DNA from: a virus
Length of the DNA stretch: 64,000 bases
IMG/VR virus record: IMGVR_UViG_3300013126_000029
Span: 1 to 64,000 of that record
Reading direction: 5' to 3' (one strand)
A program made the position numbers and the translations under genes. How positions within the stretch are numbered: position 1 is the stretch's first letter; each line of letters starts with the position of its first letter. Below, in pieces: positions 1-64,000 of this stretch. Under the pieces are notes generated by a model. That model did no database searches. It saw only the letters and a program-made list of their open reading frames with translations, and was not told the DNA's origin.

Positions 1-436
1 AGGGGTCGATGCTCTGCCCCTCCAGGTATGGGGCGTGCCACACCTTGCTGTCTTCGAGCACGCACTCGATGCCCCGGCCCGAGATCGTCATGCCGCGCTG
101 CGGGCTCGGGCCGAAGGTCTCCGCGGACTCGGCCGGGCTGGTCAGGCCCACGATCAGGGTGGGATCGTCGCCCTCGCCCTCGGAACTGCCGGCCCGGATC
201 GTCACCAGGCTGTAGGGCGGCACGCGGGCGGCGATGGCCTCGGCGGTGCCGATCCCCTCGGGGGTGAACTCCAGGGTGAAACTGCTCGACCACGTCTCGG
301 TGCTGCCGCGGGTGGTCACTCGGCGCAAAGGGCCGCGTCGCCCGGTCCGAAAGGTGAACTCCTCGGACGCCTGAGCGCCGATCTGCGGGGTGATGATGCG
401 CACCTCGCACCAGGTCGTGCGAACGCGCGCGTTCAT
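1..436 (-). CDS. Baseplate/tail protein, 5' part only (partial)
   Basis: This is the N-terminal 145 residues of a protein that continues past the left edge of the window. The ATG at 436 overlaps the TGA of the preceding tape-measure-like gene as ATGA, so it is translationally coupled to it. The visible part is a beta-rich sequence with no signal peptide or membrane segment. Around residues 120-145 it has a stretch (MTISGRGIECVLEDSKV) of the kind seen in baseplate-hub and late-control proteins, where the 'SGRDL' type motif precedes the hub domain. A position directly after the tape measure is usual for baseplate-hub genes. The hub assignment rests on that short resemblance and on position. Confidence 0.6.
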   Translation of the reverse strand, partial: MNARVRTTWCEVRIITPQIGAQASEEFTFRTGRRGPLRRVTTRGSTETWSSSFTLEFTPEGIGTAEAIAARVPPYSLVTIRAGSSEGEGDDPTLIVGLTSPAESAETFGPSPQRGMTISGRGIECVLEDSKVWHAPYLEGQSIDP

Positions 437-2295
437 GGCTTCCACCCGTTCTTCAGGTTGCGCCACCAGTCGGCGAAGTAGCTCGCGTTCTGGGCGGTCT
501 CGATGCCGGCCATGCGCAGGGCGTACCCGAGCAAGGTGTCGCTGTTGAGCGCCTGCATGGCGTTGAAAAGCCACGGCGTCGCCGGGCTGGTGTTCTTGCC
601 CCCCTCGAAGGTCACCCGGTCGAGGGCGCGGGTCAGGCCGTCGAGGATACTGCCCTGTTTGGTGAGCCCCCCCAGGAAGTCCACCATGGCCATGCGGAAG
701 TCCTGGGCGATGGGCACGACGTACTGACCGACCTCCTCGTGCACGCTCTCCATGCCGGTCTTGATCCCGGCCGCGCGCCACGCGGGGTTCATCGTCTCGT
801 TGGTGACCTGCTTCCAGGTGTCGCCAAGATCGGGCGCCCTACGGATGGCCGCGCCGGTGGGCATCCGCCCCCCGCCCTTCTGCATGTCGCGGAACAGGCG
901 GTCGCTCTCGATGGTCGAGAGTCCGGTCGCCTGTTGAAAGAACTCCGCCCCGATCTCGCCGGTGCCGCCCTGCTGGGTGCTCATGCGGAACAGGGCCTCC
1001 AACACCTCCGGGCTGCCGCTCTCCAGGGCCGCGCGCATGCCGCGGTAGCTGTTGGTGTCCATGTCGAGGCCGGGCACCTTGAGGCCCCGCACGGCGTTCA
1101 ACTTCAGCGCGTGCATCATCTGCGAGCCCGGCGCCCGCACGCCGGAGATCAACCGCTGCACGAAGTCCGCCCCGCGCTCGCTCTGATAGGGCTCGCCCAT
1201 CGCGCGCGAGGTCAGGGCCACGTATCGCGCGGCGGCGTCGTCGGGGGTCTCGTAGTAGCCCGGCCCCAGCGCGCCCTGGGCGGCCGACCACATTTGCACG
1301 GCCATCTGCCGGCGGCTGCCCATGCCGGCGAAGTTCACCATGCGCTGCACCAGGTCGAAGTCCATGTGTACGTAGGGGTGTGCCTTCGCGGCGACGTTGG
1401 CCACCGCGGCCGGGTCCATCCCGGTCACGCGGGCCATGTAGAGCACGTCGGCGGCGTCCTTGGTGCTGCCCATGTGGTGCGCCAGCTCTTGCAGCGCGGG
1501 GACCATCTCGGCGCGGGTGTACCGGAAGCGGTCGCGCAGGGTGCCCAGCTCGCGGCCGACGTCCTCGAAGTTCGTCCCCATCGACGTCCCGAGGCGCTGC
1601 ACGACCTCGGCGCGCTCCTCGAAGGCGCGCATGCTGTTCGTGATGAGGCTGATCCCCTCGAAGGCCCCGAAGATGGCCGCGGCCTGGCGGGCCGTGTTGC
1701 GCATCCGCCCGAAGCTCTCCGCGGCGCCCTTGGTGGCCCACTCGCCCATCGTGCGGGGGCTGCCGTCCTGGTTGGTCCCGAACATGGCCCGCTTGCCGTA
1801 GTAGCCGGCCGCGTTGCCCATGTTGAACTCGGGGGTCAGGCCGTGGCGGCCGAAGACCTGTTGCGTCGCGTCGATGGCCTGGGCCTGGCGCTCGTAGTGC
1901 CTGGCCTCGATGTCCATGGCCTGAAGGTGCGCGAGCGAGGGATCGGCTTTGGCGTCCTTCTCGATGGTGCCGGCGTTGACGCTGCGCCGGAAGTCACCGA
2001 TCCGGTCGTGGGCCTCCATCGTCTGCCGCAGTTCCTCGGCCTGGGTGCGGACCCGGTCGCGGTGCTGGTTGACGTACCCCAGGTGCAGCTCGACGCTCTG
2101 CCGCTCCTGGCTGCGCAGGTGCCCCAGGCGCGTCTGCTCCTGGGTGAGCCGGAAAAGCTCGTTGTGGGCCTGGCGCACGTCGGCGGGCAGGGCCGCCCAA
2201 CTCTCGCGCACCGTGGCCGAATCCAGGGCCAGGCGGGCGAGTCGCAGGTGCGAGTCCTGCGTCTGTAGGTTGAGGGTGACGTTGGCCTGTTCCAT
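433..2295 (-). CDS. Tape-measure-like tail protein (second of two paralogues)
   Basis: This 620-residue protein starts with a long charged helical region (about 1-150) and continues with Gly/Ala/Met-rich helical sequence, including a hydrophobic stretch near 205-225. Such composition is typical of tail length tape-measure proteins. Residues around 390-470 resemble residues 440-530 of the preceding 856-residue protein: both contain a 'KL.AVR' segment, then an 'ESG.P.V..A..R' segment, then a 'TGL' segment. The two genes therefore look like tandem paralogues or halves of a split tape measure. It lies between the M23-containing protein and the baseplate-type gene, and its TGA overlaps the next ATG. 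No enzymatic motif is visible. Confidence 0.6.
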   Translation of the reverse strand: MEQANVTLNLQTQDSHLRLARLALDSATVRESWAALPADVRQAHNELFRLTQEQTRLGHLRSQERQSVELHLGYVNQHRDRVRTQAEELRQTMEAHDRIGDFRRSVNAGTIEKDAKADPSLAHLQAMDIEARHYERQAQAIDATQQVFGRHGLTPEFNMGNAAGYYGKRAMFGTNQDGSPRTMGEWATKGAAESFGRMRNTARQAAAIFGAFEGISLITNSMRAFEERAEVVQRLGTSMGTNFEDVGRELGTLRDRFRYTRAEMVPALQELAHHMGSTKDAADVLYMARVTGMDPAAVANVAAKAHPYVHMDFDLVQRMVNFAGMGSRRQMAVQMWSAAQGALGPGYYETPDDAAARYVALTSRAMGEPYQSERGADFVQRLISGVRAPGSQMMHALKLNAVRGLKVPGLDMDTNSYRGMRAALESGSPEVLEALFRMSTQQGGTGEIGAEFFQQATGLSTIESDRLFRDMQKGGGRMPTGAAIRRAPDLGDTWKQVTNETMNPAWRAAGIKTGMESVHEEVGQYVVPIAQDFRMAMVDFLGGLTKQGSILDGLTRALDRVTFEGGKNTSPATPWLFNAMQALNSDTLLGYALRMAGIETAQNASYFADWWRNLKNGWKP

Positions 2296-2310
2296 CGGGG
2301 TCCGAAGTTA

Positions 2311-4881
2311 TCACGGGCTGCCGATGGAGGCCCGTGGGTCGAGGATGTTTCCGTCTCGGTCGCGGTGCTCGAAGTGCAGGTGCGACTGGGCGTGCTGGAT
2401 GCCCGTCTTGCCGACGGCGCCGATGACCTGGCCGGCCTGGATCTTGTCGCCCCGGCGGAACGTCTGGGCGAGGTTGTCGAGGTGCATGTAGCGGGTCGTC
2501 GTGCCGTCCGGGTGGGCGATCTCCAACATGATGCCGGCGCGCTTGCCCTTCCCGGTGTCGCTGGCCAACCAGGCGGCTCGGTCGCGAGCAAAGGTGACCT
2601 CGCCGGCCGCGGCGGCCTGGACGGGCGCGCCCACGGGGGCGTAGACGTCGAGGCCGGCGTGAGAGTGGCTGTAGGCGCCGTTCCAGTAGCGGGCCGGGCC
2701 GGGGCTCCGCCCGAAGCGGCCTCCGGGCACCGGGTTGAGGAGTTGTCCGCCGGTGGGGGCCTCCTGGTGAGGGGGCGCGGGCTGGATGTGCCCCGGCGGG
2801 CCCTGGGGGGCCGGGGCGTGTGGCCGGGGCGGCTCGGGGGCGGTCTTGGGCTCGGGGAGCCCCAGCGCGTGCGCGGCGCTCGCCTTGGCGGCATCCCACA
2901 AGCTCGTGCCCTTGCCCTGCTGTCGGGCCCACGTCGTGCCGATGGCGGTGGCGGCGCTGACGTTGCCCCCGGCGGCCGTGTCGAGCACGGTCCACCCGAT
3001 AGAGTTCTCGGACAAGCTCCCGATGGCTGTGGCGATGGCCTCCTCGAAGGGCTGGCCCTCCTTGATGCCGTCGCGCAGGACAAACATCGCCTCGCGCATG
3101 TTCCAAGTCACCTGAAGCACCTGGAGCCCCAGCATGTGCCCCAGCGCGTCGCGCTCGCCGCGCACGCGGGCGAGGCTATCCCACGATCCGCCCGCCGCGC
3201 CGCGGTTCATCGGCCCCTCGACCCATCGGTCGGTCAGGCCCTTCTCGGGGGCGACGCGGCGCACGTCGGCCAGCTTCTCGACGTGCGCGAGCACCCGCCC
3301 GGCGGCCATCGGCCCGAGCCCGGTCATGCGCTCGAAGATGAGCAAGCGGCCGTCCTCGCCGAGCCCGCTCTCGGCCGCGGTGGCGGCGGCGTGCCGGGCG
3401 AACGCGAGGATCACCTGGGGATCGCCCGACTCGATCAGGGTGCGGGCCTCGCGGAAGTTCGCCGGGCGAAGGACCTGGGAGTAGTCGCCCCCGCCGATCC
3501 CCACCTCGCTCGGCAAAAACCGGCGCACCGCGGCGAGCTTCGCGGCGAGCATGGTGTCGCTGCCGATGTTGGCGGCGCCGCCCACCATGCCCCGGACGAT
3601 CTCGGGCCGCTCGAAGAGGCCGGCCTGCGCCGTCCAGCGGGCGAGCCCGACGGGCGTCACGGCGTCGGTCATGCCGATCCGCTGGCCCAGATCCCCGGCG
3701 AAGTCGGCCACCCGCTCGGCGAAGAGGGGAACCCGTCCGCCCTCGCCGGCCTCGACCGCGGCGTCCCCGATGATCTGCTGCATGCTCATGGTCTGGGTCT
3801 GGGTGACAAGCCCATGCCCCAGCGCGAAGGTGGGCCCGGCTCCCACGCCCATGTGGGTCTTCTCCGGGCGCTCGAAGTGCACCTCGGGGGCGGGCTCGAC
3901 CTGTTGGGGGAGTAGGCCCGTGACGGTCTCGTGCGCGTACATGAGGGTGCGCCCGTAGCGGGCGGCCACGTTGCCGGGGTCTTCGCCGGTGCGCCGGGCG
4001 AATTGCATGGCGGCGATGGCTCGCGTCTTCGTGTAGCGGTCCCCCAGTCCCCCGAAGGTCTCCAGGGCCTCGGCGCCGGTGGCGAGGAAGCCCTGGCGCA
4101 AGGCCATCATGGCGGAGCGCAAGCGGCCGATGCCCCCCAGGCCCTCCTGGTACTCGTCTCCCACCAGGACGCGGTCGTCGCCCGTGACCCAAGGGGCGTC
4201 CGTCCAGGGGTTGCCCCGGCCGGGATCGGTCATGCCGTGGCCGACGGCAAACGCCCCCAGGCCCTCCTCGTAGTTCTCGGCGACCTCGCCGGCCTTGCGG
4301 ACCTCGCCGATCAGGGCGAAGACGCCGGCCTGCTGGGCGTAGTCGGCCATGAAGCGCAGGCGGTTGTAGGCGTGAGCGGCGCCCTCGCGCAGGAACCCCT
4401 GGAGGGTGCCGGTCTGGCCGAAGATGAGCCGGCGGGCGATGCGCTGCCAGGGGATGCGGCGCATCTGGAGCCGTTCGGCCACCGCCAGGGCCTCGCGGAC
4501 GCGCGCGAGCTGGGCGGCGTGCCCACGCACCTCCTGGTCGAGGCTGCGCCAGGCGGCGACGTCCTGGCGGCCCTGCATGTCGCGCAGGGCGTCGTTCGCC
4601 TCGCCCATCTTCGTCTCGCGGAAAAGCTCCTCCTGCCGAAGCTCGGCCATCGCCTCGCGCAGGACCGGGCGGTAGCGGGTGGGCAATCCCTCCGCGCCCT
4701 GGAGGCTGTCGAGGGCCCGCACGCTGTCCACGGCGTTGTGGACGTTCTCGCCTGCCGCGGCCAGGTCGGCCGGCATGCCCTGGGCGAGCTGCTTCAGCGC
4801 GTCGAGGTTGCGTTCGCTGTCGGCGAGATCGGCGCGGGCGATGATGCCGACCGTGCGGTCCGGCTTCGTCTTCGCGCTCAC
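2311..4881 (-). CDS. Tail tape-measure protein with C-terminal M23 peptidase domain
   Basis: This 856-residue protein is mostly helical (Ala/Arg/Glu-rich, N-terminal coiled coil at about 15-170). A Pro-rich linker at about 665-710 is followed by a C-terminal M23 (lysostaphin/LytM-type) metallopeptidase domain at about 725-850. The domain shows the first zinc motif HAGLD (near 737) and the HLHFE motif (near 833). M23 enzymes cut peptide cross-links in peptidoglycan, and on a tape measure such a domain would open the cell wall during DNA injection. The start ATG at 4881 overlaps the stop of the zinc-ribbon frame (ATGA). Position after the tail-assembly chaperone frames supports the tape-measure role. 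The tape-measure call is from context and composition; the M23 call is from motifs. Confidence 0.8.
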   Translation of the reverse strand: MSAKTKPDRTVGIIARADLADSERNLDALKQLAQGMPADLAAAGENVHNAVDSVRALDSLQGAEGLPTRYRPVLREAMAELRQEELFRETKMGEANDALRDMQGRQDVAAWRSLDQEVRGHAAQLARVREALAVAERLQMRRIPWQRIARRLIFGQTGTLQGFLREGAAHAYNRLRFMADYAQQAGVFALIGEVRKAGEVAENYEEGLGAFAVGHGMTDPGRGNPWTDAPWVTGDDRVLVGDEYQEGLGGIGRLRSAMMALRQGFLATGAEALETFGGLGDRYTKTRAIAAMQFARRTGEDPGNVAARYGRTLMYAHETVTGLLPQQVEPAPEVHFERPEKTHMGVGAGPTFALGHGLVTQTQTMSMQQIIGDAAVEAGEGGRVPLFAERVADFAGDLGQRIGMTDAVTPVGLARWTAQAGLFERPEIVRGMVGGAANIGSDTMLAAKLAAVRRFLPSEVGIGGGDYSQVLRPANFREARTLIESGDPQVILAFARHAAATAAESGLGEDGRLLIFERMTGLGPMAAGRVLAHVEKLADVRRVAPEKGLTDRWVEGPMNRGAAGGSWDSLARVRGERDALGHMLGLQVLQVTWNMREAMFVLRDGIKEGQPFEEAIATAIGSLSENSIGWTVLDTAAGGNVSAATAIGTTWARQQGKGTSLWDAAKASAAHALGLPEPKTAPEPPRPHAPAPQGPPGHIQPAPPHQEAPTGGQLLNPVPGGRFGRSPGPARYWNGAYSHSHAGLDVYAPVGAPVQAAAAGEVTFARDRAAWLASDTGKGKRAGIMLEIAHPDGTTTRYMHLDNLAQTFRRGDKIQAGQVIGAVGKTGIQHAQSHLHFEHRDRDGNILDPRASIGSP

Positions 4882-5162
4882 CCCTCACCCCTGGCGCGGG
4901 CCTGGGCCTCGGCGATGAGGGCGCGGGCCCGATCCACGTCGCTGCCGATCTCCAGCATCGCATCGGACACCAGGCGCTCGCCGCACTCCGGGCAGAACGT
5001 GGTCGAGGCCCACGTCTCGCAGGCCCCACACTTGAGCATCGGGGTCTCCTCGGTGCGGTGGAACGGCTGGCCACACCGGCCGCAGAACTTGCCGCCCGGT
5101 ACGACCGTCGCACACGGCGTGCAGATCACCATGCCCTTGTCGAGGGCCATGTGGATCTGCAC
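4878..5162 (-). CDS. Double zinc-ribbon frame; probable frameshift extension (GT-type) of the tail-assembly chaperone
   Basis: The frame encodes two zinc ribbons with four CxxC pairs (CTPC...CGRC and CGAC...CPEC) followed by a short helix. The ATG at 5162 gives 94 residues but has no convincing Shine-Dalgarno site. The same frame stays open upstream to about 5306 with protein-like sequence (ALWAVYRTFPQLLTAPDG, then LTPEQE). This suggests it is normally reached from the preceding 134-residue chaperone gene by a frameshift of +1 or -2. In many tailed phages the gene before the tape measure makes a short product G and a frameshifted product GT that coat the tape measure during tail assembly. A zinc-ribbon T part is not something I recognise as standard. 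Independent translation from 5162 remains possible. Confidence 0.65.
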   Translation of the reverse strand: MQIHMALDKGMVICTPCATVVPGGKFCGRCGQPFHRTEETPMLKCGACETWASTTFCPECGERLVSDAMLEIGSDVDRARALIAEAQARARGEG

Positions 5163-5247
5163 CGAAACCTCTTGCTCGGGGGTCAGTCCGTCGGGCGCGG
5201 TGAGGAGTTGCGGGAACGTCCGGTAGACGGCCCATAGGGCTCGCTCG

Positions 5248-5652
5248 TCACGCGCGGCGGGTAGCGCGGAGGCCAGCGTCCACGTCGCGAAACGACTCGT
5301 GGAACGTCAACGCCTCCTTGCCCACGGCCAGGAACTCGGCGACGTCCTGGTCCGTGTTCACGCGCCCGCGCTGGCCCGCCTCGGGCTGCTTGTTGCCCAC
5401 CCACCAGTGGTTCGGCGCCTCGGCCAGGTACTCGATGAGCACGGCCTCCATGAGGGCGCCGCGGCCCACCTCGCTCTCGACCACGTTCGAGGGGGCCCCG
5501 GCGGCGAACGGGTTGGGATCGGCGACCGCCGAAGCGTAGTGTTTGGCGATGCGCTTGATCCCCTCGTAGCCTGGGCGGCGCAGCACGACGTCGTAGCTCA
5601 TGCCGTTGTCGATGGGGATGGAGACGGCTTTCGTCTTCGGCTGGATGCTCAT
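5248..5652 (-). CDS. Tail-assembly chaperone (G-type)
   Basis: This 134-residue acidic/helical protein lies between the tail tube gene and the tape measure, the conserved position of the tail-assembly chaperone. It ends in TGA at 5250-5248 inside a region where a second frame is also open and protein-like. Two places could allow a change of frame: UUU-C at 5292-5289, which would suit a +1 slip, and GCGCG just before the stop (5255-5251), where an Ala codon could re-pair two bases back. Either would fuse it to the zinc-ribbon frame ending at 4878. No catalytic motif is visible. The assignment is by position, size and the overlapping frame rather than by sequence similarity. Confidence 0.7.
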   Translation of the reverse strand: MSIQPKTKAVSIPIDNGMSYDVVLRRPGYEGIKRIAKHYASAVADPNPFAAGAPSNVVESEVGRGALMEAVLIEYLAEAPNHWWVGNKQPEAGQRGRVNTDQDVAEFLAVGKEALTFHESFRDVDAGLRATRRA

Positions 5653-5687
5653 GTCGGGGGGTGGTCCTCTCTACGGTCAGGTTCGGC

Positions 5688-5716
5688 GGGGGCGCCCGGT
5701 GGAGTCGGACGCCCCC
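5688..5716 (-). terminator. GC-only stem-loop after the tail tube gene (possible attenuator)
   Basis: GGGGGCG at 5688-5694 and CGCCCCC at 5710-5716 form a perfect 7-bp, all-G/C stem with a 15-nt loop. It lies in the 81-bp gap between the tail tube gene and the chaperone gene. There is no T-run after it in the direction of transcription, so it is not a standard intrinsic terminator. It could weaken read-through from the highly expressed tube gene into the chaperone, or protect the mRNA 3' end. In sequence this GC-rich a chance stem is possible. Confidence 0.3.
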
Positions 5717-5733
5717 ACCTCGGGGGTATCAGG

Positions 5734-6180
5734 TCAGGCGGCCAGATCGGCCAGGTGTTCGGAGACGCGGCCCTGGCAGTCGCCGTTCTGCCGGATGGCC
5801 CGTTGCTCGCCGATCTGGGTCGAGAACGAACCGGGCAGGACGTCGGAGACGCGCAGGACAGTCCGGCCGCTCTTGAGCGACTGGAACTCCAGGTCGCAGG
5901 GCTCGTGGGAGACCATGTTGCGGCGCAGGGGCACGATGCCCACCGTCTGCGGGCTCTCCTGGAGCGTGGTCATGGCGCGGCCCCACGAAACCGACACGGG
6001 CCCCTTGCCGTGGTAGACGGGCTCCTGGGGCTCCATCGCGCCGATGCCGGTCAGGAACTCGCTGATGTGGCGGTCGTTGATGGTGACGTTGTCCACCAGG
6101 CCCCAGGTCACGCCCGCGTCGTCGCCGGCCGCGTAGACCACGAGAATGCAGGTGGACCCCGATTCGACTTTCGTTGCCAT
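5734..6180 (-). CDS. Tail tube protein
   Basis: This 148-residue protein immediately follows the sheath gene, the usual order sheath-tube in contractile-tail phages. The size is normal for a tail tube protein, and the sequence is beta-rich with no membrane segment. The end of the protein is separated from the chaperone gene by 81 bases that hold a GC stem-loop. The protein would polymerise as hexameric rings to form the inner tube through which DNA passes. The assignment depends on gene order, size and fold-like composition; I do not see a diagnostic motif. Confidence 0.75.
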   Translation of the reverse strand: MATKVESGSTCILVVYAAGDDAGVTWGLVDNVTINDRHISEFLTGIGAMEPQEPVYHGKGPVSVSWGRAMTTLQESPQTVGIVPLRRNMVSHEPCDLEFQSLKSGRTVLRVSDVLPGSFSTQIGEQRAIRQNGDCQGRVSEHLADLAA

Positions 6181-6192
6181 GGGGTGTGCTCC

Positions 6193-8028
6193 TTAGCCCT
6201 GGAGGGCGACCTTGAGGACGGTGCCTCGGATCTGGATGTGGTCGTTCTCGCCCGCGAGCGAGGCGTTGAAATCGACGATGGTGCGGCCGTTGTAGGTGGT
6301 GACGTCGTTGACCGTCCACGCCTTCACCGGGACGTTCGTCTCGACGTCGATCCCCGGCGTGATCATGCCCACCTTCTCGGCGGCCTGGAGCACCTTCTCG
6401 GCCCGGCGGCGCACGGCCTTGAGCCACTGGGGCGTGGCCCACGCGACCTTGATCCGGTAGACGCCGGCCTCGATGTTGTAGGCGAGGAAGTCCATGCAGA
6501 CCGTCTCGGACCACTTGCGATAGGCCACCTTGGGGCTCGACGACGTGCTGAGGGCGAGCGCGATGCGCACGCCGTCCTCGTACTGGAGCATCGAGACGCC
6601 GCCGCGGGCGTTGTTCTCGCCCTCGCGGATCTCGCGCACGTCGGCCGGGTAGATGGCGGCGCCGCGCAGGGTCCGGTCGGTGAGCACCAGGCTGTTGACG
6701 TCCAGTTCGGGGTTCATGCCGGCGGTGAGGCCGGCCACCGCGGCGGCCACGACGAGGGGCTGGTGGATGCGGGTCGGGTCCACCGCGTCAACGATGCGCT
6801 GGCAGTAGAGCGCGACCTCGGCCCGACCGATGGCCGCGGCGCGTGCCTGGATGGCGGCGTCCGTCTCCGTGGGGTCGAACCCGAAGACGGCTCGGAAGCG
6901 CCGACCGTACTGGGCCCTCTGGTCGTCGATCCAGTCGAGCACGGCGCCCTGCACGCTGACGTCCTGGGTGTCGAGGAAGATCACCCCGCTCTTGACTGGG
7001 GTGGCCGCGAGCACGGCCAGCGCGGCCACGTAGTCGGCGAGCACGGCGGCCGGGTTGGTCCCGTGCCCGAAGATGCGCCACCCCTCGGTCTCGACCGGGT
7101 AGAGCGTCGCGCCCGCGGTGCGGGTCGCCACGATGCCGGCGACCGGACCGATGACGCGGCACGCGCTGTTGATCCAGGCGCAGATCGCCCCGATCTTCGC
7201 GCTGATGAGGAGGTCGGCGCCGTCGATGTTACCCCCGGCGACCGCGTCCAGCTCGCGCGCGCTCATGTCGGCGACCGGGGCGTCCGTGCTGCGGAACGTC
7301 GCGGTGTAGCCGGCCTGGCTGTTGATGAAGTCGAGCACCTGCTTGCAGGTGGCGAACTCGGGCCGGGTCAGGTCGATGTCCAGGGCCACCGTGCCGGCGG
7401 CGCCGTTGGTGAGCGCGGTCTGGAGCCGGGTCGCGGCGCCCGGCGTGGCGGCCGTGATGGTCAGGGTGGCGGTGTCGGCCCCGGCCGTGTACTGCACGGT
7501 CATGACGGGCCCCAGGCGGCGCCCGATCTTCACGTCGGCGGCGCGCTGGCGGAACCCGACCGACACGTTGCGCCCGGCGGGCAGGTCGAGGTCGTCGGTG
7601 TTGTCCACCCGGATGCGCAGGGCGTTGTAGATGTCGCCCTTGTCCCGGCTGGTGACCCGGATGCAGGCGGCGGCCGGATCGGCGGTGTTCAGGAGGTCGA
7701 GGTACGCGGCGGTCGGCGTCCCCACCCGCGCCACCCGGACGAACGGGGCCCCGGCCGTGTCGGGGTCCGGGCTCGGCCGGAAGGCGTAGGAGATCGCGTC
7801 GGTCGGAACGTCGGCGACGCCCTCCGGGTTGAACGTCTCCTTGAACTCGGCGAGCGAGCCGCAGTCCGTGAGGGACTGGGCCCCGGCGTTGAGCTTCGCC
7901 AGGCAGATCGCGGGGAATGGGTTGGCGACGCCCGACGGCGCGGACTCGATCACCCGGATGCGCGACCGCACAGAAGGGAACACATGGGGGCGGCCGTCGT
8001 CGTCGATGATGTCGAGGGGGTTCGCCAT
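6193..8028 (-). CDS. Contractile tail sheath protein
   Basis: This 611-residue protein has the layout of phage tail sheath proteins. The N-terminal part (starting MANPLDIIDDDGRPHVFPSV) leads into variable outer beta domains. The conserved C-terminal part includes a segment of the type 'VYRIKVAWATPQWLKAV', followed by a helix and the final beta strands that interlock sheath subunits (ending IQIRGTVLKVALQG). It is followed after 12 bases by the tube gene. The sheath contracts on infection and drives the tube through the cell envelope. It is the main reason for calling this phage a myovirus. Confidence 0.88.
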   Translation of the reverse strand: MANPLDIIDDDGRPHVFPSVRSRIRVIESAPSGVANPFPAICLAKLNAGAQSLTDCGSLAEFKETFNPEGVADVPTDAISYAFRPSPDPDTAGAPFVRVARVGTPTAAYLDLLNTADPAAACIRVTSRDKGDIYNALRIRVDNTDDLDLPAGRNVSVGFRQRAADVKIGRRLGPVMTVQYTAGADTATLTITAATPGAATRLQTALTNGAAGTVALDIDLTRPEFATCKQVLDFINSQAGYTATFRSTDAPVADMSARELDAVAGGNIDGADLLISAKIGAICAWINSACRVIGPVAGIVATRTAGATLYPVETEGWRIFGHGTNPAAVLADYVAALAVLAATPVKSGVIFLDTQDVSVQGAVLDWIDDQRAQYGRRFRAVFGFDPTETDAAIQARAAAIGRAEVALYCQRIVDAVDPTRIHQPLVVAAAVAGLTAGMNPELDVNSLVLTDRTLRGAAIYPADVREIREGENNARGGVSMLQYEDGVRIALALSTSSSPKVAYRKWSETVCMDFLAYNIEAGVYRIKVAWATPQWLKAVRRRAEKVLQAAEKVGMITPGIDVETNVPVKAWTVNDVTTYNGRTIVDFNASLAGENDHIQIRGTVLKVALQG

Positions 8029-8034
8029 CTGGGG

Positions 8035-8247
8035 TCACTCCTGAACGATGGGTCGGGCGCGCTCCAGGGCGGCCAGATCGGCCCACGCCTGGCGCGTGCG
8101 CGGGCGGCGGTCGCCCGTGCGAGAAACGTACCCACGAACCGCGGCGGAGTCCACGGGGTTGAAGCCTCTCGCGGCGTCCTCGGCCATCATCACAGGCGGA
8201 CGTGGATCGGGTGTGGGGCTGCCTGCGGTTGCGGTCCGGTCGTCCAT
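8035..8247 (-). CDS. Small hypothetical protein before the sheath gene
   Basis: This 70-residue, Arg/Pro/Ala-rich protein has an excellent ribosome site (AGGAG, 6 bases before the ATG at 8247). It overlaps the 3' end of the preceding 282-residue gene by 58 bases, so the start was chosen from the ribosome site. It ends 6 bases before the sheath gene. The N-terminus is low-complexity (T/P/D-rich) and the C-terminal half is probably helical. I do not recognise a family. Its position suggests a minor structural or assembly role next to sheath and connector proteins. Confidence 0.6.
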   Translation of the reverse strand: MDDRTATAGSPTPDPRPPVMMAEDAARGFNPVDSAAVRGYVSRTGDRRPRTRQAWADLAALERARPIVQE

Positions 8248-9038
8248 GGCGGTCTCCTGGTGAGGAATCGGAGCTTGTTGCCCGAGATCGTGTAGGTGCG
8301 ATTGAAGGCGCCGGTGGGCTGCACGTCCTCGGTGCGCATGATCTGGCTGCCCTGGATGTCGAAGCCGGGCTCGAAGATGCGCTCGAAGAAGAACGACGCC
8401 TCTTCGAGCACCCGCTCCACGATGGCGCTCATCCAGAGCAATTCGTCCTCGGAGACCGAAACGACCTCGATCTGGTATTGCCGGTGCCAGGGGTGCCGCT
8501 CGATGCGGCGCACGCCGTCGGCGGCTGACTCCTCGGCGTGCACGCGGCCGATGGCGTCCACGGGGAGCTTGTTGGACGGGCCCGGCCGCACGACGTAGCA
8601 CGGCACCTGCTCCGCCTCGACGGGGTACTCGATGGTGACCCTCAACGCGCGCTTCTCGACCCACTCCTGGGCGGCCATGTCCTCGGGCCGCACGATCTGG
8701 TAGCGGTCGCCCACGGCCACGCCGGCCGCGGCGAGGTCTTCGCCCGCCTGAAGCTGCTGGCCGTCCACGGCGACGATCTCGAAGACCTCGCCGGCCGCGG
8801 CCCCGTCCTGGAAGATCAACGCGCAGGACGGGCGCGGCGTCCCGTTCGTGATCTGGCGGCCGTAGACGTTGAACGCCCACGCCTGGCTCTCGTCGGTGAG
8901 CGTGTCCCCGTCGAGGCCGGTGACGGTCCCCGTCAACTCGTAGGGCTCCTCGCCCACGATGGCGGCGAGCATGGCGCCGGGCACGCCGCGCAGGCTGTCG
9001 ATGCCCCCCTCGATGAGGCGCATGAGGGTGCGTTCCAT
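8190..9038 (-). CDS. Neck/tail-terminator-type structural protein
   Basis: This 282-residue protein starts at the ATG at 9038, which overlaps the TGA of the preceding small gene (TGATG). A longer GTG start at 9050 is less likely because it lies inside that gene. The N-terminal third is a beta-rich insert-like region (TGTVTGLDGDTLTDESQ). The C-terminal half has a segment resembling proteins that cap tails or join necks: a long helix 'ELLWMSAIVERVLEEASFFF', then strands ending TISGNKLRFLT. The last ~19 residues are read in another frame by the next gene. The role as tail terminator or neck protein is inferred from the place between head-completion genes and sheath. Confidence 0.55.
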   Translation of the reverse strand: MERTLMRLIEGGIDSLRGVPGAMLAAIVGEEPYELTGTVTGLDGDTLTDESQAWAFNVYGRQITNGTPRPSCALIFQDGAAAGEVFEIVAVDGQQLQAGEDLAAAGVAVGDRYQIVRPEDMAAQEWVEKRALRVTIEYPVEAEQVPCYVVRPGPSNKLPVDAIGRVHAEESAADGVRRIERHPWHRQYQIEVVSVSEDELLWMSAIVERVLEEASFFFERIFEPGFDIQGSQIMRTEDVQPTGAFNRTYTISGNKLRFLTRRPPWTTGPQPQAAPHPIHVRL

Positions 9039-9199
9039 CAGTCGGCCCACCCGGAGTAGGCCCGGCGCACCGGGGCGGCCTCGGGGTCACGGCGAGCGGC
9101 GGCGCGGTCTTGGCGGGCCTGCCGCCGCTTCAGGTGGCGGCGCCCCTCCGCCCGGATGTGGCAGAGAGATCGCGACTGGCGGGGCAACTTCTCGGCCAT
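9038..9199 (-). CDS. Small basic hypothetical protein
   Basis: This 53-residue, very Arg-rich protein begins at an ATG that shares its A with the upstream TGA (TGATG at 9201-9197). It ends in a TGA that in turn shares a base with the ATG of the next gene. The double coupling is the main evidence that it is real. About a quarter of its residues are Arg, suggesting nucleic-acid or protein contact. A single Cys-x-His is present but no complete zinc motif. No family is recognised. Confidence 0.5.
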   Translation of the reverse strand: MAEKLPRQSRSLCHIRAEGRRHLKRRQARQDRAAARRDPEAAPVRRAYSGWAD

Positions 9200-9462
9200 C
9201 AGGCGTGCCCCACATGGCCGAAGCGGCCACCGAAGGGCGCAGGGCCCGTGCCATCGGTCGGCCGGCCGGCGCGGCACGTCGCCCGGTGGCAAAACGGCGT
9301 CGCGCTCGCGAGCCGGCTGTGCCAGGCCAGATCGGCCGCGGTCGGCCGCTCGGGCAGGGCGGCCCCGTCGTCTACCGCCTTGTTGGCGGCGGCCAGCGCC
9401 TCCTCGAAGGCGCCGGGGTGCAGGGCCTCGGCCAGAAATACGAGCTGCTGGAAGGGGGTCAC
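9199..9462 (-). CDS. Small hypothetical protein of the head-tail joining region
   Basis: This 87-residue protein starts at a GTG (9462) that overlaps the upstream stop as GTGA, and it ends in a TGATG overlap with the next small gene. The N-terminal half is a helical, Ala/Glu/Leu-rich region (FQQLVFLAEALHPGAFEEAL). The C-terminal part is Gly/Arg/His-rich with two cysteines. It lies in the row of small joining-region genes between the capsid genes and sheath. No family is recognised. Confidence 0.5.
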   Translation of the reverse strand: MTPFQQLVFLAEALHPGAFEEALAAANKAVDDGAALPERPTAADLAWHSRLASATPFCHRATCRAGRPTDGTGPAPFGGRFGHVGHA

Positions 9463-10517
9463 GCGGCGGCTCCGCTGAGGGCTCGGGCCAGGGCTCGCTC
9501 GACGTCCTGGCGAAAGGCGGTCTGGAACATCGCCCGGACCGTCGGCGCGGTCTGGGCCTGCACGGCCTCGGCCACCTTGAGGCCACGGCGGGCGGGAATC
9601 CACCAGTTCGAGCGGGGCGTGATGACCCGGAACGTCATGTACTGGGTGTGCCCCTTGGCCCCGCTCTTGATCATGCCCTCGTAAATGCTCCACTCCTTGC
9701 GGGCGGCGCTGGGCTCGGGGCCGTTCTTGCCGGTGTCCTTCCAGTGCTGGATGTGGGCCTGGTGGCTGGCCGGGCTCTTGACCTGGCCAGGGTGGCGGAC
9801 AACGACCTTGCCCCCGCCCGCGTCCACCTCGGTGCGGCCTGCGAACGCCGCGGAGCGCGCCGCCGGGGAGGTGACGTGCAGGTAGCGCCCGCGCGGAGAC
9901 GGCCCCAGCGGGTGATCGTCGGGGCGGCCGGGCCCCAGGCGGCGCTCGCCGAGCTTGATCGCCCCGTGGCGGCCGGCCGTGACGTCGGCCACCGTCTCGT
10001 GGCTCGCCCGGTCGTAGAAGGTCATGTGCTCGCCCGGTTCGAGCTTCTTCGCAACCCGGTGCACCGCGCCGGGCATCGACTTCTTGAAGCGCGAGACCGT
10101 GGCGCCCTCGCCGGCCCTGGGCGGGGTGTAGTGGCGGAAGGGGATCACGATGTACCAGGAACCGGCCTTTGTCGGCTTGCTCTTGGGTGTGTTGCCCCAG
10201 TCGATTGCGGTGGCGAGATTGAACGCCGGGTGGCCGTCCTCGATGACCGCGGCGTGGCGGGCGACGTTGAAGACGCCCACGGCGAAGCGGTCGCCGTCCA
10301 GCGGGTAACGAAAGCTCCCGGCGCCGCGCAGGCCGGCGATGTAGTCGCCGTTCGAGCGGTTGACGATCTGCCCGTCGGCGGCGTGCAACCAGGCGGCCTT
10401 GATGAGCTGGCCGGCCTGGAACACCGCGGCGCGCAGGGCGAGAAACTGGACCGGCGCGCCGTCCTCGACGCGGGGCAGATCCACCCCGATGACGTACCCT
10501 GGGAAGCTCTGGCTCAC
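9459..10517 (-). CDS. Head-tail joining/minor structural protein
   Basis: This 352-residue protein starts at a GTG (10517) in a GTGA overlap with the upstream stop; a longer in-frame extension upstream is out-of-frame shadow of the previous gene. It opens with a beta-rich region that includes 'VDLPRVEDGAPVQFLALRAAVFQAGQ'. It then has a Lys/Arg-rich middle and ends in a helix 'MFQTAFRQDVERALARAL'. The layout (N-terminal 'length of helix for virion', C-terminal helix) is similar in feel to HK97 gp10/Mu virion-morphogenesis proteins that join head and tail, but I cannot confirm it. The role is inferred from position. Confidence 0.5.
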   Translation of the reverse strand: MSQSFPGYVIGVDLPRVEDGAPVQFLALRAAVFQAGQLIKAAWLHAADGQIVNRSNGDYIAGLRGAGSFRYPLDGDRFAVGVFNVARHAAVIEDGHPAFNLATAIDWGNTPKSKPTKAGSWYIVIPFRHYTPPRAGEGATVSRFKKSMPGAVHRVAKKLEPGEHMTFYDRASHETVADVTAGRHGAIKLGERRLGPGRPDDHPLGPSPRGRYLHVTSPAARSAAFAGRTEVDAGGGKVVVRHPGQVKSPASHQAHIQHWKDTGKNGPEPSAARKEWSIYEGMIKSGAKGHTQYMTFRVITPRSNWWIPARRGLKVAEAVQAQTAPTVRAMFQTAFRQDVERALARALSGAAA

Positions 10518-11236
10518 GGCTCGACGCCCTCCGTCAACTGCGTCCCCTGCTGGCGGCCCATCGGCACCAGGCGCGTGACCCGTGCGGTGAAGGGGAGCAC
10601 GCTCGCGACGTCGTGGCGGGCCTTGGCCGGCTCCTTGAAGATCACGTATTCGGAGCGGTAGCGGTAGCGCACGGTGTAGGCGGCACCCTCGGCCGGCGCC
10701 GGCTGGCCGTCCGCCCACTCCAGGGTGCGGCCGTCGGCTCCCAGGTCGAACTCGACCCCGCGGCTGTAGCGGCGCGCGCTGTCGCGCACGTCTTCCAGTT
10801 CGGTCGGGAAGTGGTAGCGCAGGCGCTCCAAGCTCGCCCCGGTCGGGTCTTGTACCCCGCGGCGCAGGGCCTCGTCGGTGACGCCCTCCTCGTGCGGGTG
10901 AACGAACACGTCGCCGACCGCGAGCGGCTGGGTCGAGGGCCAGGTGACGGTGTAGTCGGCGCCGTCGTGGCTGCCGCCGGGGATGATCTGGTGCTTGGGG
11001 TTGGGAGCGACCCACTGGACCATGAGGTCGGGCAGGGCCAGATCCTCGGGGTAGCGCCACCCGAACCCGTTGCAGAGCGGGCAGGTGGGCACCTGGCGCC
11101 CGCCGTGGGTGATGCAGGTGCAGGTCACGGCCCGCCGTACCAGGGTCTCCTCGCCGTCGTTGCGGGCGAGCTGGTCGTCGAAGTCGGCGCCGTCCAGGGT
11201 CAGGCCGTGCGGGAAGGGTGGCCAGGGCAGGACCAT
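10514..11236 (-). CDS. Structural protein with a Cys-rich N-terminal motif
   Basis: This 240-residue protein has a zinc-type cysteine cluster near residues 39-57 (C-x-C-x(11)-CPLC) followed by 'NGFGWRYPED'. The rest is beta-rich with no membrane segment. It is separated from the upstream 98-residue zinc-ribbon gene by a single base and overlaps the next gene as GTGA. Similar 'CPxCxGxG'-containing proteins occur in the connector/baseplate region of contractile-tail phages, but I cannot name a family with confidence. Confidence 0.5.
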   Translation of the reverse strand: MVLPWPPFPHGLTLDGADFDDQLARNDGEETLVRRAVTCTCITHGGRQVPTCPLCNGFGWRYPEDLALPDLMVQWVAPNPKHQIIPGGSHDGADYTVTWPSTQPLAVGDVFVHPHEEGVTDEALRRGVQDPTGASLERLRYHFPTELEDVRDSARRYSRGVEFDLGADGRTLEWADGQPAPAEGAAYTVRYRYRSEYVIFKEPAKARHDVASVLPFTARVTRLVPMGRQQGTQLTEGVEP

Positions 11237-11237
11237 G

Positions 11238-11534
11238 TCAGACGCCCCGGCGCAGGGCCGCCACGATCTCGGGGCGGATGTCGGGGGCGGTGCCGACCAT
11301 GCCGCAGGCCGGACACCGCACGACGCCGCAAGCGGCCAGAGACGCGCGCGGGTCTTTCTCGTTGGCGGGCTCGGCGGGGATCATCTGGGCTCCGCACCCG
11401 TTACACCGGCCGGTGGGCGGGCCCTCGGCCGGCGGCCCCAGGGACGCGCGGGTCTCGTCCGGGCGCCGCAGCGGGATGTCGATGCCCTGGCTGGCAAGGA
11501 TTGCAGCGGCCATGCCGCGGGTGAGGCGGCTCAC
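11238..11534 (-). CDS. Zinc-ribbon protein
   Basis: This 98-residue protein starts at a GTG (11534) overlapping the upstream TGA as GTGA. Residues about 47-81 contain two CxxC pairs (CNGC and CPAC) separated by about 30 residues, a classic zinc-ribbon arrangement. The N-terminal 45 residues look helical and then flexible. It could act in assembly or as a small regulator. It is one of an unusually large number of small zinc-binding proteins in this window. No specific family is recognised. Confidence 0.5.
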   Translation of the reverse strand: MSRLTRGMAAAILASQGIDIPLRRPDETRASLGPPAEGPPTGRCNGCGAQMIPAEPANEKDPRASLAACGVVRCPACGMVGTAPDIRPEIVAALRRGV

Positions 11535-13030
11535 GAGAAGATCCTGATGCCCGGCTTGAGGCTCTTGCGCAGGCGGTTGAGCTGGTCCTCGGAGATCATG
11601 GCCTGCATGTAGGGGCTCTGCATGACCCGCTGGTAGCGGTCGGCGGTGACGCTGATGGAGCGGGAGAGGCCGTCCTTGCCGGTGCTCTGCGAGGAGACGC
11701 CCATCTTGTTCGCCTTGGTCCCGATGATGGTCAGGATGCGGGCCAGCGCGCGCATGCCGATGACCGCCACGACGTCGTCCGGCACCGTCTCCAGGCCGGC
11801 CTCGTAGTCGAGGCACCAGACGGCGGGCATCCGGGCGAACCCGATCACGCTCTGAATCATCCCGGTCACGGCCGGCGCGAGCACGCTCTCGCCGTAGTAG
11901 ACCAGGTCGCCGCGGTCCACGATGATCTCGACCACGCCGGCCTTGCGCGTGACGTTGCCCCAGCGCACCGGGATCTGGAACAGGGGCGTGTGGCCGTGGA
12001 ACAGGCGGATGCGGGTGAGGCGGATGACCGGCGTGTGGCGCAGGGTCAGGACGCCCAGACTGAGGTTGTTGTGCACGCCCCACCCGTAGGGGTCCTCTTC
12101 CTCGTCGTAGTCGCTCCCCTTCACCAGGGGCGCGCTGCCGGGGCTCGCGATCTCGGGGTGGGTGGCGTAGCGGGTCGAGGCCAGCGTGACGCCCAGACGG
12201 CGGCCCACGTACACGGCTTCGCCCCGGATGGCGGCGGCGACGCCCTCGTCGCCGATGAGTTGTTCGCCGTTGTCCCCCCGCAACAGGTCGCGTCCGGGCG
12301 GTTCGCCCGGAAACGCCCCGCAGAACTGCTCGAAGAAGACCTGGAGGCTCATGACGCCGGCCACCGGCTCGGCGTCGAGGTTGTCCACCGGCACCCGGTC
12401 GATGACCTCGCCGGGGTTACCGGCGAAGACCAGGCGGACGAAATACGTCCCGATCTGGGCCACCGCGGCGAACGTCGCCCGGCGCAGGATCGGGCTCGGG
12501 GCCTCGAAGTCGGCGCCCTGGATGGTCTGAAGCACGGTCAGGGCGTCGCGGGCGATCAGCTCGGCGCGCGTGATGGCGGGCGCGGCGACGACGTTGTACG
12601 GCTCGCGGTTGGTGCGGAACTGCCAGGTCAAAACGAGCGGCTGATTGATGCCGTAGGCGGCCCCGTCGAGGGCGACCAGGTAGCCGGGGGCCGCCAGGTC
12701 GTCGATGGACGTCTCGGTGACGTCGATGGGCGCCTCGTCGAGGTCGGCCCGGCTCTGGCTGTCCCGGATGACCAGGAAGTAGCGGCCGGCGGTCGCGGGC
12801 GTGAAAACGGCGTCGTACTCGCCCTCGGTGTCCGTCTCGGCCACGGCGACCGGCACGTCCTCGACGTCGGCCACACCGTTCAGGCGCCGGTAGAGGAGCA
12901 CGCGCCCGCCCCCGTCGGCGGCGCGCCATAGCTCGACGTCCACGGCGTCGGCGCGCCCGGAGAGGCGGGTGAAGTTGTCGTCCTCGAAGAGGGCGAAGCT
13001 GACGGTGATGGCGGTCCCGACCTTCGGCAT
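11531..13030 (-). CDS. Large virion structural protein with Ig-like N-terminal region
   Basis: This 499-residue protein has a beta-rich N-terminal half. Two repeats resemble immunoglobulin-like domains, with 'EGEYDAVFTPATAGRYFLVI' near 75-95 and a similar 'ATFAAVAQIGTYFVRLVF' near 195-215. The C-terminal ~250 residues are more typical of a connector or capsid-associated protein. They contain a helix 'VVAVIGMRALARILTIIGTK' followed by 'GLSRSISV', a pattern I associate with phage structural proteins of unknown role. Ig-like domains on phage capsids and tails often bind carbohydrates or surfaces. It overlaps the next gene as GTGA. The exact role is open. Confidence 0.55.
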   Translation of the reverse strand: MPKVGTAITVSFALFEDDNFTRLSGRADAVDVELWRAADGGGRVLLYRRLNGVADVEDVPVAVAETDTEGEYDAVFTPATAGRYFLVIRDSQSRADLDEAPIDVTETSIDDLAAPGYLVALDGAAYGINQPLVLTWQFRTNREPYNVVAAPAITRAELIARDALTVLQTIQGADFEAPSPILRRATFAAVAQIGTYFVRLVFAGNPGEVIDRVPVDNLDAEPVAGVMSLQVFFEQFCGAFPGEPPGRDLLRGDNGEQLIGDEGVAAAIRGEAVYVGRRLGVTLASTRYATHPEIASPGSAPLVKGSDYDEEEDPYGWGVHNNLSLGVLTLRHTPVIRLTRIRLFHGHTPLFQIPVRWGNVTRKAGVVEIIVDRGDLVYYGESVLAPAVTGMIQSVIGFARMPAVWCLDYEAGLETVPDDVVAVIGMRALARILTIIGTKANKMGVSSQSTGKDGLSRSISVTADRYQRVMQSPYMQAMISEDQLNRLRKSLKPGIRIFS

Positions 13031-13039
13031 GGTCCGACC

Positions 13040-13837
13040 TTACACCCCGTTGACCCGGTTGGCGATCTGCTCGACGGACCAGATCCCCTTGTCCCCCTGG
13101 CGGGTGACGATCCGGTAGAGCGGCAGGACTTCGCCGCTGTACGCGGCCGGCACGGGCGGGGTCGGGATTTCGGGGATCTCGTCCACCGTTCGCACCTGGG
13201 TCGGGCGCCCCAGGAACACGTACCACTCCGGCGCCGGATCTTCCCCCTTGGGGATGAGCGCGAGGGTGTCCACCCGGTAGCTCTTGGCCGGCCAGGCGGC
13301 CGTCTCTCCGTCCTCCTCGCCCGCGCACACGCCGGGCAGGGTGTCCACCAAGCGCGGGTCGATGAGGTTGGCGCCGGCCGCGACGTAGAAGCGCAGCGGG
13401 TTCAAAATGGGGATGGTGTAGCGGTTGATGTTGTAGGCGCCGTCGGCCTTGTCGAAGAGGATGGCCACGCCCCCGCTCATGTAGAGCTGGCGCGAGCCCT
13501 TGACCGGCTGGAGGCGCAGACCCTCGGCGATGGCTCCGTGGAGGAGCGAGCGCAGGAGCATCGAGGTCGTAGCTCGCTCCCGCTCCAAGCGGCGCACCAC
13601 GTTGATCATGGCGCGCAGGGCGGTCTCCAGGTCCAGCATGGCGCCCTCGCCCGGCTGGCCGTCCTGGTACTCGACGCGGCGCGCCTCCTCGTCCCAACGC
13701 CCGTTCAGGCCGAACGCCCGCACGAGATCCGGGTCGGAGATCAGGACGCGGCCGGCCGGCTTGCAGGAGGTCTGCGAGTCGTTCACGACGCGACCGGGAA
13801 GGGCGAAGGGGTCTTTGGCGGCGGTGAGGCGCGGCAC
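13040..13837 (-). CDS. Structural protein of the head/neck module
   Basis: This 265-residue protein begins at a GTG (13837) chosen because AGGAG lies 8 bases upstream. An in-frame ATG further up (13933) would overlap the fibre-like gene and give low-complexity sequence. The middle contains a helix (ETALRAMINVVRRLERE) and beta-rich segments, including 'NINRYTIPILNPLRFYVAAG'. No membrane segment or catalytic motif is visible. It is preceded by the 449-residue fibre-like gene and followed by the Ig-containing protein, so a virion role is likely. No family is recognised. Confidence 0.5.
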   Translation of the reverse strand: MPRLTAAKDPFALPGRVVNDSQTSCKPAGRVLISDPDLVRAFGLNGRWDEEARRVEYQDGQPGEGAMLDLETALRAMINVVRRLERERATTSMLLRSLLHGAIAEGLRLQPVKGSRQLYMSGGVAILFDKADGAYNINRYTIPILNPLRFYVAAGANLIDPRLVDTLPGVCAGEEDGETAAWPAKSYRVDTLALIPKGEDPAPEWYVFLGRPTQVRTVDEIPEIPTPPVPAAYSGEVLPLYRIVTRQGDKGIWSVEQIANRVNGV

Positions 13838-13874
13838 AAGTTGTTCTCCTGCCGCGCCTCTGGTCGGGGCGGGC

Positions 13875-15224
13875 TTACGCGGTGGTGTTGCTGTAGTCCA
13901 GGTCGATCTCGTCGCTGGTGGAGAGATTGACACCGGAGACCACGGCGTTCCAGTAGAGCGTGTCCGTCGCCACGATGGCGCTGATCGCGCGGGCCGTGGT
14001 GCCCCCGTCGGCGCTGAAGTAGCAGTCCTTCGTCTTCACGCCGCTGCCCAGCTCGACGCCGACGCCGTTCAGGCTCACCTTGACGTAGCTGCCGGCGGCC
14101 GGCGTCTTCGTGATGGTGATCCCGGTGCTTGCGCCATCGGTGGAGATCGCGCCGCTGGGGTTGAGCGCCTTGTCGTCCAGGACGGGCACCGCGGCCTTGA
14201 CGCCGCCCGCGCCCACGGCGACCGACGTGTTCTCGCCGAGCACGGCGAGCGCGCTGCCGTTGCCGCCGGTGAGACCGTCGCCGGCCACGTCGCTGCCCAG
14301 GATCGCGGCGGTCACGCTGGTCGCGGCGAACTGCGTCGTGCCGACGCCGCCGTCCACGATGCCCAGGGCGCCGCCGCTCTTGCGCTCGATGGTCGTGCCA
14401 TCGACGTGCGCCCGCAGAGCGCCCGTGTTGAACTCCAGGCCGGAGTCCGTGTCGAGGAGCACGGCGAGCACGGTGCCGTCGCCGCCGGTGAGGCCGTCGC
14501 CCAGGGCGGACGCGGCGATCTCCACCTCGGTCACGCTGCCGGGGGCGATGGACGCCGCCTGGCGGCTCAGGACCACGCTGTCGCTGCGCAGGGCGTCGAG
14601 CGGGATGGTCTGGAGCGTGCCGATCTTCGGGTAGGCCAGCGTGTACTGCTGGGCCATCGTGTAGGGGTGGGACAGAACGATCTCGGAGGTGCCGCCCACC
14701 GGCCACTCGTCGCTGTAGAAGCGGATCGTGTAGGTGCCGGACGTGCTGCGCTCCGACGCCGTGATGATGGCCCACACGTCGTTGCCGCTGTTGTCGGGGT
14801 CGGTGATCTTCTGCCCGTTCAGGTCGTAGACCTGCGCGGCGTAAAGCCCCTTCTGGCCCACCCACACCTTCGAGCTGTTGGTGTTGAACCCATGCGCGCC
14901 GCCGCTCATGCCGGTGGTCAGCTCCAGCAGGACCGGGATGCCCACCTCGCCCGCGCCCGCGCTCACGCCGGCCGTGCTGCCGAACCCGAACTCGGTCGTC
15001 TCCGGCGAGCTGGAGATCGCGTAGGTCGCGGCGTTCGGGTTGCTCAGGTCGGCGGACGCGACCATGTAGAGCAACTTCTTGGTCCCCAGCAGGCTCGCCG
15101 GGACGCTCGACCCGAGCTTGCCGAAGGCGACCCCGTTGTCGGCCAGGTCCAGGGCCTCGCCGGTGCCACCCGTGGCGATGAACGTCGCGGCGAGCGCGAG
15201 TTGCTTGGCTTTGATCTTCCCCAT
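13875..15224 (-). CDS. Fibre-like/decoration structural protein with Gly-rich repeats
   Basis: This 449-residue protein has a good ribosome site (AAGGAG, 9 bases before the ATG). The N-terminal half contains beta-rich sequence with 'YTIRFYSDEWP'. The second half carries the repeat GDGLTGG-x-G twice (near 243 and 318), each followed by a 'LAVL' strand and a variable tail. Such repeats are typical of trimeric phage fibres and virion decoration proteins. It lies between capsid and neck genes rather than near the baseplate, so a head fibre or decoration role is more likely than a classic tail fibre. A C-terminal beta domain ends in 'DEIDLDY'. Host receptor binding is a reasonable but unproven guess. 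Confidence 0.6.
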   Translation of the reverse strand: MGKIKAKQLALAATFIATGGTGEALDLADNGVAFGKLGSSVPASLLGTKKLLYMVASADLSNPNAATYAISSSPETTEFGFGSTAGVSAGAGEVGIPVLLELTTGMSGGAHGFNTNSSKVWVGQKGLYAAQVYDLNGQKITDPDNSGNDVWAIITASERSTSGTYTIRFYSDEWPVGGTSEIVLSHPYTMAQQYTLAYPKIGTLQTIPLDALRSDSVVLSRQAASIAPGSVTEVEIAASALGDGLTGGDGTVLAVLLDTDSGLEFNTGALRAHVDGTTIERKSGGALGIVDGGVGTTQFAATSVTAAILGSDVAGDGLTGGNGSALAVLGENTSVAVGAGGVKAAVPVLDDKALNPSGAISTDGASTGITITKTPAAGSYVKVSLNGVGVELGSGVKTKDCYFSADGGTTARAISAIVATDTLYWNAVVSGVNLSTSDEIDLDYSNTTA

Positions 15225-15243
15225 CGTCCTTGTCTCCTTGGTG

Positions 15244-15528
15244 TTACGTGCTCTGCGGCACGATCCAGAGTGTCAACGACTCCCCGATGTCGAGGGGAAT
15301 CGCGCCGGCCCACGTCAACGTGGTGCCCGAGGTCGTGAAGTCGTCGGGCGCGTTGTAGGACGCCCCGCTGTAGTCGATGCGCGCCTTGGGGTCGCCGTCC
15401 TGATCCAGCGCCGCGGCAAACGGCAGGTCGAAGACCCGCTGATCGGCGGCGGCCACGTCCAGGATGACGCGCTGCCAGTCGTCGGCTCCTCCGGCTGGGG
15501 CCGGGGGCGTCGGGTTGCGGCGGCGCAT
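15244..15528 (-). CDS. Small beta-rich structural protein
   Basis: This 94-residue protein starts at the ATG at 15528, 8 bases after the stop of the upstream gene. After a Pro-rich N-terminus it has 'WQRVILDVAAADQRVFDLPF', then 'GDPKARIDYSGASYNAPDDF' and 'GTTLTWAGAIPLDIGESLT'. That resembles beta-sandwich domains found near fibre tips or on decoration proteins (an input function-like segment 'Y.G..L..g.dY..sG..ltw'). It is followed directly by the fibre-like gene, so the two may work together. The link is inferred. Confidence 0.5.
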   Translation of the reverse strand: MRRRNPTPPAPAGGADDWQRVILDVAAADQRVFDLPFAAALDQDGDPKARIDYSGASYNAPDDFTTSGTTLTWAGAIPLDIGESLTLWIVPQST

Positions 15529-15536
15529 CGTCCCCG

Positions 15537-16031
15537 TCAGGTCGAGGCGCCCTCGCCGGCCACGCAGAGCGTGATCCCGGAGGCCCCGTCCAGGGTGATG
15601 TTCGTCAGGCGGTAGAGGCTCGGGCGGTGTCCGATGCCGGTGTCCCGGACCTCGGTCAGGGCGGCCACGCCGGCCAGCGTACCGGCCTTCACGATGTCCC
15701 CCAGGTCGGTCAACCGGTAGACCTCGATGTCGGCCTGGAACGCGGCGCCGCCGTCGGGCGCGCGCAGGAACAGGCGGGCCGCGTCGAAGCTCTCGGTGAC
15801 GCCGCTCACCATGGCGCGGGTGTCGTCGTCGTGGTCGGCGACCGCGGCCGGCGCGGCCGGCTCGTCGTCCCCCAGGTTGCCGGCGGCGGCGACCACGACG
15901 GGGCGCCGATGGCTGGCGCCCTGGAGCGCGAAACGCACGGCGCCGCCGGTCTGGCGGACGGCCAGCGGCTCGGCGCCGGGCACCTGGAAGCCACGCTGGA
16001 AAAGTTCGTCTGGATCGCGATTGTTGGCCAC
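15537..16031 (-). CDS. Hypothetical structural protein downstream of the capsid genes
   Basis: This 164-residue protein lies 8 bases after the 266-residue gene, in the same transcriptional run as the major capsid protein. It is beta-rich in its C-terminal half ('FQADIEVYRLTDLGDIVKA' and 'SLYRLTNITLDGASGITL'). It has an acidic, Ala/Asp-rich linker near residue 60-72. There are no cysteine clusters or membrane segments. A role in capsid decoration or head completion is inferred from location only. Confidence 0.45.
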   Translation of the reverse strand: MANNRDPDELFQRGFQVPGAEPLAVRQTGGAVRFALQGASHRRPVVVAAAGNLGDDEPAAPAAVADHDDDTRAMVSGVTESFDAARLFLRAPDGGAAFQADIEVYRLTDLGDIVKAGTLAGVAALTEVRDTGIGHRPSLYRLTNITLDGASGITLCVAGEGAST

Positions 16032-16039
16032 GTCTCACC

Positions 16040-16840
16040 TCACCCGTTCGGGAACTCGTGCGCGAGGATCGCCTCGATCATCTCGCTCTTGGCGTTGCCG
16101 ACACCCGCGAGGTTGTGGTTGCGGATGATGTCGCGCAGGCTGCCGCCCCGGTCGGGCAGTTCGGAGAGGCGAACCAGCTCGGCGCGCCGCGCCTCGAAGT
16201 GCGAGAGATCGGCGGGCGGCGGGGCCGGCGTCGCGGGCAGGTCGATCTTCGGTCCGTCCTCGGTGACGGGCGCGGTCGCCCGCGGGGACTCGCGCAGGGC
16301 CTTCTCGAAGCTCTCCACGTCGCGGCGCAGGTCGGACGCGCGCACCGAAAGCTCCGTGGCTTCGGGCGAGGCGGGCAGGCGCTCGATGGCGTAGCAGAGC
16401 GCGGTGGCCAGTTCGCCGGGCTGCACCTTGGCGACGAACGCGGAGAAGTCGAACTGGACCGTCAGGTCGGGGGCGCCGACGCCGTAGGGCCAGAGACCGG
16501 CCGCGGCGCAGCGGGCCTCGTGGGCGCGCACGGCCTCGGCGTCGGCCTCGGCGACCCCGCTCGTCACCAGCTCATCCAGGGTCGGCACGGTGGGCACCGT
16601 GCCATGCCAGGGCTGGGCGATGCGGAGGGCCTGGGGCACCAGGGGCGGGGCGGCGCCATCGACCTCCTGAACGTCGAGCTGCGCATAGGGCCGGGCGAAC
16701 GCGGCGCACTCGATGGGCAGCTCGACCTGCCCGGTCAGGGTGGACTCCACCAGGCCGTCGGCCCGGCAGCGCACCTCGACGTGGGCGAGAATGATGGAGC
16801 CCTCGAAGGGTCGCAGGGCTCGGATGGTGCAATGCTTCAT
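16040..16840 (-). CDS. Hypothetical protein with C-terminal HeH/SAP-like helix-turn-helix
   Basis: This 266-residue protein is encoded directly after the major capsid protein. The N-terminal half is beta-rich ('SIILAHVEVRCRADG'). It is followed by a helical middle part with a Pro-rich linker near 195-210. The last ~35 residues (LRDIIRNHNLAGVGNAKSEM and a final helix) resemble a HeH/SAP-type helix-extension-helix, small modules that bind DNA or proteins. In some phages such modules occur in head or tail-associated accessory proteins. The family of the rest is not recognised. Confidence 0.5.
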   Translation of the reverse strand: MKHCTIRALRPFEGSIILAHVEVRCRADGLVESTLTGQVELPIECAAFARPYAQLDVQEVDGAAPPLVPQALRIAQPWHGTVPTVPTLDELVTSGVAEADAEAVRAHEARCAAAGLWPYGVGAPDLTVQFDFSAFVAKVQPGELATALCYAIERLPASPEATELSVRASDLRRDVESFEKALRESPRATAPVTEDGPKIDLPATPAPPPADLSHFEARRAELVRLSELPDRGGSLRDIIRNHNLAGVGNAKSEMIEAILAHEFPNG

Positions 16841-16892
16841 GGTGGTCTCCTCGGGGTGTCGGCGTGTCGGGTCGGGGAACGCGGGCCGCAGA

Positions 16893-18383
16893 TTAGCGGC
16901 CGATGTTCTCCCAGACCACCATGCGGAGCTTCTGCACCAGTTCGGGGGAGGTGCGCTCGATCAGCATCTCCCAGTCGAAGTCGCCGATCTTGGCGAGCGG
17001 GACGCTGTGCAACTCCTCCAGTTGCGCGAAGCGCACCGCGTTGTCGCGGGCGCGGGCGTTGAGCCGGTTGGTCTGGCTCTTGCCGTACATCATCTCCAGG
17101 CCGATGGCGACCGCCGAGCCGGGGATCTTCCAGTTGAGGTCGTCGAAGGTCAGGACCGCGCCGGTATTGGGCAGCTCGCCGATGACGTAGAACTCGGTCG
17201 GACGCTGCGCGCTGTTGCGCAGGATCTTCACGCTCTTGGCGTCGGCGCGCATGTTGATGGTCAGACGGGCCCGGCAGTTGGCCACGACGTTGACGCCGGC
17301 CGACGCCGCGGAGGGCTGGCTGGGGCCGAAGTCGTTTTCAAACATGACCTTGTACTTGATCACGCCGAGATCGGCCGGGATGTCGATGGCCTCCCACTTG
17401 CTGTTGGCGATGTTGTTCGCGACGGCGACGGCCGGGGCGTCCGGGCGCACGGGGCTGTTCGGCGGGGGGTCACCCTTGAACTCGCCGTGCGTGAGGGCCG
17501 GGTCGAGGCTGTTGTCGGTCATGAACATCGCGATGCCGCCCTGGTGGCGGATGCCGGCGACGGTCGAGCCCAGGATGAGGCCCTGGTCGCCGATGTCCTT
17601 CACGTCCACGCGCTCGATGGGGAAGTTGGTCTCCACCTCGCCCTGGAAGTTCTCGGACGTCTCCGGGGTCATGAAGATCCGGTTCAGCTTGCCCCACCCG
17701 TTCTTGTACATCTGGGTGCCGGCGCTCTTGACGTCGCTGCGGCTCATCCAGGCGCCCCGCTTGTCGATGACCAGCGAGGGGTCGCAGGAGTAGAGCCGGT
17801 GCGCGAAGTCCGCGGACTGGTTGCGGGCCTGGAACTGCTCCAGGAGACCGGAGAAACGCAGGGTCGAGGTCGAGGCGGACGCCCGGCTGAAGATCGTCGA
17901 GATCGCCTTGAGCATCAGGAAGTTGCGCATGACGGCCTCGCGATTGCTCACGAGCGCGTCGGTGCTCCCCAGGATGTTCATGGTCTTCTCGGCGCGGGCG
18001 GTGCCCGTCACCTTGTTCACGAGCTGGAGGGTGACGATCCGCGTCATGAGGCGGGCCAGGTTGTAGCCCGTCTGCATGCCGAGACCGCCCTCGGGGGCGA
18101 ACAGGGTGGTGCCCTGGACGTTGCCGTAGCTGTCCACGACGCCGAACTCGTGCTTGACGCTTGCGGCGTCCACGCTGGGCAGTTCGCGCAGGAGGCGCAG
18201 GTCGTCGCGATCCCAGAGCGCGACGTGCGCCTGCATCTCCAGGTTCTCGGGGACGGCGCCCATCACGTTGATCGCGCGGCTGCCGACCTCGGCGGTCATG
18301 GCCTTGAGACCCTGCTCGCCACCGACCAGGTGCATGAGGTCGGGGGTGAGCGGCAGGTACAGGCCGGCGGGGGTGTTCATCAT
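16893..18383 (-). CDS. Major capsid protein
   Basis: This 496-residue protein directly follows protease and scaffold genes, the classic order. Its composition fits an HK97-fold capsid protein: an N-terminal arm, a long helix region (about 95-165) and beta-rich P/A domains. Near the N-terminus it carries E-Q-G-L-K-A (residues 23-28), followed by 'MTAEVGSRAINVMG'. The same E-G-x-K-A type motif occurs in the scaffold, the protease and the internal proteins, so residues 1-27/28 are a likely propeptide removed during maturation. The ATG at 18383 is followed by another ATG, and either could be used. The mature protein would form the icosahedral shell. Confidence 0.8.
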   Translation of the reverse strand: MMNTPAGLYLPLTPDLMHLVGGEQGLKAMTAEVGSRAINVMGAVPENLEMQAHVALWDRDDLRLLRELPSVDAASVKHEFGVVDSYGNVQGTTLFAPEGGLGMQTGYNLARLMTRIVTLQLVNKVTGTARAEKTMNILGSTDALVSNREAVMRNFLMLKAISTIFSRASASTSTLRFSGLLEQFQARNQSADFAHRLYSCDPSLVIDKRGAWMSRSDVKSAGTQMYKNGWGKLNRIFMTPETSENFQGEVETNFPIERVDVKDIGDQGLILGSTVAGIRHQGGIAMFMTDNSLDPALTHGEFKGDPPPNSPVRPDAPAVAVANNIANSKWEAIDIPADLGVIKYKVMFENDFGPSQPSAASAGVNVVANCRARLTINMRADAKSVKILRNSAQRPTEFYVIGELPNTGAVLTFDDLNWKIPGSAVAIGLEMMYGKSQTNRLNARARDNAVRFAQLEELHSVPLAKIGDFDWEMLIERTSPELVQKLRMVVWENIGR

Positions 18384-18423
18384 GGCGTTCTCTCTCTTTC
18401 TTCCGTTGGAATGGGCCTGGGCC

Positions 18424-19287
18424 TCAGAGCACCGACTTGACGGCTTCGACGGGGTTGTTCAGGCGGGCGGGGGCCTGGCCGCGGTTCGCCCACAACTGCG
18501 CTTCGGCGCCCGTGAGGACGCCCTTCTGGACGGCGAGAAGGAGTTGGCTCTCGTCGTAGGGGCATTTCCCGGCCTCCTCGACGGGCGGCGGCAGGTGCAC
18601 GCTGGGGGCCGGGTTGGTCACGCGGGGGTTGGCCACGGCGATGCCGGGGCCGCGAGGGGCCGCGGCCGGGGAGCGGGCCAACGCCCCCAGACGCTCGGCG
18701 CTCTTGAGCCCCAGGGTCAGGCTGCCGTCCACGCCCTGCGCGACCGCGCCGAGTTGGCGCTCGATGCGGCGCAGGCGCGGGCCGACGGCCACCTGCACGG
18801 CGCGCTCGATGATGCGAGCGAGGGCGGAACTGCCCACCTGGGCGACGGCGACGGCGCCGTCCTGGGCGGCCTTGCCACCCTCGGCCACCGCGCTGCTCTG
18901 GGCCTCGCGCTCGATGCAGGGCAGGCACCGCCCGCACCGCGCGCCCTTGCAGCCCTCGTAGAACGCCTTGGCGCCCTCCTCGCCCTCCTCGTCGCCTTCG
19001 CCTCCCTCGTCGTCCTCGTCCTCGTCGCCTTCGCCTCCGGCGTTGTCGGCGTCGGGCTCGGCGTGCGGGGCCGGCGGCGGGGGCGAGATCCCCAGGCCAG
19101 GCGGGGGCGAGCCGGGGAGCGCGGGCATGGGGCTCGGCGACGCGGCGGGGGCCGGCGCGCCACCGGGCGCCGGGGCGGCTCCGCCCACCGGGGGCATGCC
19201 GGGGGGCATGGCCTTGGCGCCCTCGGGCAACGCCTCGCGCAGGATGGCGAGGTTGCGCTGGATGGAGTCGATGGTGGTGTCGGACAT
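18424..19287 (-). CDS. Probable head scaffold protein
   Basis: This 287-residue protein lies between the prohead protease and the major capsid protein, the usual scaffold position. The N-terminus (about 9-20) is a Leu-rich helix ending in L-P-E-G-A-K-A at 20-26. It continues into a Pro/Ala/Gly-rich flexible part (27-78), an acidic run of Glu/Asp/Gly (80-104), a second E-G-A-K-A (104-108), a Cys cluster (CKGARCGRCLPC) and a helical C-terminal half. Both E-G-x-K-A sites would be cut if they are protease sites, consistent with scaffold destruction in maturation. The Cys cluster is unusual for a scaffold. The assignment is from position, composition and the shared sites. Confidence 0.65.
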   Translation of the reverse strand: MSDTTIDSIQRNLAILREALPEGAKAMPPGMPPVGGAAPAPGGAPAPAASPSPMPALPGSPPPGLGISPPPPAPHAEPDADNAGGEGDEDEDDEGGEGDEEGEEGAKAFYEGCKGARCGRCLPCIEREAQSSAVAEGGKAAQDGAVAVAQVGSSALARIIERAVQVAVGPRLRRIERQLGAVAQGVDGSLTLGLKSAERLGALARSPAAAPRGPGIAVANPRVTNPAPSVHLPPPVEEAGKCPYDESQLLLAVQKGVLTGAEAQLWANRGQAPARLNNPVEAVKSVL

Positions 19288-19297
19288 GATCTCTCCT

Positions 19298-20335
19298 TCA
19301 ACGGGTTGCGGCGGCGAGGTAGTCGCGCGCGCGCGTCTCGGGCCAACCGCAACAGGTCGTCAGGTGCGCCCTGGCCGCGGCGGTGGAATGAAACTTGCGG
19401 GTGCCCGCGATCCAGTGATCGCAGTCGGTCACGTCGGCGACGTCGAGCACCTGGCCCGGCCGTCGGCCCGGCTTGGCCTTGGCGCCCTCCAGATCCTCGG
19501 GCACGGCGGGGGCCACGGCGGCGGCGGTCATGGCCTTCTGCCCCTCGGGCAGGCCCCGGACGTGGTCGGCAAAGCAGCTCTCGCCCACGCCGGCCGTCTC
19601 CGGGATGCCGTCGGCCAGCGCCTTGTAGAACTCGCCGAAGGGGGTCGTCTTGACCGCGGTCCCGCTGTGCACGCCCTGGAGCGCCAGCGCGAGGTGATTC
19701 AGGAAAATCTGGACCGGGACGATCTTGCGCCCGCCCACGATCTGCGGGCGGCCCTTCACGATGGGCCCACCGGCCGAGCAGTGGACCATGTCCGGGGCGT
19801 AGCGCATCCACCCGGCCGCGGTGTCGGCGTGCTCGTTGACGCCCTCGGGCCAGAGATAGCCCTCGGCGTAGCTCGTGTCGTCCCCGCTCACCCGGATCTC
19901 GGTGAGTTTGCCGATGACGTACTCCTCCGGGCTGCGTCCGGCCTTGGCCATCGTCTCGGGGAATCGTTGGGGGCGAGACCAGTGGTTGATGTCGATCCAC
20001 CCGCCCCAGCGGCGCACGCTGTCGTCGGCGTACTGCCGGAACGGCGCGGCGGACACCGACTCGCCTTCGAGGTCCGGCGAGGGATCGCTGAACCGGGCCC
20101 ACAACCAGCGCACCTTGTCGGGGTGCGGGACGATGATCCCGTTGCGCGTCCAGACGTCGGCGCCCTCGCGGCGCTCTTTCTTCAGGTCCGGGCGGTGCAT
20201 CGGAAGCTCGCCCGTCGCGGCCTTGAACGCCTCGAACCCGTCGAACACGGCCAAACGGCGCGTGTGCAGCTCCATGTCCACGTCGCCGTGGTGCGGGCTA
20301 AATTCGACGTGACTCTGGTGTGGGATCGCGTGCAT
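19298..20335 (-). CDS. Prohead maturation protease
   Basis: This 345-residue protein has a segment typical of S78/gp21-type prohead serine proteases. 'AEGYLWPEGVNEHAD' contains a candidate catalytic His at 169, 'MVHCSAGGPIV' contains a candidate Ser at 187, and then come 'KIVPVQIFLNHLALAL' strands as in the family ('S.gG.v..i..v.....l.lt'). It lies immediately before scaffold and capsid. Near the C-terminus it carries two E-G-x-K-A motifs (264-268, EGQKA; 283-287, EGAKA), which fit self-processing. It would cleave capsid, scaffold and internal proteins in the prohead. The ribosome site GAGGA lies 8-9 bases before the ATG. Confidence 0.75.
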   Translation of the reverse strand: MHAIPHQSHVEFSPHHGDVDMELHTRRLAVFDGFEAFKAATGELPMHRPDLKKERREGADVWTRNGIIVPHPDKVRWLWARFSDPSPDLEGESVSAAPFRQYADDSVRRWGGWIDINHWSRPQRFPETMAKAGRSPEEYVIGKLTEIRVSGDDTSYAEGYLWPEGVNEHADTAAGWMRYAPDMVHCSAGGPIVKGRPQIVGGRKIVPVQIFLNHLALALQGVHSGTAVKTTPFGEFYKALADGIPETAGVGESCFADHVRGLPEGQKAMTAAAVAPAVPEDLEGAKAKPGRRPGQVLDVADVTDCDHWIAGTRKFHSTAAARAHLTTCCGWPETRARDYLAAATR

Positions 20336-20419
20336 CGGGCTTTCCTCGATGCCCGGCGATCCGCCATTGGGCCTGTCGGCGACTCTACCGGCGCGATTTG
20401 AGCGCGCGCAAGGGCCTGT

Positions 20420-20638
20420 TCACCCGTTGGGCGTCGATTCTGCCGCTCCGCGCCCGAACATGACGCGCACCTGGAGCGGGAGCGGGGTCTCTGCCTTGCA
20501 CTTCCCGCAGCGGGCGATGACCTGCCCGTCGCGGAAGTGCAAGGTGCGGGCGACGCTGTAGCCCTCGGCGGGCTCGTCACCCTTGGCCGCTTCCACGGCC
20601 CCCAGGCGCCACCCGCACCCGCGGCAGGTGAGATCCAT
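20420..20638 (-). CDS. Com-like zinc-ribbon protein
   Basis: This 72-residue protein has CxxC pairs at C5-GC (CRGC) and near 48 (CGKC) in the arrangement of the Com family: a first zinc knuckle, a short spacer, then 'CGKCKAETPL'. In phage Mu, Com is a translational activator of the mom DNA-modification gene. The TGATG overlap at 20640-20636 couples it to the FmdB-like gene. Com-like ribbons are widespread in phages, so a link to the Mom-like domain encoded nearby is only suggestive. Confidence 0.6.
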   Translation of the reverse strand: MDLTCRGCGWRLGAVEAAKGDEPAEGYSVARTLHFRDGQVIARCGKCKAETPLPLQVRVMFGRGAAESTPNG

Positions 20639-20919
20639 CAATCCCCCCGCGCTGCGCCGCGCTCCAAGGGGTGCACGTTGCGGCGCCGGATGCCGTCGGG
20701 CGCCTGGCCGCTCTGATAGTTGACGCCGCTCATGCCGGGGCGCGTCCAACCGCAGGTCTGAAAGGCATCGTCCACCAACTCGAAGTGGCACCGCTCGACT
20801 CCGGCGCGGACGGCCGGGCCGTGGCAGGTCGGGCATTCGGTGGGCTCGTTGCGGTGGTCCACCTTGCGGATGGCCTCGTGCAGGTGCCCCGCTGCGCAGC
20901 GGTACTCGTAGATCGGCAT
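20638..20919 (-). CDS. FmdB-type zinc-ribbon protein
   Basis: This 93-residue protein begins MPIYEYRC..GH.HE, the hallmark of the FmdB/CxxC_CxxC_SSSS family, with a second pair CPTC near 29-32. Only one other Cys pair-like residue set appears later (a lone Cys near 44 and 56). FmdB-type proteins are small putative regulators and are common in phages. It overlaps the upstream 98-residue gene by one base at the ATG and the downstream Com-like gene as TGATG, so all three are coupled. The target is unknown. Confidence 0.65.
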   Translation of the reverse strand: MPIYEYRCAAGHLHEAIRKVDHRNEPTECPTCHGPAVRAGVERCHFELVDDAFQTCGWTRPGMSGVNYQSGQAPDGIRRRNVHPLERGAARGD

Positions 20920-21215
20920 CAGGTCGCCCTCTTGTCGTGGTCGGCGTGGTAGGTCAGGGTCAGGGCGCGCAACTCCTGGTCGATGGCCTGGAGCGCGCGC
21001 ACGTCGTCCTCGTGCCAGTGGCGGGGATCGTGCCCGATCTGCCGCTCCATCGCCTCTCGTTCCTCGCGCAGGGCCTCGATGCGCGGCCCGATGACCCCGA
21101 CCCGGTGGATGTGGCCGTGTTGCACGGCGCGGCGGCGCACGGCCTCGACGCGGGCGAGGTTCTGCTCGACGCGCTCTCTCGCCTGGCGGGTGTGGTCGGC
21201 GTCCATCCGCGCCAT
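20919..21215 (-). CDS. Small coiled-coil protein
   Basis: This 98-residue protein starts at the ATG at 21215, just past the TAA of the giant 2644-residue gene (a second in-frame ATG is at 21206). It is rich in Arg, Glu, Gln and His in heptad-like order, for example 'RQARERVEQNLARVEAVRRR' and 'RIEALREEREAMERQI', so it is probably a coiled coil. It could be a small assembly factor or scaffold-associated protein. No family is recognised. Confidence 0.5.
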   Translation of the reverse strand: MARMDADHTRQARERVEQNLARVEAVRRRAVQHGHIHRVGVIGPRIEALREEREAMERQIGHDPRHWHEDDVRALQAIDQELRALTLTYHADHDKRAT

Positions 21216-21216
21216 C

Positions 21217-24200
21217 TTACACCGGCGGCGCCAGGGGCGAAGCGGCCTCGTGCAGGTGTTGGCGGATGAGGTGGGCGAGCCCACCCTCGTCCTGGCTTTC
21301 GTCGTCCTCGGCGTACAGTGGTACGTGCAGGCCGCGCTTGCGCTCCATGCGGGCGGCGGCGTCATGCTCCCAAGGGTGGTCAACCTGGAACGTGAAGACG
21401 TCTGGGCGGCCCATGCGCTGCCCCACCCGCAGGATGCGAGCGTTTCGCTGCTTCCAGGTGTGGTAGGTGGCCGGCGTGTCGTGGTTGACGATCCAGCTCG
21501 CGCGGGCCTGGAGGTTGGCCCCGGTGGCTCCGGCGTCGGAGAGGATGAGGATGTCGTGGTCGCCCTGGTCGAACGCCTCGCGCTTGCGGGTCTTGGCCTT
21601 CCCGGTGTCCTTGCCGGTGATGGTCTCGACCCGGTGGCCCTGCGCGCGCAGGTGCGCGGCGATCTGGGCGACGGCCTCGTGGTTGTGGGCGAAGATGACC
21701 CCGGCGCGCCGGTGGGTGTCTCCGGCGGCGGTGCGCTTCTTATGGTCCTCCGCGCTCTCGCGGGCGCCGCGGGGGAGCGGCTGGGTGCGCAACTCGCCGA
21801 TCAACTTGTCCAGGTGGGCGAGCTTGGCGCCCTGGGGGTGCATGTTGACGTGGCGATTGAGCGCGGCCTCGCGGAAGGTCGCCGGGCTGCGGTGGACGCG
21901 CTCGGCCACCTCGCGGGCCCCGGCCTCGTCCGTGGGGGCAAGCGATGCGAACGCGGTGGGCGCCAGCGCACGGGCGGCCTCGACGTTGACCGTGCCGGCC
22001 CGCCGGGCGGCAGAGACCCGCTCATAGGCCCGTTGGGCGCCGTCCAGGGCCTCGGCCTGCTCTGGCGTCGGGTCGATGCGCTCGGTGCGGTAGTTGGGCT
22101 CGAAGGGCATGGGCGCCTCGGTCAGGAACGCCCGGCGGCGCAACTCGGCGCGGAGCGCGGGCCCCGCGGTGGTCGGATCGGTGCCGTAGCGGCGGGTGAA
22201 CTCGGCGAGGCTAGTCTTGTTCGGTCCGTCGCCGTACTTGTGGGGAGCGACCTTCTTGAGCTGGTCGTACAACTCCGAGGTGTCGTTCTTGACCGGGGTG
22301 CCGGTCATGTAACCGCAGTATTTGGCCAGGCGCCCCAGGCTGTCGATGACGCGGGCGAGGTGGCTGTCCTCCTTGCCCTTGCGGTTGAGCGCGACGTGCC
22401 CCTCGTCCACGGCCACGAAATCGAGGAGGGCGTGGGCGTCGTGCGCGGTCAGGGCCGCGCGGATGTGCTGGTCGGTCTCGTCCTCGCTCCACGGCTGCAC
22501 CGCGCGCGCCGGGGCCCCCTGCACCGGGCGGACGTCGGCCTGCCGCATCTTTTCGGCCAGATCGGGGAGCGCCTGGCTGTGCCATGCCTGGGGGGCGTCT
22601 CCGGCCTCATGGGCGCGGTGGATGGCCAACTCGTGAGTTAGGCCGGCCACCATGGGGCGGCCGTTGCTGTCGAGCCGGCCGGTGTGCGCGGCGTAGCTGA
22701 CCCACGCCTTCACCTTCTGGCCGTTCTTTCTGGCCGCGGCGAGACGGCGGTGGCCGTCGGTGACGCGCATGCTGCCGTCCTCGGCCTGAACGACCTGGAT
22801 CGGGGGCGGCTCTCCATGCTCGCCGGAGCGGGCCCACTCGGCGTAACGGTCGGCGTCGTCGCCACGGCCTTCGGTGTTGCCCTCGACGTTCTGCTCGGTC
22901 GTCACCAGATCGGAGGGGTCGAACTCCTGAAGGTGCTCGACGTCGGACCCATACATGCCCCGGAAGGTGTCGTCCACCTTCCAGGTGCCGACCGGGTAGC
23001 TCGGCATCTGGGCCGGGGTCGTGCGGCTGCTCGCCCCTCCCACGTATGCGTTGCGGGCGGCCCTGTCGTAGTCGCTCTGCCGGACCATCTGATCGGGGCG
23101 TACCTGGGCCAACTCGCGCATCTTGTCGAGGTGGTCGATCTCGGGGGCCTGGGCCTTGACCTCGCCGTCGGTGAGGTGGGCGGCCACCTGCTCGCGGCTC
23201 ATTCCCAGGTGCGTCGCCACCATGTCGGTGACGTCGTCCCGAAGGGCCTGGTGGGTCACGACGACGACGTGTTTTGTCGGATCGGCGTAGGCGGCCATCC
23301 GCTCCGCTTTACTTTCGCCGGGGCGGGCGTGCCAGCGCATATGCGTCGGGTTCACGAAGGCCAGAGCCTCCCCTCCGAACTGCCCCTGCACGATGGAAGG
23401 CACTGAGAAGACCCCGCGCTGCACGCGGCCCTGGCCCTTGAGGTCGGAGAACGTCCCGAAGGCGACCGTCGTCTTGCCGTTGCCCGTCCCCAGGAACATC
23501 CCGATCTTCCGGGACCGCTGCCACGCCTTGATCGCGCGCTGGCGCTTGGCGCCTGGCCCCGAAAAGTCGGCGGTGCGCGCATCGAAGGTCTGGCGCGGGT
23601 CGATGATGCCGGCGTGCTGGCTGACGATCTGGGCAAGCTGCCCCTCGGCCTGCTGCCCCAGGGTGTATCGCTCGTCCAGATCCGGCGCGCGGCGCGGATC
23701 GGGCGCGGTTTCGGCGGTCGAGGTGGTCTGGCGTTGCTCCATAGCCCGCGCCTGGGCCTGATACCGTTCGCGGGCCTCCTTGTACGGGTCGGCGCTGAAC
23801 TGCCCGCCGCGCCCGCGGGTGCGGACGGTGGCCCCGGCGCTGTTGCGGAATCGTCTGACGCGATCTCCCCAGTCCGGGTCGAAAGCGAGGCGGTGTCCGG
23901 CGGCGCCGTCGACGGCCTGCACGCCGATCTGAAGCGGGCTGCGGGCGTGGTCCTGGTAGAGCGTGCGGAACTCCTGCACGAACCTGGAGCGCACGAAGTC
24001 CTGGAGGGCGCGGTACGCCTGCGGGGCGCTCCCGTGGCTGGCGACGTAGGTCTCCCAGTCGGGGGCCTCGTAGCGGGAGGCGGCCCGGCGGGCGCCATGC
24101 TCGGCTGCGTCGCGTTCCTGGCGCCAGGTCTTCCACTGCGGGCTCGCCCCGTGGTGGCGGGCCTCGAAGGCGGCGCTCTCGGCCTTCTCTCTGGCGTCCT

Positions 24201-27200
24201 GGGCTCGGGCGAGCGTGATGGTGGCGGCCTGAGCCTGGGCGGCGCTCTGGCTGTACGCCTGGTGTGCCGTGCGCAGATCCTCCGGCGTGGCCTCGTCGGG
24301 CGCGTCGAGGCCAGCGGCGACGGACGCGGCGTGGTGGTGGCGCTCGCGGGCGGCGGCCACTTCGGGGTGCTTCTCGTCCACCGTGGCGTCTCGCGCCGCT
24401 GCCAGCGCAGCGGCGGCGCCTTGGGCGGCGGCGGCCTTGTCCTTGTCCTCGTCCTCGGGCGCGGCATCGGCGGCGGCGCGGGCCGCATCGTGTTTGGCCT
24501 GCGCTGCCTGAACGCTCGGGTGGTCCTCCTGAACGTGGCGCTCGCGGACGGCGCGGTAGGCGGCTTGGGCCTGTTGCGCGTGAGCCTTGGCGATCCTGCC
24601 GAACACGGCCTTTGGATCGGCCACGGCGGCCTGGGCGCGCTCGTGCTCTACGAGGGACTGCTCCCAGCGGTCGTTGGCGTTACGCGCGTCGGCCTCGGCT
24701 TTCTCGACGTCTTCGGGCGACGGCGTGCCAAAGCCGGCACCGCCGAAACCCATCGTGGGCATGTCGAACCCGAAACCGCCTTGCTCGGCTGCGGCTTCGC
24801 GGGGCGGTTCCGGGTGCTCGCTCGTCCACTTGGCCATCACTGTTTCGGGACGCAGCGCCTCGGGCATCTCTCCGGCGCGGCTGTGGAAGTAGCGGTAGAA
24901 CGCCTCGCGCAGGCTGGCGCGCTCGTGGTGGCTCAACTGCTCGGTCGGCTTCCACGCGCCCACCGCGGCGGGGTGGCGCCCCAGGGTGCGGAAGGCGAGA
25001 TCGTTGGCCAGTTCCGGGTCAAGCTCCTGGTGATGCAGGGTGCCGACCTTGCCCACCCGCTCGGCGTGCTGGCGGGCCAGTTCGGTGAAGTGCGGCGCGT
25101 AGCTATCGGCGAGCTGCACGGCGGCCATCTTGTCGTCGCTGCGCGATGGCATGTGCGCCTCGACCGCCTGGTGGAAGGCGGCGAGCTTGCCCTTGGCGGC
25201 GATCTCGCGGCGCTGCGCCTCCCATTCGGCGTGAGCCGGATTCGGACCCGGCTCCGGCTCGGGGTCCCATGGCATCCGCGCTTGGCCGTCGTCCTGCGCC
25301 GCCGCGGTCTTCGATGGCTCCGGGTGCAACTCCTGCCATGTCTGCACCTGCTGGCCCTGGAGATCGGCCTCGGACACCCCGGCGGCGATCCCGGCCATGT
25401 GCCCGCCGGTGTTCTGGAGGTCGAGCATGATGTCCACCGGGCGCCAACCGTCGTGCACCCGCTGGGCGATGTAGGTGCCCATCGCCTCGTGCATGTCGCC
25501 GTGCTGGGCGAGCGCGTAGTCAAATGGCTGGGCGTTGGTGGGCGCCTCGCCCTGGAAACGCTGCTCGGGGCGAACGTCGGTGCGCTCCATGAACCCGGCC
25601 GGGCGCCACTTCGGATCGTCGCGCTGGCCGGTGCGAATGGCCTCCATGTCGCGGTCGAGACGAACCTCCTCGGCATCGACCGGGCGAACCAACTTGCCGA
25701 AGGCGGCCGGCTCGACGGTCAGCCATCCGTTCTTGCCGTCGTGCTCGATGCGAAAGTCGCCGTCGTCCAGACCCGTCGCGCGGGCGAGCCCGGCGAGCTT
25801 GGTGGGCTCGACCGGGCCTGCCGAGACGCGGATCGGGTTGGCGGCTGGGGCCATCATGGCGGCGTGCAGGGCGGCCGACGTCTCCAGGAACCCCAGGGTG
25901 CGGCCAAGGGTCTGCCGAGCCTGGTCGAGGTGGTCGATGCGCTGCTTGTTGAGGGCCTGCCACTCTCGCAGATCGCCCTGATCCTGCATGCCCTGGTGGA
26001 CCTCGTGCGCGGCCTCGTAGGCGTCGCGGGAGGTGTCCATGGCCTCGGGGATGTGGGCGTCCTGAAGGCGCAGGTGGTAGTCGCCGATGGCCTGGGTCAG
26101 GGCTTCGCCCTGCTCGGGATGGGTCTGGCGGATCTGCCAGGCGAGGAGCTTTGCGGCGCCCTCGGACCCCAACAGGTCCACGACGTGCCGGTCGATGGTG
26201 GACCCGCGCAGGATCTCCTGGGCGTGATGGTTGACCGCGTCGAAAGTGCCCCGGCTCATGTGGCGGGCGAGATCGGCGTGAGCGGCGTCCTGGTCCTCTT
26301 CGAGCATCTGGCCGATGTCGCGATAGGTCTCCTCGACGTGGGAGAGAAACGCGCGGGACCGCTGGGTGCGGATCTCGCCCTGCACGGCGGCCACGACCTC
26401 GGGCGGGGGGTGGTCGGCGAGCTGCTGGGTCGGCTCGATGGCGCCGCCGCGGGGAGCTTCCCAGGGCTGCGAGGTGGCGGCGGCGGTGTCGCCGGCCATG
26501 ATGGCGTTGCGGCGCCGCCGGGCCTCCTTGTCGAGGCCCCGCATCTTGAGCCCGGCCTCGAAGATGGCGCGGGCCGTCTGGCCGTCGGTCACGTCGAGGG
26601 ATGGACCGTCGGCGGCCTTGGGCGGCGTCGCGTCGCCGGTGAGCACGCCGGACGCGAGGGCCTGCCGCAGGAAGGCGCGGCGCTGCGCGTCGGTGGCCTC
26701 CCCAGAGATCAGCGCCTCCTCGCCCAGTGCGTCGGCGGCCCCCTTCACGGCCGGCACCTGGTCGCCCACCTGCTCGGCGAGCTTGCGCAGATCCTCGGGG
26801 GCGGCGGTGCGCAGGCGGCGGATTGCCTGGGCGGCCTCGTGGGAGATCATGGCGATGGCCCGCGCGGGCAGGGTCTCGACGTGCTCTTGATTGAGCTGCG
26901 CCAACTCCGGCGCTCCGGCGGCCTCGCGGTGTGCCTGCTCGGTGCGCGCCGTCATCTGGCGCTCGCGGGCGGGGTCCATGAGCCCGTGGTCCACGGCGGC
27001 GGTGAGACCTCGGCGCACGGCCTCGTTGAGCTTCGGATCGGCCATCGCGTCGATGGCGTCCTGGCCGCCGCCGCGGACGGCCGCGGCCATGTCTTCCATC
27101 GCCTCGCGAGCGTCGTCGGGCATGGTGGGCGCGGTGTCGTCGCCTCCGGCCTCGGTGACGGCCTCCTGGAGGCGCCGGAAGGATGCCAGGCGCCTGCCGG

Positions 27201-29151
27201 CCAGCCGGGCAAAGGCGGCGATCTCCACCGGGCCGGCGGCCTCGATGTCGGCGTGGGTGAGCGTCGCGGCGCGCGCGTACCGCTGCGCGGTGGTGAGCGC
27301 GTCGAGCGGATCGCCGTGTTGCAGGTCGGCGTCCAGCCGGGACCGGAGCGCCTGCGCGCGGGCGAGATCGGCCTGTTGGTCGGTCAGATCGGACCGCTCG
27401 GGCTGGTAGTCGCTGCCGCCGCGCATGACCTGGCGGCCGGCCAGGTCGCTCGCGCCGATGCCGCCGTCGCCACTCGTGGCCGGAAGCTCTCCCAGGCCGG
27501 CGGCCTCGCGGGCGTCGGTGTCCTGGGCCAGCGTCTTGCGGGCGTTGGCGACGAGAACGCGGGCCTTGCGGTAGGCGTCGGCCACGGCCTCCTGGTGGGC
27601 CTGCTCCTGTCCGGCCTCCGGCGCCTTCTCGATCTGGTCGGCCAATTCGTGATGCCCGGCGTGGCGGAGCACCTGGACGGCGGCGGCCCGGCGGCGCTGC
27701 TGGTGCTGGCCCTTGACCTCTTCGAGGGCGTCTTTCTGGCCCTGGTCTAGCTTGGCGCTCTCGCTGGTGCGGCGGGCCTTGCGGCGCTCGGCGGCGGCCT
27801 TGCGATACTCCTCGGGCGTCTTCAGGTTCAGGCGACGCAGGTTGAGCTTGCCCCCGGCGCCCCCGATGATGTGCCCCTGGCGGGGATTGGTCGGGTGGAC
27901 GCGCACCAGGACCGGCACGCCCTTCTCGTCGTGCCCGCGGGGGTGGACGGTGATCCAGCGTTCGCCGGAGGGCGCGGTCTCGCCGAAGTCGAGCTTCGGG
28001 ACGCGGCCGGGCTCCTTGAAACCCTCGCGGTACTCGGCGATGGCCTTCAACAACTCGGGGTGCACCTGGCCGGCCCGCACGGCGGCCAGCACCTCGGGCT
28101 GCATGATGCGGTCGAGCGCCGCGTCGGTCCGCCCGTGGCGGTTGTAGTGTTCGAGCACGGCGTCGCCGGCCTCGTGGGGCACGGTGTTGACCACCTGCAT
28201 GATCTTGGCGGCCCGCGTGCCCTGGGCCCACTTCTCGGTCGTCGCCAGCCGGTCGAGGCTGCCGGCGGCGGGCTCCGTGTACCCGGCGGCGCCCGCGGCG
28301 GCGGCGGCCTCGTGTGGGCTGTCGAAGGTCTTGTGTGAACTGAAGCCGTAGGGGTCGTATTCGCTGTAGCGCCAGCGGCCCGGCTCGCTCGCATCGGGGA
28401 TCACGACGGCGTGGTGATCGGACTTGGGGTGCTTGAACTCCAAATGACCCCGGTCGAAGTGCTCCAGGGTCGCGTTCATCTTCGCCGCGGTGTCGTGGTA
28501 GGGCGAATTGACCTCCTGCAACAACTCCGGGTCGTCGCCGGCCTCCTCGGACGTGAACCCAACGACGCGGGCTCGGCGGGTCTCTGGGTGCAAGTGGACG
28601 CCGCGCTGGTCCGCCTCGACACGCTTCCAGCGGTGGCTCATGGAGTCGAACATCAGGCCGGGGGCGTTGGCGATGGGCCCGGCCTTGGCGCCCTCGGCGA
28701 AGACCACGTTGACCCAGAAGTCCACGGCCTTCGCGGCCTCGACCTGGAAGCTCCCGGTGATGTGGTCGCTCATCGCGGCCGGGTGGAACGGCGTGTGCTC
28801 GCCGAACGTCTGGTGCCAGGCGTAGCGGCGGCGCAGCTCGTGCTCGCCATCCTGGCGCGTCTCCTCGGCGGCGGCCTTGCGGTATGCCGTCCAGGTGTCG
28901 GGGTCGTGCGTCACGCGCCCGGCGGCCCATCGGAACAGGGTCGGCCGATCCACTCGGCGGCCCATGTCCTTGAGCTGGATCAACTTCTCCAGGTCCACGG
29001 TGCGCCGGTCGTTCTGATCCTTGACCCACCGGGTCGAGGTCCGACCTCGGCTATCGGTGCGCCGCTCCTGGTGGAGCGACCCACCATGAGACGGATCGCC
29101 GGATGGAACAGGATCGTGACCGCCGAAGATGTTGAGCTGCGCAGGCTGCAT
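21217..29151 (-). CDS. Giant polyvalent protein A: SNF2-type helicase with ParB-like domain
   Basis: This 2644-residue protein is likely packaged in the head and injected. The N-terminus has QLNIF (5-9) and the shared SHGG/RTD module (about 17-45). It then has E-G-A-K-A at 153-157 and the GPIAN-x-PGL module. Residues about 200-1870 are mostly helical, Ala/Arg/Glu/His-rich. The C-terminal third is an SNF2-type helicase: GTGNGKT (about 1888-1894), DEGH (near 2248), TGTPVKN, and 'DAGATGANLQ' and 'RNARILRVGQ' (2535-2570). Between the first two motifs (about 2080-2160) lies a ParB/sulfiredoxin-like segment with 'DGHRRLAAARKNG'. Helicases of this kind occur in phage polyvalent proteins related to P1 DarB. 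Function beyond injected DNA processing or antirestriction is inferred. Confidence 0.7.
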   Translation of the reverse strand: MQPAQLNIFGGHDPVPSGDPSHGGSLHQERRTDSRGRTSTRWVKDQNDRRTVDLEKLIQLKDMGRRVDRPTLFRWAAGRVTHDPDTWTAYRKAAAEETRQDGEHELRRRYAWHQTFGEHTPFHPAAMSDHITGSFQVEAAKAVDFWVNVVFAEGAKAGPIANAPGLMFDSMSHRWKRVEADQRGVHLHPETRRARVVGFTSEEAGDDPELLQEVNSPYHDTAAKMNATLEHFDRGHLEFKHPKSDHHAVVIPDASEPGRWRYSEYDPYGFSSHKTFDSPHEAAAAAGAAGYTEPAAGSLDRLATTEKWAQGTRAAKIMQVVNTVPHEAGDAVLEHYNRHGRTDAALDRIMQPEVLAAVRAGQVHPELLKAIAEYREGFKEPGRVPKLDFGETAPSGERWITVHPRGHDEKGVPVLVRVHPTNPRQGHIIGGAGGKLNLRRLNLKTPEEYRKAAAERRKARRTSESAKLDQGQKDALEEVKGQHQQRRRAAAVQVLRHAGHHELADQIEKAPEAGQEQAHQEAVADAYRKARVLVANARKTLAQDTDAREAAGLGELPATSGDGGIGASDLAGRQVMRGGSDYQPERSDLTDQQADLARAQALRSRLDADLQHGDPLDALTTAQRYARAATLTHADIEAAGPVEIAAFARLAGRRLASFRRLQEAVTEAGGDDTAPTMPDDAREAMEDMAAAVRGGGQDAIDAMADPKLNEAVRRGLTAAVDHGLMDPARERQMTARTEQAHREAAGAPELAQLNQEHVETLPARAIAMISHEAAQAIRRLRTAAPEDLRKLAEQVGDQVPAVKGAADALGEEALISGEATDAQRRAFLRQALASGVLTGDATPPKAADGPSLDVTDGQTARAIFEAGLKMRGLDKEARRRRNAIMAGDTAAATSQPWEAPRGGAIEPTQQLADHPPPEVVAAVQGEIRTQRSRAFLSHVEETYRDIGQMLEEDQDAAHADLARHMSRGTFDAVNHHAQEILRGSTIDRHVVDLLGSEGAAKLLAWQIRQTHPEQGEALTQAIGDYHLRLQDAHIPEAMDTSRDAYEAAHEVHQGMQDQGDLREWQALNKQRIDHLDQARQTLGRTLGFLETSAALHAAMMAPAANPIRVSAGPVEPTKLAGLARATGLDDGDFRIEHDGKNGWLTVEPAAFGKLVRPVDAEEVRLDRDMEAIRTGQRDDPKWRPAGFMERTDVRPEQRFQGEAPTNAQPFDYALAQHGDMHEAMGTYIAQRVHDGWRPVDIMLDLQNTGGHMAGIAAGVSEADLQGQQVQTWQELHPEPSKTAAAQDDGQARMPWDPEPEPGPNPAHAEWEAQRREIAAKGKLAAFHQAVEAHMPSRSDDKMAAVQLADSYAPHFTELARQHAERVGKVGTLHHQELDPELANDLAFRTLGRHPAAVGAWKPTEQLSHHERASLREAFYRYFHSRAGEMPEALRPETVMAKWTSEHPEPPREAAAEQGGFGFDMPTMGFGGAGFGTPSPEDVEKAEADARNANDRWEQSLVEHERAQAAVADPKAVFGRIAKAHAQQAQAAYRAVRERHVQEDHPSVQAAQAKHDAARAAADAAPEDEDKDKAAAAQGAAAALAAARDATVDEKHPEVAAARERHHHAASVAAGLDAPDEATPEDLRTAHQAYSQSAAQAQAATITLARAQDAREKAESAAFEARHHGASPQWKTWRQERDAAEHGARRAASRYEAPDWETYVASHGSAPQAYRALQDFVRSRFVQEFRTLYQDHARSPLQIGVQAVDGAAGHRLAFDPDWGDRVRRFRNSAGATVRTRGRGGQFSADPYKEARERYQAQARAMEQRQTTSTAETAPDPRRAPDLDERYTLGQQAEGQLAQIVSQHAGIIDPRQTFDARTADFSGPGAKRQRAIKAWQRSRKIGMFLGTGNGKTTVAFGTFSDLKGQGRVQRGVFSVPSIVQGQFGGEALAFVNPTHMRWHARPGESKAERMAAYADPTKHVVVVTHQALRDDVTDMVATHLGMSREQVAAHLTDGEVKAQAPEIDHLDKMRELAQVRPDQMVRQSDYDRAARNAYVGGASSRTTPAQMPSYPVGTWKVDDTFRGMYGSDVEHLQEFDPSDLVTTEQNVEGNTEGRGDDADRYAEWARSGEHGEPPPIQVVQAEDGSMRVTDGHRRLAAARKNGQKVKAWVSYAAHTGRLDSNGRPMVAGLTHELAIHRAHEAGDAPQAWHSQALPDLAEKMRQADVRPVQGAPARAVQPWSEDETDQHIRAALTAHDAHALLDFVAVDEGHVALNRKGKEDSHLARVIDSLGRLAKYCGYMTGTPVKNDTSELYDQLKKVAPHKYGDGPNKTSLAEFTRRYGTDPTTAGPALRAELRRRAFLTEAPMPFEPNYRTERIDPTPEQAEALDGAQRAYERVSAARRAGTVNVEAARALAPTAFASLAPTDEAGAREVAERVHRSPATFREAALNRHVNMHPQGAKLAHLDKLIGELRTQPLPRGARESAEDHKKRTAAGDTHRRAGVIFAHNHEAVAQIAAHLRAQGHRVETITGKDTGKAKTRKREAFDQGDHDILILSDAGATGANLQARASWIVNHDTPATYHTWKQRNARILRVGQRMGRPDVFTFQVDHPWEHDAAARMERKRGLHVPLYAEDDESQDEGGLAHLIRQHLHEAASPLAPPV
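28622..28695 (-). repeat. GPIAN-PGL module in protein A
   Basis: EGAKAGPIANAPGL followed shortly by SHRWKR. The same 25-residue unit occurs in proteins C and D, and in diverged form in the RelA/SpoT-like protein. Confidence 0.6.
29020..29095 (-). repeat. SHGG/RTD linker module, copy in protein A
   Basis: Protein-level repeat at the very N-terminus of protein A: GDPSHGGSLHQERRTD followed by RGRTSTRWV. It is preceded by QLNIF. It belongs to a family of seven copies spread over the giant internal proteins. Confidence 0.6.
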
Positions 29152-29182
29152 GCGGTTGTTCTACCGCGCGCGGCCCGCTCGC

Positions 29183-32100
29183 TCAATCCGCGGCCTGCGC
29201 TCCCGGACCGAAACCGACGGCCACCCGGAAGCCTTTGGCGGCTTCGCGGTAGTGGGCGGGGTTCTCGGCCAGGTGATCCATGGCGATCTCCTGGGCGATC
29301 CCGCGGTCGTCGGTGTGCTCGGTCTCCTCCTCGGTGCCCTCGGCAAGGTCGTCCGGGTCGAAGTCCTCGGGCTCCATCTCGTCGGCGGGGCCCCCGTGCA
29401 GGCGGTCCTTGTGCGCCGCCTTGCCGGTCTCGTCGGGCGGGAGGAGCGGATCGGTGCCGGGGTGCGGGTTGCCGTGTTCGTCCACCTTGAGCTTGCTCTG
29501 CCAGTGCTCCGGGATTCGGCCGGCCGGAAAGAAGCGCCCGGTCAGGATCGGGTGCTTCATCGCGCCTTGCAGGAACTTCGCCACGGTGTCGCGGCGCTTC
29601 ACCGGGTCCTGGTGCCAGGCGGCGTCCGCCGCGGCGGCCTCGGCCTCCTTGCGCTGGTGCTCGGCCGCTCGCTGAACCCGCTCGGCTTCGGCCTGGCGGG
29701 CGCGTTCCTGGGCCTGCTGTTGCGCCTGGCTCTCGGCTTCGGCGCGAGCCTTTTCGATGCCTGCCCGGTGGGCCTTGGTCTCCGCGCTGGGCTCGGCGTT
29801 GGCCTGGGCGGCGGTGTGCGGCATGAAACCGCCCTCGTCGTGCTGGTCGCGGATGAAGTGCAGGGTGTAGCCGTCGGCGTCGTTCTCGCTGCGCAGGACG
29901 CCGTGCTCGTGGCCGGTGTCGTCGCCCCAGGTGGCCACCGGGCGCCACGCTTGCTTGGCTGGGTGCCAGTATTCGAGATCTTCCGGCGGGATGGCCTGCT
30001 TGGTGTAGCGGCTGCCCTCGACGTCCTCGTTGCCGACCGGGTCGACGACGGTGCGGCGTTTCGTCGCGCGGAGCATGACCGGGACGCGCTTCGTCAACGG
30101 CCCGTCGCCGTGCTGGTCTTCGAGCTGGTCGCCAACCTTGCCGTGCCACTCTTTCGCGGCCTGGAAATGGTGGGAGAGAAAGACCTTGCCCTGGCTGTGG
30201 TTGGCGTAGGCCCCGTGACCGTAGAGCCCTTCTCCGCTGCGAGGCTGCAAGCCCTTGCTGGCGATCTGCGGCATCGAAGCGTGGCTGGTGGTGTGAAACA
30301 GGTGCCCGGCCGGCTGGTCGTCGCGCGTCCAGCGGTGCGAGGTCGGGTCGAGGTGCAGGCCGGGGGCGTTGGCGATGGGCCCGGCCTTGGCGCCCTCGAT
30401 GAGATCCCACCGGGCCGGGCCGGCGGCGGCGCCGGCCTCCCAACGGATCTTGTCGGGCTCGGCGTACCCCAGTCGATTGCCCGACCGGGCTCCGCCCCCG
30501 CCGGCTGCTTTGCCTTCGACCCGCGCCACTGGGCGCAGGCCCTTCTCGCGCAGGGCTCGATAGGTCGTGCCGTCCTCGGTGCTCAAGCTGTAGGTCACGA
30601 ACAGGGCCGGGGCCTCGGCGTCGCCTCGTTTCGAGCGGTCGAGGAGGTCGATCATGCGCGCCGCGAGCTTCGACGACGCGCCCTTGGTGGTCCCGTCCGA
30701 CGCGATCCGGGTCAACTCCAGGATGTTGCGCGGGTCCACCCGCCCGTTGCCCCAGCGCCCGGTCGGCGTGCCGGCGGTGGCGACGGCCACCAGGCGCCCG
30801 CCCCGCATGCACCCGACGGCGTAGATGAGCCCGCGCGGGTTCATCTCGGGCATCTGGCTGTGGTGCTCGGCGATGAACGCTCGGGCGGTGTCCAGCGGCA
30901 CGTTCACCAGGCGGAGCTTGCCGGCGGGCGCGATGGCGTCGGCCAGGATCTCGCGCACGATGATCGCGGGGATGAGCCCGCCGCGATCTGCGGACTCGGC
31001 CACAAGCGCAACGGCATCGGCTGCATCTTGCGGGCGCCACTCGGGCATGCCGATCAAGCCCGGAAGCTCGTCCGCCCGGATGGTCATGGGATCGTCCTCG
31101 AAGCTCTCCTCGGGCGCCCACTCGCGGGCGTGGCCGGCGTCGTGCAGGGCGCCCTCGATGAGGTGGACCTCCCCACCGTCGAAGATCCGTCCGACGTGCT
31201 CGACGATGTTCGCCGCTCGTCGTTCGGCTTCGGCCCGCTCGGGCGTGATTTCGGCGTGGCCGCGCTCGCCAGGGGCGGGCGCTCCGGCGTGGCCCATCGC
31301 GGCGTGCAGCGGCTTTGTTCTGACGTGCCGGTGCTCCGTCCGGCCCCGGCGGTCGGTGCGCGTTTCGAGGTGCAGGCGGCCACCGTGGTCGAGATCGGTG
31401 AGGAACGACAACTGCATCGCCTTGGCGCCCTCTCCGAACGCGATGCGGATCGCGCGCCGCTTGCGGACCGTGGTCGAGCCCGCGCCGGTGATGAAGCGGT
31501 GCCAGGCTCGGTCGAGGGCGACCTCGGCCCACGGCATCTCGTAGTTCTTCGGCGAGTCCTCTCCGCGGGTGTGCTGTTGCAACCACCCGTCCGGGTCGGC
31601 CACAAACGCGGCGGTGGCGTCCTTGTCCAGGTCCATCTCCGCGGCGATGCGGCGGCGCTCGGCGGCCGACGTCCACCCGCCCGGAAAGCCGATCTCGTCG
31701 GTGTAGTCGGCGAGGTCGGGATCGGTGGCGGCGAACGCCGATTCGGCGACGTCCTCGCGCACCTTGTCCTGGGCGGCGGTGAGCTTCCGCGGCGGTCCTT
31801 TCTCGGGACGGCCCACGGCGGCGGTGATGGCGACGCTGTCCAGGGTCACGCGGGCACCGGGGCTTGTTTCGGCGACGATGCGCTCGATGTCGGGGAAGCG
31901 CGTCGAGCGCGGGCCCACCCCGAGAAGATGGAGCGCCAGCGGGCGGCGGGGTCGCAGGAACGCGGCCAGATCGGCGTCGCTGGTGGCGTCTTTCTTCATG
32001 GGGATCGCGGGCGTCCAGTCGGTGCCCAGAATGGCATCGACCCGCGCCGCGAACGCAGCCATCGACACGGCGCCTTTCTGGATCGGCACCAGGATGTGCG

Positions 32101-34678
32101 CGCCCTTGGCGCGGATGGCGCGCACCCGGTCGGCGTAGCGCGTGAGCCGGCGCAGGGTCTCCTCCTGGTCTGCGACCTTGTCCGGTGCGACGGCGTAGAG
32201 CTGGCCTCCCAGGGCGTCGGCCATGCGGTCGTACAGGTCGAGGCGGCGTGTCCATTCGGCGTGGGTGATGGGATCTTTGTCCACCGGCCCGTCCGGCGTG
32301 AACGCGATCTCTCCGAACGCCCCCGAGTCGAGAAAGAAGCGCACCAGGCGGCCGTCGGGAGTCGTCCGCCCGCGCAGGGCGGCGGCGGCCGTCTCGGCCT
32401 CGCGGTTCATCTCGCTCGCCGTCGCTCCGGGGTTGATCCCGATGTCGGCGAAACCGGCGATCTCTCCGGCGTGGTTCGACCCGCTGGCAAAGTATCCTCC
32501 CAGGTCGATCTTGAACGTCTCGGCCTCGTTGAACAGGGCGAGTTGCGCCGTCGCTGCCGGCCCGGCCGGCGTGGTCGTGACCCATCGGCGCTCGGTGCGC
32601 CCGCGCTTGTCCGTCCGCGTCTCGGCGTGGAGGCGGCCTCCGTGGGTCGGCTCGAAGAGACGCATCTGGTCGGCGGCCTTCCCGGCCTCCGGTGGCGAGT
32701 CGGCGGCGAGCGCGTCGGCCAGCTCGGTCAGCGCCAGATCGGCCCGGAACTTGTGCCCGACGCGACGTTCGAGGGCGACATACTCGCGGAACAACGCCGG
32801 GTTGGCCTGGGCGGCGATCTTCAGGTCGTCGCGGGTGGCGAAGACACAGAAGACGCAGGACAACCGGCGCATGCCGAGGTCGTAGGCCCCGTGATAGGGC
32901 GTGCCGGCGTCGCGGATGCGCCGCCAGACGTCGCCCTCGGTCCAGTGGTGGATGGGCAACCACTCGTCCACCTGCCGCTTGCCGTTGCTCGCCCCGTCGT
33001 CGCGCTCGAAGACGGGCATCTTGGCGCGGTTGCTGCTCTCGTCGGCTCGCAGGCCCATGCAGTTGAGAATGCGCACCGGCGCGCCCTTGCGGCCGATCTC
33101 GTCGGTCAGGCGCGTCATGAGGGTGCGGATGGGGCCGCGCTTGTGGTCGGAGGTGCAGTAGCGCGACGCGCTCGACGGCCAGGCGATCTCCTTGCCGAAG
33201 TCCACCGGATCGGCCTCGGCCTTGCCGTTCTTCAGCTTGCGTTCGGCGGCCTGCTTGAGCTTCCGGGCGCGTTCGTCGGGGGCCTGCGCTCCGTCCGCCT
33301 GCGCCGGCCCGATGAGCCCGGCCAGCGTCTCGGCGCTCGCCCCCGCGAGATCGCCCCAGGTCCGCACGCCGGACTTGGCGAGGGTCGCGACGTCGTGGCT
33401 GCGCTGCTGGAGGTCCACGGCCCGCTGGTCGATCTGCTCGATGAGGTCGCCCTTGGTCTTCTGTACGACCTCGAAGCGCAGGCCGTAGTGCCGGGCCTGC
33501 GCCTCGGCCAGCTCGCGGGTGCCCTCCCATTCCACGCGCCCCAGATCGGCGTGCACGACGACGACGCGGTCGAGCACGCCCTGGGCGCGGGCCTGGGCGA
33601 CCACGTAGTCGAGCATTGCCTGGCTGTCCTTGCCGGCGGAACTGTTCACCAGGATCGTGTCGTAGTCGCGCAACGACGGCTCGGGATGAGCCGGGGCCGG
33701 GCTCGGGTCGTGGCCCAGTCCGTCAAGGCGGTTCTGGGCGCGCAGGCCCGGCGCCGTCGGCGCTGCGCCTCGCGCGCGGGGCGCCCGCTCGCCGATCTGC
33801 ACCAGGGCCTCGGGCGGCGGCTTGATGCTTGGCGCAGTCGAGAAATTCGGGGCCGTTTTTGGGTCGATCTTGGCCTGCGGCGCGGTTCCGGTGCTCGAAC
33901 TTTCGGCGGTAATCCACCGGGCCTCGCTGCGCCCGGTCGCGTCGGTCCTGGTCTCCTTGTGGAGCCGGCCACCGTGGCTCGGATCGCCCATGAGGTCGAA
34001 CATGCTCATGGTGTTCGTGTCGCGGCGGTCGATGGCTTTCCCACCCTCTTGCGTGTCGGCCAGCTCGGCGATCTGCCGGCGCACATACTCCAGGCGCCGC
34101 CAGGCGTCGTCCAGGGACGAGTCGCGATCCACCGGCGGCGGCTCGGCGCTCTGGGCCTCGTGCAGGTTGAGGGGGCGGCCCCGCTGCTTGGCGTCGGCGA
34201 GGAGCGCCCCCAGGCGGGCCACCGGGATGCCCGTCACCTCGCCCTGGACGCCGCGCACGTCGTAGGAGGCCCGAAAAGTGCGCAGGGCCTCGCGGCGGGT
34301 GGCGAACCCCACCATGACCTTGTCCTCGTCGTAGCGGCCGGTCTTCGGGTCTTTGGCCCGGATGACCCACGCGGTCGGAGCGTCGCGCTCGGGCCCCACG
34401 AACACGTCCACGGCGTCGCCGTCCACGCCCAGGGTGCCCCGGAACTCGCCATAGTGCGCGGGCATCAGGACGGCCCACGGGCTGCCGTCCTGGCCTCTTC
34501 CCTGGCGCACGGTGCCCTCGGGCGTCTCGACGTCAACCGTGGGCAGGCCGGGCACCTGGACGGTGCCGTGGTGGTGGTATTCCTGCGGCCGGCGGGACTC
34601 GGCGGGCGGGTCGAGCGGCAGGGCCTTGTGCCCCTCGCGGATGGCCTGGAGCTGAAGCAAGAGGCCGGCGGCGGTCAT
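29183..34678 (-). CDS. Giant polyvalent protein C: five enzyme domains in one polyprotein
   Basis: This 1831-residue protein starts at the ATG at 34678 (ATGA overlap). After a Leu-rich leader ending EGHKA (15-19) come: an inorganic-pyrophosphatase-like domain (about 40-170, 'VDVFVGP', 'YDEDKVMVGF'); a PAPS-reductase/ATP-pyrophosphatase domain (about 335-630, SSAGKDS at 343-349 and CVFC near 604); a TGT/DpdA-like TIM barrel (about 710-1070, 'FFLDSGAF', 'LLGVGP'); an XF1762/Mom-like acyltransferase (about 1215-1400, 'EHHSQMPEMNPRG', 'ELTRI', 'TYSLSTEDGT'); and an ART-like domain (about 1455-1600, 'LFHTTSHASM'). E-G-x-K-A or E-A-G-K-A sites at 211, 664, 1083 and 1428 separate the domains. Likely it is cut into single enzymes; this is inference. 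Confidence 0.72.
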   Translation of the reverse strand: MTAAGLLLQLQAIREGHKALPLDPPAESRRPQEYHHHGTVQVPGLPTVDVETPEGTVRQGRGQDGSPWAVLMPAHYGEFRGTLGVDGDAVDVFVGPERDAPTAWVIRAKDPKTGRYDEDKVMVGFATRREALRTFRASYDVRGVQGEVTGIPVARLGALLADAKQRGRPLNLHEAQSAEPPPVDRDSSLDDAWRRLEYVRRQIAELADTQEGGKAIDRRDTNTMSMFDLMGDPSHGGRLHKETRTDATGRSEARWITAESSSTGTAPQAKIDPKTAPNFSTAPSIKPPPEALVQIGERAPRARGAAPTAPGLRAQNRLDGLGHDPSPAPAHPEPSLRDYDTILVNSSAGKDSQAMLDYVVAQARAQGVLDRVVVVHADLGRVEWEGTRELAEAQARHYGLRFEVVQKTKGDLIEQIDQRAVDLQQRSHDVATLAKSGVRTWGDLAGASAETLAGLIGPAQADGAQAPDERARKLKQAAERKLKNGKAEADPVDFGKEIAWPSSASRYCTSDHKRGPIRTLMTRLTDEIGRKGAPVRILNCMGLRADESSNRAKMPVFERDDGASNGKRQVDEWLPIHHWTEGDVWRRIRDAGTPYHGAYDLGMRRLSCVFCVFATRDDLKIAAQANPALFREYVALERRVGHKFRADLALTELADALAADSPPEAGKAADQMRLFEPTHGGRLHAETRTDKRGRTERRWVTTTPAGPAATAQLALFNEAETFKIDLGGYFASGSNHAGEIAGFADIGINPGATASEMNREAETAAAALRGRTTPDGRLVRFFLDSGAFGEIAFTPDGPVDKDPITHAEWTRRLDLYDRMADALGGQLYAVAPDKVADQEETLRRLTRYADRVRAIRAKGAHILVPIQKGAVSMAAFAARVDAILGTDWTPAIPMKKDATSDADLAAFLRPRRPLALHLLGVGPRSTRFPDIERIVAETSPGARVTLDSVAITAAVGRPEKGPPRKLTAAQDKVREDVAESAFAATDPDLADYTDEIGFPGGWTSAAERRRIAAEMDLDKDATAAFVADPDGWLQQHTRGEDSPKNYEMPWAEVALDRAWHRFITGAGSTTVRKRRAIRIAFGEGAKAMQLSFLTDLDHGGRLHLETRTDRRGRTEHRHVRTKPLHAAMGHAGAPAPGERGHAEITPERAEAERRAANIVEHVGRIFDGGEVHLIEGALHDAGHAREWAPEESFEDDPMTIRADELPGLIGMPEWRPQDAADAVALVAESADRGGLIPAIIVREILADAIAPAGKLRLVNVPLDTARAFIAEHHSQMPEMNPRGLIYAVGCMRGGRLVAVATAGTPTGRWGNGRVDPRNILELTRIASDGTTKGASSKLAARMIDLLDRSKRGDAEAPALFVTYSLSTEDGTTYRALREKGLRPVARVEGKAAGGGGARSGNRLGYAEPDKIRWEAGAAAGPARWDLIEGAKAGPIANAPGLHLDPTSHRWTRDDQPAGHLFHTTSHASMPQIASKGLQPRSGEGLYGHGAYANHSQGKVFLSHHFQAAKEWHGKVGDQLEDQHGDGPLTKRVPVMLRATKRRTVVDPVGNEDVEGSRYTKQAIPPEDLEYWHPAKQAWRPVATWGDDTGHEHGVLRSENDADGYTLHFIRDQHDEGGFMPHTAAQANAEPSAETKAHRAGIEKARAEAESQAQQQAQERARQAEAERVQRAAEHQRKEAEAAAADAAWHQDPVKRRDTVAKFLQGAMKHPILTGRFFPAGRIPEHWQSKLKVDEHGNPHPGTDPLLPPDETGKAAHKDRLHGGPADEMEPEDFDPDDLAEGTEEETEHTDDRGIAQEIAMDHLAENPAHYREAAKGFRVAVGFGPGAQAAD
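30323..30397 (-). repeat. GPIAN-PGL module in protein C
   Basis: EGAKAGPIANAPGL followed by SHRWTR. It lies between the acyltransferase-like and the ART-like domains of protein C. Confidence 0.6.
31321..31398 (-). repeat. SHGG/RTD linker module, third copy in protein C
   Basis: DLDHGGRLHLETRTD followed by RGRTEHRHV. It lies just after E-G-A-K-A (1083-1087), between the TGT-like and the acyltransferase domains, and is preceded by QLSFL. Confidence 0.6.
32578..32656 (-). repeat. SHGG/RTD linker module, second copy in protein C
   Basis: EPTHGGRLHAETRTD followed by RGRTERRWV. It lies just after E-A-G-K-A (664-668) and QMRLF, between the PAPS-reductase-like and TGT-like domains. Confidence 0.6.
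33911..33990 (-). repeat. SHGG/RTD linker module, first copy in protein C
   Basis: GDPSHGGRLHKETRTD followed by TGRSEARWI. It lies after E-G-G-K-A (211-215) and MSMFDLM, between the pyrophosphatase-like and PAPS-reductase-like domains. Confidence 0.6.
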
Positions 34679-34998
34679 TCTGCGTCCTGGTCTTCGAGGA
34701 TGTAGTCCTCGCCCTCCGGGGTCTGACAGAACGGCGAGCCGGGGCAGTCCTGGGCTCGCTCGGCCTGGAACTCGAACGCCTCGGCGACGGCCTCCAGGAA
34801 CGGCCGGTCGTTGTACCAGGTCGCGGCCAGCGGATCGGCGTAGGCTCCCAGGTGGGGGATATTGGCGCGGGTGAACCCCAGGCGCTTCAACCACCGCTTC
34901 ACGATCCACCAGTAGGGGCCGAAGTTCCGGTAGTAGGCCGGCTCGGTCTGGAGCGTCTGCACGAGGAGGGTCGCGGTCTCCTTGGTCGGGGTGATCAT
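34675..34998 (-). CDS. Hypothetical 107-residue protein between polyvalent genes
   Basis: The ATG at 34998 overlaps the upstream TGA, and the TGA at 34677-34675 overlaps the next ATG (ATGA both times), so this small gene is coupled on both sides. The first half is rich in aromatic residues ('YYRNFGPYWWIVKRWLKRLG') and may form helices that pack on a partner. The C-terminus is acidic (QTPEGEDYILEDQDAE). It does not carry the SHGG module or the E-G-x-K-A motif. It could be a chaperone or targeting helper for the giant proteins on either side, but no family is recognised. Confidence 0.5.
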   Translation of the reverse strand: MITPTKETATLLVQTLQTEPAYYRNFGPYWWIVKRWLKRLGFTRANIPHLGAYADPLAATWYNDRPFLEAVAEAFEFQAERAQDCPGSPFCQTPEGEDYILEDQDAE

Positions 34999-37900
34999 TT
35001 GCGGTCCTCCGAATTGATCCGCCGGATGGCCTCCCTGACGAGACCGTGGTCCTCGCCCTGGCCTCCGACCACGCGGTTGTGGGCGTTCTTCCACTCGTAG
35101 CTCGGCTGGTACTCGTAGCGCCCGGTGTTGCTCATGGAGCCGTGCCGGCCATGGGTGTAGACGGGTTTCTTGCCCTCCGCGCGCAGGTGCGCCACCAGGC
35201 CCCGCACGATGGCCTCTCGGTCCTCGCCCCACGGCAACAGGCCGACGGCGTCCTTGGCCTCCGGGGTGCCGGCGCGAACCGCGGCCACCGCGTCCCCTCG
35301 GCGGACGAAGACGTGCCCGTGCTTGGCGTCCGCGGCGGATAGGTTGGCGATCTGGCGGGCCTCGGGCTCGAACTCGCGGCGGATGTCCTTGGGCCAGTCG
35401 CGCATCTCGGCGAGGGCGCCGCCGGCCAGGCTGGGGTACTTCTTGGCGCTGTCGAGCTTCGCCTTGATTTCGGGTCGATAGGCGTCGGCCTCCGTCTCCG
35501 GTCCGGTGTGGGTGACGTATTCGGGCAAAAGCGCGGCCGAGATCGTGGGATTGTCGCTCCAGGAACGGCGGCGCGGCCCAAACGGGCGCACCGTGACGCT
35601 GCCCCTGACCGGGTCCACGTCGGTGATGACATGGCCGGAGTCGGTGACCTTGTCGCCCTTCGGGTGGATGACGTCGCCCACCTTCAGGATGGCGCCGGTG
35701 GTCGGGACCGCCACGCACGGGACGTTCGTGTCGAGCGCCTGGCGCAAAGGCTTGGGAAGCTCGGTCACCCGCTTCAGACGCTCGGTGTCGAGGCGGATGT
35801 TCTCGGCCAGCCGGCGAGCGGCGTGGCTCGTCTTGTCGGGCATCTTGGCCAGCGCGGAGCGGCGCTTGATGACACCCTGCCAGTCGCGCATGGCTTTGGC
35901 GCGGGCGGCGTCCTGGAGCGCGGCGACGCGGGCTCCCCGGTTGGCCTCGAAGGTCTTGCGGGCCTCCTCCGGGTCGTCGGCGAGCATGATCTGAAGCTCC
36001 TCCGGGCTGAACTTCTCACCCTCCTCCGTGTTCTCGGCGTAGTCGGACCCGCTGTAGAGGTTGGCGACCCACCCCTGCTTGCCGCTCAAGATGGCGTGGC
36101 GGTAGCTGTCGAAGCTGCGCTTCGAAAAGTAGGTGTGGATCTTGACCCGGTCGTACTTGTTGCCCTGGCGCACGGCCCGGCCCTCGCGCTGGTGGTACTT
36201 GCCGGGGCTCCACGGCAGGTCGAGGTGATGCAGGTCGGAGGTGTTCTGCTGAAGATTGACGCCCTCGCCCATCGTGCCGGTGTTGCCGATGACGATCCGC
36301 GTCGTGCCCTTGTTGAACCGCTCGCTGATCGCGTACCGCTTGTCGGCGTCGGCCGCGGTCTTCGCGTTCAGGATCTCGATCTCCTTCTCGGGGATGCCGG
36401 CCTCCACCAGGAGCTTTTTCAGGGCGGTGTGGCTGTCGTTGCGGTCGATGAATACGACCTGCCCGCCACGGCCCGCCTTGAGGTTCTTCACGATGGTTCC
36501 CACGGCCTCGTGGTACTTCGGGCTGTGCCGCCACTCGCCCGCGTGCTCCGGGTGCTCCTCGGCGAGCAAAGAAAGGTCCGTGCCGGCGGCGTTGAGCTGG
36601 TGCAGAAGCCAGAACGTCGCCGCGGCGGCGACCCTGGGATCTTTGTCCAGCTTGCGGCGCTCGAACTCGTCGCGGATGTCCCGGAACGCCTGGTGCTGCT
36701 GGGGGGTCATGTCCACCAGGTGCTCCTCGCGCTCGACCTGGGGGAGTTTGAGGTTGACCTCCTTGGCGGTGCGGCGCCGCAGTCCGCGCTCCATGACCTC
36801 GCGCAGCTCGTTCATGTTCTTGAACCCGACCGCGCACTGGGCCATCTCGGCCTGCTGGTTCGTGTTGATGATCGTCCGCTCCTCGATGTCCACGTAGCGG
36901 TCGATGAATTCCTCCAGGTTGCGCACGCCCACCTGGCGCCAGACCTGGGGGGTGGCCTGGAGCATGAGGTGGTAGACGTCCATCGGGCTGTTCTTGGCCG
37001 GCGTGGCGGTGAGGAGGAACACCCCGTTGCCGTTGACGCCCAGACCGTCGGCGCCGTTCTGGCTCATGCGCTGCTGGTGCGCCTCGTCGGTCTCGTCGGG
37101 CTTGCGCCGCTCGCGCACCAGGGCGGCCTTGAGCTGGAGGTCGTGGGATCGCTTCACGTTGTCAGAGCTGGACCCCATCATCTTGACCTCGCCCCCGCGG
37201 GACCGCGGGCTGCCGAGGTTGGCGAAGTTGTGGGCCTCGTCCACGAACATCGCGTCGATACCCAGATCCTCCCAGTGGATGATGCTCTGCTTGACCCCGA
37301 AGGCGAGCTTCGCCCGCTCGGCCTGGTAGGAGGCGAGGGCTTTGGCGAGCTTCTTCTCGCGGCTGTCGAGCGAGACGGCGACGGTCGATTCGCGGGCGCT
37401 CAACTTCGACGCCCGGCGGGCCCAGAAATCGTCTCCCTCGAAGCGGGTGACGTTCTCGTCGCGAACCGGGATGCGGGCCTGCGCCTCGTAGGTAAACAGG
37501 ACCATGTCGTAGTCGTTGGCGGCCAGATCGGCCAACTTTCTCGTCAAAGCCTCGTCGCTGTCCGCCTCGGCGACGTACTCGGGCACCTGCGGATCGTGCC
37601 AGGTCTTCTTGGGCTTCTCCTTGCTGGTCGCCCCGACCACCAGAACCTTCGCGCCGGGGTGCAGCTTTTCGATCTCCTTCGTCCAGTTGATGATGACCGA
37701 CTTGGGGCAGGTGACCGCCACCTTGCGGGCCTGGCCGCTGATCCGCATCTGGCGCGCGGTGGCGATGGTGTTAAACGTCTTGCCCAGACCCACGTCGAAG
37801 GCCACGATGCCGCCCCGGCGGTCGGTGTTCCACCGGATCTGCTCGTAGTGGTAGGGGTGCAACTCGAAGGTGAGCCCGTCGATCTTCATCGGCGTGCTGT

Positions 37901-40900
37901 TCAGGCGCCGCGGCACCTGCCCGGTGAAGCGGCGGTTGTAGACCTCCTCGACGTCGTTGCGCAGGTCGGAGGAGGCCAACCAGGATCGGAACTTCTCGTC
38001 GTCGCTCTCGGCTTGCTCGCGGGCCCGCTCGCCATGCAGGGGGAGCCGGTTCATGTAGCGCAGGACGTTGCGGAACGGGGCCGAATCGGCCGCGCCGGAG
38101 TAAGTGAAGCCGTCGCCGCTATGCTTGCCCCGCTGCCCATTCTTGTTGAGAAAAGAGACGGTGTAGACGCCGCCGGCCTCGGTGACCTTGAAGTCGCTGA
38201 AGTCGCTTTGCCACTCGGACAAGGTGCCTGGTGTGTTAAGCCACGCCTCGATGACGTGGGGCGGAATCCACCCGCTGCGCACCGACACCTCGACCTGGTC
38301 GAGCGGGCGCCAGCGTTCGTCGATGTGCCGTTGCACCAGGGCGAGCCGGGCCTCGGCGCGCTGGCGGGTGGCCTCGTCCTCGCTCGCGGCCATCTCGTGC
38401 TCGTGGTCGCGCACGGCGAAGAGGTCTCCGCTGGCGTAGTCGTCGGCGTGCAGGACTGCGGGCGCGTCTCCCTCGACGCCGAACGCCCCGCGCGCGTCCA
38501 CGTACTCGCCGCTCTGCACCAGGCCGGCGACGACGAGATCGTCGTCTGCGGCGGCCGGGAAAGCCTCGCGGAGCTGCGCCACGGTGATCGGCGCGCCGGG
38601 GTTGTGGGTGGCGAGGTGGCTCGCGGCCTCGGCCACGCTGGTTACTCGGACGGCGACGTCGCCGCGCGCGGCGGGGGGGATGACCGGGTCGGTGGTCAGG
38701 ACGTCGGCCATCGACTTGTCGGCGTTCACGGCGCTCACCAGGTGCGCGATGTTCGCGTCCTGGTTGGCGAGGGCCTGGATTTCGGGGTGCTTGCTCGGCA
38801 CGCCGTAGTTCTCGACCCAAGCGTTCAGATCCTTCTGGAGCTTGCGCCGGATGCCGCGGGCTCGCAGGTAGTCGCCGCGCTCCATGGCGGAGCGCAGGTC
38901 GCCGTAGCGCAGGGCCAACTCGCCCGCGCTCTTGAGGGCCGCGTCCCCGCTGTGCATCAGTTCGCGGGCGTCGTCGATGCTGTCGAGCCGGCGCCAGCGC
39001 AGCTCTCCGCTCGGGTCCGGGGTGAGGATGTACGTCTTGCCGGCGATCACGGTCTGGCTGCCGCGCACCGACGGCGGCTCGGCCACGGCGGACTTGGCCG
39101 TTTCGAGCGAGTCGCGCACCCGCTGATCGGCGTGTGCGGCCATCTCCTCGGCCGTGACGGCCTGGCCGGCCTGGCTCTGGGCCCACGATGCGGTGCCACG
39201 CGCCCGGATGAGGGGGGCGCAGGCGTCGGCGTTGCCCTCGACGAGATCCCCACCGCGCCAGTCCTTGCCGACCGTCCCCAGGACGCGGTCGGGCTTGTCG
39301 TCGAACCAGCGCCCGAAGATGAACGCCTCGTCGTGCGTGCCGACCGCTCGCGCGACCTGCTCGCCCCCGCGGGCGAGCGCGGTCGCGACGACCTCGGGCC
39401 GCTTGCGCAGGATGATGACGTCGGAAACGACCGTGGTGTCGGCGTGCTTGAACGCCTCGACCGGCAGGCGGAAGGCGTCCACCAACTCGGCGCGCTCGCC
39501 GAGTCGGTGCCGGAAGTCCTGCATGCCGTCGTTGGACATGACCCCGCGGTGCACGATCATCGCCACCAATCCGCCCTCCTTGACCTGGTCGAGGGCGGTG
39601 TCCACGAAGTAGGCGTCGGCGGAGGTGTACTCGGGCTTGTGGATGCGGGCCCCGTCGCCGGTGCGAGTGCAGAACGGGGCATTGGTGATGACCGCGTCGA
39701 AGCGGTCGCCCACGCCGCGCTCGCGGGCGACCGCGAAGTGCTCGAAGCCTTGGGCGTGGATGGTGTGTCGGGCCCCATGCAGGCTCGACGCAACGAGGGC
39801 CACCTCGGGGTCGATCTCGACGCCGGTCATGGTGACGCCCTCGGGGGCGGTCTGCATAAAGACGCCTGATCCGCAAGCGGGCTCCAGCACCTTCGCGTTC
39901 GTGGGGAGCCCATGGTGGGCGAGCAGATCCCACATGGACGCCGCGATGTCCGGGCGGGTGAAGTACTGGTTGAGGCTGTCGCCGATCCCGCCCCTGCCGG
40001 AGTAGAGCGCGACCTGGTCCATTTCCTTCTGGGTCAACTCGCGGCCCTGCCCCACGGCCTTCTGGATGAGCGCGACGGCGGCGCTGTTGGCCTCCTTGCG
40101 CTGCTTGGGCGTGAGGTCGCGGCCGAAACTGTGCGTGCTGGCCTTGGGCCCGCTCGACGCCTGCGCGGGCTCCACCTTCGGCGTCTTCGTTCCGGCAATA
40201 ATCCGGTCTGCCTCGGCCTCGGCGGCCTGGCTCATGGCTGCCTGCATCTCTTCGGTCGGCTCTCCGGTGGGCCCGGTCTCGTCGCTCCAAAGGTGGTCGA
40301 GAAGTTTGGTGACAAGCGCGGCCCGGCGTGCAGGCGTCCAGTCGCCCTTGGCTTCCATGTCGGTGAGGTGAAGGCGTTGGTGGAAGTTCTCCAAAGACTC
40401 CTGAAGCGAGCGCGACGGGGCGGCCTCCGCCGGTGGCGGTCCATCGACGATCTCGGCGGCGCCGGCCTGGGCGGCGCGGGCCAACGTCTCGTCGGACACG
40501 GGCGGGCCCTGGGGCGCCCCCTCGGGCCGCCAGCCGGCCTCGCCCTTCTGCCAGACCTGCGTCCCGTCGTCGTGAGCGAGCGTGACCTGGGCACCGGCGG
40601 GGGCGCTCTCCAGGTACTCGACGGTCCGGGCGGGCTCGGCGACCGGATCGGGGCGCTGCGGCGGCTCGGCCTCGCGGGTCGGGAGCTTGGCCGGCTCGGC
40701 CTCGCGCACCGTCTGGGCGAGCTTGCTCGCCACCTCGTTCAGGAAGGCGTCCCGGCCGAGCTTGTCGAGCCCGTCGAAGTAGAGCATGCCCCACCCCTTC
40801 GCGTGCTCGTCGGCGTGGCCCAGCGCGTCGGTGCGCGCGGTGGCCTCGTCGGCTGCCAGATCCTCGATCTGCTTCTGGATGCCGAGCACCAGGCCGTCGC

Positions 40901-42899
40901 GGTCGTTGACCGTCGCCATCTGTCGGAACCCCGGATCGGCGGCGAGCTTGGCCGCGAGGTCACCCTCGACGTCCTGCCCGACGTAGTAGGTCCGGGTCAC
41001 CCCGTCCTTGCCGGTGATCTTGCGGGCCTGGAGGCGCCCGCCGTCGGTCGGGTCGCGGGTGATGTCCTGGCTGCTGGGGGCGACCGGATCGGCATGAGGG
41101 CCGGCGGGGGCCGGCTGCCCGACCGACGCGGTCAACCGCTCGGCCTCGGCGCTGGCCTGTTCGGCGGCGGGCCGGCGGGCCGGGTCGCTCATGGCGGCGA
41201 GCCACGCATCCGCCGCCTTCTTGTGAGCGGCCATGGCGGCCATGCGTTCGGCACCGTGGGCGTTGCCCTCCTGTGAGGAGATCGTCGCCTGGTCCTTTGC
41301 GGACGTCGTGTGCGCCATGAACCGGGCGTGGGCGGCGCGGGCCTGCTCCTTCGCGTCTTCGGACGACGGCTGCGGCTGCGGCGCCGCCCTGGCCTGCATG
41401 GCTGCCGCGTGCTCCTTGTCCAGCGCGTCGAGCTTCTTTCTCGCCTCCTCGACGTGTCCCTGCGCTCCGATCCGGTAGCCGGCGGAGTGCGCGGTTCGCG
41501 CTTCCCCAGACCAGAACGCGATCTGTCGCTTGGTCTCTTTGATGTCGTCCTGAATGGCGTCGGTGGAGCGGGTGGGCGGCGGGTGGGCGGCGGGAGACTC
41601 CTCGGTCGCTTCGCTCTCGTTCGTCTCGTCGCCTTCATCGTCCGACTGGCCGGTGAAGGCGCGCGCGGCGTCCTCGCTCTTGAAGATGAAACCGGGGATC
41701 GCCCCGTTGCCCTTGAAGCTGCTGTAGCGTCCCCCCAGGCGCTTCGCCTTGGTGTTGATCTCCTGGTAGGTCTCGCTGCTGACCCGGTCCTGGAGCTGCA
41801 CGGTCCACAACGCCTCGCCGGTCTTGGTGTGGCGGTTGGGGATGATCTTCGCTCCGCTCATGGCCTCGTCGGCCCCGCCCTCCTTGGGCAGGCGGGCGGT
41901 GCGCGTGTCCTCGGACCCGTTCCTGTTCGTGCTCGCTCGCTCGCTGGGGGGGCCGCTCTTGCGCCAGGCGCTCCAACGATAGCCGCGCGGCGTCTTGTCC
42001 TGGCCGCGAGAGAACCACTGGCCGTCCTCTCGGCGCGACCACTGGAGCTGCGTCTGGTAGTCCATCGTGTAGCCGTGGAAGATCGTCCCGGCGGGGTATT
42101 CCTCGGGTGTCTTCCGGCGCGGCGTGTCTTCCGGCGCGGCGGCTTCGGGCGTTGCAGTCGTTGTCGGCTCGGCCGGCGGCGCGGGCGCGGGCATTTCATC
42201 GTTCGCTGCCGGGCTCGGTGCGGCCGGCGTTTCAGTCGTCGTCGGATCGGTCCACGACGGCTTGCGCGCGCTCGGCGGCGTGGGGTCTTCGCCGGGCTGC
42301 ACCGGGCGCAGATCGCCCGGTTCGACCTCGGTGCGCATGCCGGCCAGGACGACAAACGGCCGGCCGTCGTCCTCTCCGGCGAACGTGACCGGGCTCCAAC
42401 CGCTGCCACTGGAGTCCTTGAGCATGACCCGGTCGCCCCGCTGGAAGGTCGGTCGCGCCGGGGCCTGCTGGTTGGCGTGGTGGGCCTGGGCGGCGCTGAG
42501 GAGCTGGTCGCGCCGCTCGACGTCCTCCGGGGTTGCCTCTGGACGTTTCGCCTGCTGGTGCGCCTCCACCAGGGCGCTCGCGACCTGGCCGGGGCTCGCC
42601 TGGCTGGCCCATCCGAACAGATCGGGCCCCAGGTCCGGCTTGGCCTTGGCCTTGCGGGGCGCCTTGGCGGGCTGGGTCGGCAGGACGTGTACGGTCTGCT
42701 GGTGCCCGGCTTTGTTCACGATCTGGCGCTCGATGAGGCGCCCGCCGTGACTGGCGTCTCCAGGCGCAAACAGGTCGAGTTGGCCGGATGGCGTCGGGGT
42801 GGGTCGAGGCGTTGGCTTCGCAGGTGGGGCCGACCCACTTCCGAAAAGCGCCAGTTGTTCAGCCTTGAACCCGTCGTCGAGGATGTGGATCAGAAACAT
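34995..42899 (-). CDS. Giant polyvalent protein B: DarB-like methyltransferase-helicase
   Basis: This 2634-residue protein starts at the ATG at 42899, with GAGG 7 bases upstream. The leader MFLIHILDDGFKA ends in a D-G-F-K-A motif and is followed by QLALF (15-19) and QLDLF (40-44), then the SHGG module (about 47-75). A second module occurs near 613-640. An N6-adenine methyltransferase lies at about 930-1180: 'VLEPACGSGVF' (motif I) and NAPF near 1072, a variant of NPPF. An SNF2-type helicase follows: 'VGLGKT' (about 1700), DEAH (near 1884), 'LTATPAKN', and 'REGRAVRQG' (near 2245). This order matches P1 DarB, which is injected and blocks type I restriction. The long middle is helical. Confidence 0.75.
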   Translation of the reverse strand: MFLIHILDDGFKAEQLALFGSGSAPPAKPTPRPTPTPSGQLDLFAPGDASHGGRLIERQIVNKAGHQQTVHVLPTQPAKAPRKAKAKPDLGPDLFGWASQASPGQVASALVEAHQQAKRPEATPEDVERRDQLLSAAQAHHANQQAPARPTFQRGDRVMLKDSSGSGWSPVTFAGEDDGRPFVVLAGMRTEVEPGDLRPVQPGEDPTPPSARKPSWTDPTTTETPAAPSPAANDEMPAPAPPAEPTTTATPEAAAPEDTPRRKTPEEYPAGTIFHGYTMDYQTQLQWSRREDGQWFSRGQDKTPRGYRWSAWRKSGPPSERASTNRNGSEDTRTARLPKEGGADEAMSGAKIIPNRHTKTGEALWTVQLQDRVSSETYQEINTKAKRLGGRYSSFKGNGAIPGFIFKSEDAARAFTGQSDDEGDETNESEATEESPAAHPPPTRSTDAIQDDIKETKRQIAFWSGEARTAHSAGYRIGAQGHVEEARKKLDALDKEHAAAMQARAAPQPQPSSEDAKEQARAAHARFMAHTTSAKDQATISSQEGNAHGAERMAAMAAHKKAADAWLAAMSDPARRPAAEQASAEAERLTASVGQPAPAGPHADPVAPSSQDITRDPTDGGRLQARKITGKDGVTRTYYVGQDVEGDLAAKLAADPGFRQMATVNDRDGLVLGIQKQIEDLAADEATARTDALGHADEHAKGWGMLYFDGLDKLGRDAFLNEVASKLAQTVREAEPAKLPTREAEPPQRPDPVAEPARTVEYLESAPAGAQVTLAHDDGTQVWQKGEAGWRPEGAPQGPPVSDETLARAAQAGAAEIVDGPPPAEAAPSRSLQESLENFHQRLHLTDMEAKGDWTPARRAALVTKLLDHLWSDETGPTGEPTEEMQAAMSQAAEAEADRIIAGTKTPKVEPAQASSGPKASTHSFGRDLTPKQRKEANSAAVALIQKAVGQGRELTQKEMDQVALYSGRGGIGDSLNQYFTRPDIAASMWDLLAHHGLPTNAKVLEPACGSGVFMQTAPEGVTMTGVEIDPEVALVASSLHGARHTIHAQGFEHFAVARERGVGDRFDAVITNAPFCTRTGDGARIHKPEYTSADAYFVDTALDQVKEGGLVAMIVHRGVMSNDGMQDFRHRLGERAELVDAFRLPVEAFKHADTTVVSDVIILRKRPEVVATALARGGEQVARAVGTHDEAFIFGRWFDDKPDRVLGTVGKDWRGGDLVEGNADACAPLIRARGTASWAQSQAGQAVTAEEMAAHADQRVRDSLETAKSAVAEPPSVRGSQTVIAGKTYILTPDPSGELRWRRLDSIDDARELMHSGDAALKSAGELALRYGDLRSAMERGDYLRARGIRRKLQKDLNAWVENYGVPSKHPEIQALANQDANIAHLVSAVNADKSMADVLTTDPVIPPAARGDVAVRVTSVAEAASHLATHNPGAPITVAQLREAFPAAADDDLVVAGLVQSGEYVDARGAFGVEGDAPAVLHADDYASGDLFAVRDHEHEMAASEDEATRQRAEARLALVQRHIDERWRPLDQVEVSVRSGWIPPHVIEAWLNTPGTLSEWQSDFSDFKVTEAGGVYTVSFLNKNGQRGKHSGDGFTYSGAADSAPFRNVLRYMNRLPLHGERAREQAESDDEKFRSWLASSDLRNDVEEVYNRRFTGQVPRRLNSTPMKIDGLTFELHPYHYEQIRWNTDRRGGIVAFDVGLGKTFNTIATARQMRISGQARKVAVTCPKSVIINWTKEIEKLHPGAKVLVVGATSKEKPKKTWHDPQVPEYVAEADSDEALTRKLADLAANDYDMVLFTYEAQARIPVRDENVTRFEGDDFWARRASKLSARESTVAVSLDSREKKLAKALASYQAERAKLAFGVKQSIIHWEDLGIDAMFVDEAHNFANLGSPRSRGGEVKMMGSSSDNVKRSHDLQLKAALVRERRKPDETDEAHQQRMSQNGADGLGVNGNGVFLLTATPAKNSPMDVYHLMLQATPQVWRQVGVRNLEEFIDRYVDIEERTIINTNQQAEMAQCAVGFKNMNELREVMERGLRRRTAKEVNLKLPQVEREEHLVDMTPQQHQAFRDIRDEFERRKLDKDPRVAAAATFWLLHQLNAAGTDLSLLAEEHPEHAGEWRHSPKYHEAVGTIVKNLKAGRGGQVVFIDRNDSHTALKKLLVEAGIPEKEIEILNAKTAADADKRYAISERFNKGTTRIVIGNTGTMGEGVNLQQNTSDLHHLDLPWSPGKYHQREGRAVRQGNKYDRVKIHTYFSKRSFDSYRHAILSGKQGWVANLYSGSDYAENTEEGEKFSPEELQIMLADDPEEARKTFEANRGARVAALQDAARAKAMRDWQGVIKRRSALAKMPDKTSHAARRLAENIRLDTERLKRVTELPKPLRQALDTNVPCVAVPTTGAILKVGDVIHPKGDKVTDSGHVITDVDPVRGSVTVRPFGPRRRSWSDNPTISAALLPEYVTHTGPETEADAYRPEIKAKLDSAKKYPSLAGGALAEMRDWPKDIRREFEPEARQIANLSAADAKHGHVFVRRGDAVAAVRAGTPEAKDAVGLLPWGEDREAIVRGLVAHLRAEGKKPVYTHGRHGSMSNTGRYEYQPSYEWKNAHNRVVGGQGEDHGLVREAIRRINSEDRK
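40978..41061 (-). repeat. SHGG/RTD-related linker module inside protein B
   Basis: A diverged copy, RDPTDGGRLQARKITG followed by VTRTYYVG. It lies between the N-terminal helical part and the methyltransferase region of protein B and has no E-G-x-K-A site before it. Confidence 0.45.
42678..42765 (-). repeat. SHGG/RTD linker module near the N-terminus of protein B
   Basis: GDASHGGRLIERQIVN followed by QQTVHVLP, preceded by QLDLF. It is a diverged member of the same repeat family. Confidence 0.5.
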
Positions 42900-42953
42900 G
42901 GCAGACCTCGCCGCGAGAATCCGCCATCGGCCCACGCCGGTCAATCGGCCCGG

Positions 42954-43157
42954 CTACCCTCGTTTCTGGCGCCCGGAAAACGCATGGTGGGCCGCGATGG
43001 CCTGTTGCTGGCTGACCTGCCGCCCTTCATGCTCGACGTCCAGGACGTTTGCACCGATGGGGACGGTGCGCCCGTCGGCGTGCATGCCCATCACGCGGTT
43101 CTGGATGACTGCCAGGACGTCGCCGTCGGGCATCACGTACCACTTGCGGGGGTCCAT
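42954..43157 (-). CDS. Small hypothetical protein
   Basis: This 67-residue protein has AGGAG 5 bases before its ATG (43157), which overlaps the upstream TGA as TGATG. It begins MDPRKWYVMPDGDVLAVIQ and includes a beta-hairpin-like middle. The C-terminus is His/Gln/Ala-rich. It sits between the RelA/SpoT-like gene and polyvalent protein B. No domain is recognised. A role in folding or packaging of the internal proteins is conceivable but not shown. Confidence 0.5.
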   Translation of the reverse strand: MDPRKWYVMPDGDVLAVIQNRVMGMHADGRTVPIGANVLDVEHEGRQVSQQQAIAAHHAFSGRQKRG

Positions 43158-44146
43158 CAGCTCTCCTTGTGCAGGCGGCGCATCGCGGCCAACCAGACCA
43201 GTTTGGACGCCTTGTTGTAGTGCTCGTGGTTGCCGTTGAACCCGGTCTGTCGAGTGACCTCGTAGATCCCGTGGCTTTGCCCCTTTGGAGCGAGCATCGC
43301 CCGCGGGTGGAATTGCAATTCCGCGCGAACCGGGCCCTTCGAGGTCGGGATGTAGACGTCGGCGTGCACCGCGGCGTATCCGGTGTCCGTCGGCTGCGCC
43401 CACTTGTTGTCCACGACCATGTCTCCGCCCATCGCCCTGAAGCGGGCCTGGGCGGCGCGCACGACGTCGCCCAGCTGCTCGGGCGTATCGACGACGATGG
43501 AGCCGCGCACGGCGTCGCCGACGCCCTTGTGCGCCAACTCGCGCATGGCGGCCTCGTCCACCGGCAGACCTCGCTCCCGGCGGGCCTGGGCCTTCTTCTC
43601 GATCTTGCGGCGGATGCCGTCCACGGCCTTCGTGGCGTGTTTGTCGTTCTCGCCCATCGTGGCCTCGGCGCCGGGCACGCTCTTGGCGATGCCGTGCAGG
43701 GCCTCGACCCACCGCGGCTTGGCCTCGGCGGCGACGGCGGCGACCTCATCGGCGGTGAAGGCGTGGTCGTTGCCCCAGGTGGCGATCTTCAGGTGCCCGT
43801 CGCCGGTGTCTCCCACGTCTCCGATCCGCTGGGCGATGGCGGCGCGATGGCGGTCCCACGCTTCGTGCGGGTGCTCGTGTGGCACGTAGAGCGGGGCGCC
43901 GTGGATGTCGGGGGCCTCGGCTAGGTAAGCGCCGCCCCCGGCGTGCGCGTGCGCGGCGTTGTGCAGCTCGGCCGGGTGAAGGTCGCCCGACTTCGGGGCC
44001 ATGTGGTCGCCTCCCATCGACGGGCGCGTCCAGCGGCGCGTCTTTCGACCGGCGCGGTCGGTGATGGTGGTGAGAACGAGACCGGGGCGGTTGGCGATTC
44101 CGCCGGTGTCCTTCAAACCCTCGCCGAAGATGACGGTGATCTGCAT
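43157..44146 (-). CDS. Injected RelA/SpoT-like protein
   Basis: This 329-residue protein has GAGGAG 3 bases before its ATG (44146). The leader MQITVIFGEGLKD has the same form as the leaders of the giant proteins (E-G-x-K), followed by the GGIANRPGL module and 'KTRRWTRP'. The C-terminal half (about 150-310) resembles the RelA/SpoT synthetase domain: 'DAVRGSIVVDT', 'TGYAAVHADVYI' and 'AELQFHP' follow the family pattern of an Arg/Asp region, a 'GY..vH' strand and the E-x-Q motif. RelA/SpoT domains make (p)ppGpp or related alarmones. Here it may be a virion-delivered effector. Activity is untested, and some canonical residues are not evident by eye. Confidence 0.6.
   Translation of the reverse strand: MQITVIFGEGLKDTGGIANRPGLVLTTITDRAGRKTRRWTRPSMGGDHMAPKSGDLHPAELHNAAHAHAGGGAYLAEAPDIHGAPLYVPHEHPHEAWDRHRAAIAQRIGDVGDTGDGHLKIATWGNDHAFTADEVAAVAAEAKPRWVEALHGIAKSVPGAEATMGENDKHATKAVDGIRRKIEKKAQARRERGLPVDEAAMRELAHKGVGDAVRGSIVVDTPEQLGDVVRAAQARFRAMGGDMVVDNKWAQPTDTGYAAVHADVYIPTSKGPVRAELQFHPRAMLAPKGQSHGIYEVTRQTGFNGNHEHYNKASKLVWLAAMRRLHKES
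44023..44122 (-). repeat. GPIAN-PGL-type module in the RelA/SpoT-like protein
   Basis: EGLKDTGGIANRPGL followed by DRAGRKTRRWTRP. It blends features of both linker types: the N-terminal half matches GPIAN-PGL, and the second half resembles the RTD-x-RGRT...RWV unit. It supports a common origin of the two modules. Confidence 0.5.
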
Positions 44147-44153
44147 GTGCTCC

Positions 44154-44273
44154 TCACAGGGCGCGGGCCCGGTTGAATGCTTCCTCCGCTCGGCGGCGGG
44201 TCTCGGCGGGGTCTTCTCCACCCTCGCCCGTGCGGCGCACCGAATAGCCTCCCCCGGCGGCCGACGTGTTCAT
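44154..44273 (-). CDS. 39-residue hypothetical protein
   Basis: The ATG at 44273 overlaps the TGA of the 1225-residue gene as ATGA, and the stop at 44156-44154 lies inside the GAGGAG ribosome site region of the next gene. The peptide MNTSAAGGGYSVRRTGEGGE continues into an Arg/Glu-rich helix. The two-sided coupling is the only strong evidence. It has no known family, so it may be a small leader that keeps ribosomes moving between the giant genes. Confidence 0.4.
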   Translation of the reverse strand: MNTSAAGGGYSVRRTGEGGEDPAETRRRAEEAFNRARAL

Positions 44274-47200
44274 CTGCTCCACCTCACCTCTTCGCGGGCG
44301 GCGCCGCCCGCGTCGCCTCGCCCTTGCGCATACCCGGCGGCCCAGTGGTCGTGCTCGGGCGTTCCCTGCTTGTGGGGGTTCTTCTGCGGGGCCGTTCCCT
44401 GCCCGCTGGCGCTGCGGCGCAAGGTCTCGTCGCCGTGGCCGGCGCTGTACCCGGACTCATTGGCGGCCTTGTGCGCCCGGCTCATGGCGTCCTCGCGCTC
44501 GTATTTGGCCACCCGCTCCGACGTGTCCTTGGCCTCTTGCGCCTTGCTGGCTGCGTTGCTCGCGTTCGACCGAAACGCCTCCGCGGCGGCCGTGTGCGCC
44601 TTCTCCGCGTTGGCGTGCCCGCCCGTGACGGACAAAGACGCGCCCCCTTCACGGGCGGCCTGGAGCTTCTGGCGGTGCTCCGCAGCGCGCGCCTCGTGCT
44701 TGTCGGCGGCCCCCTGGCGGGCGCGATGGTCCTGAGCCTTGTTGCGGATCTGCCCGGCGAGCCTGTCCGGGCGCGGCTTGACGCTCGCGTTCTGCAACGC
44801 GGCCATCATGCGTTGGCTGTCCGGGTGTTCTCGGTCGAAGGTCGTGCCGAACGCGGCGCTTCCGTGTGCGCCCTCGGCCTTGTCGTGCAGGTGTTGGGCG
44901 AGCTTCAGCGCGTCGTCGGGGGCGTAGCCTTGGGCGATGGAACGGCCGCTCGGGATGTGGGTGACGGTGGCGAGCCCTCCATGCTCGGGGGCCTCGTCGT
45001 GCACGCCGTAGACCCCGACGCGGTGGCCCTGCACCGACTTGCGGCCGGCCCCGGTGTCGATGGCGTAGCTGGCCGGCTCGGGTTTCGTCTCCGCCTTGGG
45101 CGCGGGCGGCCACTGGCCACCCGTGCGCTGGGACGTCAGGCGGCTCGCGTGCTCCGACTGCCGGTTGGCGGCGTTGGCGTGGATCTCGTAGTGATCCCCG
45201 CCGTGAACGTCGTTGGGGTCGAGGGTCGAGGCGGCGTGCTGGTAGGCGGCGCGGGCGGCCTCGTCCTGGGCGCGGGCGGCATCCTGATGCGCGGCCCGCT
45301 CGCCCCCGCCGGTGGCTTCATCGGCGGCCTGGCGATGGAGCTTGGCCAGGTGCTCGTGCACGGGCGCCTTGGCTCGGGCGGCCTGGCGGGCCGGCACCTG
45401 AGCCTCTTCCTTCTGGGCCTTCTCGCTGAGGGCGTGGGCGTCCTTGATCCGCTGCGGGCTGGCGTCCCCCCGGCGCATCTCGGTGGCCACCTGCTGCCAG
45501 GCATAGGCGGCCTGCTTGTGCGCGTTGCCGGCTCCATGCCCACCGTGACTTGACTGGAACTGTTCGCCCTTGCGGTCGTGCTCGTGGGCCTTGATCTGCG
45601 CCTGTTGCGGGGTGATGTCGGGCTCGGCGGCGGCGGCGGCGGCGGCGGGCGCGGGCTCGGGCGCGGGCGTGTGAATGTGGCCTCCCTCGGAATCCACGAG
45701 ACGCATGACGGACTGGAAAGCGTGTTTGGAGGGTGGATCGTCCACGTCTGTCCACTCACCCGGAGCGTGGGAGCTTGGCTTCTGGCGGTGCCAGTCGGTT
45801 TTGCCTGGACCGACCTTCCGGTATGCGACATTCCCGTCTTTGGTGGTGTAGAGGGCGCCCTGTTTTGCTTGTGCGATGCCTTCGGGTGTCGCTCTGTCGC
45901 GCAACATGGCGGGCGCGGGCGGCTCCTTGGTCTCCTGGGCCACCCGGTACGACGGATCGGCGGCGCGGCGGTCGGCCTCGCGACCCTGGATCCGGTCGGC
46001 GACGGCCTTGACGTCTCGGCTGCGCGCATGGGCCTCGGTGGTAAGGCGGTCTGCTGCTGCTTCAGCGCCCGGGGTAGCGCCGACCCTGCTGTGCATGCGC
46101 GCCGCCTTGGTGTGTGCCAGCGCGGCCTCGCGGTGCTTGTCTCCTACTGGGTCTCCATCGGCCCGGCCCTCAGCCTGCTTCGCGTGAAACGCTGCGTGGG
46201 AAGTGTGTGCCTGCGCCTTGGCCTCGTGAGAACCGGGCCGGGTCTGCTGCACAATGCGAGCGGCCTGCCCCTCGCTGATCCCGCGATCCGGTCCTAAGCC
46301 TGCCGCGTCACGCTGACCGTTGGCTCGCAGGCTGGCGTCTGCGGCGTGGTGGCTGGCCACGGCGGCCTTGTTGCGGTCGATGGTCGCCTGGTCGCGCTCG
46401 GAGGTGTTGGGGCTCTCGCGCTTGCTGCTGCTCGCAAACGCGATCCCGTGCGCCGACGCTGCGGCGTGATGGGCGTCCGCTGCCGTTTCGTGCGCGCGCT
46501 CCGCCAGGTGGTCGCCGCGCCCGCGGGCGGTGTTGGCCAATTCCCGGTGGGCCTCGATGGCGCGGGCGTGGGACTGCTGCATCTCGGCGTGCTTCTGCCA
46601 GGGCTCGGCCGGCTTGGGCGCCTTCTTGAGCTTGGCGATCCCATCCTCGGCTTTCTTGGTCTCGGTGTCGGCCCTGGTGGTCGCCGTCTTCGCCTCGCTC
46701 TCGCTCCCGTTGCCGGTCGCGGCGGCTTTCGCGGCGTCTGCGGCGGCCCGGTGCGCCCGCTGGGCGGTCATGTGATGCCGGCCCTCGGGGGTGCTCGGCC
46801 CGCCGGCTGCCTGCATCGCGTCTCGGTGGGCGTCGGCGATCCGCGTATGGCGAGCGGCGAGCATGTGGCCCCAGTGGCCGCTCGTGCCCTGCGCGGGTTC
46901 CTGCGCGGTGGGCGGCGGCTTGGGCATGGCGGCCTTGCGCAGTCCAGTGGCGTGTTCTCGGAGCGTGCCGGCGAGCGTGCTCATGGCGCTGCGCGCTGCG
47001 CGCAGGTGTGCGCGGCCCTCCGCGTGCGCCCCTTCGCCCTCTTTCTTGCCGTGCAGTTCGTCGGCGGCGTTGGCCTGTTCGGAGAAGTAGTCGGCCATTC
47101 GGTCGGCCATGCGGGGGTCGTCGGGAGCGCGGAGCTTGCTCTTGGCCCGGTCGTAGTGCGCGAGGATGTGGCCGTGCATCTCGTGCTCGTCCGGCTCGAC

Positions 47201-47947
47201 TCCGAAGCCCTCCGGGTCGGCGTGCTGCTCGGCTACCTCGTCGAGGTGGCTCGCAACCGAACCGGCGACCGGGAACGTCTTGGAGACGTTGCCGGCGGCG
47301 GCCGGCGGCGGCGTCGCGACCCACCGCTTTTCGGTGCGCCCGCGGGCGTCGGTGCGGGTCTCCTGGTGGAGGGCGCCGCCGTGTGACGGGTCGCCGGCCG
47401 GTTTGCCCCCGTCCCCGCCGGGCGTGAGCATGTCGAACATGGACAAGGTCTGCTTGTCCTTCTTGTCGATAGCTTTCCAACCCTCTTGGGATGGCTGCAC
47501 CGCGTCGAGAAACCGCTGCGCGTGGGCGTGAGTCGCCAGGTGTGTCCACTGTGTCCGAAAACCGTGCTCCCCCTCGACCTCGCCGGGCTGCCCATGCTCC
47601 GGGTAGAGGTCGTGGGTGCCCATAAGGCGCCCGTCGTCGTCCACCTCGATGCGCCCGATCTTGCCGTCGCCGTGCCGGAAGTCGGTAGGGTCGGCGTAGT
47701 GAGACGGACTCTCCGCCTGGATGCCCTTGTGCTGCAACTCTCCGATCATCACGCCGCGCCGCTGGTGGGCTCGCCCCACGGCGCCCCACGGCGCGCCGGC
47801 CTGCCCCGCCCGCTTCCATCTGTGGGACAACGGATCAAGCATGAGGCCCGGCCGGTTGGCGATGGGCCCGGCCTTGGCGGCCTCGGGCTCTGCCAGGTTG
47901 GTGCGGATCAGGTTGACCTTGTCGAGGATGGCGCGAGCGATGCTCAT
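44270..47947 (-). CDS. Giant His/Ala-rich internal head protein (protein D)
   Basis: This 1225-residue protein starts at the ATG at 47947 (ATGA). The leader MSIARAILDKVNLIRTNLAE ends at E-A-A-K-A (22-26), then the GPIAN-R-PGL module. A second site, E-G-W-K-A, is at 155-159, followed by the SHGG/RTD module (about 184-210). The rest is a very long helical region dominated by Ala, His, Arg and Glu in 'AH..AA..H' repeats, interrupted by a beta-like segment ('YTTKDGNVAYRKVGPGKTDW') and a later 'HRVGVYGVHDEAPEHGG' patch. No enzyme motif is visible. It could be an internal core or DNA-condensing protein, or a carrier for the enzymes encoded downstream. This is inference from composition and the shared sites. 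Confidence 0.6.
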   Translation of the reverse strand: MSIARAILDKVNLIRTNLAEPEAAKAGPIANRPGLMLDPLSHRWKRAGQAGAPWGAVGRAHQRRGVMIGELQHKGIQAESPSHYADPTDFRHGDGKIGRIEVDDDGRLMGTHDLYPEHGQPGEVEGEHGFRTQWTHLATHAHAQRFLDAVQPSQEGWKAIDKKDKQTLSMFDMLTPGGDGGKPAGDPSHGGALHQETRTDARGRTEKRWVATPPPAAAGNVSKTFPVAGSVASHLDEVAEQHADPEGFGVEPDEHEMHGHILAHYDRAKSKLRAPDDPRMADRMADYFSEQANAADELHGKKEGEGAHAEGRAHLRAARSAMSTLAGTLREHATGLRKAAMPKPPPTAQEPAQGTSGHWGHMLAARHTRIADAHRDAMQAAGGPSTPEGRHHMTAQRAHRAAADAAKAAATGNGSESEAKTATTRADTETKKAEDGIAKLKKAPKPAEPWQKHAEMQQSHARAIEAHRELANTARGRGDHLAERAHETAADAHHAAASAHGIAFASSSKRESPNTSERDQATIDRNKAAVASHHAADASLRANGQRDAAGLGPDRGISEGQAARIVQQTRPGSHEAKAQAHTSHAAFHAKQAEGRADGDPVGDKHREAALAHTKAARMHSRVGATPGAEAAADRLTTEAHARSRDVKAVADRIQGREADRRAADPSYRVAQETKEPPAPAMLRDRATPEGIAQAKQGALYTTKDGNVAYRKVGPGKTDWHRQKPSSHAPGEWTDVDDPPSKHAFQSVMRLVDSEGGHIHTPAPEPAPAAAAAAAEPDITPQQAQIKAHEHDRKGEQFQSSHGGHGAGNAHKQAAYAWQQVATEMRRGDASPQRIKDAHALSEKAQKEEAQVPARQAARAKAPVHEHLAKLHRQAADEATGGGERAAHQDAARAQDEAARAAYQHAASTLDPNDVHGGDHYEIHANAANRQSEHASRLTSQRTGGQWPPAPKAETKPEPASYAIDTGAGRKSVQGHRVGVYGVHDEAPEHGGLATVTHIPSGRSIAQGYAPDDALKLAQHLHDKAEGAHGSAAFGTTFDREHPDSQRMMAALQNASVKPRPDRLAGQIRNKAQDHRARQGAADKHEARAAEHRQKLQAAREGGASLSVTGGHANAEKAHTAAAEAFRSNASNAASKAQEAKDTSERVAKYEREDAMSRAHKAANESGYSAGHGDETLRRSASGQGTAPQKNPHKQGTPEHDHWAAGYAQGRGDAGGAAREEVRWSR
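47318..47397 (-). repeat. SHGG/RTD linker module in protein D
   Basis: GDPSHGGALHQETRTD followed by RGRTEKRWV. It comes after E-G-W-K-A (155-159) and LSMFDML, marking the start of the His/Ala-rich region. Confidence 0.6.
47810..47884 (-). repeat. GPIAN-PGL module in protein D
   Basis: EAAKAGPIANRPGL followed by SHRWKR. It directly follows the Leu-rich leader of protein D. Confidence 0.6.
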
Positions 47948-49203
47948 GGAACTCCCTCGTAGCCCATGCCGGCGAACGCGGCGAGTTGGCGGCGAAATCC
48001 GGGAAACAGGTTGTCGGCCTCGGGCCCGTAGGTCACCAGGGGACCGCAGAGATCGTTCGGATGGGTCGGGCCGACGGTCGCCGTCCAGTCCCTCGCCTTC
48101 TTGGGCGGAGGGCCGGCGTTCTCGCCGTTGGCCAGGATCTCGTCGAGCGGGTAGAGGCGGGGGGTGGCGTCGTCGGCGCGCCAGATCCGAAAGCAGTGGG
48201 TGCAGGGCGCGATGAGCTTGCCCTTCTGGTCTCGGCGGGTTGCCTGGGGGATCTTGTAGACCAACACCTTCGGCACTCGCAGGCTTGCACCCTCGGGTAG
48301 GTTGTCGTTGATCGGGTGGGCCTGGAGCATGGCCGAGAGGTGACCCTCGTTCGAGGCGTAGGCCATCTCGGTGCGGGCGACCCGGCGCCAGTCGCGCATC
48401 CACGATCCACCCTGCCAGATCGGGACGCCGTCACCCCGGTCCACCTTGACGCCGGTCAGATCGGCCAGAAACCCTGCCAGGCGCTCGGGGTGGATGTGGA
48501 CGCGCTGGGCGGCCAGCGTCCGGCGGCGCACGATCTCGCGATCCACCTGGAGGAGCCGCTGGTTGACCTGTTCGACGACGCCGTAGGCCACCGGGCGTAG
48601 AAACTGCCCGGCGTGGGCGCGCAGGTGAGCGATGGCGGCCCGGTCCACCGGATGCAGCTCGCGGCCCTTGGCCACCTGCCAGGCGATGTCGAGGGGGGCC
48701 TCGGGGGCGACGGCCTGGTGGATGAGCCCGAAGCGGTAGCCCTGCTCGATGAAACTCGCGGCCCACGGGGCTCGGCGGCGCAGATCCTCGTCCACGATTC
48801 GGCCCATGGTCGGGTCGTGGAACCCCATCCGGCTCAAGAGGCCGGCGGCGCGAAAGGCGAGCCGGCGCCAGACGGCATCCAGCTCGCCCCGGTCGAGGTC
48901 GATGGGCATGTGCAGCTCGCCTCGGCCCATCATGGCCTCGACGTCGTCGAGCACCTGCTGGATGTAGCCGGAGAACTCGCCCTCGACGCGGGTCCACAAC
49001 TCCCGCATGTGGGCCTCGGGGAAGTCCTCTTCGGCGTCGCCCTCGTCGTGGTCCTCGGCGGCCTTCAGCGCCTCGATGTCGCCCTGGGCGAGCATGCGCA
49101 GGCTCTCGGGGTGATGGATGAGCCCGCGGGCGGCCATGACCTCGCCGAACGCCGCGACGATGGCGTGGTCGGAGACGCGCCGGAGCTGCGCTGCGACGCG
49201 CAC
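47944..49203 (-). CDS. Head morphogenesis protein (SPP1 gp7/Mu gpF-like)
   Basis: This 419-residue protein starts at a GTG (49203) with GGAGG 5 bases upstream. A helical N-terminus is followed by the conserved C-terminal MuF-like part: 'WRRVARTEMAYASNEGHL' (near 290-310), a Cys pair 'CTHCFRIW', and 'THPNDLCGPLV'. The pattern 'RTE.a.a.n.g' plus a Cys/His/'HPNDLCG' cluster is typical of the family, which is encoded next to the portal and acts in DNA injection or head assembly. In many phages the MuF gene is fused to or followed by toxin or effector domains, as here, where the giant internal genes follow. It overlaps the next gene as ATGA. Confidence 0.78.
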   Translation of the reverse strand: MRVAAQLRRVSDHAIVAAFGEVMAARGLIHHPESLRMLAQGDIEALKAAEDHDEGDAEEDFPEAHMRELWTRVEGEFSGYIQQVLDDVEAMMGRGELHMPIDLDRGELDAVWRRLAFRAAGLLSRMGFHDPTMGRIVDEDLRRRAPWAASFIEQGYRFGLIHQAVAPEAPLDIAWQVAKGRELHPVDRAAIAHLRAHAGQFLRPVAYGVVEQVNQRLLQVDREIVRRRTLAAQRVHIHPERLAGFLADLTGVKVDRGDGVPIWQGGSWMRDWRRVARTEMAYASNEGHLSAMLQAHPINDNLPEGASLRVPKVLVYKIPQATRRDQKGKLIAPCTHCFRIWRADDATPRLYPLDEILANGENAGPPPKKARDWTATVGPTHPNDLCGPLVTYGPEADNLFPGFRRQLAAFAGMGYEGVP

Positions 49204-49204
49204 G

Positions 49205-51055
49205 TCAACCTCCCTGCGAGACGGGGGCGTCGGTCTCGAAAACGAGGAAGCCTCCGGCGTGCACGACGGCCTTGCCGCCCTCCGACCCTCCGGGCTGGCC
49301 ACCCTGGGGCGCAGGACCGCCGCCGCGGTTCATCCCATCATCCCACTGGAGGTGATCGGGCTGTCCATCGGGCGGTCCGCCCTGGGCGTCGCCAGGGCCC
49401 GGCTGGCCTCCGGGCTGGCCTCCGGGCTGGCCACCCTGTTGCTGGGCCTGCGCGGCCTGCTGGGCTTCCATCATCTTCTGCTGGTCGCCCTGCTGGGCGA
49501 TGGCCTGGGCGCGCCACTTCGGATAGGCGGCCCACTCCTCCTGATAGAGGGGGAGCCCGCGCTGCTGGCGCGCCTCGTTGAGCCCCAACCAGTAGTCGGT
49601 CTCCTTGCTGAGGTGGGTGATCTCCTGTTCCTCGTCGCGGTCGTCGATGCCCAACCAGGCGAATATGAGGTCGGGATCGTGGCGCCTGACCATCGGGGTC
49701 AGAACGTGGTCGGCCAGGAACGCGAGGAGGTTCAGGAGGCCCCGGTCGAGCTTCTCCTGGCGCTCGCCGTCGCGGTTGCGCTCGGTGAGGCTCGACCCGC
49801 CGCCGGGGCCCCTGGGGTCGAGGTTGATCTCCGACGGGTCGATGCTGTACGGCGCGCACCCCAGCATCGTCGCGTGGTGGATGGTCTCCGAGAACTGCAT
49901 GTCGGCCGCGCTCTGGGTGCGGGTCGGCACGAACTTCAGATCCTCGACGTTCCCCAGGGTGATCAGCGGCGTGTTGAATTGCTTGCCCGCCCCGCTGTGG
50001 TGCGTCTTCAAAACCTCGGTGATGAGCTGGACGTCGGCGTCCTGGTACTCGGTGCCGTTCAGGAGGGCCACCGTGTCGGCCATCGCGTCGCGAAAGAAGC
50101 TCGCCACGTACCCCATGCCGTGCAGGTACAGACTCGTGGCCATGTAGCTCTCTTCGGCCGGCGACTTGCCGTATCCCCAGTGCCGCATTTGCGGGGAGGG
50201 GTTGGCCACGGCGATGAGAAGATCGTCGTCGGTGAGGTAGGTGAGCGGGGCGAGGCTGCGCTCGGGGTCCACCTGGAGGTATCGGCAGTCGCGCAAGTCC
50301 TGCCCGGTCTGCTCGTAAAACTGGCGCAGGCCCTCGTCCAGATCGGCCTCGCCGTCGGAGCGCACGATGTTGTTCAGGCGCACAAAGTGGTCGAGGTACA
50401 GTTCCATCGGCCAGATCGTCGAGCCGTCAACGTGGGCGAACTGGACGGGCCCCATGGTGCCGGTGGCGTCCAGGATGCCCCGGATCATGTTCACGCACAC
50501 CCGGTCGAGTGCGAGGTGATCCTCGGTGCACTTCACCAGGACCGCTCCCAGGTTGGTGTCGTAGAGCGGGTGGGGCGAGTCGATGATCTGGGCGATGGCG
50601 TCGCAGCGCGCCTGGAGGTTCGGCACCTGGCTGACGTCGAAGCGCGGGTGGAAGTGGCGGCGGTGGACGATCTGCCAGCCGGGGCGGTTGCGGCGGCCGT
50701 CGTGGCGGCGGCAGACGGACCGGACCTGCTGGCGCCGCGTGCTGTGGATGGCGACGTTGAGGAGCGAGCTGGACGAGATCGTCCGTAGCAGCTCGTGGCT
50801 CAAGAGGTCGGCCGGCTTGCCCCGCCCGTACTGCACGACGCGGCGGGACCGCTCGCTGTCGCTCATGTACTCGGTGGTGCGGGGGAGCACCATGACCTTC
50901 GGGCGCGCTGGACGCGCGACGCGCTCCTCGACCGATTTGAACGCCGGAGCGAGCACGGCCATGAGGAACTGGGCAAGCCGGGGGTCTATCGCCCCCGCGT
51001 CATTGTCGGCGTGGGCTCTCCGGCTGATGGGTTGACCCGCCGCATCCAACAACAC
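49205..51055 (-). CDS. Portal protein
   Basis: This 616-residue protein lies between the terminase and the MuF-like gene, the standard portal position. It has the mixed helical/beta layout of portal proteins: a wing region with 'LRQFYEQTGQDLRDCRYLQV' and a crown region ('QTGQ...'), and it ends in a Gln/Gly/Pro-rich tail with QPGG repeats. The C-terminus carries E-G-G-K-A at 592-596, followed by 20 residues that would be removed if this is a protease site. The portal forms the dodecameric DNA channel at the capsid vertex. Confidence 0.78.
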   Translation of the reverse strand: MLLDAAGQPISRRAHADNDAGAIDPRLAQFLMAVLAPAFKSVEERVARPARPKVMVLPRTTEYMSDSERSRRVVQYGRGKPADLLSHELLRTISSSSLLNVAIHSTRRQQVRSVCRRHDGRRNRPGWQIVHRRHFHPRFDVSQVPNLQARCDAIAQIIDSPHPLYDTNLGAVLVKCTEDHLALDRVCVNMIRGILDATGTMGPVQFAHVDGSTIWPMELYLDHFVRLNNIVRSDGEADLDEGLRQFYEQTGQDLRDCRYLQVDPERSLAPLTYLTDDDLLIAVANPSPQMRHWGYGKSPAEESYMATSLYLHGMGYVASFFRDAMADTVALLNGTEYQDADVQLITEVLKTHHSGAGKQFNTPLITLGNVEDLKFVPTRTQSAADMQFSETIHHATMLGCAPYSIDPSEINLDPRGPGGGSSLTERNRDGERQEKLDRGLLNLLAFLADHVLTPMVRRHDPDLIFAWLGIDDRDEEQEITHLSKETDYWLGLNEARQQRGLPLYQEEWAAYPKWRAQAIAQQGDQQKMMEAQQAAQAQQQGGQPGGQPGGQPGPGDAQGGPPDGQPDHLQWDDGMNRGGGPAPQGGQPGGSEGGKAVVHAGGFLVFETDAPVSQGG

Positions 51056-51071
51056 GGTTCACCCCTGCTGA

Positions 51072-51536
51072 TCAGCGGCCCCGGATGACGTAGTGCAGGG
51101 TGGACCCGTCGGCGGCGATGCCGGTGCCCAGGGTCACGTTGCGGCCAGAGACCGTGACGCCGTTGGCGGCGACGAACGACGTGTCGCCGTTGGCGGCGAT
51201 CTTCTTGGCCTTCGCGGCGGCCATGCTGGCCGTCCAGACGAAGGTCAGGCCGACCGTCACGTCGTGCACCGTGACCTCCTCGATGACCTCGAAGTCGGCC
51301 AGACGGGTGTTGACCGTCTCGGCCACGACGCCCGCGTCGGCGTCCACCGCGGGCCCGAGCACCAGGGCGGCCCCGGCCCCGGCCTGGGTGCCGTAGGCGG
51401 AGACGTTGACGTTGGCCAGCACGCGGCGCAGGACGTCGGAGACGCTGCCACCGTCGGCGTAGGGAAAACTGGGGTTCGACGCCGGGCTGTTCAATCGCTC
51501 GATGTCGGTGGAGGCGGTGTTGCCGGTGGTGCGCAT
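51072..51536 (-). CDS. Small structural protein between terminase and portal
   Basis: This 154-residue protein is Ala/Val/Gly/Thr-rich and beta-like, with 'LVLGPAVDADAGVVAETVN' and a later 'VGLTFVWTASMAAAKAKKIA' segment. It resembles a head-decoration or stabilising protein in composition but has no diagnostic motif. It lies 80 bases after the terminase and 16 bases before the portal gene. There is no membrane or zinc motif. Confidence 0.5.
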   Translation of the reverse strand: MRTTGNTASTDIERLNSPASNPSFPYADGGSVSDVLRRVLANVNVSAYGTQAGAGAALVLGPAVDADAGVVAETVNTRLADFEVIEEVTVHDVTVGLTFVWTASMAAAKAKKIAANGDTSFVAANGVTVSGRNVTLGTGIAADGSTLHYVIRGR

Positions 51537-51616
51537 CTGCGAAGGGCTCCTGTTCCTGTTGAGGGTCGCGGTCCGCCTCGGACTCTACGGCCTGAAACTT
51601 GCCGCGGTCAACCGCG

Positions 51617-53512
51617 TCAGAAGTACGCGGCGCGCACCTTGCGGCCCGCGGGGAGCCGCGTCCAGGCGATGTGGTTGAGGAGGTCGGCAAAGAAGAAGTG
51701 GGGATCAGAGGTGTCCCCCTTCAAAGTGAGGGGGCGCGGGCGGCCGGGGGCGCGGGCGAGCTTGCTCCAGTGGACCTTCACGACGCCCGTCTTCTCGGCG
51801 ATGTCCACCCCGTCGGCGCGCCTCTCCTCGGAGGTCTTGCGCTTCGCCATGCGTTGCAGGTGGTCGTGGTAGACGTCCCCGCAGATCGACGCAACGAACT
51901 CGCGGCCGTAGGGGTCGAGCACGCGCTGCAAGAGGCTCTTGGCGTTGGGGGTCTCGACCGCCCGGTCGGCCCACGCCTGGGTCAACAGGTCGATGGCCCG
52001 GCTGCGGTGGATGTTGACGCTGTGCTTCACCTTGAAAGCGGTGGCGGTCTTCTTGTCCTTCTCGGCCTCCTGGCCGTCGGATCGGTCGCCCCACCGGATG
52101 ACGCGGGGATCGGAGTCGTTGTTGGCGTAGGTCACCAGGAACACCCGGCCCCGGTGCGCGTTGGCAAAGGCCAGCGCATCGTTGTAGTTGGGGTTCGGCT
52201 CGACGCAACAAACCGACACGTCGAACTCGCGCATGAGCTGCGCTCCGCGAACCCACGGATCTTCGGCCCAGACGATCTCCAGGTGCACCACTCGCCGCTT
52301 GCCGTTCGGGGCGCGGGTCGAGATCACGTAGTAGTTGTTCTGGCCCATCTGGTCGATGCCCATGGCGGTGTTGCCGACCTCGCCGGGCTCGGCCCAGAGC
52401 AAGTCCTCGTTGGCGCAGGCATCGAGCACGTCCTGGGTGATGGGCACGCTGTCGGCGTCCATCCACATTTGCCCCAGGACGGATCGGGTGAACTCGCCCC
52501 GGTCGCTGTCCGGTCTGAAGAACGCATCGGCGATGGAGTCGATGGGCTGGGCGGTCATGAGCTGCGTCGGGTTGTAGCCGGGGAAGCGCCCGCTCTCGTT
52601 GTGCGCGACCCACCGGCCGGCGGAGCGGTTGACGATCCGCGCGTCGCAGCGGGGGCAGAAGAGGAAGTAGCGGTCCTCGCCCTCGGCGGCGTCCTTGCGC
52701 TCTCCCAGGCAGTTCGGCCAGACGTCCGGCAGGACAACCCCGTCACGGCACCGGCAGGCGTGGTGGAAGCGGTACTGGGTGCTCTGCTCCCAGCGCACGT
52801 CCAGAGCGTCGCCGGGCATGCCGGCGGTCGAGGTGTAGGCGATGGTCCCCAGCGCCGAGGCCATGATCCGCTTCTCGACCCGGTCCACGCGGGCCGGGTC
52901 CATCAGGCGAACCTCGTCGAGGAGGAGCCGGTCGAGCGGGAACGCATCGACGCCCTGCCCCTGCATCCACCCCAGAAGTACCCACGACGGTCCGATTCGC
53001 TTGAGGTTGTAGCTGTCCTGGGTCTTGGCGACGGCGCCCTTGCTCTGGCCCAGATCGGACGCCTTGGCGTCGCCGCAGGCGACCCCGGTGCGCTCTCCGA
53101 CCGCGGTCAGGATGCTCTTGAAGCGGGCCTGCGAAAACACCCGGACCATCTCCTGCGTCGGCAGGTACATCCCGATCCAGACCCCGCGCCCGGCGTAGTA
53201 GTCGAGGTGAGCGAGCGAGGTGATCAGGTAGAAGTCCATGATGGACTTCCCCACCTGAGCGGCGGACATGACCACCAGGCGCCGGCCCATGCCCGCGGCG
53301 TAGATCGGCCGCCAGAACTCGCGCCCGTGAAACGTGAGGGGGCGGCCCACGTCCGTCGGGATCTCGGTCGGGATCAGGTGCTCGACCCACTCCAGGGGGT
53401 TGCGCGAGTTGGCCAGCCGGGCGCGCAGGCGGTGTAGATCGTCCTGGCCGCGATAGAGGGCCGACGCCTCGCGCAGCGCCGCGGCGAGGCCCATCTCGAC
53501 GGCGACGCTCAC
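51617..53512 (-). CDS. Terminase large subunit (GpA-like)
   Basis: This 631-residue protein starts at a GTG (53512) in a GTGA overlap with the small-subunit gene. The ATPase domain shows Walker A-like SAAQVGKS (83-90), Walker B LLLDEV (196-201) and the coupling motif TSTAG (near 228). A zinc-type Cys set (CRC... CPRC) lies near 257-300. The C-terminal nuclease part contains Asp residues in 'MGIDQMGQNNYYV' and the later 'VEPNPNYNDAL' strand. The GpA-type motor packages DNA into proheads and cuts the concatemer. The call is from the motifs and the position beside the portal. Confidence 0.82.
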   Translation of the reverse strand: MSVAVEMGLAAALREASALYRGQDDLHRLRARLANSRNPLEWVEHLIPTEIPTDVGRPLTFHGREFWRPIYAAGMGRRLVVMSAAQVGKSIMDFYLITSLAHLDYYAGRGVWIGMYLPTQEMVRVFSQARFKSILTAVGERTGVACGDAKASDLGQSKGAVAKTQDSYNLKRIGPSWVLLGWMQGQGVDAFPLDRLLLDEVRLMDPARVDRVEKRIMASALGTIAYTSTAGMPGDALDVRWEQSTQYRFHHACRCRDGVVLPDVWPNCLGERKDAAEGEDRYFLFCPRCDARIVNRSAGRWVAHNESGRFPGYNPTQLMTAQPIDSIADAFFRPDSDRGEFTRSVLGQMWMDADSVPITQDVLDACANEDLLWAEPGEVGNTAMGIDQMGQNNYYVISTRAPNGKRRVVHLEIVWAEDPWVRGAQLMREFDVSVCCVEPNPNYNDALAFANAHRGRVFLVTYANNDSDPRVIRWGDRSDGQEAEKDKKTATAFKVKHSVNIHRSRAIDLLTQAWADRAVETPNAKSLLQRVLDPYGREFVASICGDVYHDHLQRMAKRKTSEERRADGVDIAEKTGVVKVHWSKLARAPGRPRPLTLKGDTSDPHFFFADLLNHIAWTRLPAGRKVRAAYF

Positions 53513-54156
53513 GGGCCGGACGCCTTCGGCCCCTGTTGCCCGTCGAGCTGGATCGCCAGGGCTTCCAGCCGCTCGGCCACGCGCACGGCGATGTCCTCGC
53601 GGGCGACCTTGGAGTCCCCGGCGACCTCGCGCACGATGTTGAGGATCTGGAGGAACATCGCGACCACCTGGCCGCGGGTCAGGGTGTCGCTGCCCGAAAC
53701 GAGCAACTTCTCGCGCCCCAGGATGAGCGTGCCGAGCTTGTCGAGGATCGTGACCGACGCCTGGAGGCGCCGGAGCATGTCCACCGCGATGTCCACCCGC
53801 TCGTCGCCGTCGGCCTGCTCCAGATCGGTGATGTCGATGGCGTACTCGATGCGGTCGGCTCGCTCCAGGGCGGCCCACAAACGAGCGGCCACCGCGTTCA
53901 GGTTCCACAAGTCCGCCTTGCGTTTCAGGTAGGCCCCGATGGTGTCCTGGAGTTGGGCGTGCGCCTTGTGGGCGTAGAGGCCCGACTTCAACGCCGACGT
54001 CCCCGGCTCCTTGCGGGTGCCCTCCTTGACGCGCTTCTTCGTGCCGGCCCCGTGCATCGGGCAGACCGGGTAACCCTCGCGGGCCCATCGTCCGCAGGGG
54101 GAACCGTCTTTCTTGTGGGCGGTGCACTTCTCTCGTGGGCGGTCTTTTCTGCTCAC
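53509..54156 (-). CDS. Probable terminase small subunit
   Basis: This 215-residue protein is the first gene of the minus-strand arm. The N-terminus has a zinc-binding type motif (CTAHKKDGSPC...CPMHGAG), common in phage small terminases and their relatives. It is followed by helical sequence with 'AARLWAALERADRIEYAIDI'. It overlaps the large subunit gene as GTGA. The small subunit recognises packaging DNA. The call rests on position and the Cys/His motif. Confidence 0.65.
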   Translation of the reverse strand: MSRKDRPREKCTAHKKDGSPCGRWAREGYPVCPMHGAGTKKRVKEGTRKEPGTSALKSGLYAHKAHAQLQDTIGAYLKRKADLWNLNAVAARLWAALERADRIEYAIDITDLEQADGDERVDIAVDMLRRLQASVTILDKLGTLILGREKLLVSGSDTLTRGQVVAMFLQILNIVREVAGDSKVAREDIAVRVAERLEALAIQLDGQQGPKASGP

Positions 54157-54224
54157 GTCGTTCTCCGGTTGGTGTCAGGCGCCTCAAATAGTAGCATCGG
54201 CCCCAACTGCGGGAGGACGACGAC
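54157..54224. promoter_or_regulatory. Divergent promoter region between terminase and lysis operons
   Basis: These 68 bases separate two divergently transcribed operons. On the plus strand TTGGTG (54169-54174) and TAGCAT (54192-54197) lie 17 bases apart, a weak match to -35 and -10 elements. GGGAGG (54211-54216) is the ribosome site of the amidase, 8 bases from its GTG. No clear minus-strand promoter is visible, although the region must start both arms unless the minus arm starts further upstream. Confidence 0.4.
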
Positions 54225-54998
54225 GTGAATGCGCTCACCATCGACGACCTGGTCAAAGCCGGGCTTCCGACGTTCGATCTGGCGGTGGGCGGCACCTCGA
54301 ACCGCCCGCGGGCGACGCCCCCGAAGGGGGTGATCGTCCACACGCCGGGCACCCCGTTCGCGCAACGTGCCTGGATGAGCGCACAGACGGCCAAGGGTGG
54401 GCAGAAGCCGATCCCGGCTGAATTTGACGTCGCGGCGGCGCGCCGCTTCGACGCGGCCCAATTCCAGCCGGGCTACCTGATCGGGCAGACCGGCGCGGTC
54501 TTCATCCTGGAGTCGGACGCGAAGCGCACCATGCACTCGGGCAAGCTCGGGGCCGACTCGCCGGTGGCGAACGTGTACGCTTCGGGCGCATGGCGCGACT
54601 GGGCGAGCCCGTCGGACGGGTCAGGGTGGCATCGCCACGGTCGGCCCGGTCACGTCGTCTACGACTACTGGGACGTGGCTTGGCCAGGGGCGGCGACGCC
54701 CCTCGACGTCTATCCCTGGCGCGACCTGCCCAACGACTGCATCGGCATCGACCTGCTGCCCGAACCGAACACCGGCGAATACAACGCGGCGCAGCGGTCG
54801 GCCTTCGTGCGCCTGGTGCGCCTGCTGGCGGCGGCGCACGGGTTCCCCATCGACCTGCGCCACGTCACGACGCACACCCTAGCCTCGCCGGTCGAGCGCG
54901 GCACGGTGAAGCGGGCGGGCAAGATCATCGGCCGCCACTGGGACCCCGACTCGCGGGTCTGGGCGCACGCCGAGGTGGTGGCGGAGGCGGCGCGATGA
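54225..54998 (+). CDS. Endolysin: N-acetylmuramoyl-L-alanine amidase
   Basis: This 257-residue protein starts at a GTG (54225) with GGGAGG 8 bases upstream. It has an Amidase_2 (type 2, zinc) fold. 'VIVHTPGTP' carries the first ligand (H39), 'CIGIDLLPE' is the strand following the catalytic core, 'HVTTHTLA' gives H217 as second ligand, and 'GRHWDPDSRVW' gives D240 as the third. It cuts the bond between MurNAc and L-Ala in peptidoglycan to release progeny. No signal peptide is evident, so it would need a holin. It is the first gene of the divergent lysis cassette and overlaps the next as ATGA. Confidence 0.85.
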   Translation: MNALTIDDLVKAGLPTFDLAVGGTSNRPRATPPKGVIVHTPGTPFAQRAWMSAQTAKGGQKPIPAEFDVAAARRFDAAQFQPGYLIGQTGAVFILESDAKRTMHSGKLGADSPVANVYASGAWRDWASPSDGSGWHRHGRPGHVVYDYWDVAWPGAATPLDVYPWRDLPNDCIGIDLLPEPNTGEYNAAQRSAFVRLVRLLAAAHGFPIDLRHVTTHTLASPVERGTVKRAGKIIGRHWDPDSRVWAHAEVVAEAAR

Positions 54999-55384
54999 TG
55001 GCCCGGCCCTACCCGTACCCAGCTCCGAAGATGGCCGGTTACCGCAAGCTCCTGGCCTTCGCCTTCCTGGCGCTGTGCGCCACGGTGTTGCAGATCCTCG
55101 GCCGCTTCGACCCGACCATCGCAACCTTTCTGGGCTCCATCTACGGCGGGCTTGTGGTGGGCAACTGGCGCGAGCACGCCGCGCAGGCGACGGCGCGGGC
55201 TGGCGTTGCACCCGGCCCTGCCCGGCCTGGCGACCCGGCGCCGTTTGCAGCTCGCGAGCCCTCCGACGATACCGCCTTCGACCCGCAGCGGCCCGCGGTG
55301 GACCAGGATACGATGATCACCATGTTGGCTGACATGATGGCCGAGCGCGTGAGCGCGAACGCGCCCCGCAAGAGGGCCCCGTGA
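54995..55384 (+). CDS. Small membrane protein, holin or antiholin candidate
   Basis: This 129-residue protein begins at the ATG at 54995 (overlapping the amidase stop as ATGA). Two hydrophobic stretches are seen near the N-terminus: 'LLAFAFLALCATVLQIL' (about 19-35) and 'IATFLGSIYGGLVVG' (about 42-56), likely two membrane segments. They are followed by a Pro/Ala/Arg-rich soluble tail. The layout fits a holin or antiholin. It is coupled to the amidase and to the 207-residue gene (GTGA). Confidence 0.6.
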   Translation: MMARPYPYPAPKMAGYRKLLAFAFLALCATVLQILGRFDPTIATFLGSIYGGLVVGNWREHAAQATARAGVAPGPARPGDPAPFAAREPSDDTAFDPQRPAVDQDTMITMLADMMAERVSANAPRKRAP

Positions 55385-56004
55385 GATTCCTGCGATTCCT
55401 GCGAGCCCTGGCGCGCCTGCTCGGCTTGGCCGACCGTGCCGACGATGCCGACGCGCGCGACCGGCGCGCTCTCGAAGCGGCACGCGCCGCCGGCCGGACC
55501 GCCGGTGAGGTTGCCGCGGATGGCGAGCGCGCGGCGCGCGCGGCGCGCTCGCGGGCGGCCCGCTGTCGGCTCTGCGGTGGCGCCGGCTGCCTGAAGGTGC
55601 ACGTCGATGATCAGGGCGCGCGATGCCCGCGCTGCCTGGGCTCGGGCGAGGAGTCTTCGGACTCTGGCCCGCCCCCCTCGGCGCCCGCGGTTGTCGTCGC
55701 CCTGTTGGCCTGGGGCGTCTGGGTGTCGCCCGCGGTCGCCCTGGGGCAGGAACCGATGCCGCCCCCGCTCTACTGCGCGGCGCTCCTGGCAGGCCCAGAC
55801 CCGGCGGACGTCTCCGGGCTGCAACGGGTCGTGAGTTGCGAGCGCCTGACGTCCTCCTACGAATTGAAGCGCAGCGCCCGCGCGCTCCGCCTGGCGCAGG
55901 AGAAGATCGGTGCCCTGGGCGAGCCGCCGAGTCGCCTGGAATGGCTGCTCTATGGAGCCGGGGCCGTTGCGGCCGTCTGGCTCGGCGCCTGGGCGGTCCG
56001 GTGA
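55381..56004 (+). CDS. Zinc-motif membrane protein in the lysis cassette
   Basis: This 207-residue protein starts at a GTG (55381) as GTGA. It has an Arg/Ala-rich helical N-terminus, a DnaJ-like Cys motif (CRLCGGAGC...CPRCLGSG, about 62-88), a hydrophobic stretch (about 103-122), a region with two Cys and a final hydrophobic helix (about 189-206). The membrane segments and location suggest a lysis or envelope role, for example spanin-like, but the zinc motif is odd there. No family is recognised. Confidence 0.5.
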   Translation: MRFLRFLRALARLLGLADRADDADARDRRALEAARAAGRTAGEVAADGERAARAARSRAARCRLCGGAGCLKVHVDDQGARCPRCLGSGEESSDSGPPPSAPAVVVALLAWGVWVSPAVALGQEPMPPPLYCAALLAGPDPADVSGLQRVVSCERLTSSYELKRSARALRLAQEKIGALGEPPSRLEWLLYGAGAVAAVWLGAWAVR

Positions 56005-56111
56005 ATCGCCAGACGATGAACGGGTATCAACTCGACGGCGACCCCGCGGTTGTCGGACGACGGGCAGATCCGGGAACGCTGTCGGCGGCAAAGTACACTG
56101 GAGGTGATACC

Positions 56112-56429
56112 GTGCCACGAACCGTTGTTTCTGCCGGACCACATATGATCGACCACGCTTCCTACTTCCCCTTGGTCGCCTTCACCCTCGGTTCCATGAC
56201 CGGGATGGCCGACCTTCTGCGATCCGGCCGAAGGCTGGGGGGGCGGGTCTTGCTCGCCTCCCTGCTCTGGCACGGGCTGCTGTCGATGGGGGCGGCGCTG
56301 CTGCTCTCCTCGCAGATCGACAACTACTTCATGCTGTACGGGATCAGTATCGCCAGCGCGGCAGGGACGTTCTCCCTGGCCGACATTCTCGCCGCGGGCA
56401 TCCGCGCCAAACTCCTGCCCCCCAAGTGA
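56112..56429 (+). CDS. LydA-like holin
   Basis: This 105-residue protein starts at a GTG (56112) because GGAGGTGAT, nearly a perfect complement of the 16S rRNA end, lies just upstream. An in-frame GTG at 56001 overlapping the previous stop would add 37 soluble residues and cannot be excluded. Three membrane segments are seen: 'YFPLVAFTLGSMTGMADLL', 'VLLASLLWHGLLSMGAALLL' and 'YFMLYGISIASAAGTFSLA'. This is the layout of LydA/phage holin superfamily III. It would form membrane lesions letting the amidase reach the wall. Confidence 0.7.
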   Translation: MPRTVVSAGPHMIDHASYFPLVAFTLGSMTGMADLLRSGRRLGGRVLLASLLWHGLLSMGAALLLSSQIDNYFMLYGISIASAAGTFSLADILAAGIRAKLLPPK

Positions 56430-56521
56430 AACCCATGCGCAACAAGCTCCACGTCCCCTACGTCTCGTTCTCCGTGTCCATGGCGCTGTTCCTCGCCGCG
56501 TTCACAGGACTGGGCGGCTGA
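56426..56521 (+). CDS. 31-residue membrane peptide
   Basis: This possible gene starts at a GTG (56426) that overlaps the holin stop as GTGA, or at the ATG at 56435. It encodes one hydrophobic segment, 'VPYVSFSVSMALFLAAFTG', and ends at 56521, 20 bases inside the convergent minus-strand gene. Such tiny membrane peptides occur in lysis cassettes, but evidence is limited to the overlap and the hydrophobic helix. Confidence 0.4.
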   Translation: MKPMRNKLHVPYVSFSVSMALFLAAFTGLGG

Positions 56522-56987
56522 CCTCGGCCGCGGCGCGCATCAGCTCGTCGTAGTCGAAACGGCGACCGAACGCATCGCGGATGGTGATGAGCCTGCGCGA
56601 CTGCCCCACCCGGCGGTTGTCGTAGATGCTGACGTGCGAGGGCACGGCCAACTCGCCACGCACGAAGGCGATCCCGTCGGATGTCGGCCGGTAGGCGCCC
56701 CGGTGCTCCGGCTTTCGCTCAATGAGCCCCCAGTGCACCAGGTAGCTCGCGTCGGTGCTGGCCTTGCCGGCCTGGGCGCCGCCCCGCACGAACTCCCGGA
56801 CGTGCAGGAACGCCCCGGCGCCACGTTTCGTGTGCTCTACCACCAGGCGCAGGAGGTTGAGGGCCATCTCGGCGTGCAGGCGACGACGGTAGACCCGGCA
56901 GAGTTGGCCGCAGCACGGGCAGTCCAGGGTCTCTCCGGCCGTGAGACGGGCGTTCAGATCGGCGCGGGCGTCGTCGAGAATCTTCAT
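56502..56987 (-). CDS. Zinc-motif winged-helix-like protein
   Basis: This 161-residue protein starts at the ATG at 56987 (ATGA overlap). An N-terminal CPCCGQLC motif (about 22-29) may bind zinc. The following helices and 'YLVHWGLIERKPEHRGAYRP' resemble the recognition part of a winged helix, of the kind in phage DNA-binding proteins ('lv.wGLie......gY.pT'). It ends in a region with 'SHVSIYDNRRV'. It may be a small transcriptional or replication factor. Its 3' end overlaps the plus-strand peptide gene. Confidence 0.55.
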   Translation of the reverse strand: MKILDDARADLNARLTAGETLDCPCCGQLCRVYRRRLHAEMALNLLRLVVEHTKRGAGAFLHVREFVRGGAQAGKASTDASYLVHWGLIERKPEHRGAYRPTSDGIAFVRGELAVPSHVSIYDNRRVGQSRRLITIRDAFGRRFDYDELMRAAAEVSRPVL

Positions 56988-57130
56988 GGGGTCTCCGTGG
57001 AGTCGAAGAAGCCGAGCGCCCGTTCTCCCTCGGGCGTGATGCCGGTGAGCGGGATCGTCGGCTCGCGCGTGGTGGCCCAGTCGCGCACCCGGCGCAACAT
57101 CTTGGCCTGTTGCGGGCTCAACCGGCGCAT
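56984..57130 (-). CDS. Small hypothetical protein
   Basis: This 48-residue protein starts at the ATG at 57130, with GAGGAGAGG upstream. It overlaps the upstream 167-residue gene by 13 bases and the next gene as ATGA. It is Arg-rich at the N-terminus ('SPQQAKMLRRVRDWA') and then 'PLTGITPEGERALGFF', which resembles a fragment of a winged-helix 'T..G...L'. No function can be assigned. Confidence 0.45.
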   Translation of the reverse strand: MRRLSPQQAKMLRRVRDWATTREPTIPLTGITPEGERALGFFDSTETP

Positions 57131-57621
57131 GTGCACCTCTCCTCGTACTTTGTCGTTCCGCAGTCGGGACACCCTGCGTGCTTGATGTAGAGCCCGCGGA
57201 TGTAGGCCACGTCGGCCTGGTCGGCGTCCTCGGGAAGCTCCTCGACGATGGCCTCCCACCCCAGGCGGGCCCGCCGCAACGCCTCCGGCGGGGTCGGCTC
57301 GGGTTTCCCGCGCGAGCGGGCCAGGGCGCCACCGATCCGCGCCGCGAACCCTTCCCGCTCGCACAGGGTCTCGGCCAATTCCTCGACGAAGGCGCGGACG
57401 TCACCCGGCTTCGGCTGGTCTTCCCAGTCCTTGCCGGTCTGGCGCGACCAGGCGCGAGTGACGGCCTGGCAGGCGAGGTGTTGGCGGGACGTGTAGAAGG
57501 CCCCGTCGTAGACGCCCCGGTGATGGGCGTGTCGGGCGCCGACCTCGATGGGGCGGTTGCAGGTAATGCACGGGTGCGGACGGCGAGCCCGCGGGGTCAT
57601 GGTCATGTGAAATTCGGACAT
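57118..57621 (-). CDS. Zinc-binding protein with N- and C-terminal Cys pairs
   Basis: This 167-residue protein begins with CITC (about 18-21) followed by His-rich sequence ('RHAHHRGVYDG') and a lone Cys. It ends with CPDC and CTC motifs. The two ends may form one or two zinc sites. The middle is helical and Glu/Arg-rich. It lies 2 bases after the 78-residue gene. No family is recognised, but 'CITCN.PI..G...H..G..' resembles zinc sites in small phage DNA-associated proteins. Confidence 0.5.
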   Translation of the reverse strand: MSEFHMTMTPRARRPHPCITCNRPIEVGARHAHHRGVYDGAFYTSRQHLACQAVTRAWSRQTGKDWEDQPKPGDVRAFVEELAETLCEREGFAARIGGALARSRGKPEPTPPEALRRARLGWEAIVEELPEDADQADVAYIRGLYIKHAGCPDCGTTKYEERCTCAG

Positions 57622-57623
57622 CG

Positions 57624-57860
57624 TCAGGCCATCATGCGGGCGCCGTGGTGCACCATGCGCAGGCCCCGGAGGATTCCCTGCGGGCTCGGGGTGAAGTCGA
57701 GCACCTGCACCGAAAGCACCCGATTTACGTGGGCGGCGAGCATGGTGGTCAACTGGTTGCCGTAAACGCCGGCCCGAGCCTCGGCCACGGCCTGCGGTCT
57801 CGATTCCCAGGGGCCCCAGACCTCTGCGGCTCGCTCGCGCTTCTTCGCCTTGCCGCTCAT
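57624..57860 (-). CDS. Hypothetical 78-residue protein
   Basis: This protein starts at the ATG at 57860 (ATGA overlap with the upstream 43-residue gene). It begins with a Lys/Arg-rich tail, then 'WGPWESRPQAVAEARAGVYG' and a helix 'QLTTMLAAHVNRVLSV'. There are no Cys or membrane motifs. It lies downstream of the nuclease genes in the same run. No family is recognised. Confidence 0.45.
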   Translation of the reverse strand: MSGKAKKRERAAEVWGPWESRPQAVAEARAGVYGNQLTTMLAAHVNRVLSVQVLDFTPSPQGILRGLRMVHHGARMMA

Positions 57861-57988
57861 GGCTTCTTCTTCTTCGGCTTCATCGCCTCCTGGATCAGCC
57901 GGTCGTTCTCTCGCGCCTCACAGATGAAACACCGCTTCTTCCGGTTCATCTCGGCGAGCGTCTTTTGACAGTCGATGCACTTCTTCAC
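57857..57988 (-). CDS. Small zinc-knuckle protein
   Basis: This 43-residue protein starts at a GTG (57988) that overlaps the stop of the SbcC-like gene as GTGA, with AGGAG 6 bases upstream. It has two CxxC pairs (CIDC at 4-7 and CFIC near 20-23) and a Lys-rich tail. It is a single zinc knuckle and may bind nucleic acid. Confidence 0.5.
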   Translation of the reverse strand: MKKCIDCQKTLAEMNRKKRCFICEARENDRLIQEAMKPKKKKP

Positions 57989-60873
57989 GCGACTCTCCTC
58001 AAGATGTTTCCGTCCGGGCCGGGCTCGACGCGGATCAGGTGGGGCAGGCAATCGGCCACGTCGGGGATGTGGGTCACCAGGAGAACGAGCGCGAACTGGC
58101 GCTGGAGCGCGGCGACGACTTCCTTCATGGCCGCGATCCCGGTGGGGTCGAGGGCGCCGAAACCGCCCTCGTCGATGATCACGCACTCGATGGGCACGCC
58201 CTCGCGGTCGGCGAGGAGCCTGGCGAGACCCATGCGCAGGGCCAGGTTGGCGCGGAATTGCTCGCCCCCGCTGTAGTCCTCGTAGGGGCGGCGGCCGGCG
58301 TTGTCCTCGATGAGCACGTCCAGGGTCTCCCTGACCCCGTCGGTGGTCCTGTTGGCGCGCTGCGTCTCCAGGGTCAAGCGCATGCCCCGGCTCGACACCT
58401 GGGCCAACACGCGATTGGCCTCGGCCTCGATGATGGGGATCGCCCGCTCGATGAGCACGATGGCGGCCAGGTGTAGGGCCTCGCCGGTCTGCTGCCAGAG
58501 ACGCGCCTCGGCGAGCTTCATCTCGATCTGGGACCGGCGGGCCTTCGTCGCCTCGTGGGTCTCCTCGGCGCGCTTCGCCACGGCCGCGGCCGTGGCGTGG
58601 CCGCGCTCGGCCGTGTTGGCCTCGCCCCGCGCCGTCGTCAGGTTCATCCCGGTCGTGGCCTGGTCCGCCTGAGCTTCGGCCATCTTGCGCGAGATCTCCG
58701 GGTCCGGGACGCACGCCGCGTGATCGGCCTCGGCCTGCGCAAGGTTGCGCTGGGTGGCGAGCTTGCGGGCGACGGCGGGCCCGTGCTGGTCTTTGGCGGC
58801 CTCGACCGCGCCGCGGCGGGCGGCGACCGCTCGGGCCTCGTGCAGCTCGGCCCGGACGGCGTCGAGGGCGTTCTGGAGCCCGGCCAGATCCTCGACCGGA
58901 ATGGTGGCCAACTCGTCTTTGATCTGCCCCCCGATCTTCTCGATACTGGCCATCTCGGCGGCCTCGGCGCGGGCGCGCTCGGCGGCGGCCCGCTTCATGG
59001 GCACGCTGTCGGCTACCCGGCGCACCTCGGCGGCCTGCGTCTCGGCCTGGCGCACAACCTCCTCCGCGGCGCGCACCTTGCGCTCTGCTCGGTCCACGTC
59101 TTCCTGGTAGGTGCGGCGCAGGTTCTCGCGCAGGTTCCGCGCGCTCTGCGCGGCGTCCTGCGCATCCTGGCGAGCCTGCTTGACGGCGGCCCCGTACTCG
59201 TTGCGCGTGCTCTGCGCGGCCTCGGCCTGGATGGTGGCCTGCTGGCGGGCGGCCTCGGCGGCTTCGGCGGCGGCCTGTTGGGTCTCCAGCGTGGCGCGCG
59301 CATGCACAAGCTCTGCGGCGGCGCCGCGGGCGTCGGCGAGCAACGGGCAGGTGCCGGCAAGGTCGCATTCTGCGGTCGGCCGCGGGTTGCCGCAGTCGTC
59401 GCCCACCACGTTCGTGTCGAGGGTGTGATCCGTCCAACGCTCGGCCTTCGTGCAGGGCACCTCGGCGAGGAGGGCCGTGCGTTTCTTCAACCGGGCGATC
59501 TCGGCCTCGGTCGCGGCCACCTCGCCCGCGGCGCGGCGCGCGGCGGTCTTGGCGTTCTCGTTGGCCTCGATGGCCTGGGTGAGCGCGACTCCGGCGGCGT
59601 CCGCCTCTTCCTCGGCGGTCCGCACCGCGCGCTCGAAGCGGTCGGCCTCGGCGCGAGCGGCGGCCACGTCGGGGTGGGCGTCGATCTGGGTCAGGGCGCG
59701 GGTCAACCCGTCGCGCTCGGCCCGCTCCTCGGCCAGCTCGGCGGCGCGGTCTTTGGTGGCCTGCACATGACCGTCCAGGGTGGCGGCCCTGGCCTCGGCC
59801 TCGGCCAGCCCGGCGGCCTGGTTCTGGGCCTCGTCGTGGCGCCGCTTGGCGGCCTTCCACGCCTCGCCCAACTCCACCCGGCGGGCCTCCAGGGCGCGGC
59901 GGCGCTCGACGTTGGCGCCGGCCTGGCTGACCTGGGCGGCGGCCTTGGCCTCGCGCTTCTCGATGCCTGGGATCTGCTGCTCGGCCTCCTCGACCTTGGC
60001 CCACTCAGCGGCGGTCTCTGCGAGCGCGGCAATCTCGACCTCGACGGCGGCGAGCTGCTGGCGGTAGCGGGTCACCTCGTCGGCCAGCTCGCCGCGCTTC
60101 TTCACCAGGCGGTGCTGATCGTCCTGGGTTACCCGCAACTCGACCACGCGGGCTCGGGCGGCCTCGTGCAGGCGCTCGCAGTCGGCCACGGCGGCCTGGG
60201 CTGTCTGGCATGTGCGCTCGGCTTTCTCGACCTCCTCGCGGGCATGGGCCAGCGCGGCGGCGGAGTCCACGCGGCCGTCCAGCTCGCGGCGCATTGCCTC
60301 GGCCTCGGTCTCCAGCGTGCCGGCCTTCGCGCGGGCCTGCCCCTGGAGAATGCGGTACTCGTCGAGGCGAAGGATCTGGCGCAGCACCTCGCGCCGCTCC
60401 TCGGGCTTGGCTACGCAGAAGCGCGCCGAGTCGTTCTGGAGCATGAAGGGCCCGTTGATCAGCGTGTCGAAGGTGATCCCCATCGCCCGGTCGATGATGG
60501 CCTGGCTGTCGCCCTCGCCACCGTCCATGTTTTTGCCGGTCTGCGGGGCCCAGACGCCGCCCTCGTCGCGCCAGACGTCGAGCGTGGACTTGCCCCGCCC
60601 CTTCGTCGTGCGGGTGCGCTTGACCTTCCAGCGGGTGTCGGCGGCCTGGAAGGTGACGGTGGCCTCGGCCGTGTCGGCCCCAAGGCGCACGACGCCGTCG
60701 GCGCGGCGCCCGCTGCGGCTCTCGCCGTACAGGCACCACAAAATCGCCTCGATCAGGCTGCTCTTGCCCGAACCGTTCTCGCCCGCCACGACGGCGCCGC
60801 GGACGTGCTCGAAGTCGAGATCGGCGGTGCCGATGGCGCGGTAGTTCTTGGCCTGGACGTTCAGGAGTTTCAT
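57985..60873 (-). CDS. SbcC/Rad50-like ATPase
   Basis: This 962-residue protein starts at the ATG at 60873 (ATGA). It begins MKLLNVQAKNYRAI and has Walker A GENGSGKS (31-38). At the C-terminal end it shows the SGGEQ signature (near 863), Walker B CVIIDEGG, the D-loop 'ALDP' and the H-loop 'VTHI'. Two long coiled coils flank a central Cys-bearing hook (about 480-530) with Cys residues spread as C...C...C...C rather than a compact CxxC. It would pair with the SbcD-like nuclease encoded 450 bases upstream to process DNA ends during phage replication or to remove hairpins. Confidence 0.85.
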   Translation of the reverse strand: MKLLNVQAKNYRAIGTADLDFEHVRGAVVAGENGSGKSSLIEAILWCLYGESRSGRRADGVVRLGADTAEATVTFQAADTRWKVKRTRTTKGRGKSTLDVWRDEGGVWAPQTGKNMDGGEGDSQAIIDRAMGITFDTLINGPFMLQNDSARFCVAKPEERREVLRQILRLDEYRILQGQARAKAGTLETEAEAMRRELDGRVDSAAALAHAREEVEKAERTCQTAQAAVADCERLHEAARARVVELRVTQDDQHRLVKKRGELADEVTRYRQQLAAVEVEIAALAETAAEWAKVEEAEQQIPGIEKREAKAAAQVSQAGANVERRRALEARRVELGEAWKAAKRRHDEAQNQAAGLAEAEARAATLDGHVQATKDRAAELAEERAERDGLTRALTQIDAHPDVAAARAEADRFERAVRTAEEEADAAGVALTQAIEANENAKTAARRAAGEVAATEAEIARLKKRTALLAEVPCTKAERWTDHTLDTNVVGDDCGNPRPTAECDLAGTCPLLADARGAAAELVHARATLETQQAAAEAAEAARQQATIQAEAAQSTRNEYGAAVKQARQDAQDAAQSARNLRENLRRTYQEDVDRAERKVRAAEEVVRQAETQAAEVRRVADSVPMKRAAAERARAEAAEMASIEKIGGQIKDELATIPVEDLAGLQNALDAVRAELHEARAVAARRGAVEAAKDQHGPAVARKLATQRNLAQAEADHAACVPDPEISRKMAEAQADQATTGMNLTTARGEANTAERGHATAAAVAKRAEETHEATKARRSQIEMKLAEARLWQQTGEALHLAAIVLIERAIPIIEAEANRVLAQVSSRGMRLTLETQRANRTTDGVRETLDVLIEDNAGRRPYEDYSGGEQFRANLALRMGLARLLADREGVPIECVIIDEGGFGALDPTGIAAMKEVVAALQRQFALVLLVTHIPDVADCLPHLIRVEPGPDGNILRRVA

Positions 60874-61322
60874 CGGGTGGTCTCCGGGGCGCGGGCGCAT
60901 GGCCAGTGAGGGGTCCAGATCGTCTCGGGCGGACCATCGGGCTGATCCTCCCAGGTCCACGCGAGGCCGGAAGCGAGCATGTAGGCGTTCAGCGTGGCGA
61001 TCTCGCTGTGCTCGCGGTCCACCTGGGCGGCGTATCGCCCCGGCCGGTCAGGTCCATTTGGCACTGGCTCCATGCGTTGAAACTCGGCCACCGTGATCGG
61101 CCTGAACAGGTGCTCGGCGTACTCCTGGGAGGTCTTCGACGAATTCAGTGGGTGGTCGTCGCTCCACTCGCCGATGTCACGTTCCTCGATGCGCGACACC
61201 TCGGGGGCCATGCAGTGGTTGGGGTAGTGGTTGTTTTCCAGGACCGACCGAATTTCGGCAGGCCCGATCTCGTCGAGGTCGAGGATCGTCAGGGTGACCC
61301 GGTAAACCTTCTTCGTGCTCAT
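60870..61322 (-). CDS. Hypothetical protein between sbcD- and sbcC-like genes
   Basis: This 150-residue protein starts at the ATG at 61322 (ATGA with the SbcD-like stop) and ends in an ATGA overlap with the SbcC-like gene. The N-terminal half has a beta-alpha pattern: 'VYRVTLTILDLDEIGPAEI', 'ENNHYPNHC', 'ISRIEERDIGEWSDDHPLN'-type sequence seen in other phage hypothetical proteins. It is probably a small accessory of the nuclease operon. No catalytic motif is visible. Confidence 0.55.
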   Translation of the reverse strand: MSTKKVYRVTLTILDLDEIGPAEIRSVLENNHYPNHCMAPEVSRIEERDIGEWSDDHPLNSSKTSQEYAEHLFRPITVAEFQRMEPVPNGPDRPGRYAAQVDREHSEIATLNAYMLASGLAWTWEDQPDGPPETIWTPHWPCARAPETTR

Positions 61323-62623
61323 CGGCCACCTCGCAGTTCGGCCACGCGGGCCAGGATGGAGTCGGTGTTCTGGGCCAGATCGGGGCGGCTCTGGCACGCC
61401 GCGCGCACCGCTCCCTCCATCCCCAGGATCTCGTGGGTGCTCTCGACGCGGGCTCGGCTCTCGCGCACGACGGCGCAGTCGGCGCGGATGATCCACCCGG
61501 CGGTCTTGAGCTGGCGCACGCGGGTCGCGATGCGCTCGAAGACCTCGGGCGAGACGTCGCCCACCACGCGGTAGATGGTCTCTCCGCACAGATCGGCGAA
61601 GCTCGCCTGCTCGGCCTCGGGGTCGAACTTCGCGTCGAAGTCCTCCGCGGTGAGCGTGCGGAACTTGCGGGCGCCGGGGTACTCGATGAAGCGGTGCGCG
61701 GCGGGCCCGCCGTCTCCGGGCAGGTCGAACAGGGTGACGCCCTTGGGCTCGCCCTCCTCGCCGAAGTCGTGCGCGTCGGGGCTGCCCACGTAGCCGTGCA
61801 TCGTCTCGGGCCACCCGCTGACGCCCTGGCGCTGGTGGAGGTGGCCCCAGGCCACCAGGTCGAAGGCGTCGAAACCGTCGCTGCCGATCTGGAGGTCGGA
61901 GATCGGCACGGTCTGGTGAGGGCGATAGGAGGCCCCGCGCAACGTGCCGTGCCCCAGGAGGAGCGCCGCCGCTCCTTGCTGGCGGACCTGGCCGGCCACG
62001 ACGCGGTGGCGGGTGAGCACCTGCTGCAACGCCTGGCTGACCGCGGCGTTGACCGCGTCGGCGCCGCCCTCGACCTGCTCGGCCAAGTAGCTGCGCGAGG
62101 GGTAGGGCACCGGGAAGATCACGATGCTACCCGGCTCGCCGGCTGCGTTGAGGTCGAGGGCGCTGAAGTGGCTGACGCCGGCCGCGGAAGCCCAGACGTC
62201 ACAGAGCACCGGGGCCGGTGTGTCGGCCACGTAGAGGCGCCCCGGCCGGCGGTTGCGCAGGGGGGCGAGCGCGTGAGCCTCCTCGCCGTGCGGGCGGTCG
62301 TGGTTGCCCAGGAGGAGCACCACGGGGGCCACCGTGCACCAGTCGTCGATGGCCTCGGCGGCCACGCGCTCGGCGGCGGGCGACGGCCTGGGCCGCTCGT
62401 AGAGGTCTCCAGCGTGCACGATGAGATCGGCCTCGGTGGCGCGCGCCACCTCGCCGACCCAACGCATCATGCGGCGGGCCTGGGCGAGCACCAGGGGCTC
62501 GCCGCTCTCGGAATCGACGGGGCTCAACCCCGCCAGGCTCATTCGGTCGTCAACGTGGGTGTCGGCGACCGCCAGGATGCGCAAGGGGCGCGTGACTGCC
62601 CCGGCGCGGAACGTGGTCTGCAT
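61319..62623 (-). CDS. SbcD/Mre11-like nuclease
   Basis: This 434-residue protein has the calcineurin-like phosphoesterase motifs in order: DTH (21-23), 'HAGDLY' (near 70), GNHD (near 110), 'LLGHGTL' and GHLH (near 250-255), and a C-terminal capping part. These are the metal-binding residues of Mre11/SbcD nucleases. With the downstream SbcC-like protein it would form an ATP-dependent end-processing nuclease. The ATG at 62623 is the natural start. Confidence 0.85.
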   Translation of the reverse strand: MQTTFRAGAVTRPLRILAVADTHVDDRMSLAGLSPVDSESGEPLVLAQARRMMRWVGEVARATEADLIVHAGDLYERPRPSPAAERVAAEAIDDWCTVAPVVLLLGNHDRPHGEEAHALAPLRNRRPGRLYVADTPAPVLCDVWASAAGVSHFSALDLNAAGEPGSIVIFPVPYPSRSYLAEQVEGGADAVNAAVSQALQQVLTRHRVVAGQVRQQGAAALLLGHGTLRGASYRPHQTVPISDLQIGSDGFDAFDLVAWGHLHQRQGVSGWPETMHGYVGSPDAHDFGEEGEPKGVTLFDLPGDGGPAAHRFIEYPGARKFRTLTAEDFDAKFDPEAEQASFADLCGETIYRVVGDVSPEVFERIATRVRQLKTAGWIIRADCAVVRESRARVESTHEILGMEGAVRAACQSRPDLAQNTDSILARVAELRGGR

Positions 62624-62654
62624 GTGGTCCTCTGGTCCTCGAAGGTGTCGGTGT

Positions 62655-63833
62655 TCAGCGCAGGAAGTCGGGCTTGTCGTCGGTCGCGACGTCTGGGAGC
62701 GCGGCGAGCTTGTCGCGCACGGCGAGCCGGCGATGCGACGGCTGCTTGCGAATCCACGCCTCGCTGATCTGGTCCTGCCCTTCGCCGAGTTTGCCCTTGA
62801 CCTCGGCGAGCATGATCAGCGCGGACGCCTGGCCGGCGTCGTCCAGATCCTCGAAGCGTGGCGCGGGCGGCCCGGCCGGCGGCAACTCTCCGGGATTTTC
62901 GGACGGTTGACCCGCGGGGCGCTCGTCGTCGTGCTCGTTCTCCAGGGCGTCGGCCATCGCGGCGACCTCATCGGCGGTGAGGCGTCGGGCCCCGCTCTCG
63001 GGCGGCGGCGGGAGCTGCGCCGGCCCTCGCAGGTCGATGTGGTTCTGGGCTAGCGCCCGGCGCCCAAAGAGCTGCGCGACGTCCATCCCGGCCTCATGCG
63101 CGGTGAGCATCAGGGCGACCTCGCGGTTCAGCTCCGGGTCGCCAAACTCGCCGGTGAACACGGGCTTGAGCGCCACGAACGGCTTGCGCAGTTCGTCGTC
63201 GTTCATCGTCGCCTTGACGCCCAGCAGGGCGCGGATCACGCGATTCTTGGCCTTGCTCTCGGCCATGGCGGCGATGTGCTCGGCGGCCTGCTCGACCGCC
63301 TTCTTCAGCTCGGCTTCCACTGTGCCGGTCGGCTTGCGCTCGGCCTCGGCCTTGCGCACCCGCGTCTCGGCCTGGCGGCGCATGTTCTCGCGGGTGGGAG
63401 AGGTCGGGCGCAGGTCGATCTCCTTCTCGCGGGACTCCAGCCTGGCGGTGCCGTCGGCGTCCTTGACGGCGCCGGTGGCGCGGTAGCGGGCGTACAGCGG
63501 ATCGCTGCCGTCGTCGAGGCGCCCGCTCTGCGCCGGAATCCAGGTCACGCCGGCCGCGGCGGCCAGGCGCAGGAGCGCCGACCCTTTGAGGGCGCGCTCC
63601 CGGCTGCCGGGGGGCGTGTAGGTGTCCTGCGACGGGTCGATGTTGACCGCGGCCACGTTGACGCTGAAACCGGGTCGCAACGTGCCGAGCGCGCCCATCG
63701 GCGTGATGAGGTTCACGTTGCGAGCGACGCTGTCCAGCATCTCGCGCAGCGCGTCCACGTCGCGGTGAGTGCCGACGGGTACGAGCGCGGTGACCGTCGT
63801 CGGTTTGCTCTGGGGTGGGGTGTTGGTTCTCAT
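62655..63833 (-). CDS. Hypothetical DNA-metabolism protein
   Basis: This 392-residue protein has a good ribosome site (GAGAGG). The N-terminal half has a pattern I associate with phage proteins near recombination genes: 'ALKGSALLRLAAAAGVTWIP' then 'YRATGAVKDADGT' and 'KEIDLRPTS', followed by helical, Glu/Ala-rich sequence. It could be an annealing or replication-associated protein. I cannot assign RecT or another family with confidence. Its location upstream of the nuclease pair fits DNA metabolism. Confidence 0.5.
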   Translation of the reverse strand: MRTNTPPQSKPTTVTALVPVGTHRDVDALREMLDSVARNVNLITPMGALGTLRPGFSVNVAAVNIDPSQDTYTPPGSRERALKGSALLRLAAAAGVTWIPAQSGRLDDGSDPLYARYRATGAVKDADGTARLESREKEIDLRPTSPTRENMRRQAETRVRKAEAERKPTGTVEAELKKAVEQAAEHIAAMAESKAKNRVIRALLGVKATMNDDELRKPFVALKPVFTGEFGDPELNREVALMLTAHEAGMDVAQLFGRRALAQNHIDLRGPAQLPPPPESGARRLTADEVAAMADALENEHDDERPAGQPSENPGELPPAGPPAPRFEDLDDAGQASALIMLAEVKGKLGEGQDQISEAWIRKQPSHRRLAVRDKLAALPDVATDDKPDFLR

Positions 63834-63851
63834 GGTCCTCTCGGTCGGTGG

Positions 63852-64000
63852 TCAGGTCGTCGGCTGGTGCGCGGCCATCACGGGGTTGTACTTGGCCGTC
63901 CAGATCGCCTCCTCGGAGAACCAGAACGTGACGGCCTCGTCGCGGGGGATGTCGAGCATGTCGCTCGCCTCGAAAAGGGCCTGGGTCTGCCCCAGGCCGT
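63852..64000 (-). CDS. C-terminal end of an upstream gene (partial)
   Basis: The last 48 residues of a protein that begins beyond the right edge. The visible part reads GLGQTQALFEASDMLDIPRD, then 'EAVTFWFSEEAIWTAKYNP'. The TGA is at 63854-63852, 18 bases before the ATG of the next gene. No family is recognised from the fragment. Confidence 0.5.
   Translation of the reverse strand, partial: GLGQTQALFEASDMLDIPRDEAVTFWFSEEAIWTAKYNPVMAAHQPTT

Follow-up and report, generated by a model that had tools for sequence, protein, structure and literature searches.

Polyvalent proteins are large multi-enzyme proteins that are predicted to travel with DNA and have been likened to polyproteins, their release being proposed to depend on embedded peptidases of the zincin and assemblin-like kinds (Iyer et al. 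2017, PMC5512222). Ideas on how single domains are set free have so far been guesswork around such peptidases. A long protein of a rare, uncultured phage from IMG/VR, here called protein C, raises the question of whether the protease that matures the capsid may also separate several enzymes made as one chain. The window that we analyzed comprises 64,000 bases of a 64,571-base IMG/VR virus record (71% GC), and most of its genes are carried by the minus strand.

Domains and candidate sites of protein C

29183..34678, minus: protein C, proposed polyprotein, 1831 aa
34622..34636, minus: site 1, EGHKA, aa 15-19, end of the leader MTAAGLLLQLQAIREGHKA
34034..34048, minus: site 2, EGGKA, aa 211-215, between InPase and PAPS segment; kept in a relative
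32675..32689, minus: site 3, EAGKA, aa 664-668, between PAPS and TGT-like segments; EASKA in the relative
31418..31432, minus: site 4, EGAKA, aa 1083-1087, between TGT-like and XF1762/Mom segments
30383..30397, minus: site 5, EGAKA, aa 1428-1432, just past the XF1762/Mom core; kept in the relative
29417..29431, minus: possible site 6, ETGKA, aa 1750-1754, a weaker candidate

Re-reading the window returned the open reading frame, strand and coordinates of protein C that had been given in a preliminary description. The segments follow in the order leader, InPase, PAPS reductase-like, TGT-like, XF1762/Mom and a C-terminal segment (possibly ART-like, DUF5661-like). Profile searches confirmed three of the domains named earlier, InPase (Pfam E 4e-31), PAPS reductase (Pfam 7e-17, PHROG 1e-38) and XF1762/Mom (NCBIfam 1.5e-11, at 44.3 bits versus a curated cut-off of 50; PHROG 7e-9), the last with a core ending at ~aa 1413, and the TGT/DpdA call was supported by motifs. 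This TGT-like segment (aa 669-1087) contains LDSGAF, APDKV, LHLLGVG and TLDSVA and has weak pairwise scores with phage 9g DpdA (z 1.6) and Gilgamesh gp114 (z 1.5); it gave no HMM match in the profile search and no homolog in scans of genomes, IMG/VR and cultured phages, and its identity, based on motifs and weak pairwise scores, is tentative. No HMM or tblastn match supported the putative ART segment (aa 1433 on), and an AlphaFold model of residues 632-1831 from a two-row alignment gave no usable fold (pLDDT 35). Like polyvalent proteins, protein C combines several disparate catalytic domains in one chain (the TGT-like one by motif only); no peptidase domain was found in it.

The motif E-[GA]-x-K-A occurs at residues 15, 211, 664, 1083 and 1428, where the sites had been placed before, and a cut after K-A would leave a 19-residue leader and pieces of 196, 453, 419, 345 and 399 aa, the sizes originally calculated. 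Composition shuffles of protein C predict 0.16 matches, compared with the five present. The regular spacing that had been claimed did not hold, as the pieces span 196 to 453 aa; instead, there is one site per domain junction. The four internal sites occupy each of the four gaps between the five domain cores once, which under random placement has P ~0.0008 in a simulation with TGT and ART cores defined by motifs. In the relative, the same surroundings contain EAAKS in place of possible site 6. Because codons differ synonymously from site to site, we do not favor a DNA-level repeat as the origin of the sites. The site neighborhoods lack clear disorder, and disorder propensity was uninformative.

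The motif in the head proteins of the window

16893..18383, minus: major capsid protein (MCP), 28-residue leader ending in QGLKA
18424..19287, minus: scaffold-like protein P0005, motif at 22, 104 and 136
19298..20335, minus: putative capsid maturation protease P0006, 345 aa
21217..29151, minus: large protein B, helicase C-terminal domain, EAAKA at 138 and EGAKA at 153
34995..42899, minus: large protein A, N6-MTase and SNF2 helicase, DarB-like layout
44270..47947, minus: large protein D, leader MSIARAILDKVNLIRTNLAEPEAAKA and second site EGWKA
47944..49245, minus: MuF-like minor head protein P0008 (by gene position), EALKA near the N-terminus
49205..51055, minus: portal protein, EGGKA at residue 592 near the C-terminus

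The MCP matches PHROG 752 (a PDB sequence search gave no match), and its QGLKA, in which Q replaces E, spans aa 24-28 (18300-18314) and is followed by MTAEVG. Staphylococcus phage 812 has a related portal (PDB 8q7d). P0008 had no family match; its counterpart in L045 carries EGLKA. In protein A, the leader MFLIHILDDGFKA contains DGFKA, which aligns with the EGLKA of the relative's leader, MFFIRIEGLKA. Between the catalytic domains of large proteins A and B, no site is conserved.

Altogether, the head gene block from MCP to portal (10,863 residues) contains 17 copies of the motif versus 1.1 in shuffles (Poisson P ~8e-15), compared with 2 versus 0.46 expected in the other listed window proteins and 10 versus 4.2 expected in 64,345 residues of unrelated phage loci. 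Conservation is a stronger test than enrichment of whether the motif is more than chance. Over the related contigs, E is conserved in 86%, K in 96% and A in 82% of cases, and the x position and the residue preceding E in 50% and 37%, respectively; where A is replaced, S or T mostly takes its place. Two matches in an SbcC-like coiled coil read RAWKT and EATHA in a relative and so are not conserved. This SbcC-like protein is encoded with an SbcD-like protein as a nuclease pair at 57985-62623 (minus), outside the head block and past its terminase end.

A putative capsid maturation protease

P0006 lies directly before the scaffold and the MCP, and the resulting order protease-scaffold-MCP is common to Aeromonas phage ST4, Bacillus phage CM1 and Enterococcus phage EF24C. 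Its candidate catalytic residues are His118 (IDINH) and Ser187 (HCSAGG). It carries the motif at 35, 264 and 283, the latter two as EGQKA and EGAKA in the C-terminal part, from which a C-terminal propeptide of 58-77 aa is predicted. About 165 residues align with the ST4 capsid maturation protease (z 4.9, 1/300 shuffles as good), the two proteins having IDI[ND]H (GWIDINHWS versus GNIDIDHYT) and S.GG in common, and hhalign of two small alignments, one for each protease, gave E 8e-4 over 68 columns. Pairwise comparison with the CM1 and EF24C proteases was not significant (z below 1), searches of Pfam, PHROG, NCBIfam and PDB sequences gave nothing significant, and AlphaFold from a two-row alignment gave no usable fold (pLDDT 33.5). 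Because of the gene order and the similarity to the ST4 enzyme, P0006 is probably the capsid maturation protease, an assignment that we hold with good but not final confidence.

Segments gained and lost between site copies

Scans with TerL, MCP, protease and portal found four related contigs only and no cultured or genomic close relative; in this tiny lineage none of the four has a changed motif. In one of them, G001 (IMGVR_UViG_3300042434_002493), the protein C homolog has ~1509 aa and starts with the leader MNPAALLLQLQANREAGKA, which, like MTAAGLLLQLQAIREGHKA in the window, is short and ends in the motif, here EAGKA. There follow a ~340-aa segment that is absent from the window, then EAAKA, and then LPLDPP, the same start of the pyrophosphatase (InPase) segment. 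A whole segment flanked by EAGKA and EAAKA is therefore placed between two site copies. In the relative's protein (L022 9983-14509), this N-terminal segment has a Cys-rich start, DPSCARCGARIKHAYLTNHG. The TGT-like segment is missing from G001 along with site 4, and the change falls inside the repeated hairpin modules located just behind sites 3 and 4. Protein D of the window has a ~130-aa segment between its leader EAAKA and EGWKA that the relative's D lacks, its leader leading directly to EGAKA-IDKKD.

There are two exceptions: a GNAT-like insertion of the relative sits within the PAPS fragment, and on the C-terminal (ART) side the difference starts 8 aa after site 5. Some insertions and deletions thus ignore the sites. 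Neither the ~340-aa segment nor the GNAT-like insertion has a Pfam match. The site arrangement is absent from fourteen InPase-domain loci of other phages (L024-L037) and so is not general to InPase proteins.

The repeated hairpin modules have the following representative in protein C.

33914..33979, minus: junction module HGG hairpin 1, SHGGRLHKETRTDATGRSEARW, aa 234-255 of protein C, after site 2

Similar HGG modules lie at ~aa 678 and ~1097, after sites 3 and 4, where AlphaFold of residues 632-1831 placed low-confidence hairpins (pLDDT 35). As a hairpin-like unit of ~25 residues, HGGxLHxExRTDxxGRxxxRWV is repeated after most sites of proteins A, B, C and D and also occurs at the start of protein B; a second repeated module of these large proteins is GPIANxPGLxxDxxSHRWxR. 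Matches to the HGG module DNA pattern in IMG/VR were confined to this lineage.

Elsewhere, the PAPS segment (aa ~332-645) has stand-alone counterparts, proteins of 352-363 aa with ~46% identity to it, which are encoded by Streptomyces phage Gilgamesh and by plasmids of actinobacteria. A separate TGT-type gene (LDSG[GA]F) is found beside or near the PAPS-like gene in four of the neighborhoods examined, namely those of Gilgamesh and of plasmids of Streptomyces sp. NBC_00470, S. zaomyceticus and M. aubagnense, and is not found in the others. Consecutive pieces of protein C therefore have counterparts in genes that are separate neighbors in these genomes. The PAPS reductase-like and TGT-like gene pair (L063, L065, L067, L069) suggests a little-studied nucleic-acid modification pair.

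A proposed pathway and its alternatives

Taken together, these data make it likely, by sequence comparison and analogy, that protein C is a virion (ejection) polyprotein that is targeted by its leader, cut by the capsid protease into five or six pieces and injected. Every working sequence test favored the polyprotein reading of the preliminary description, although the regular spacing did not hold and the ART name found no support. It is favored because the motif is common to the capsid, scaffold-like, putative protease, portal and MuF-like proteins, because E, K and A are conserved in the relatives, because segments were gained or lost between site copies, and because one of the separated domains is a stand-alone gene elsewhere. 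The motif positions (MCP N-terminus, scaffold, protease C-terminus, leaders) also fit those of known prohead-protease substrates. Since the sites of protein C match that of the capsid protein and protein C has no peptidase domain, the enzyme in question would be a separate capsid protease.

In the first step, the 19-residue hydrophobic leader would act as a capsid targeting sequence that takes the 1831-aa chain into the prohead, and the leaders of proteins A and D would target likewise. In the second, for which comparative sequence argues, P0006 would lose its own C-terminal propeptide at EGQKA/EGAKA and, once activated, cut in trans at E-[GA]-x-K-[AST], either after K-A or between K and A. 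It would take off the 28-residue N-terminus of the capsid protein, trim the scaffold, the portal tail and the MuF-like protein, and divide protein C into five or six pieces (pyrophosphatase-like, PAPS reductase-like, TGT-like, XF1762/Mom-like and C-terminal). In the third, the head would retain the enzyme pieces until they pass into the cell together with the DNA; there, by modifying nucleic acids and through related activities, they would shield the incoming genome or prepare the host. Packaging and injection are proposed by analogy with T4 Alt, the T4 internal proteins and the P1 Dar proteins (PMC5694885, PMC9024508); for protein C itself, its position among the head genes and its leader suggest delivery with the DNA.

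The best surviving alternative is that protein C is an ordinary polyvalent protein that loses nothing but its leader to the protease. The internal E-[GA]-x-K-A copies would then be uncut remnants of module joining, every imported module having arrived with a leader end and a hairpin of its own. In its favor, modules do travel together with a site and a hairpin, proteins A and B are multi-domain and lack conserved internal sites, and P1 DarB is packaged as a 250-kDa protein (PMC9024508). However, unused scars should drift, and the internal copies retain E, K and A in relatives while their neighbors change and the codons at the sites vary synonymously; moreover, if the signal is cut in the capsid protein, any copy exposed in the prohead should be cut as well. 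We regard this alternative as unlikely. Less probable still is that the motif serves as a docking element for the scaffold or capsid interior, recurring in packaged proteins for their recruitment. It would explain why nearly every head-block protein and the leader ends carry it, and leaders are known packaging signals (PMC5694885, PMC9024508), but the MCP N-terminus and the protease C-terminal part, where the motif also occurs, are cleavage positions in other phages (PMC5694885, PMC7411985), and conservation limited to spaced single residues resembles a protease subsite pattern. Unconserved matches such as those in the SbcC-like coiled coil do occur, but chance, in a high-GC proteome rich in alanine and glutamate, is hardly credible as the source of 17 copies versus 1.1 expected in the head block and is contradicted by their conservation in relatives.

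Relation to known systems

With polyvalent proteins, protein C has in common its size, the kinds of domains and the predicted travel with DNA; embedded peptidases were proposed for them, whereas the sites of protein C match the capsid protein's. The prohead proteases of T4 and SPN3US act at the MCP N-terminus, the scaffold, the protease C-terminus and the leaders of ejection proteins (PMC5694885, PMC7411985). As proposed for protein C, T4 Alt and the internal proteins cut by gp21 have a short targeting leader removed by the prohead protease and yield an injected enzyme (PMC5694885, PMC7411985), Alt being trimmed at both ends (PMC5694885). They differ in having one enzyme per precursor and another cleavage motif, whereas protein C has several enzymes separated by sites. 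The SPN3US and phiKZ systems resemble the proposed one in their many head substrates, multiple cuts and C-terminal autocleavage of the protease (PMC5694885, PMC10052503), but the multiple cuts reported there lie within propeptides and the motif ends in E, and the sites of protein C lie between enzymes. The Dar proteins of P1 are antirestriction proteins packaged in the head, DarB with an N-terminal packaging signal and DarA and DdrB reported or believed to be processed (PMC9024508, PMC5512222); unlike protein C, they are encoded by separate genes, and no repeated inter-domain site has been reported. The head modules of ST4 and Herelleviridae share with the window the protease-scaffold-MCP order, a related portal, distant MCP similarity and protease motifs, but the head regions examined encode no such polyproteins and their capsid N-termini differ.

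In open-licence papers we came across no description of a single precursor whose several enzymes are set apart by a capsid protease. It is more likely than not that protein C is a true polyprotein of injected enzymes, diced in the prohead by the capsid protease and built from interchangeable site-hairpin-enzyme cassettes. If so, the phage could exchange the enzymes that it injects and still need only one leader and a single packaging event, a modular loading of several enzymes with one targeting leader. Capsid protein, scaffold and multi-enzyme protein appear to have one cut signal in common, which would be a simple and testable mechanism tying enzyme release to capsid maturation. It may also offer a way to recognize injected proteins in uncultured phages, by searching their other genes for the motif at which the capsid protein itself would be cut.

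Short peptides after the sites

Many sites are followed by short Q-x-x-[LM]-F or S-M-F-D peptides (DQMRLFE, EQLALFG, GQLDLFA, AQLNIFG, MSMFDLM), found at these positions.

~34000-34010, minus: protein C, aa 224
32660-32668, minus: protein C, aa 671
42840-42860, minus: protein A
29125-29139, minus: protein B

The bacterial sliding-clamp binding motif is QL[SD]LF, and these peptides resemble such motifs. Stand-alone Streptomyces homologs start alike, with MQTATLFDL and MQPAALFDL.
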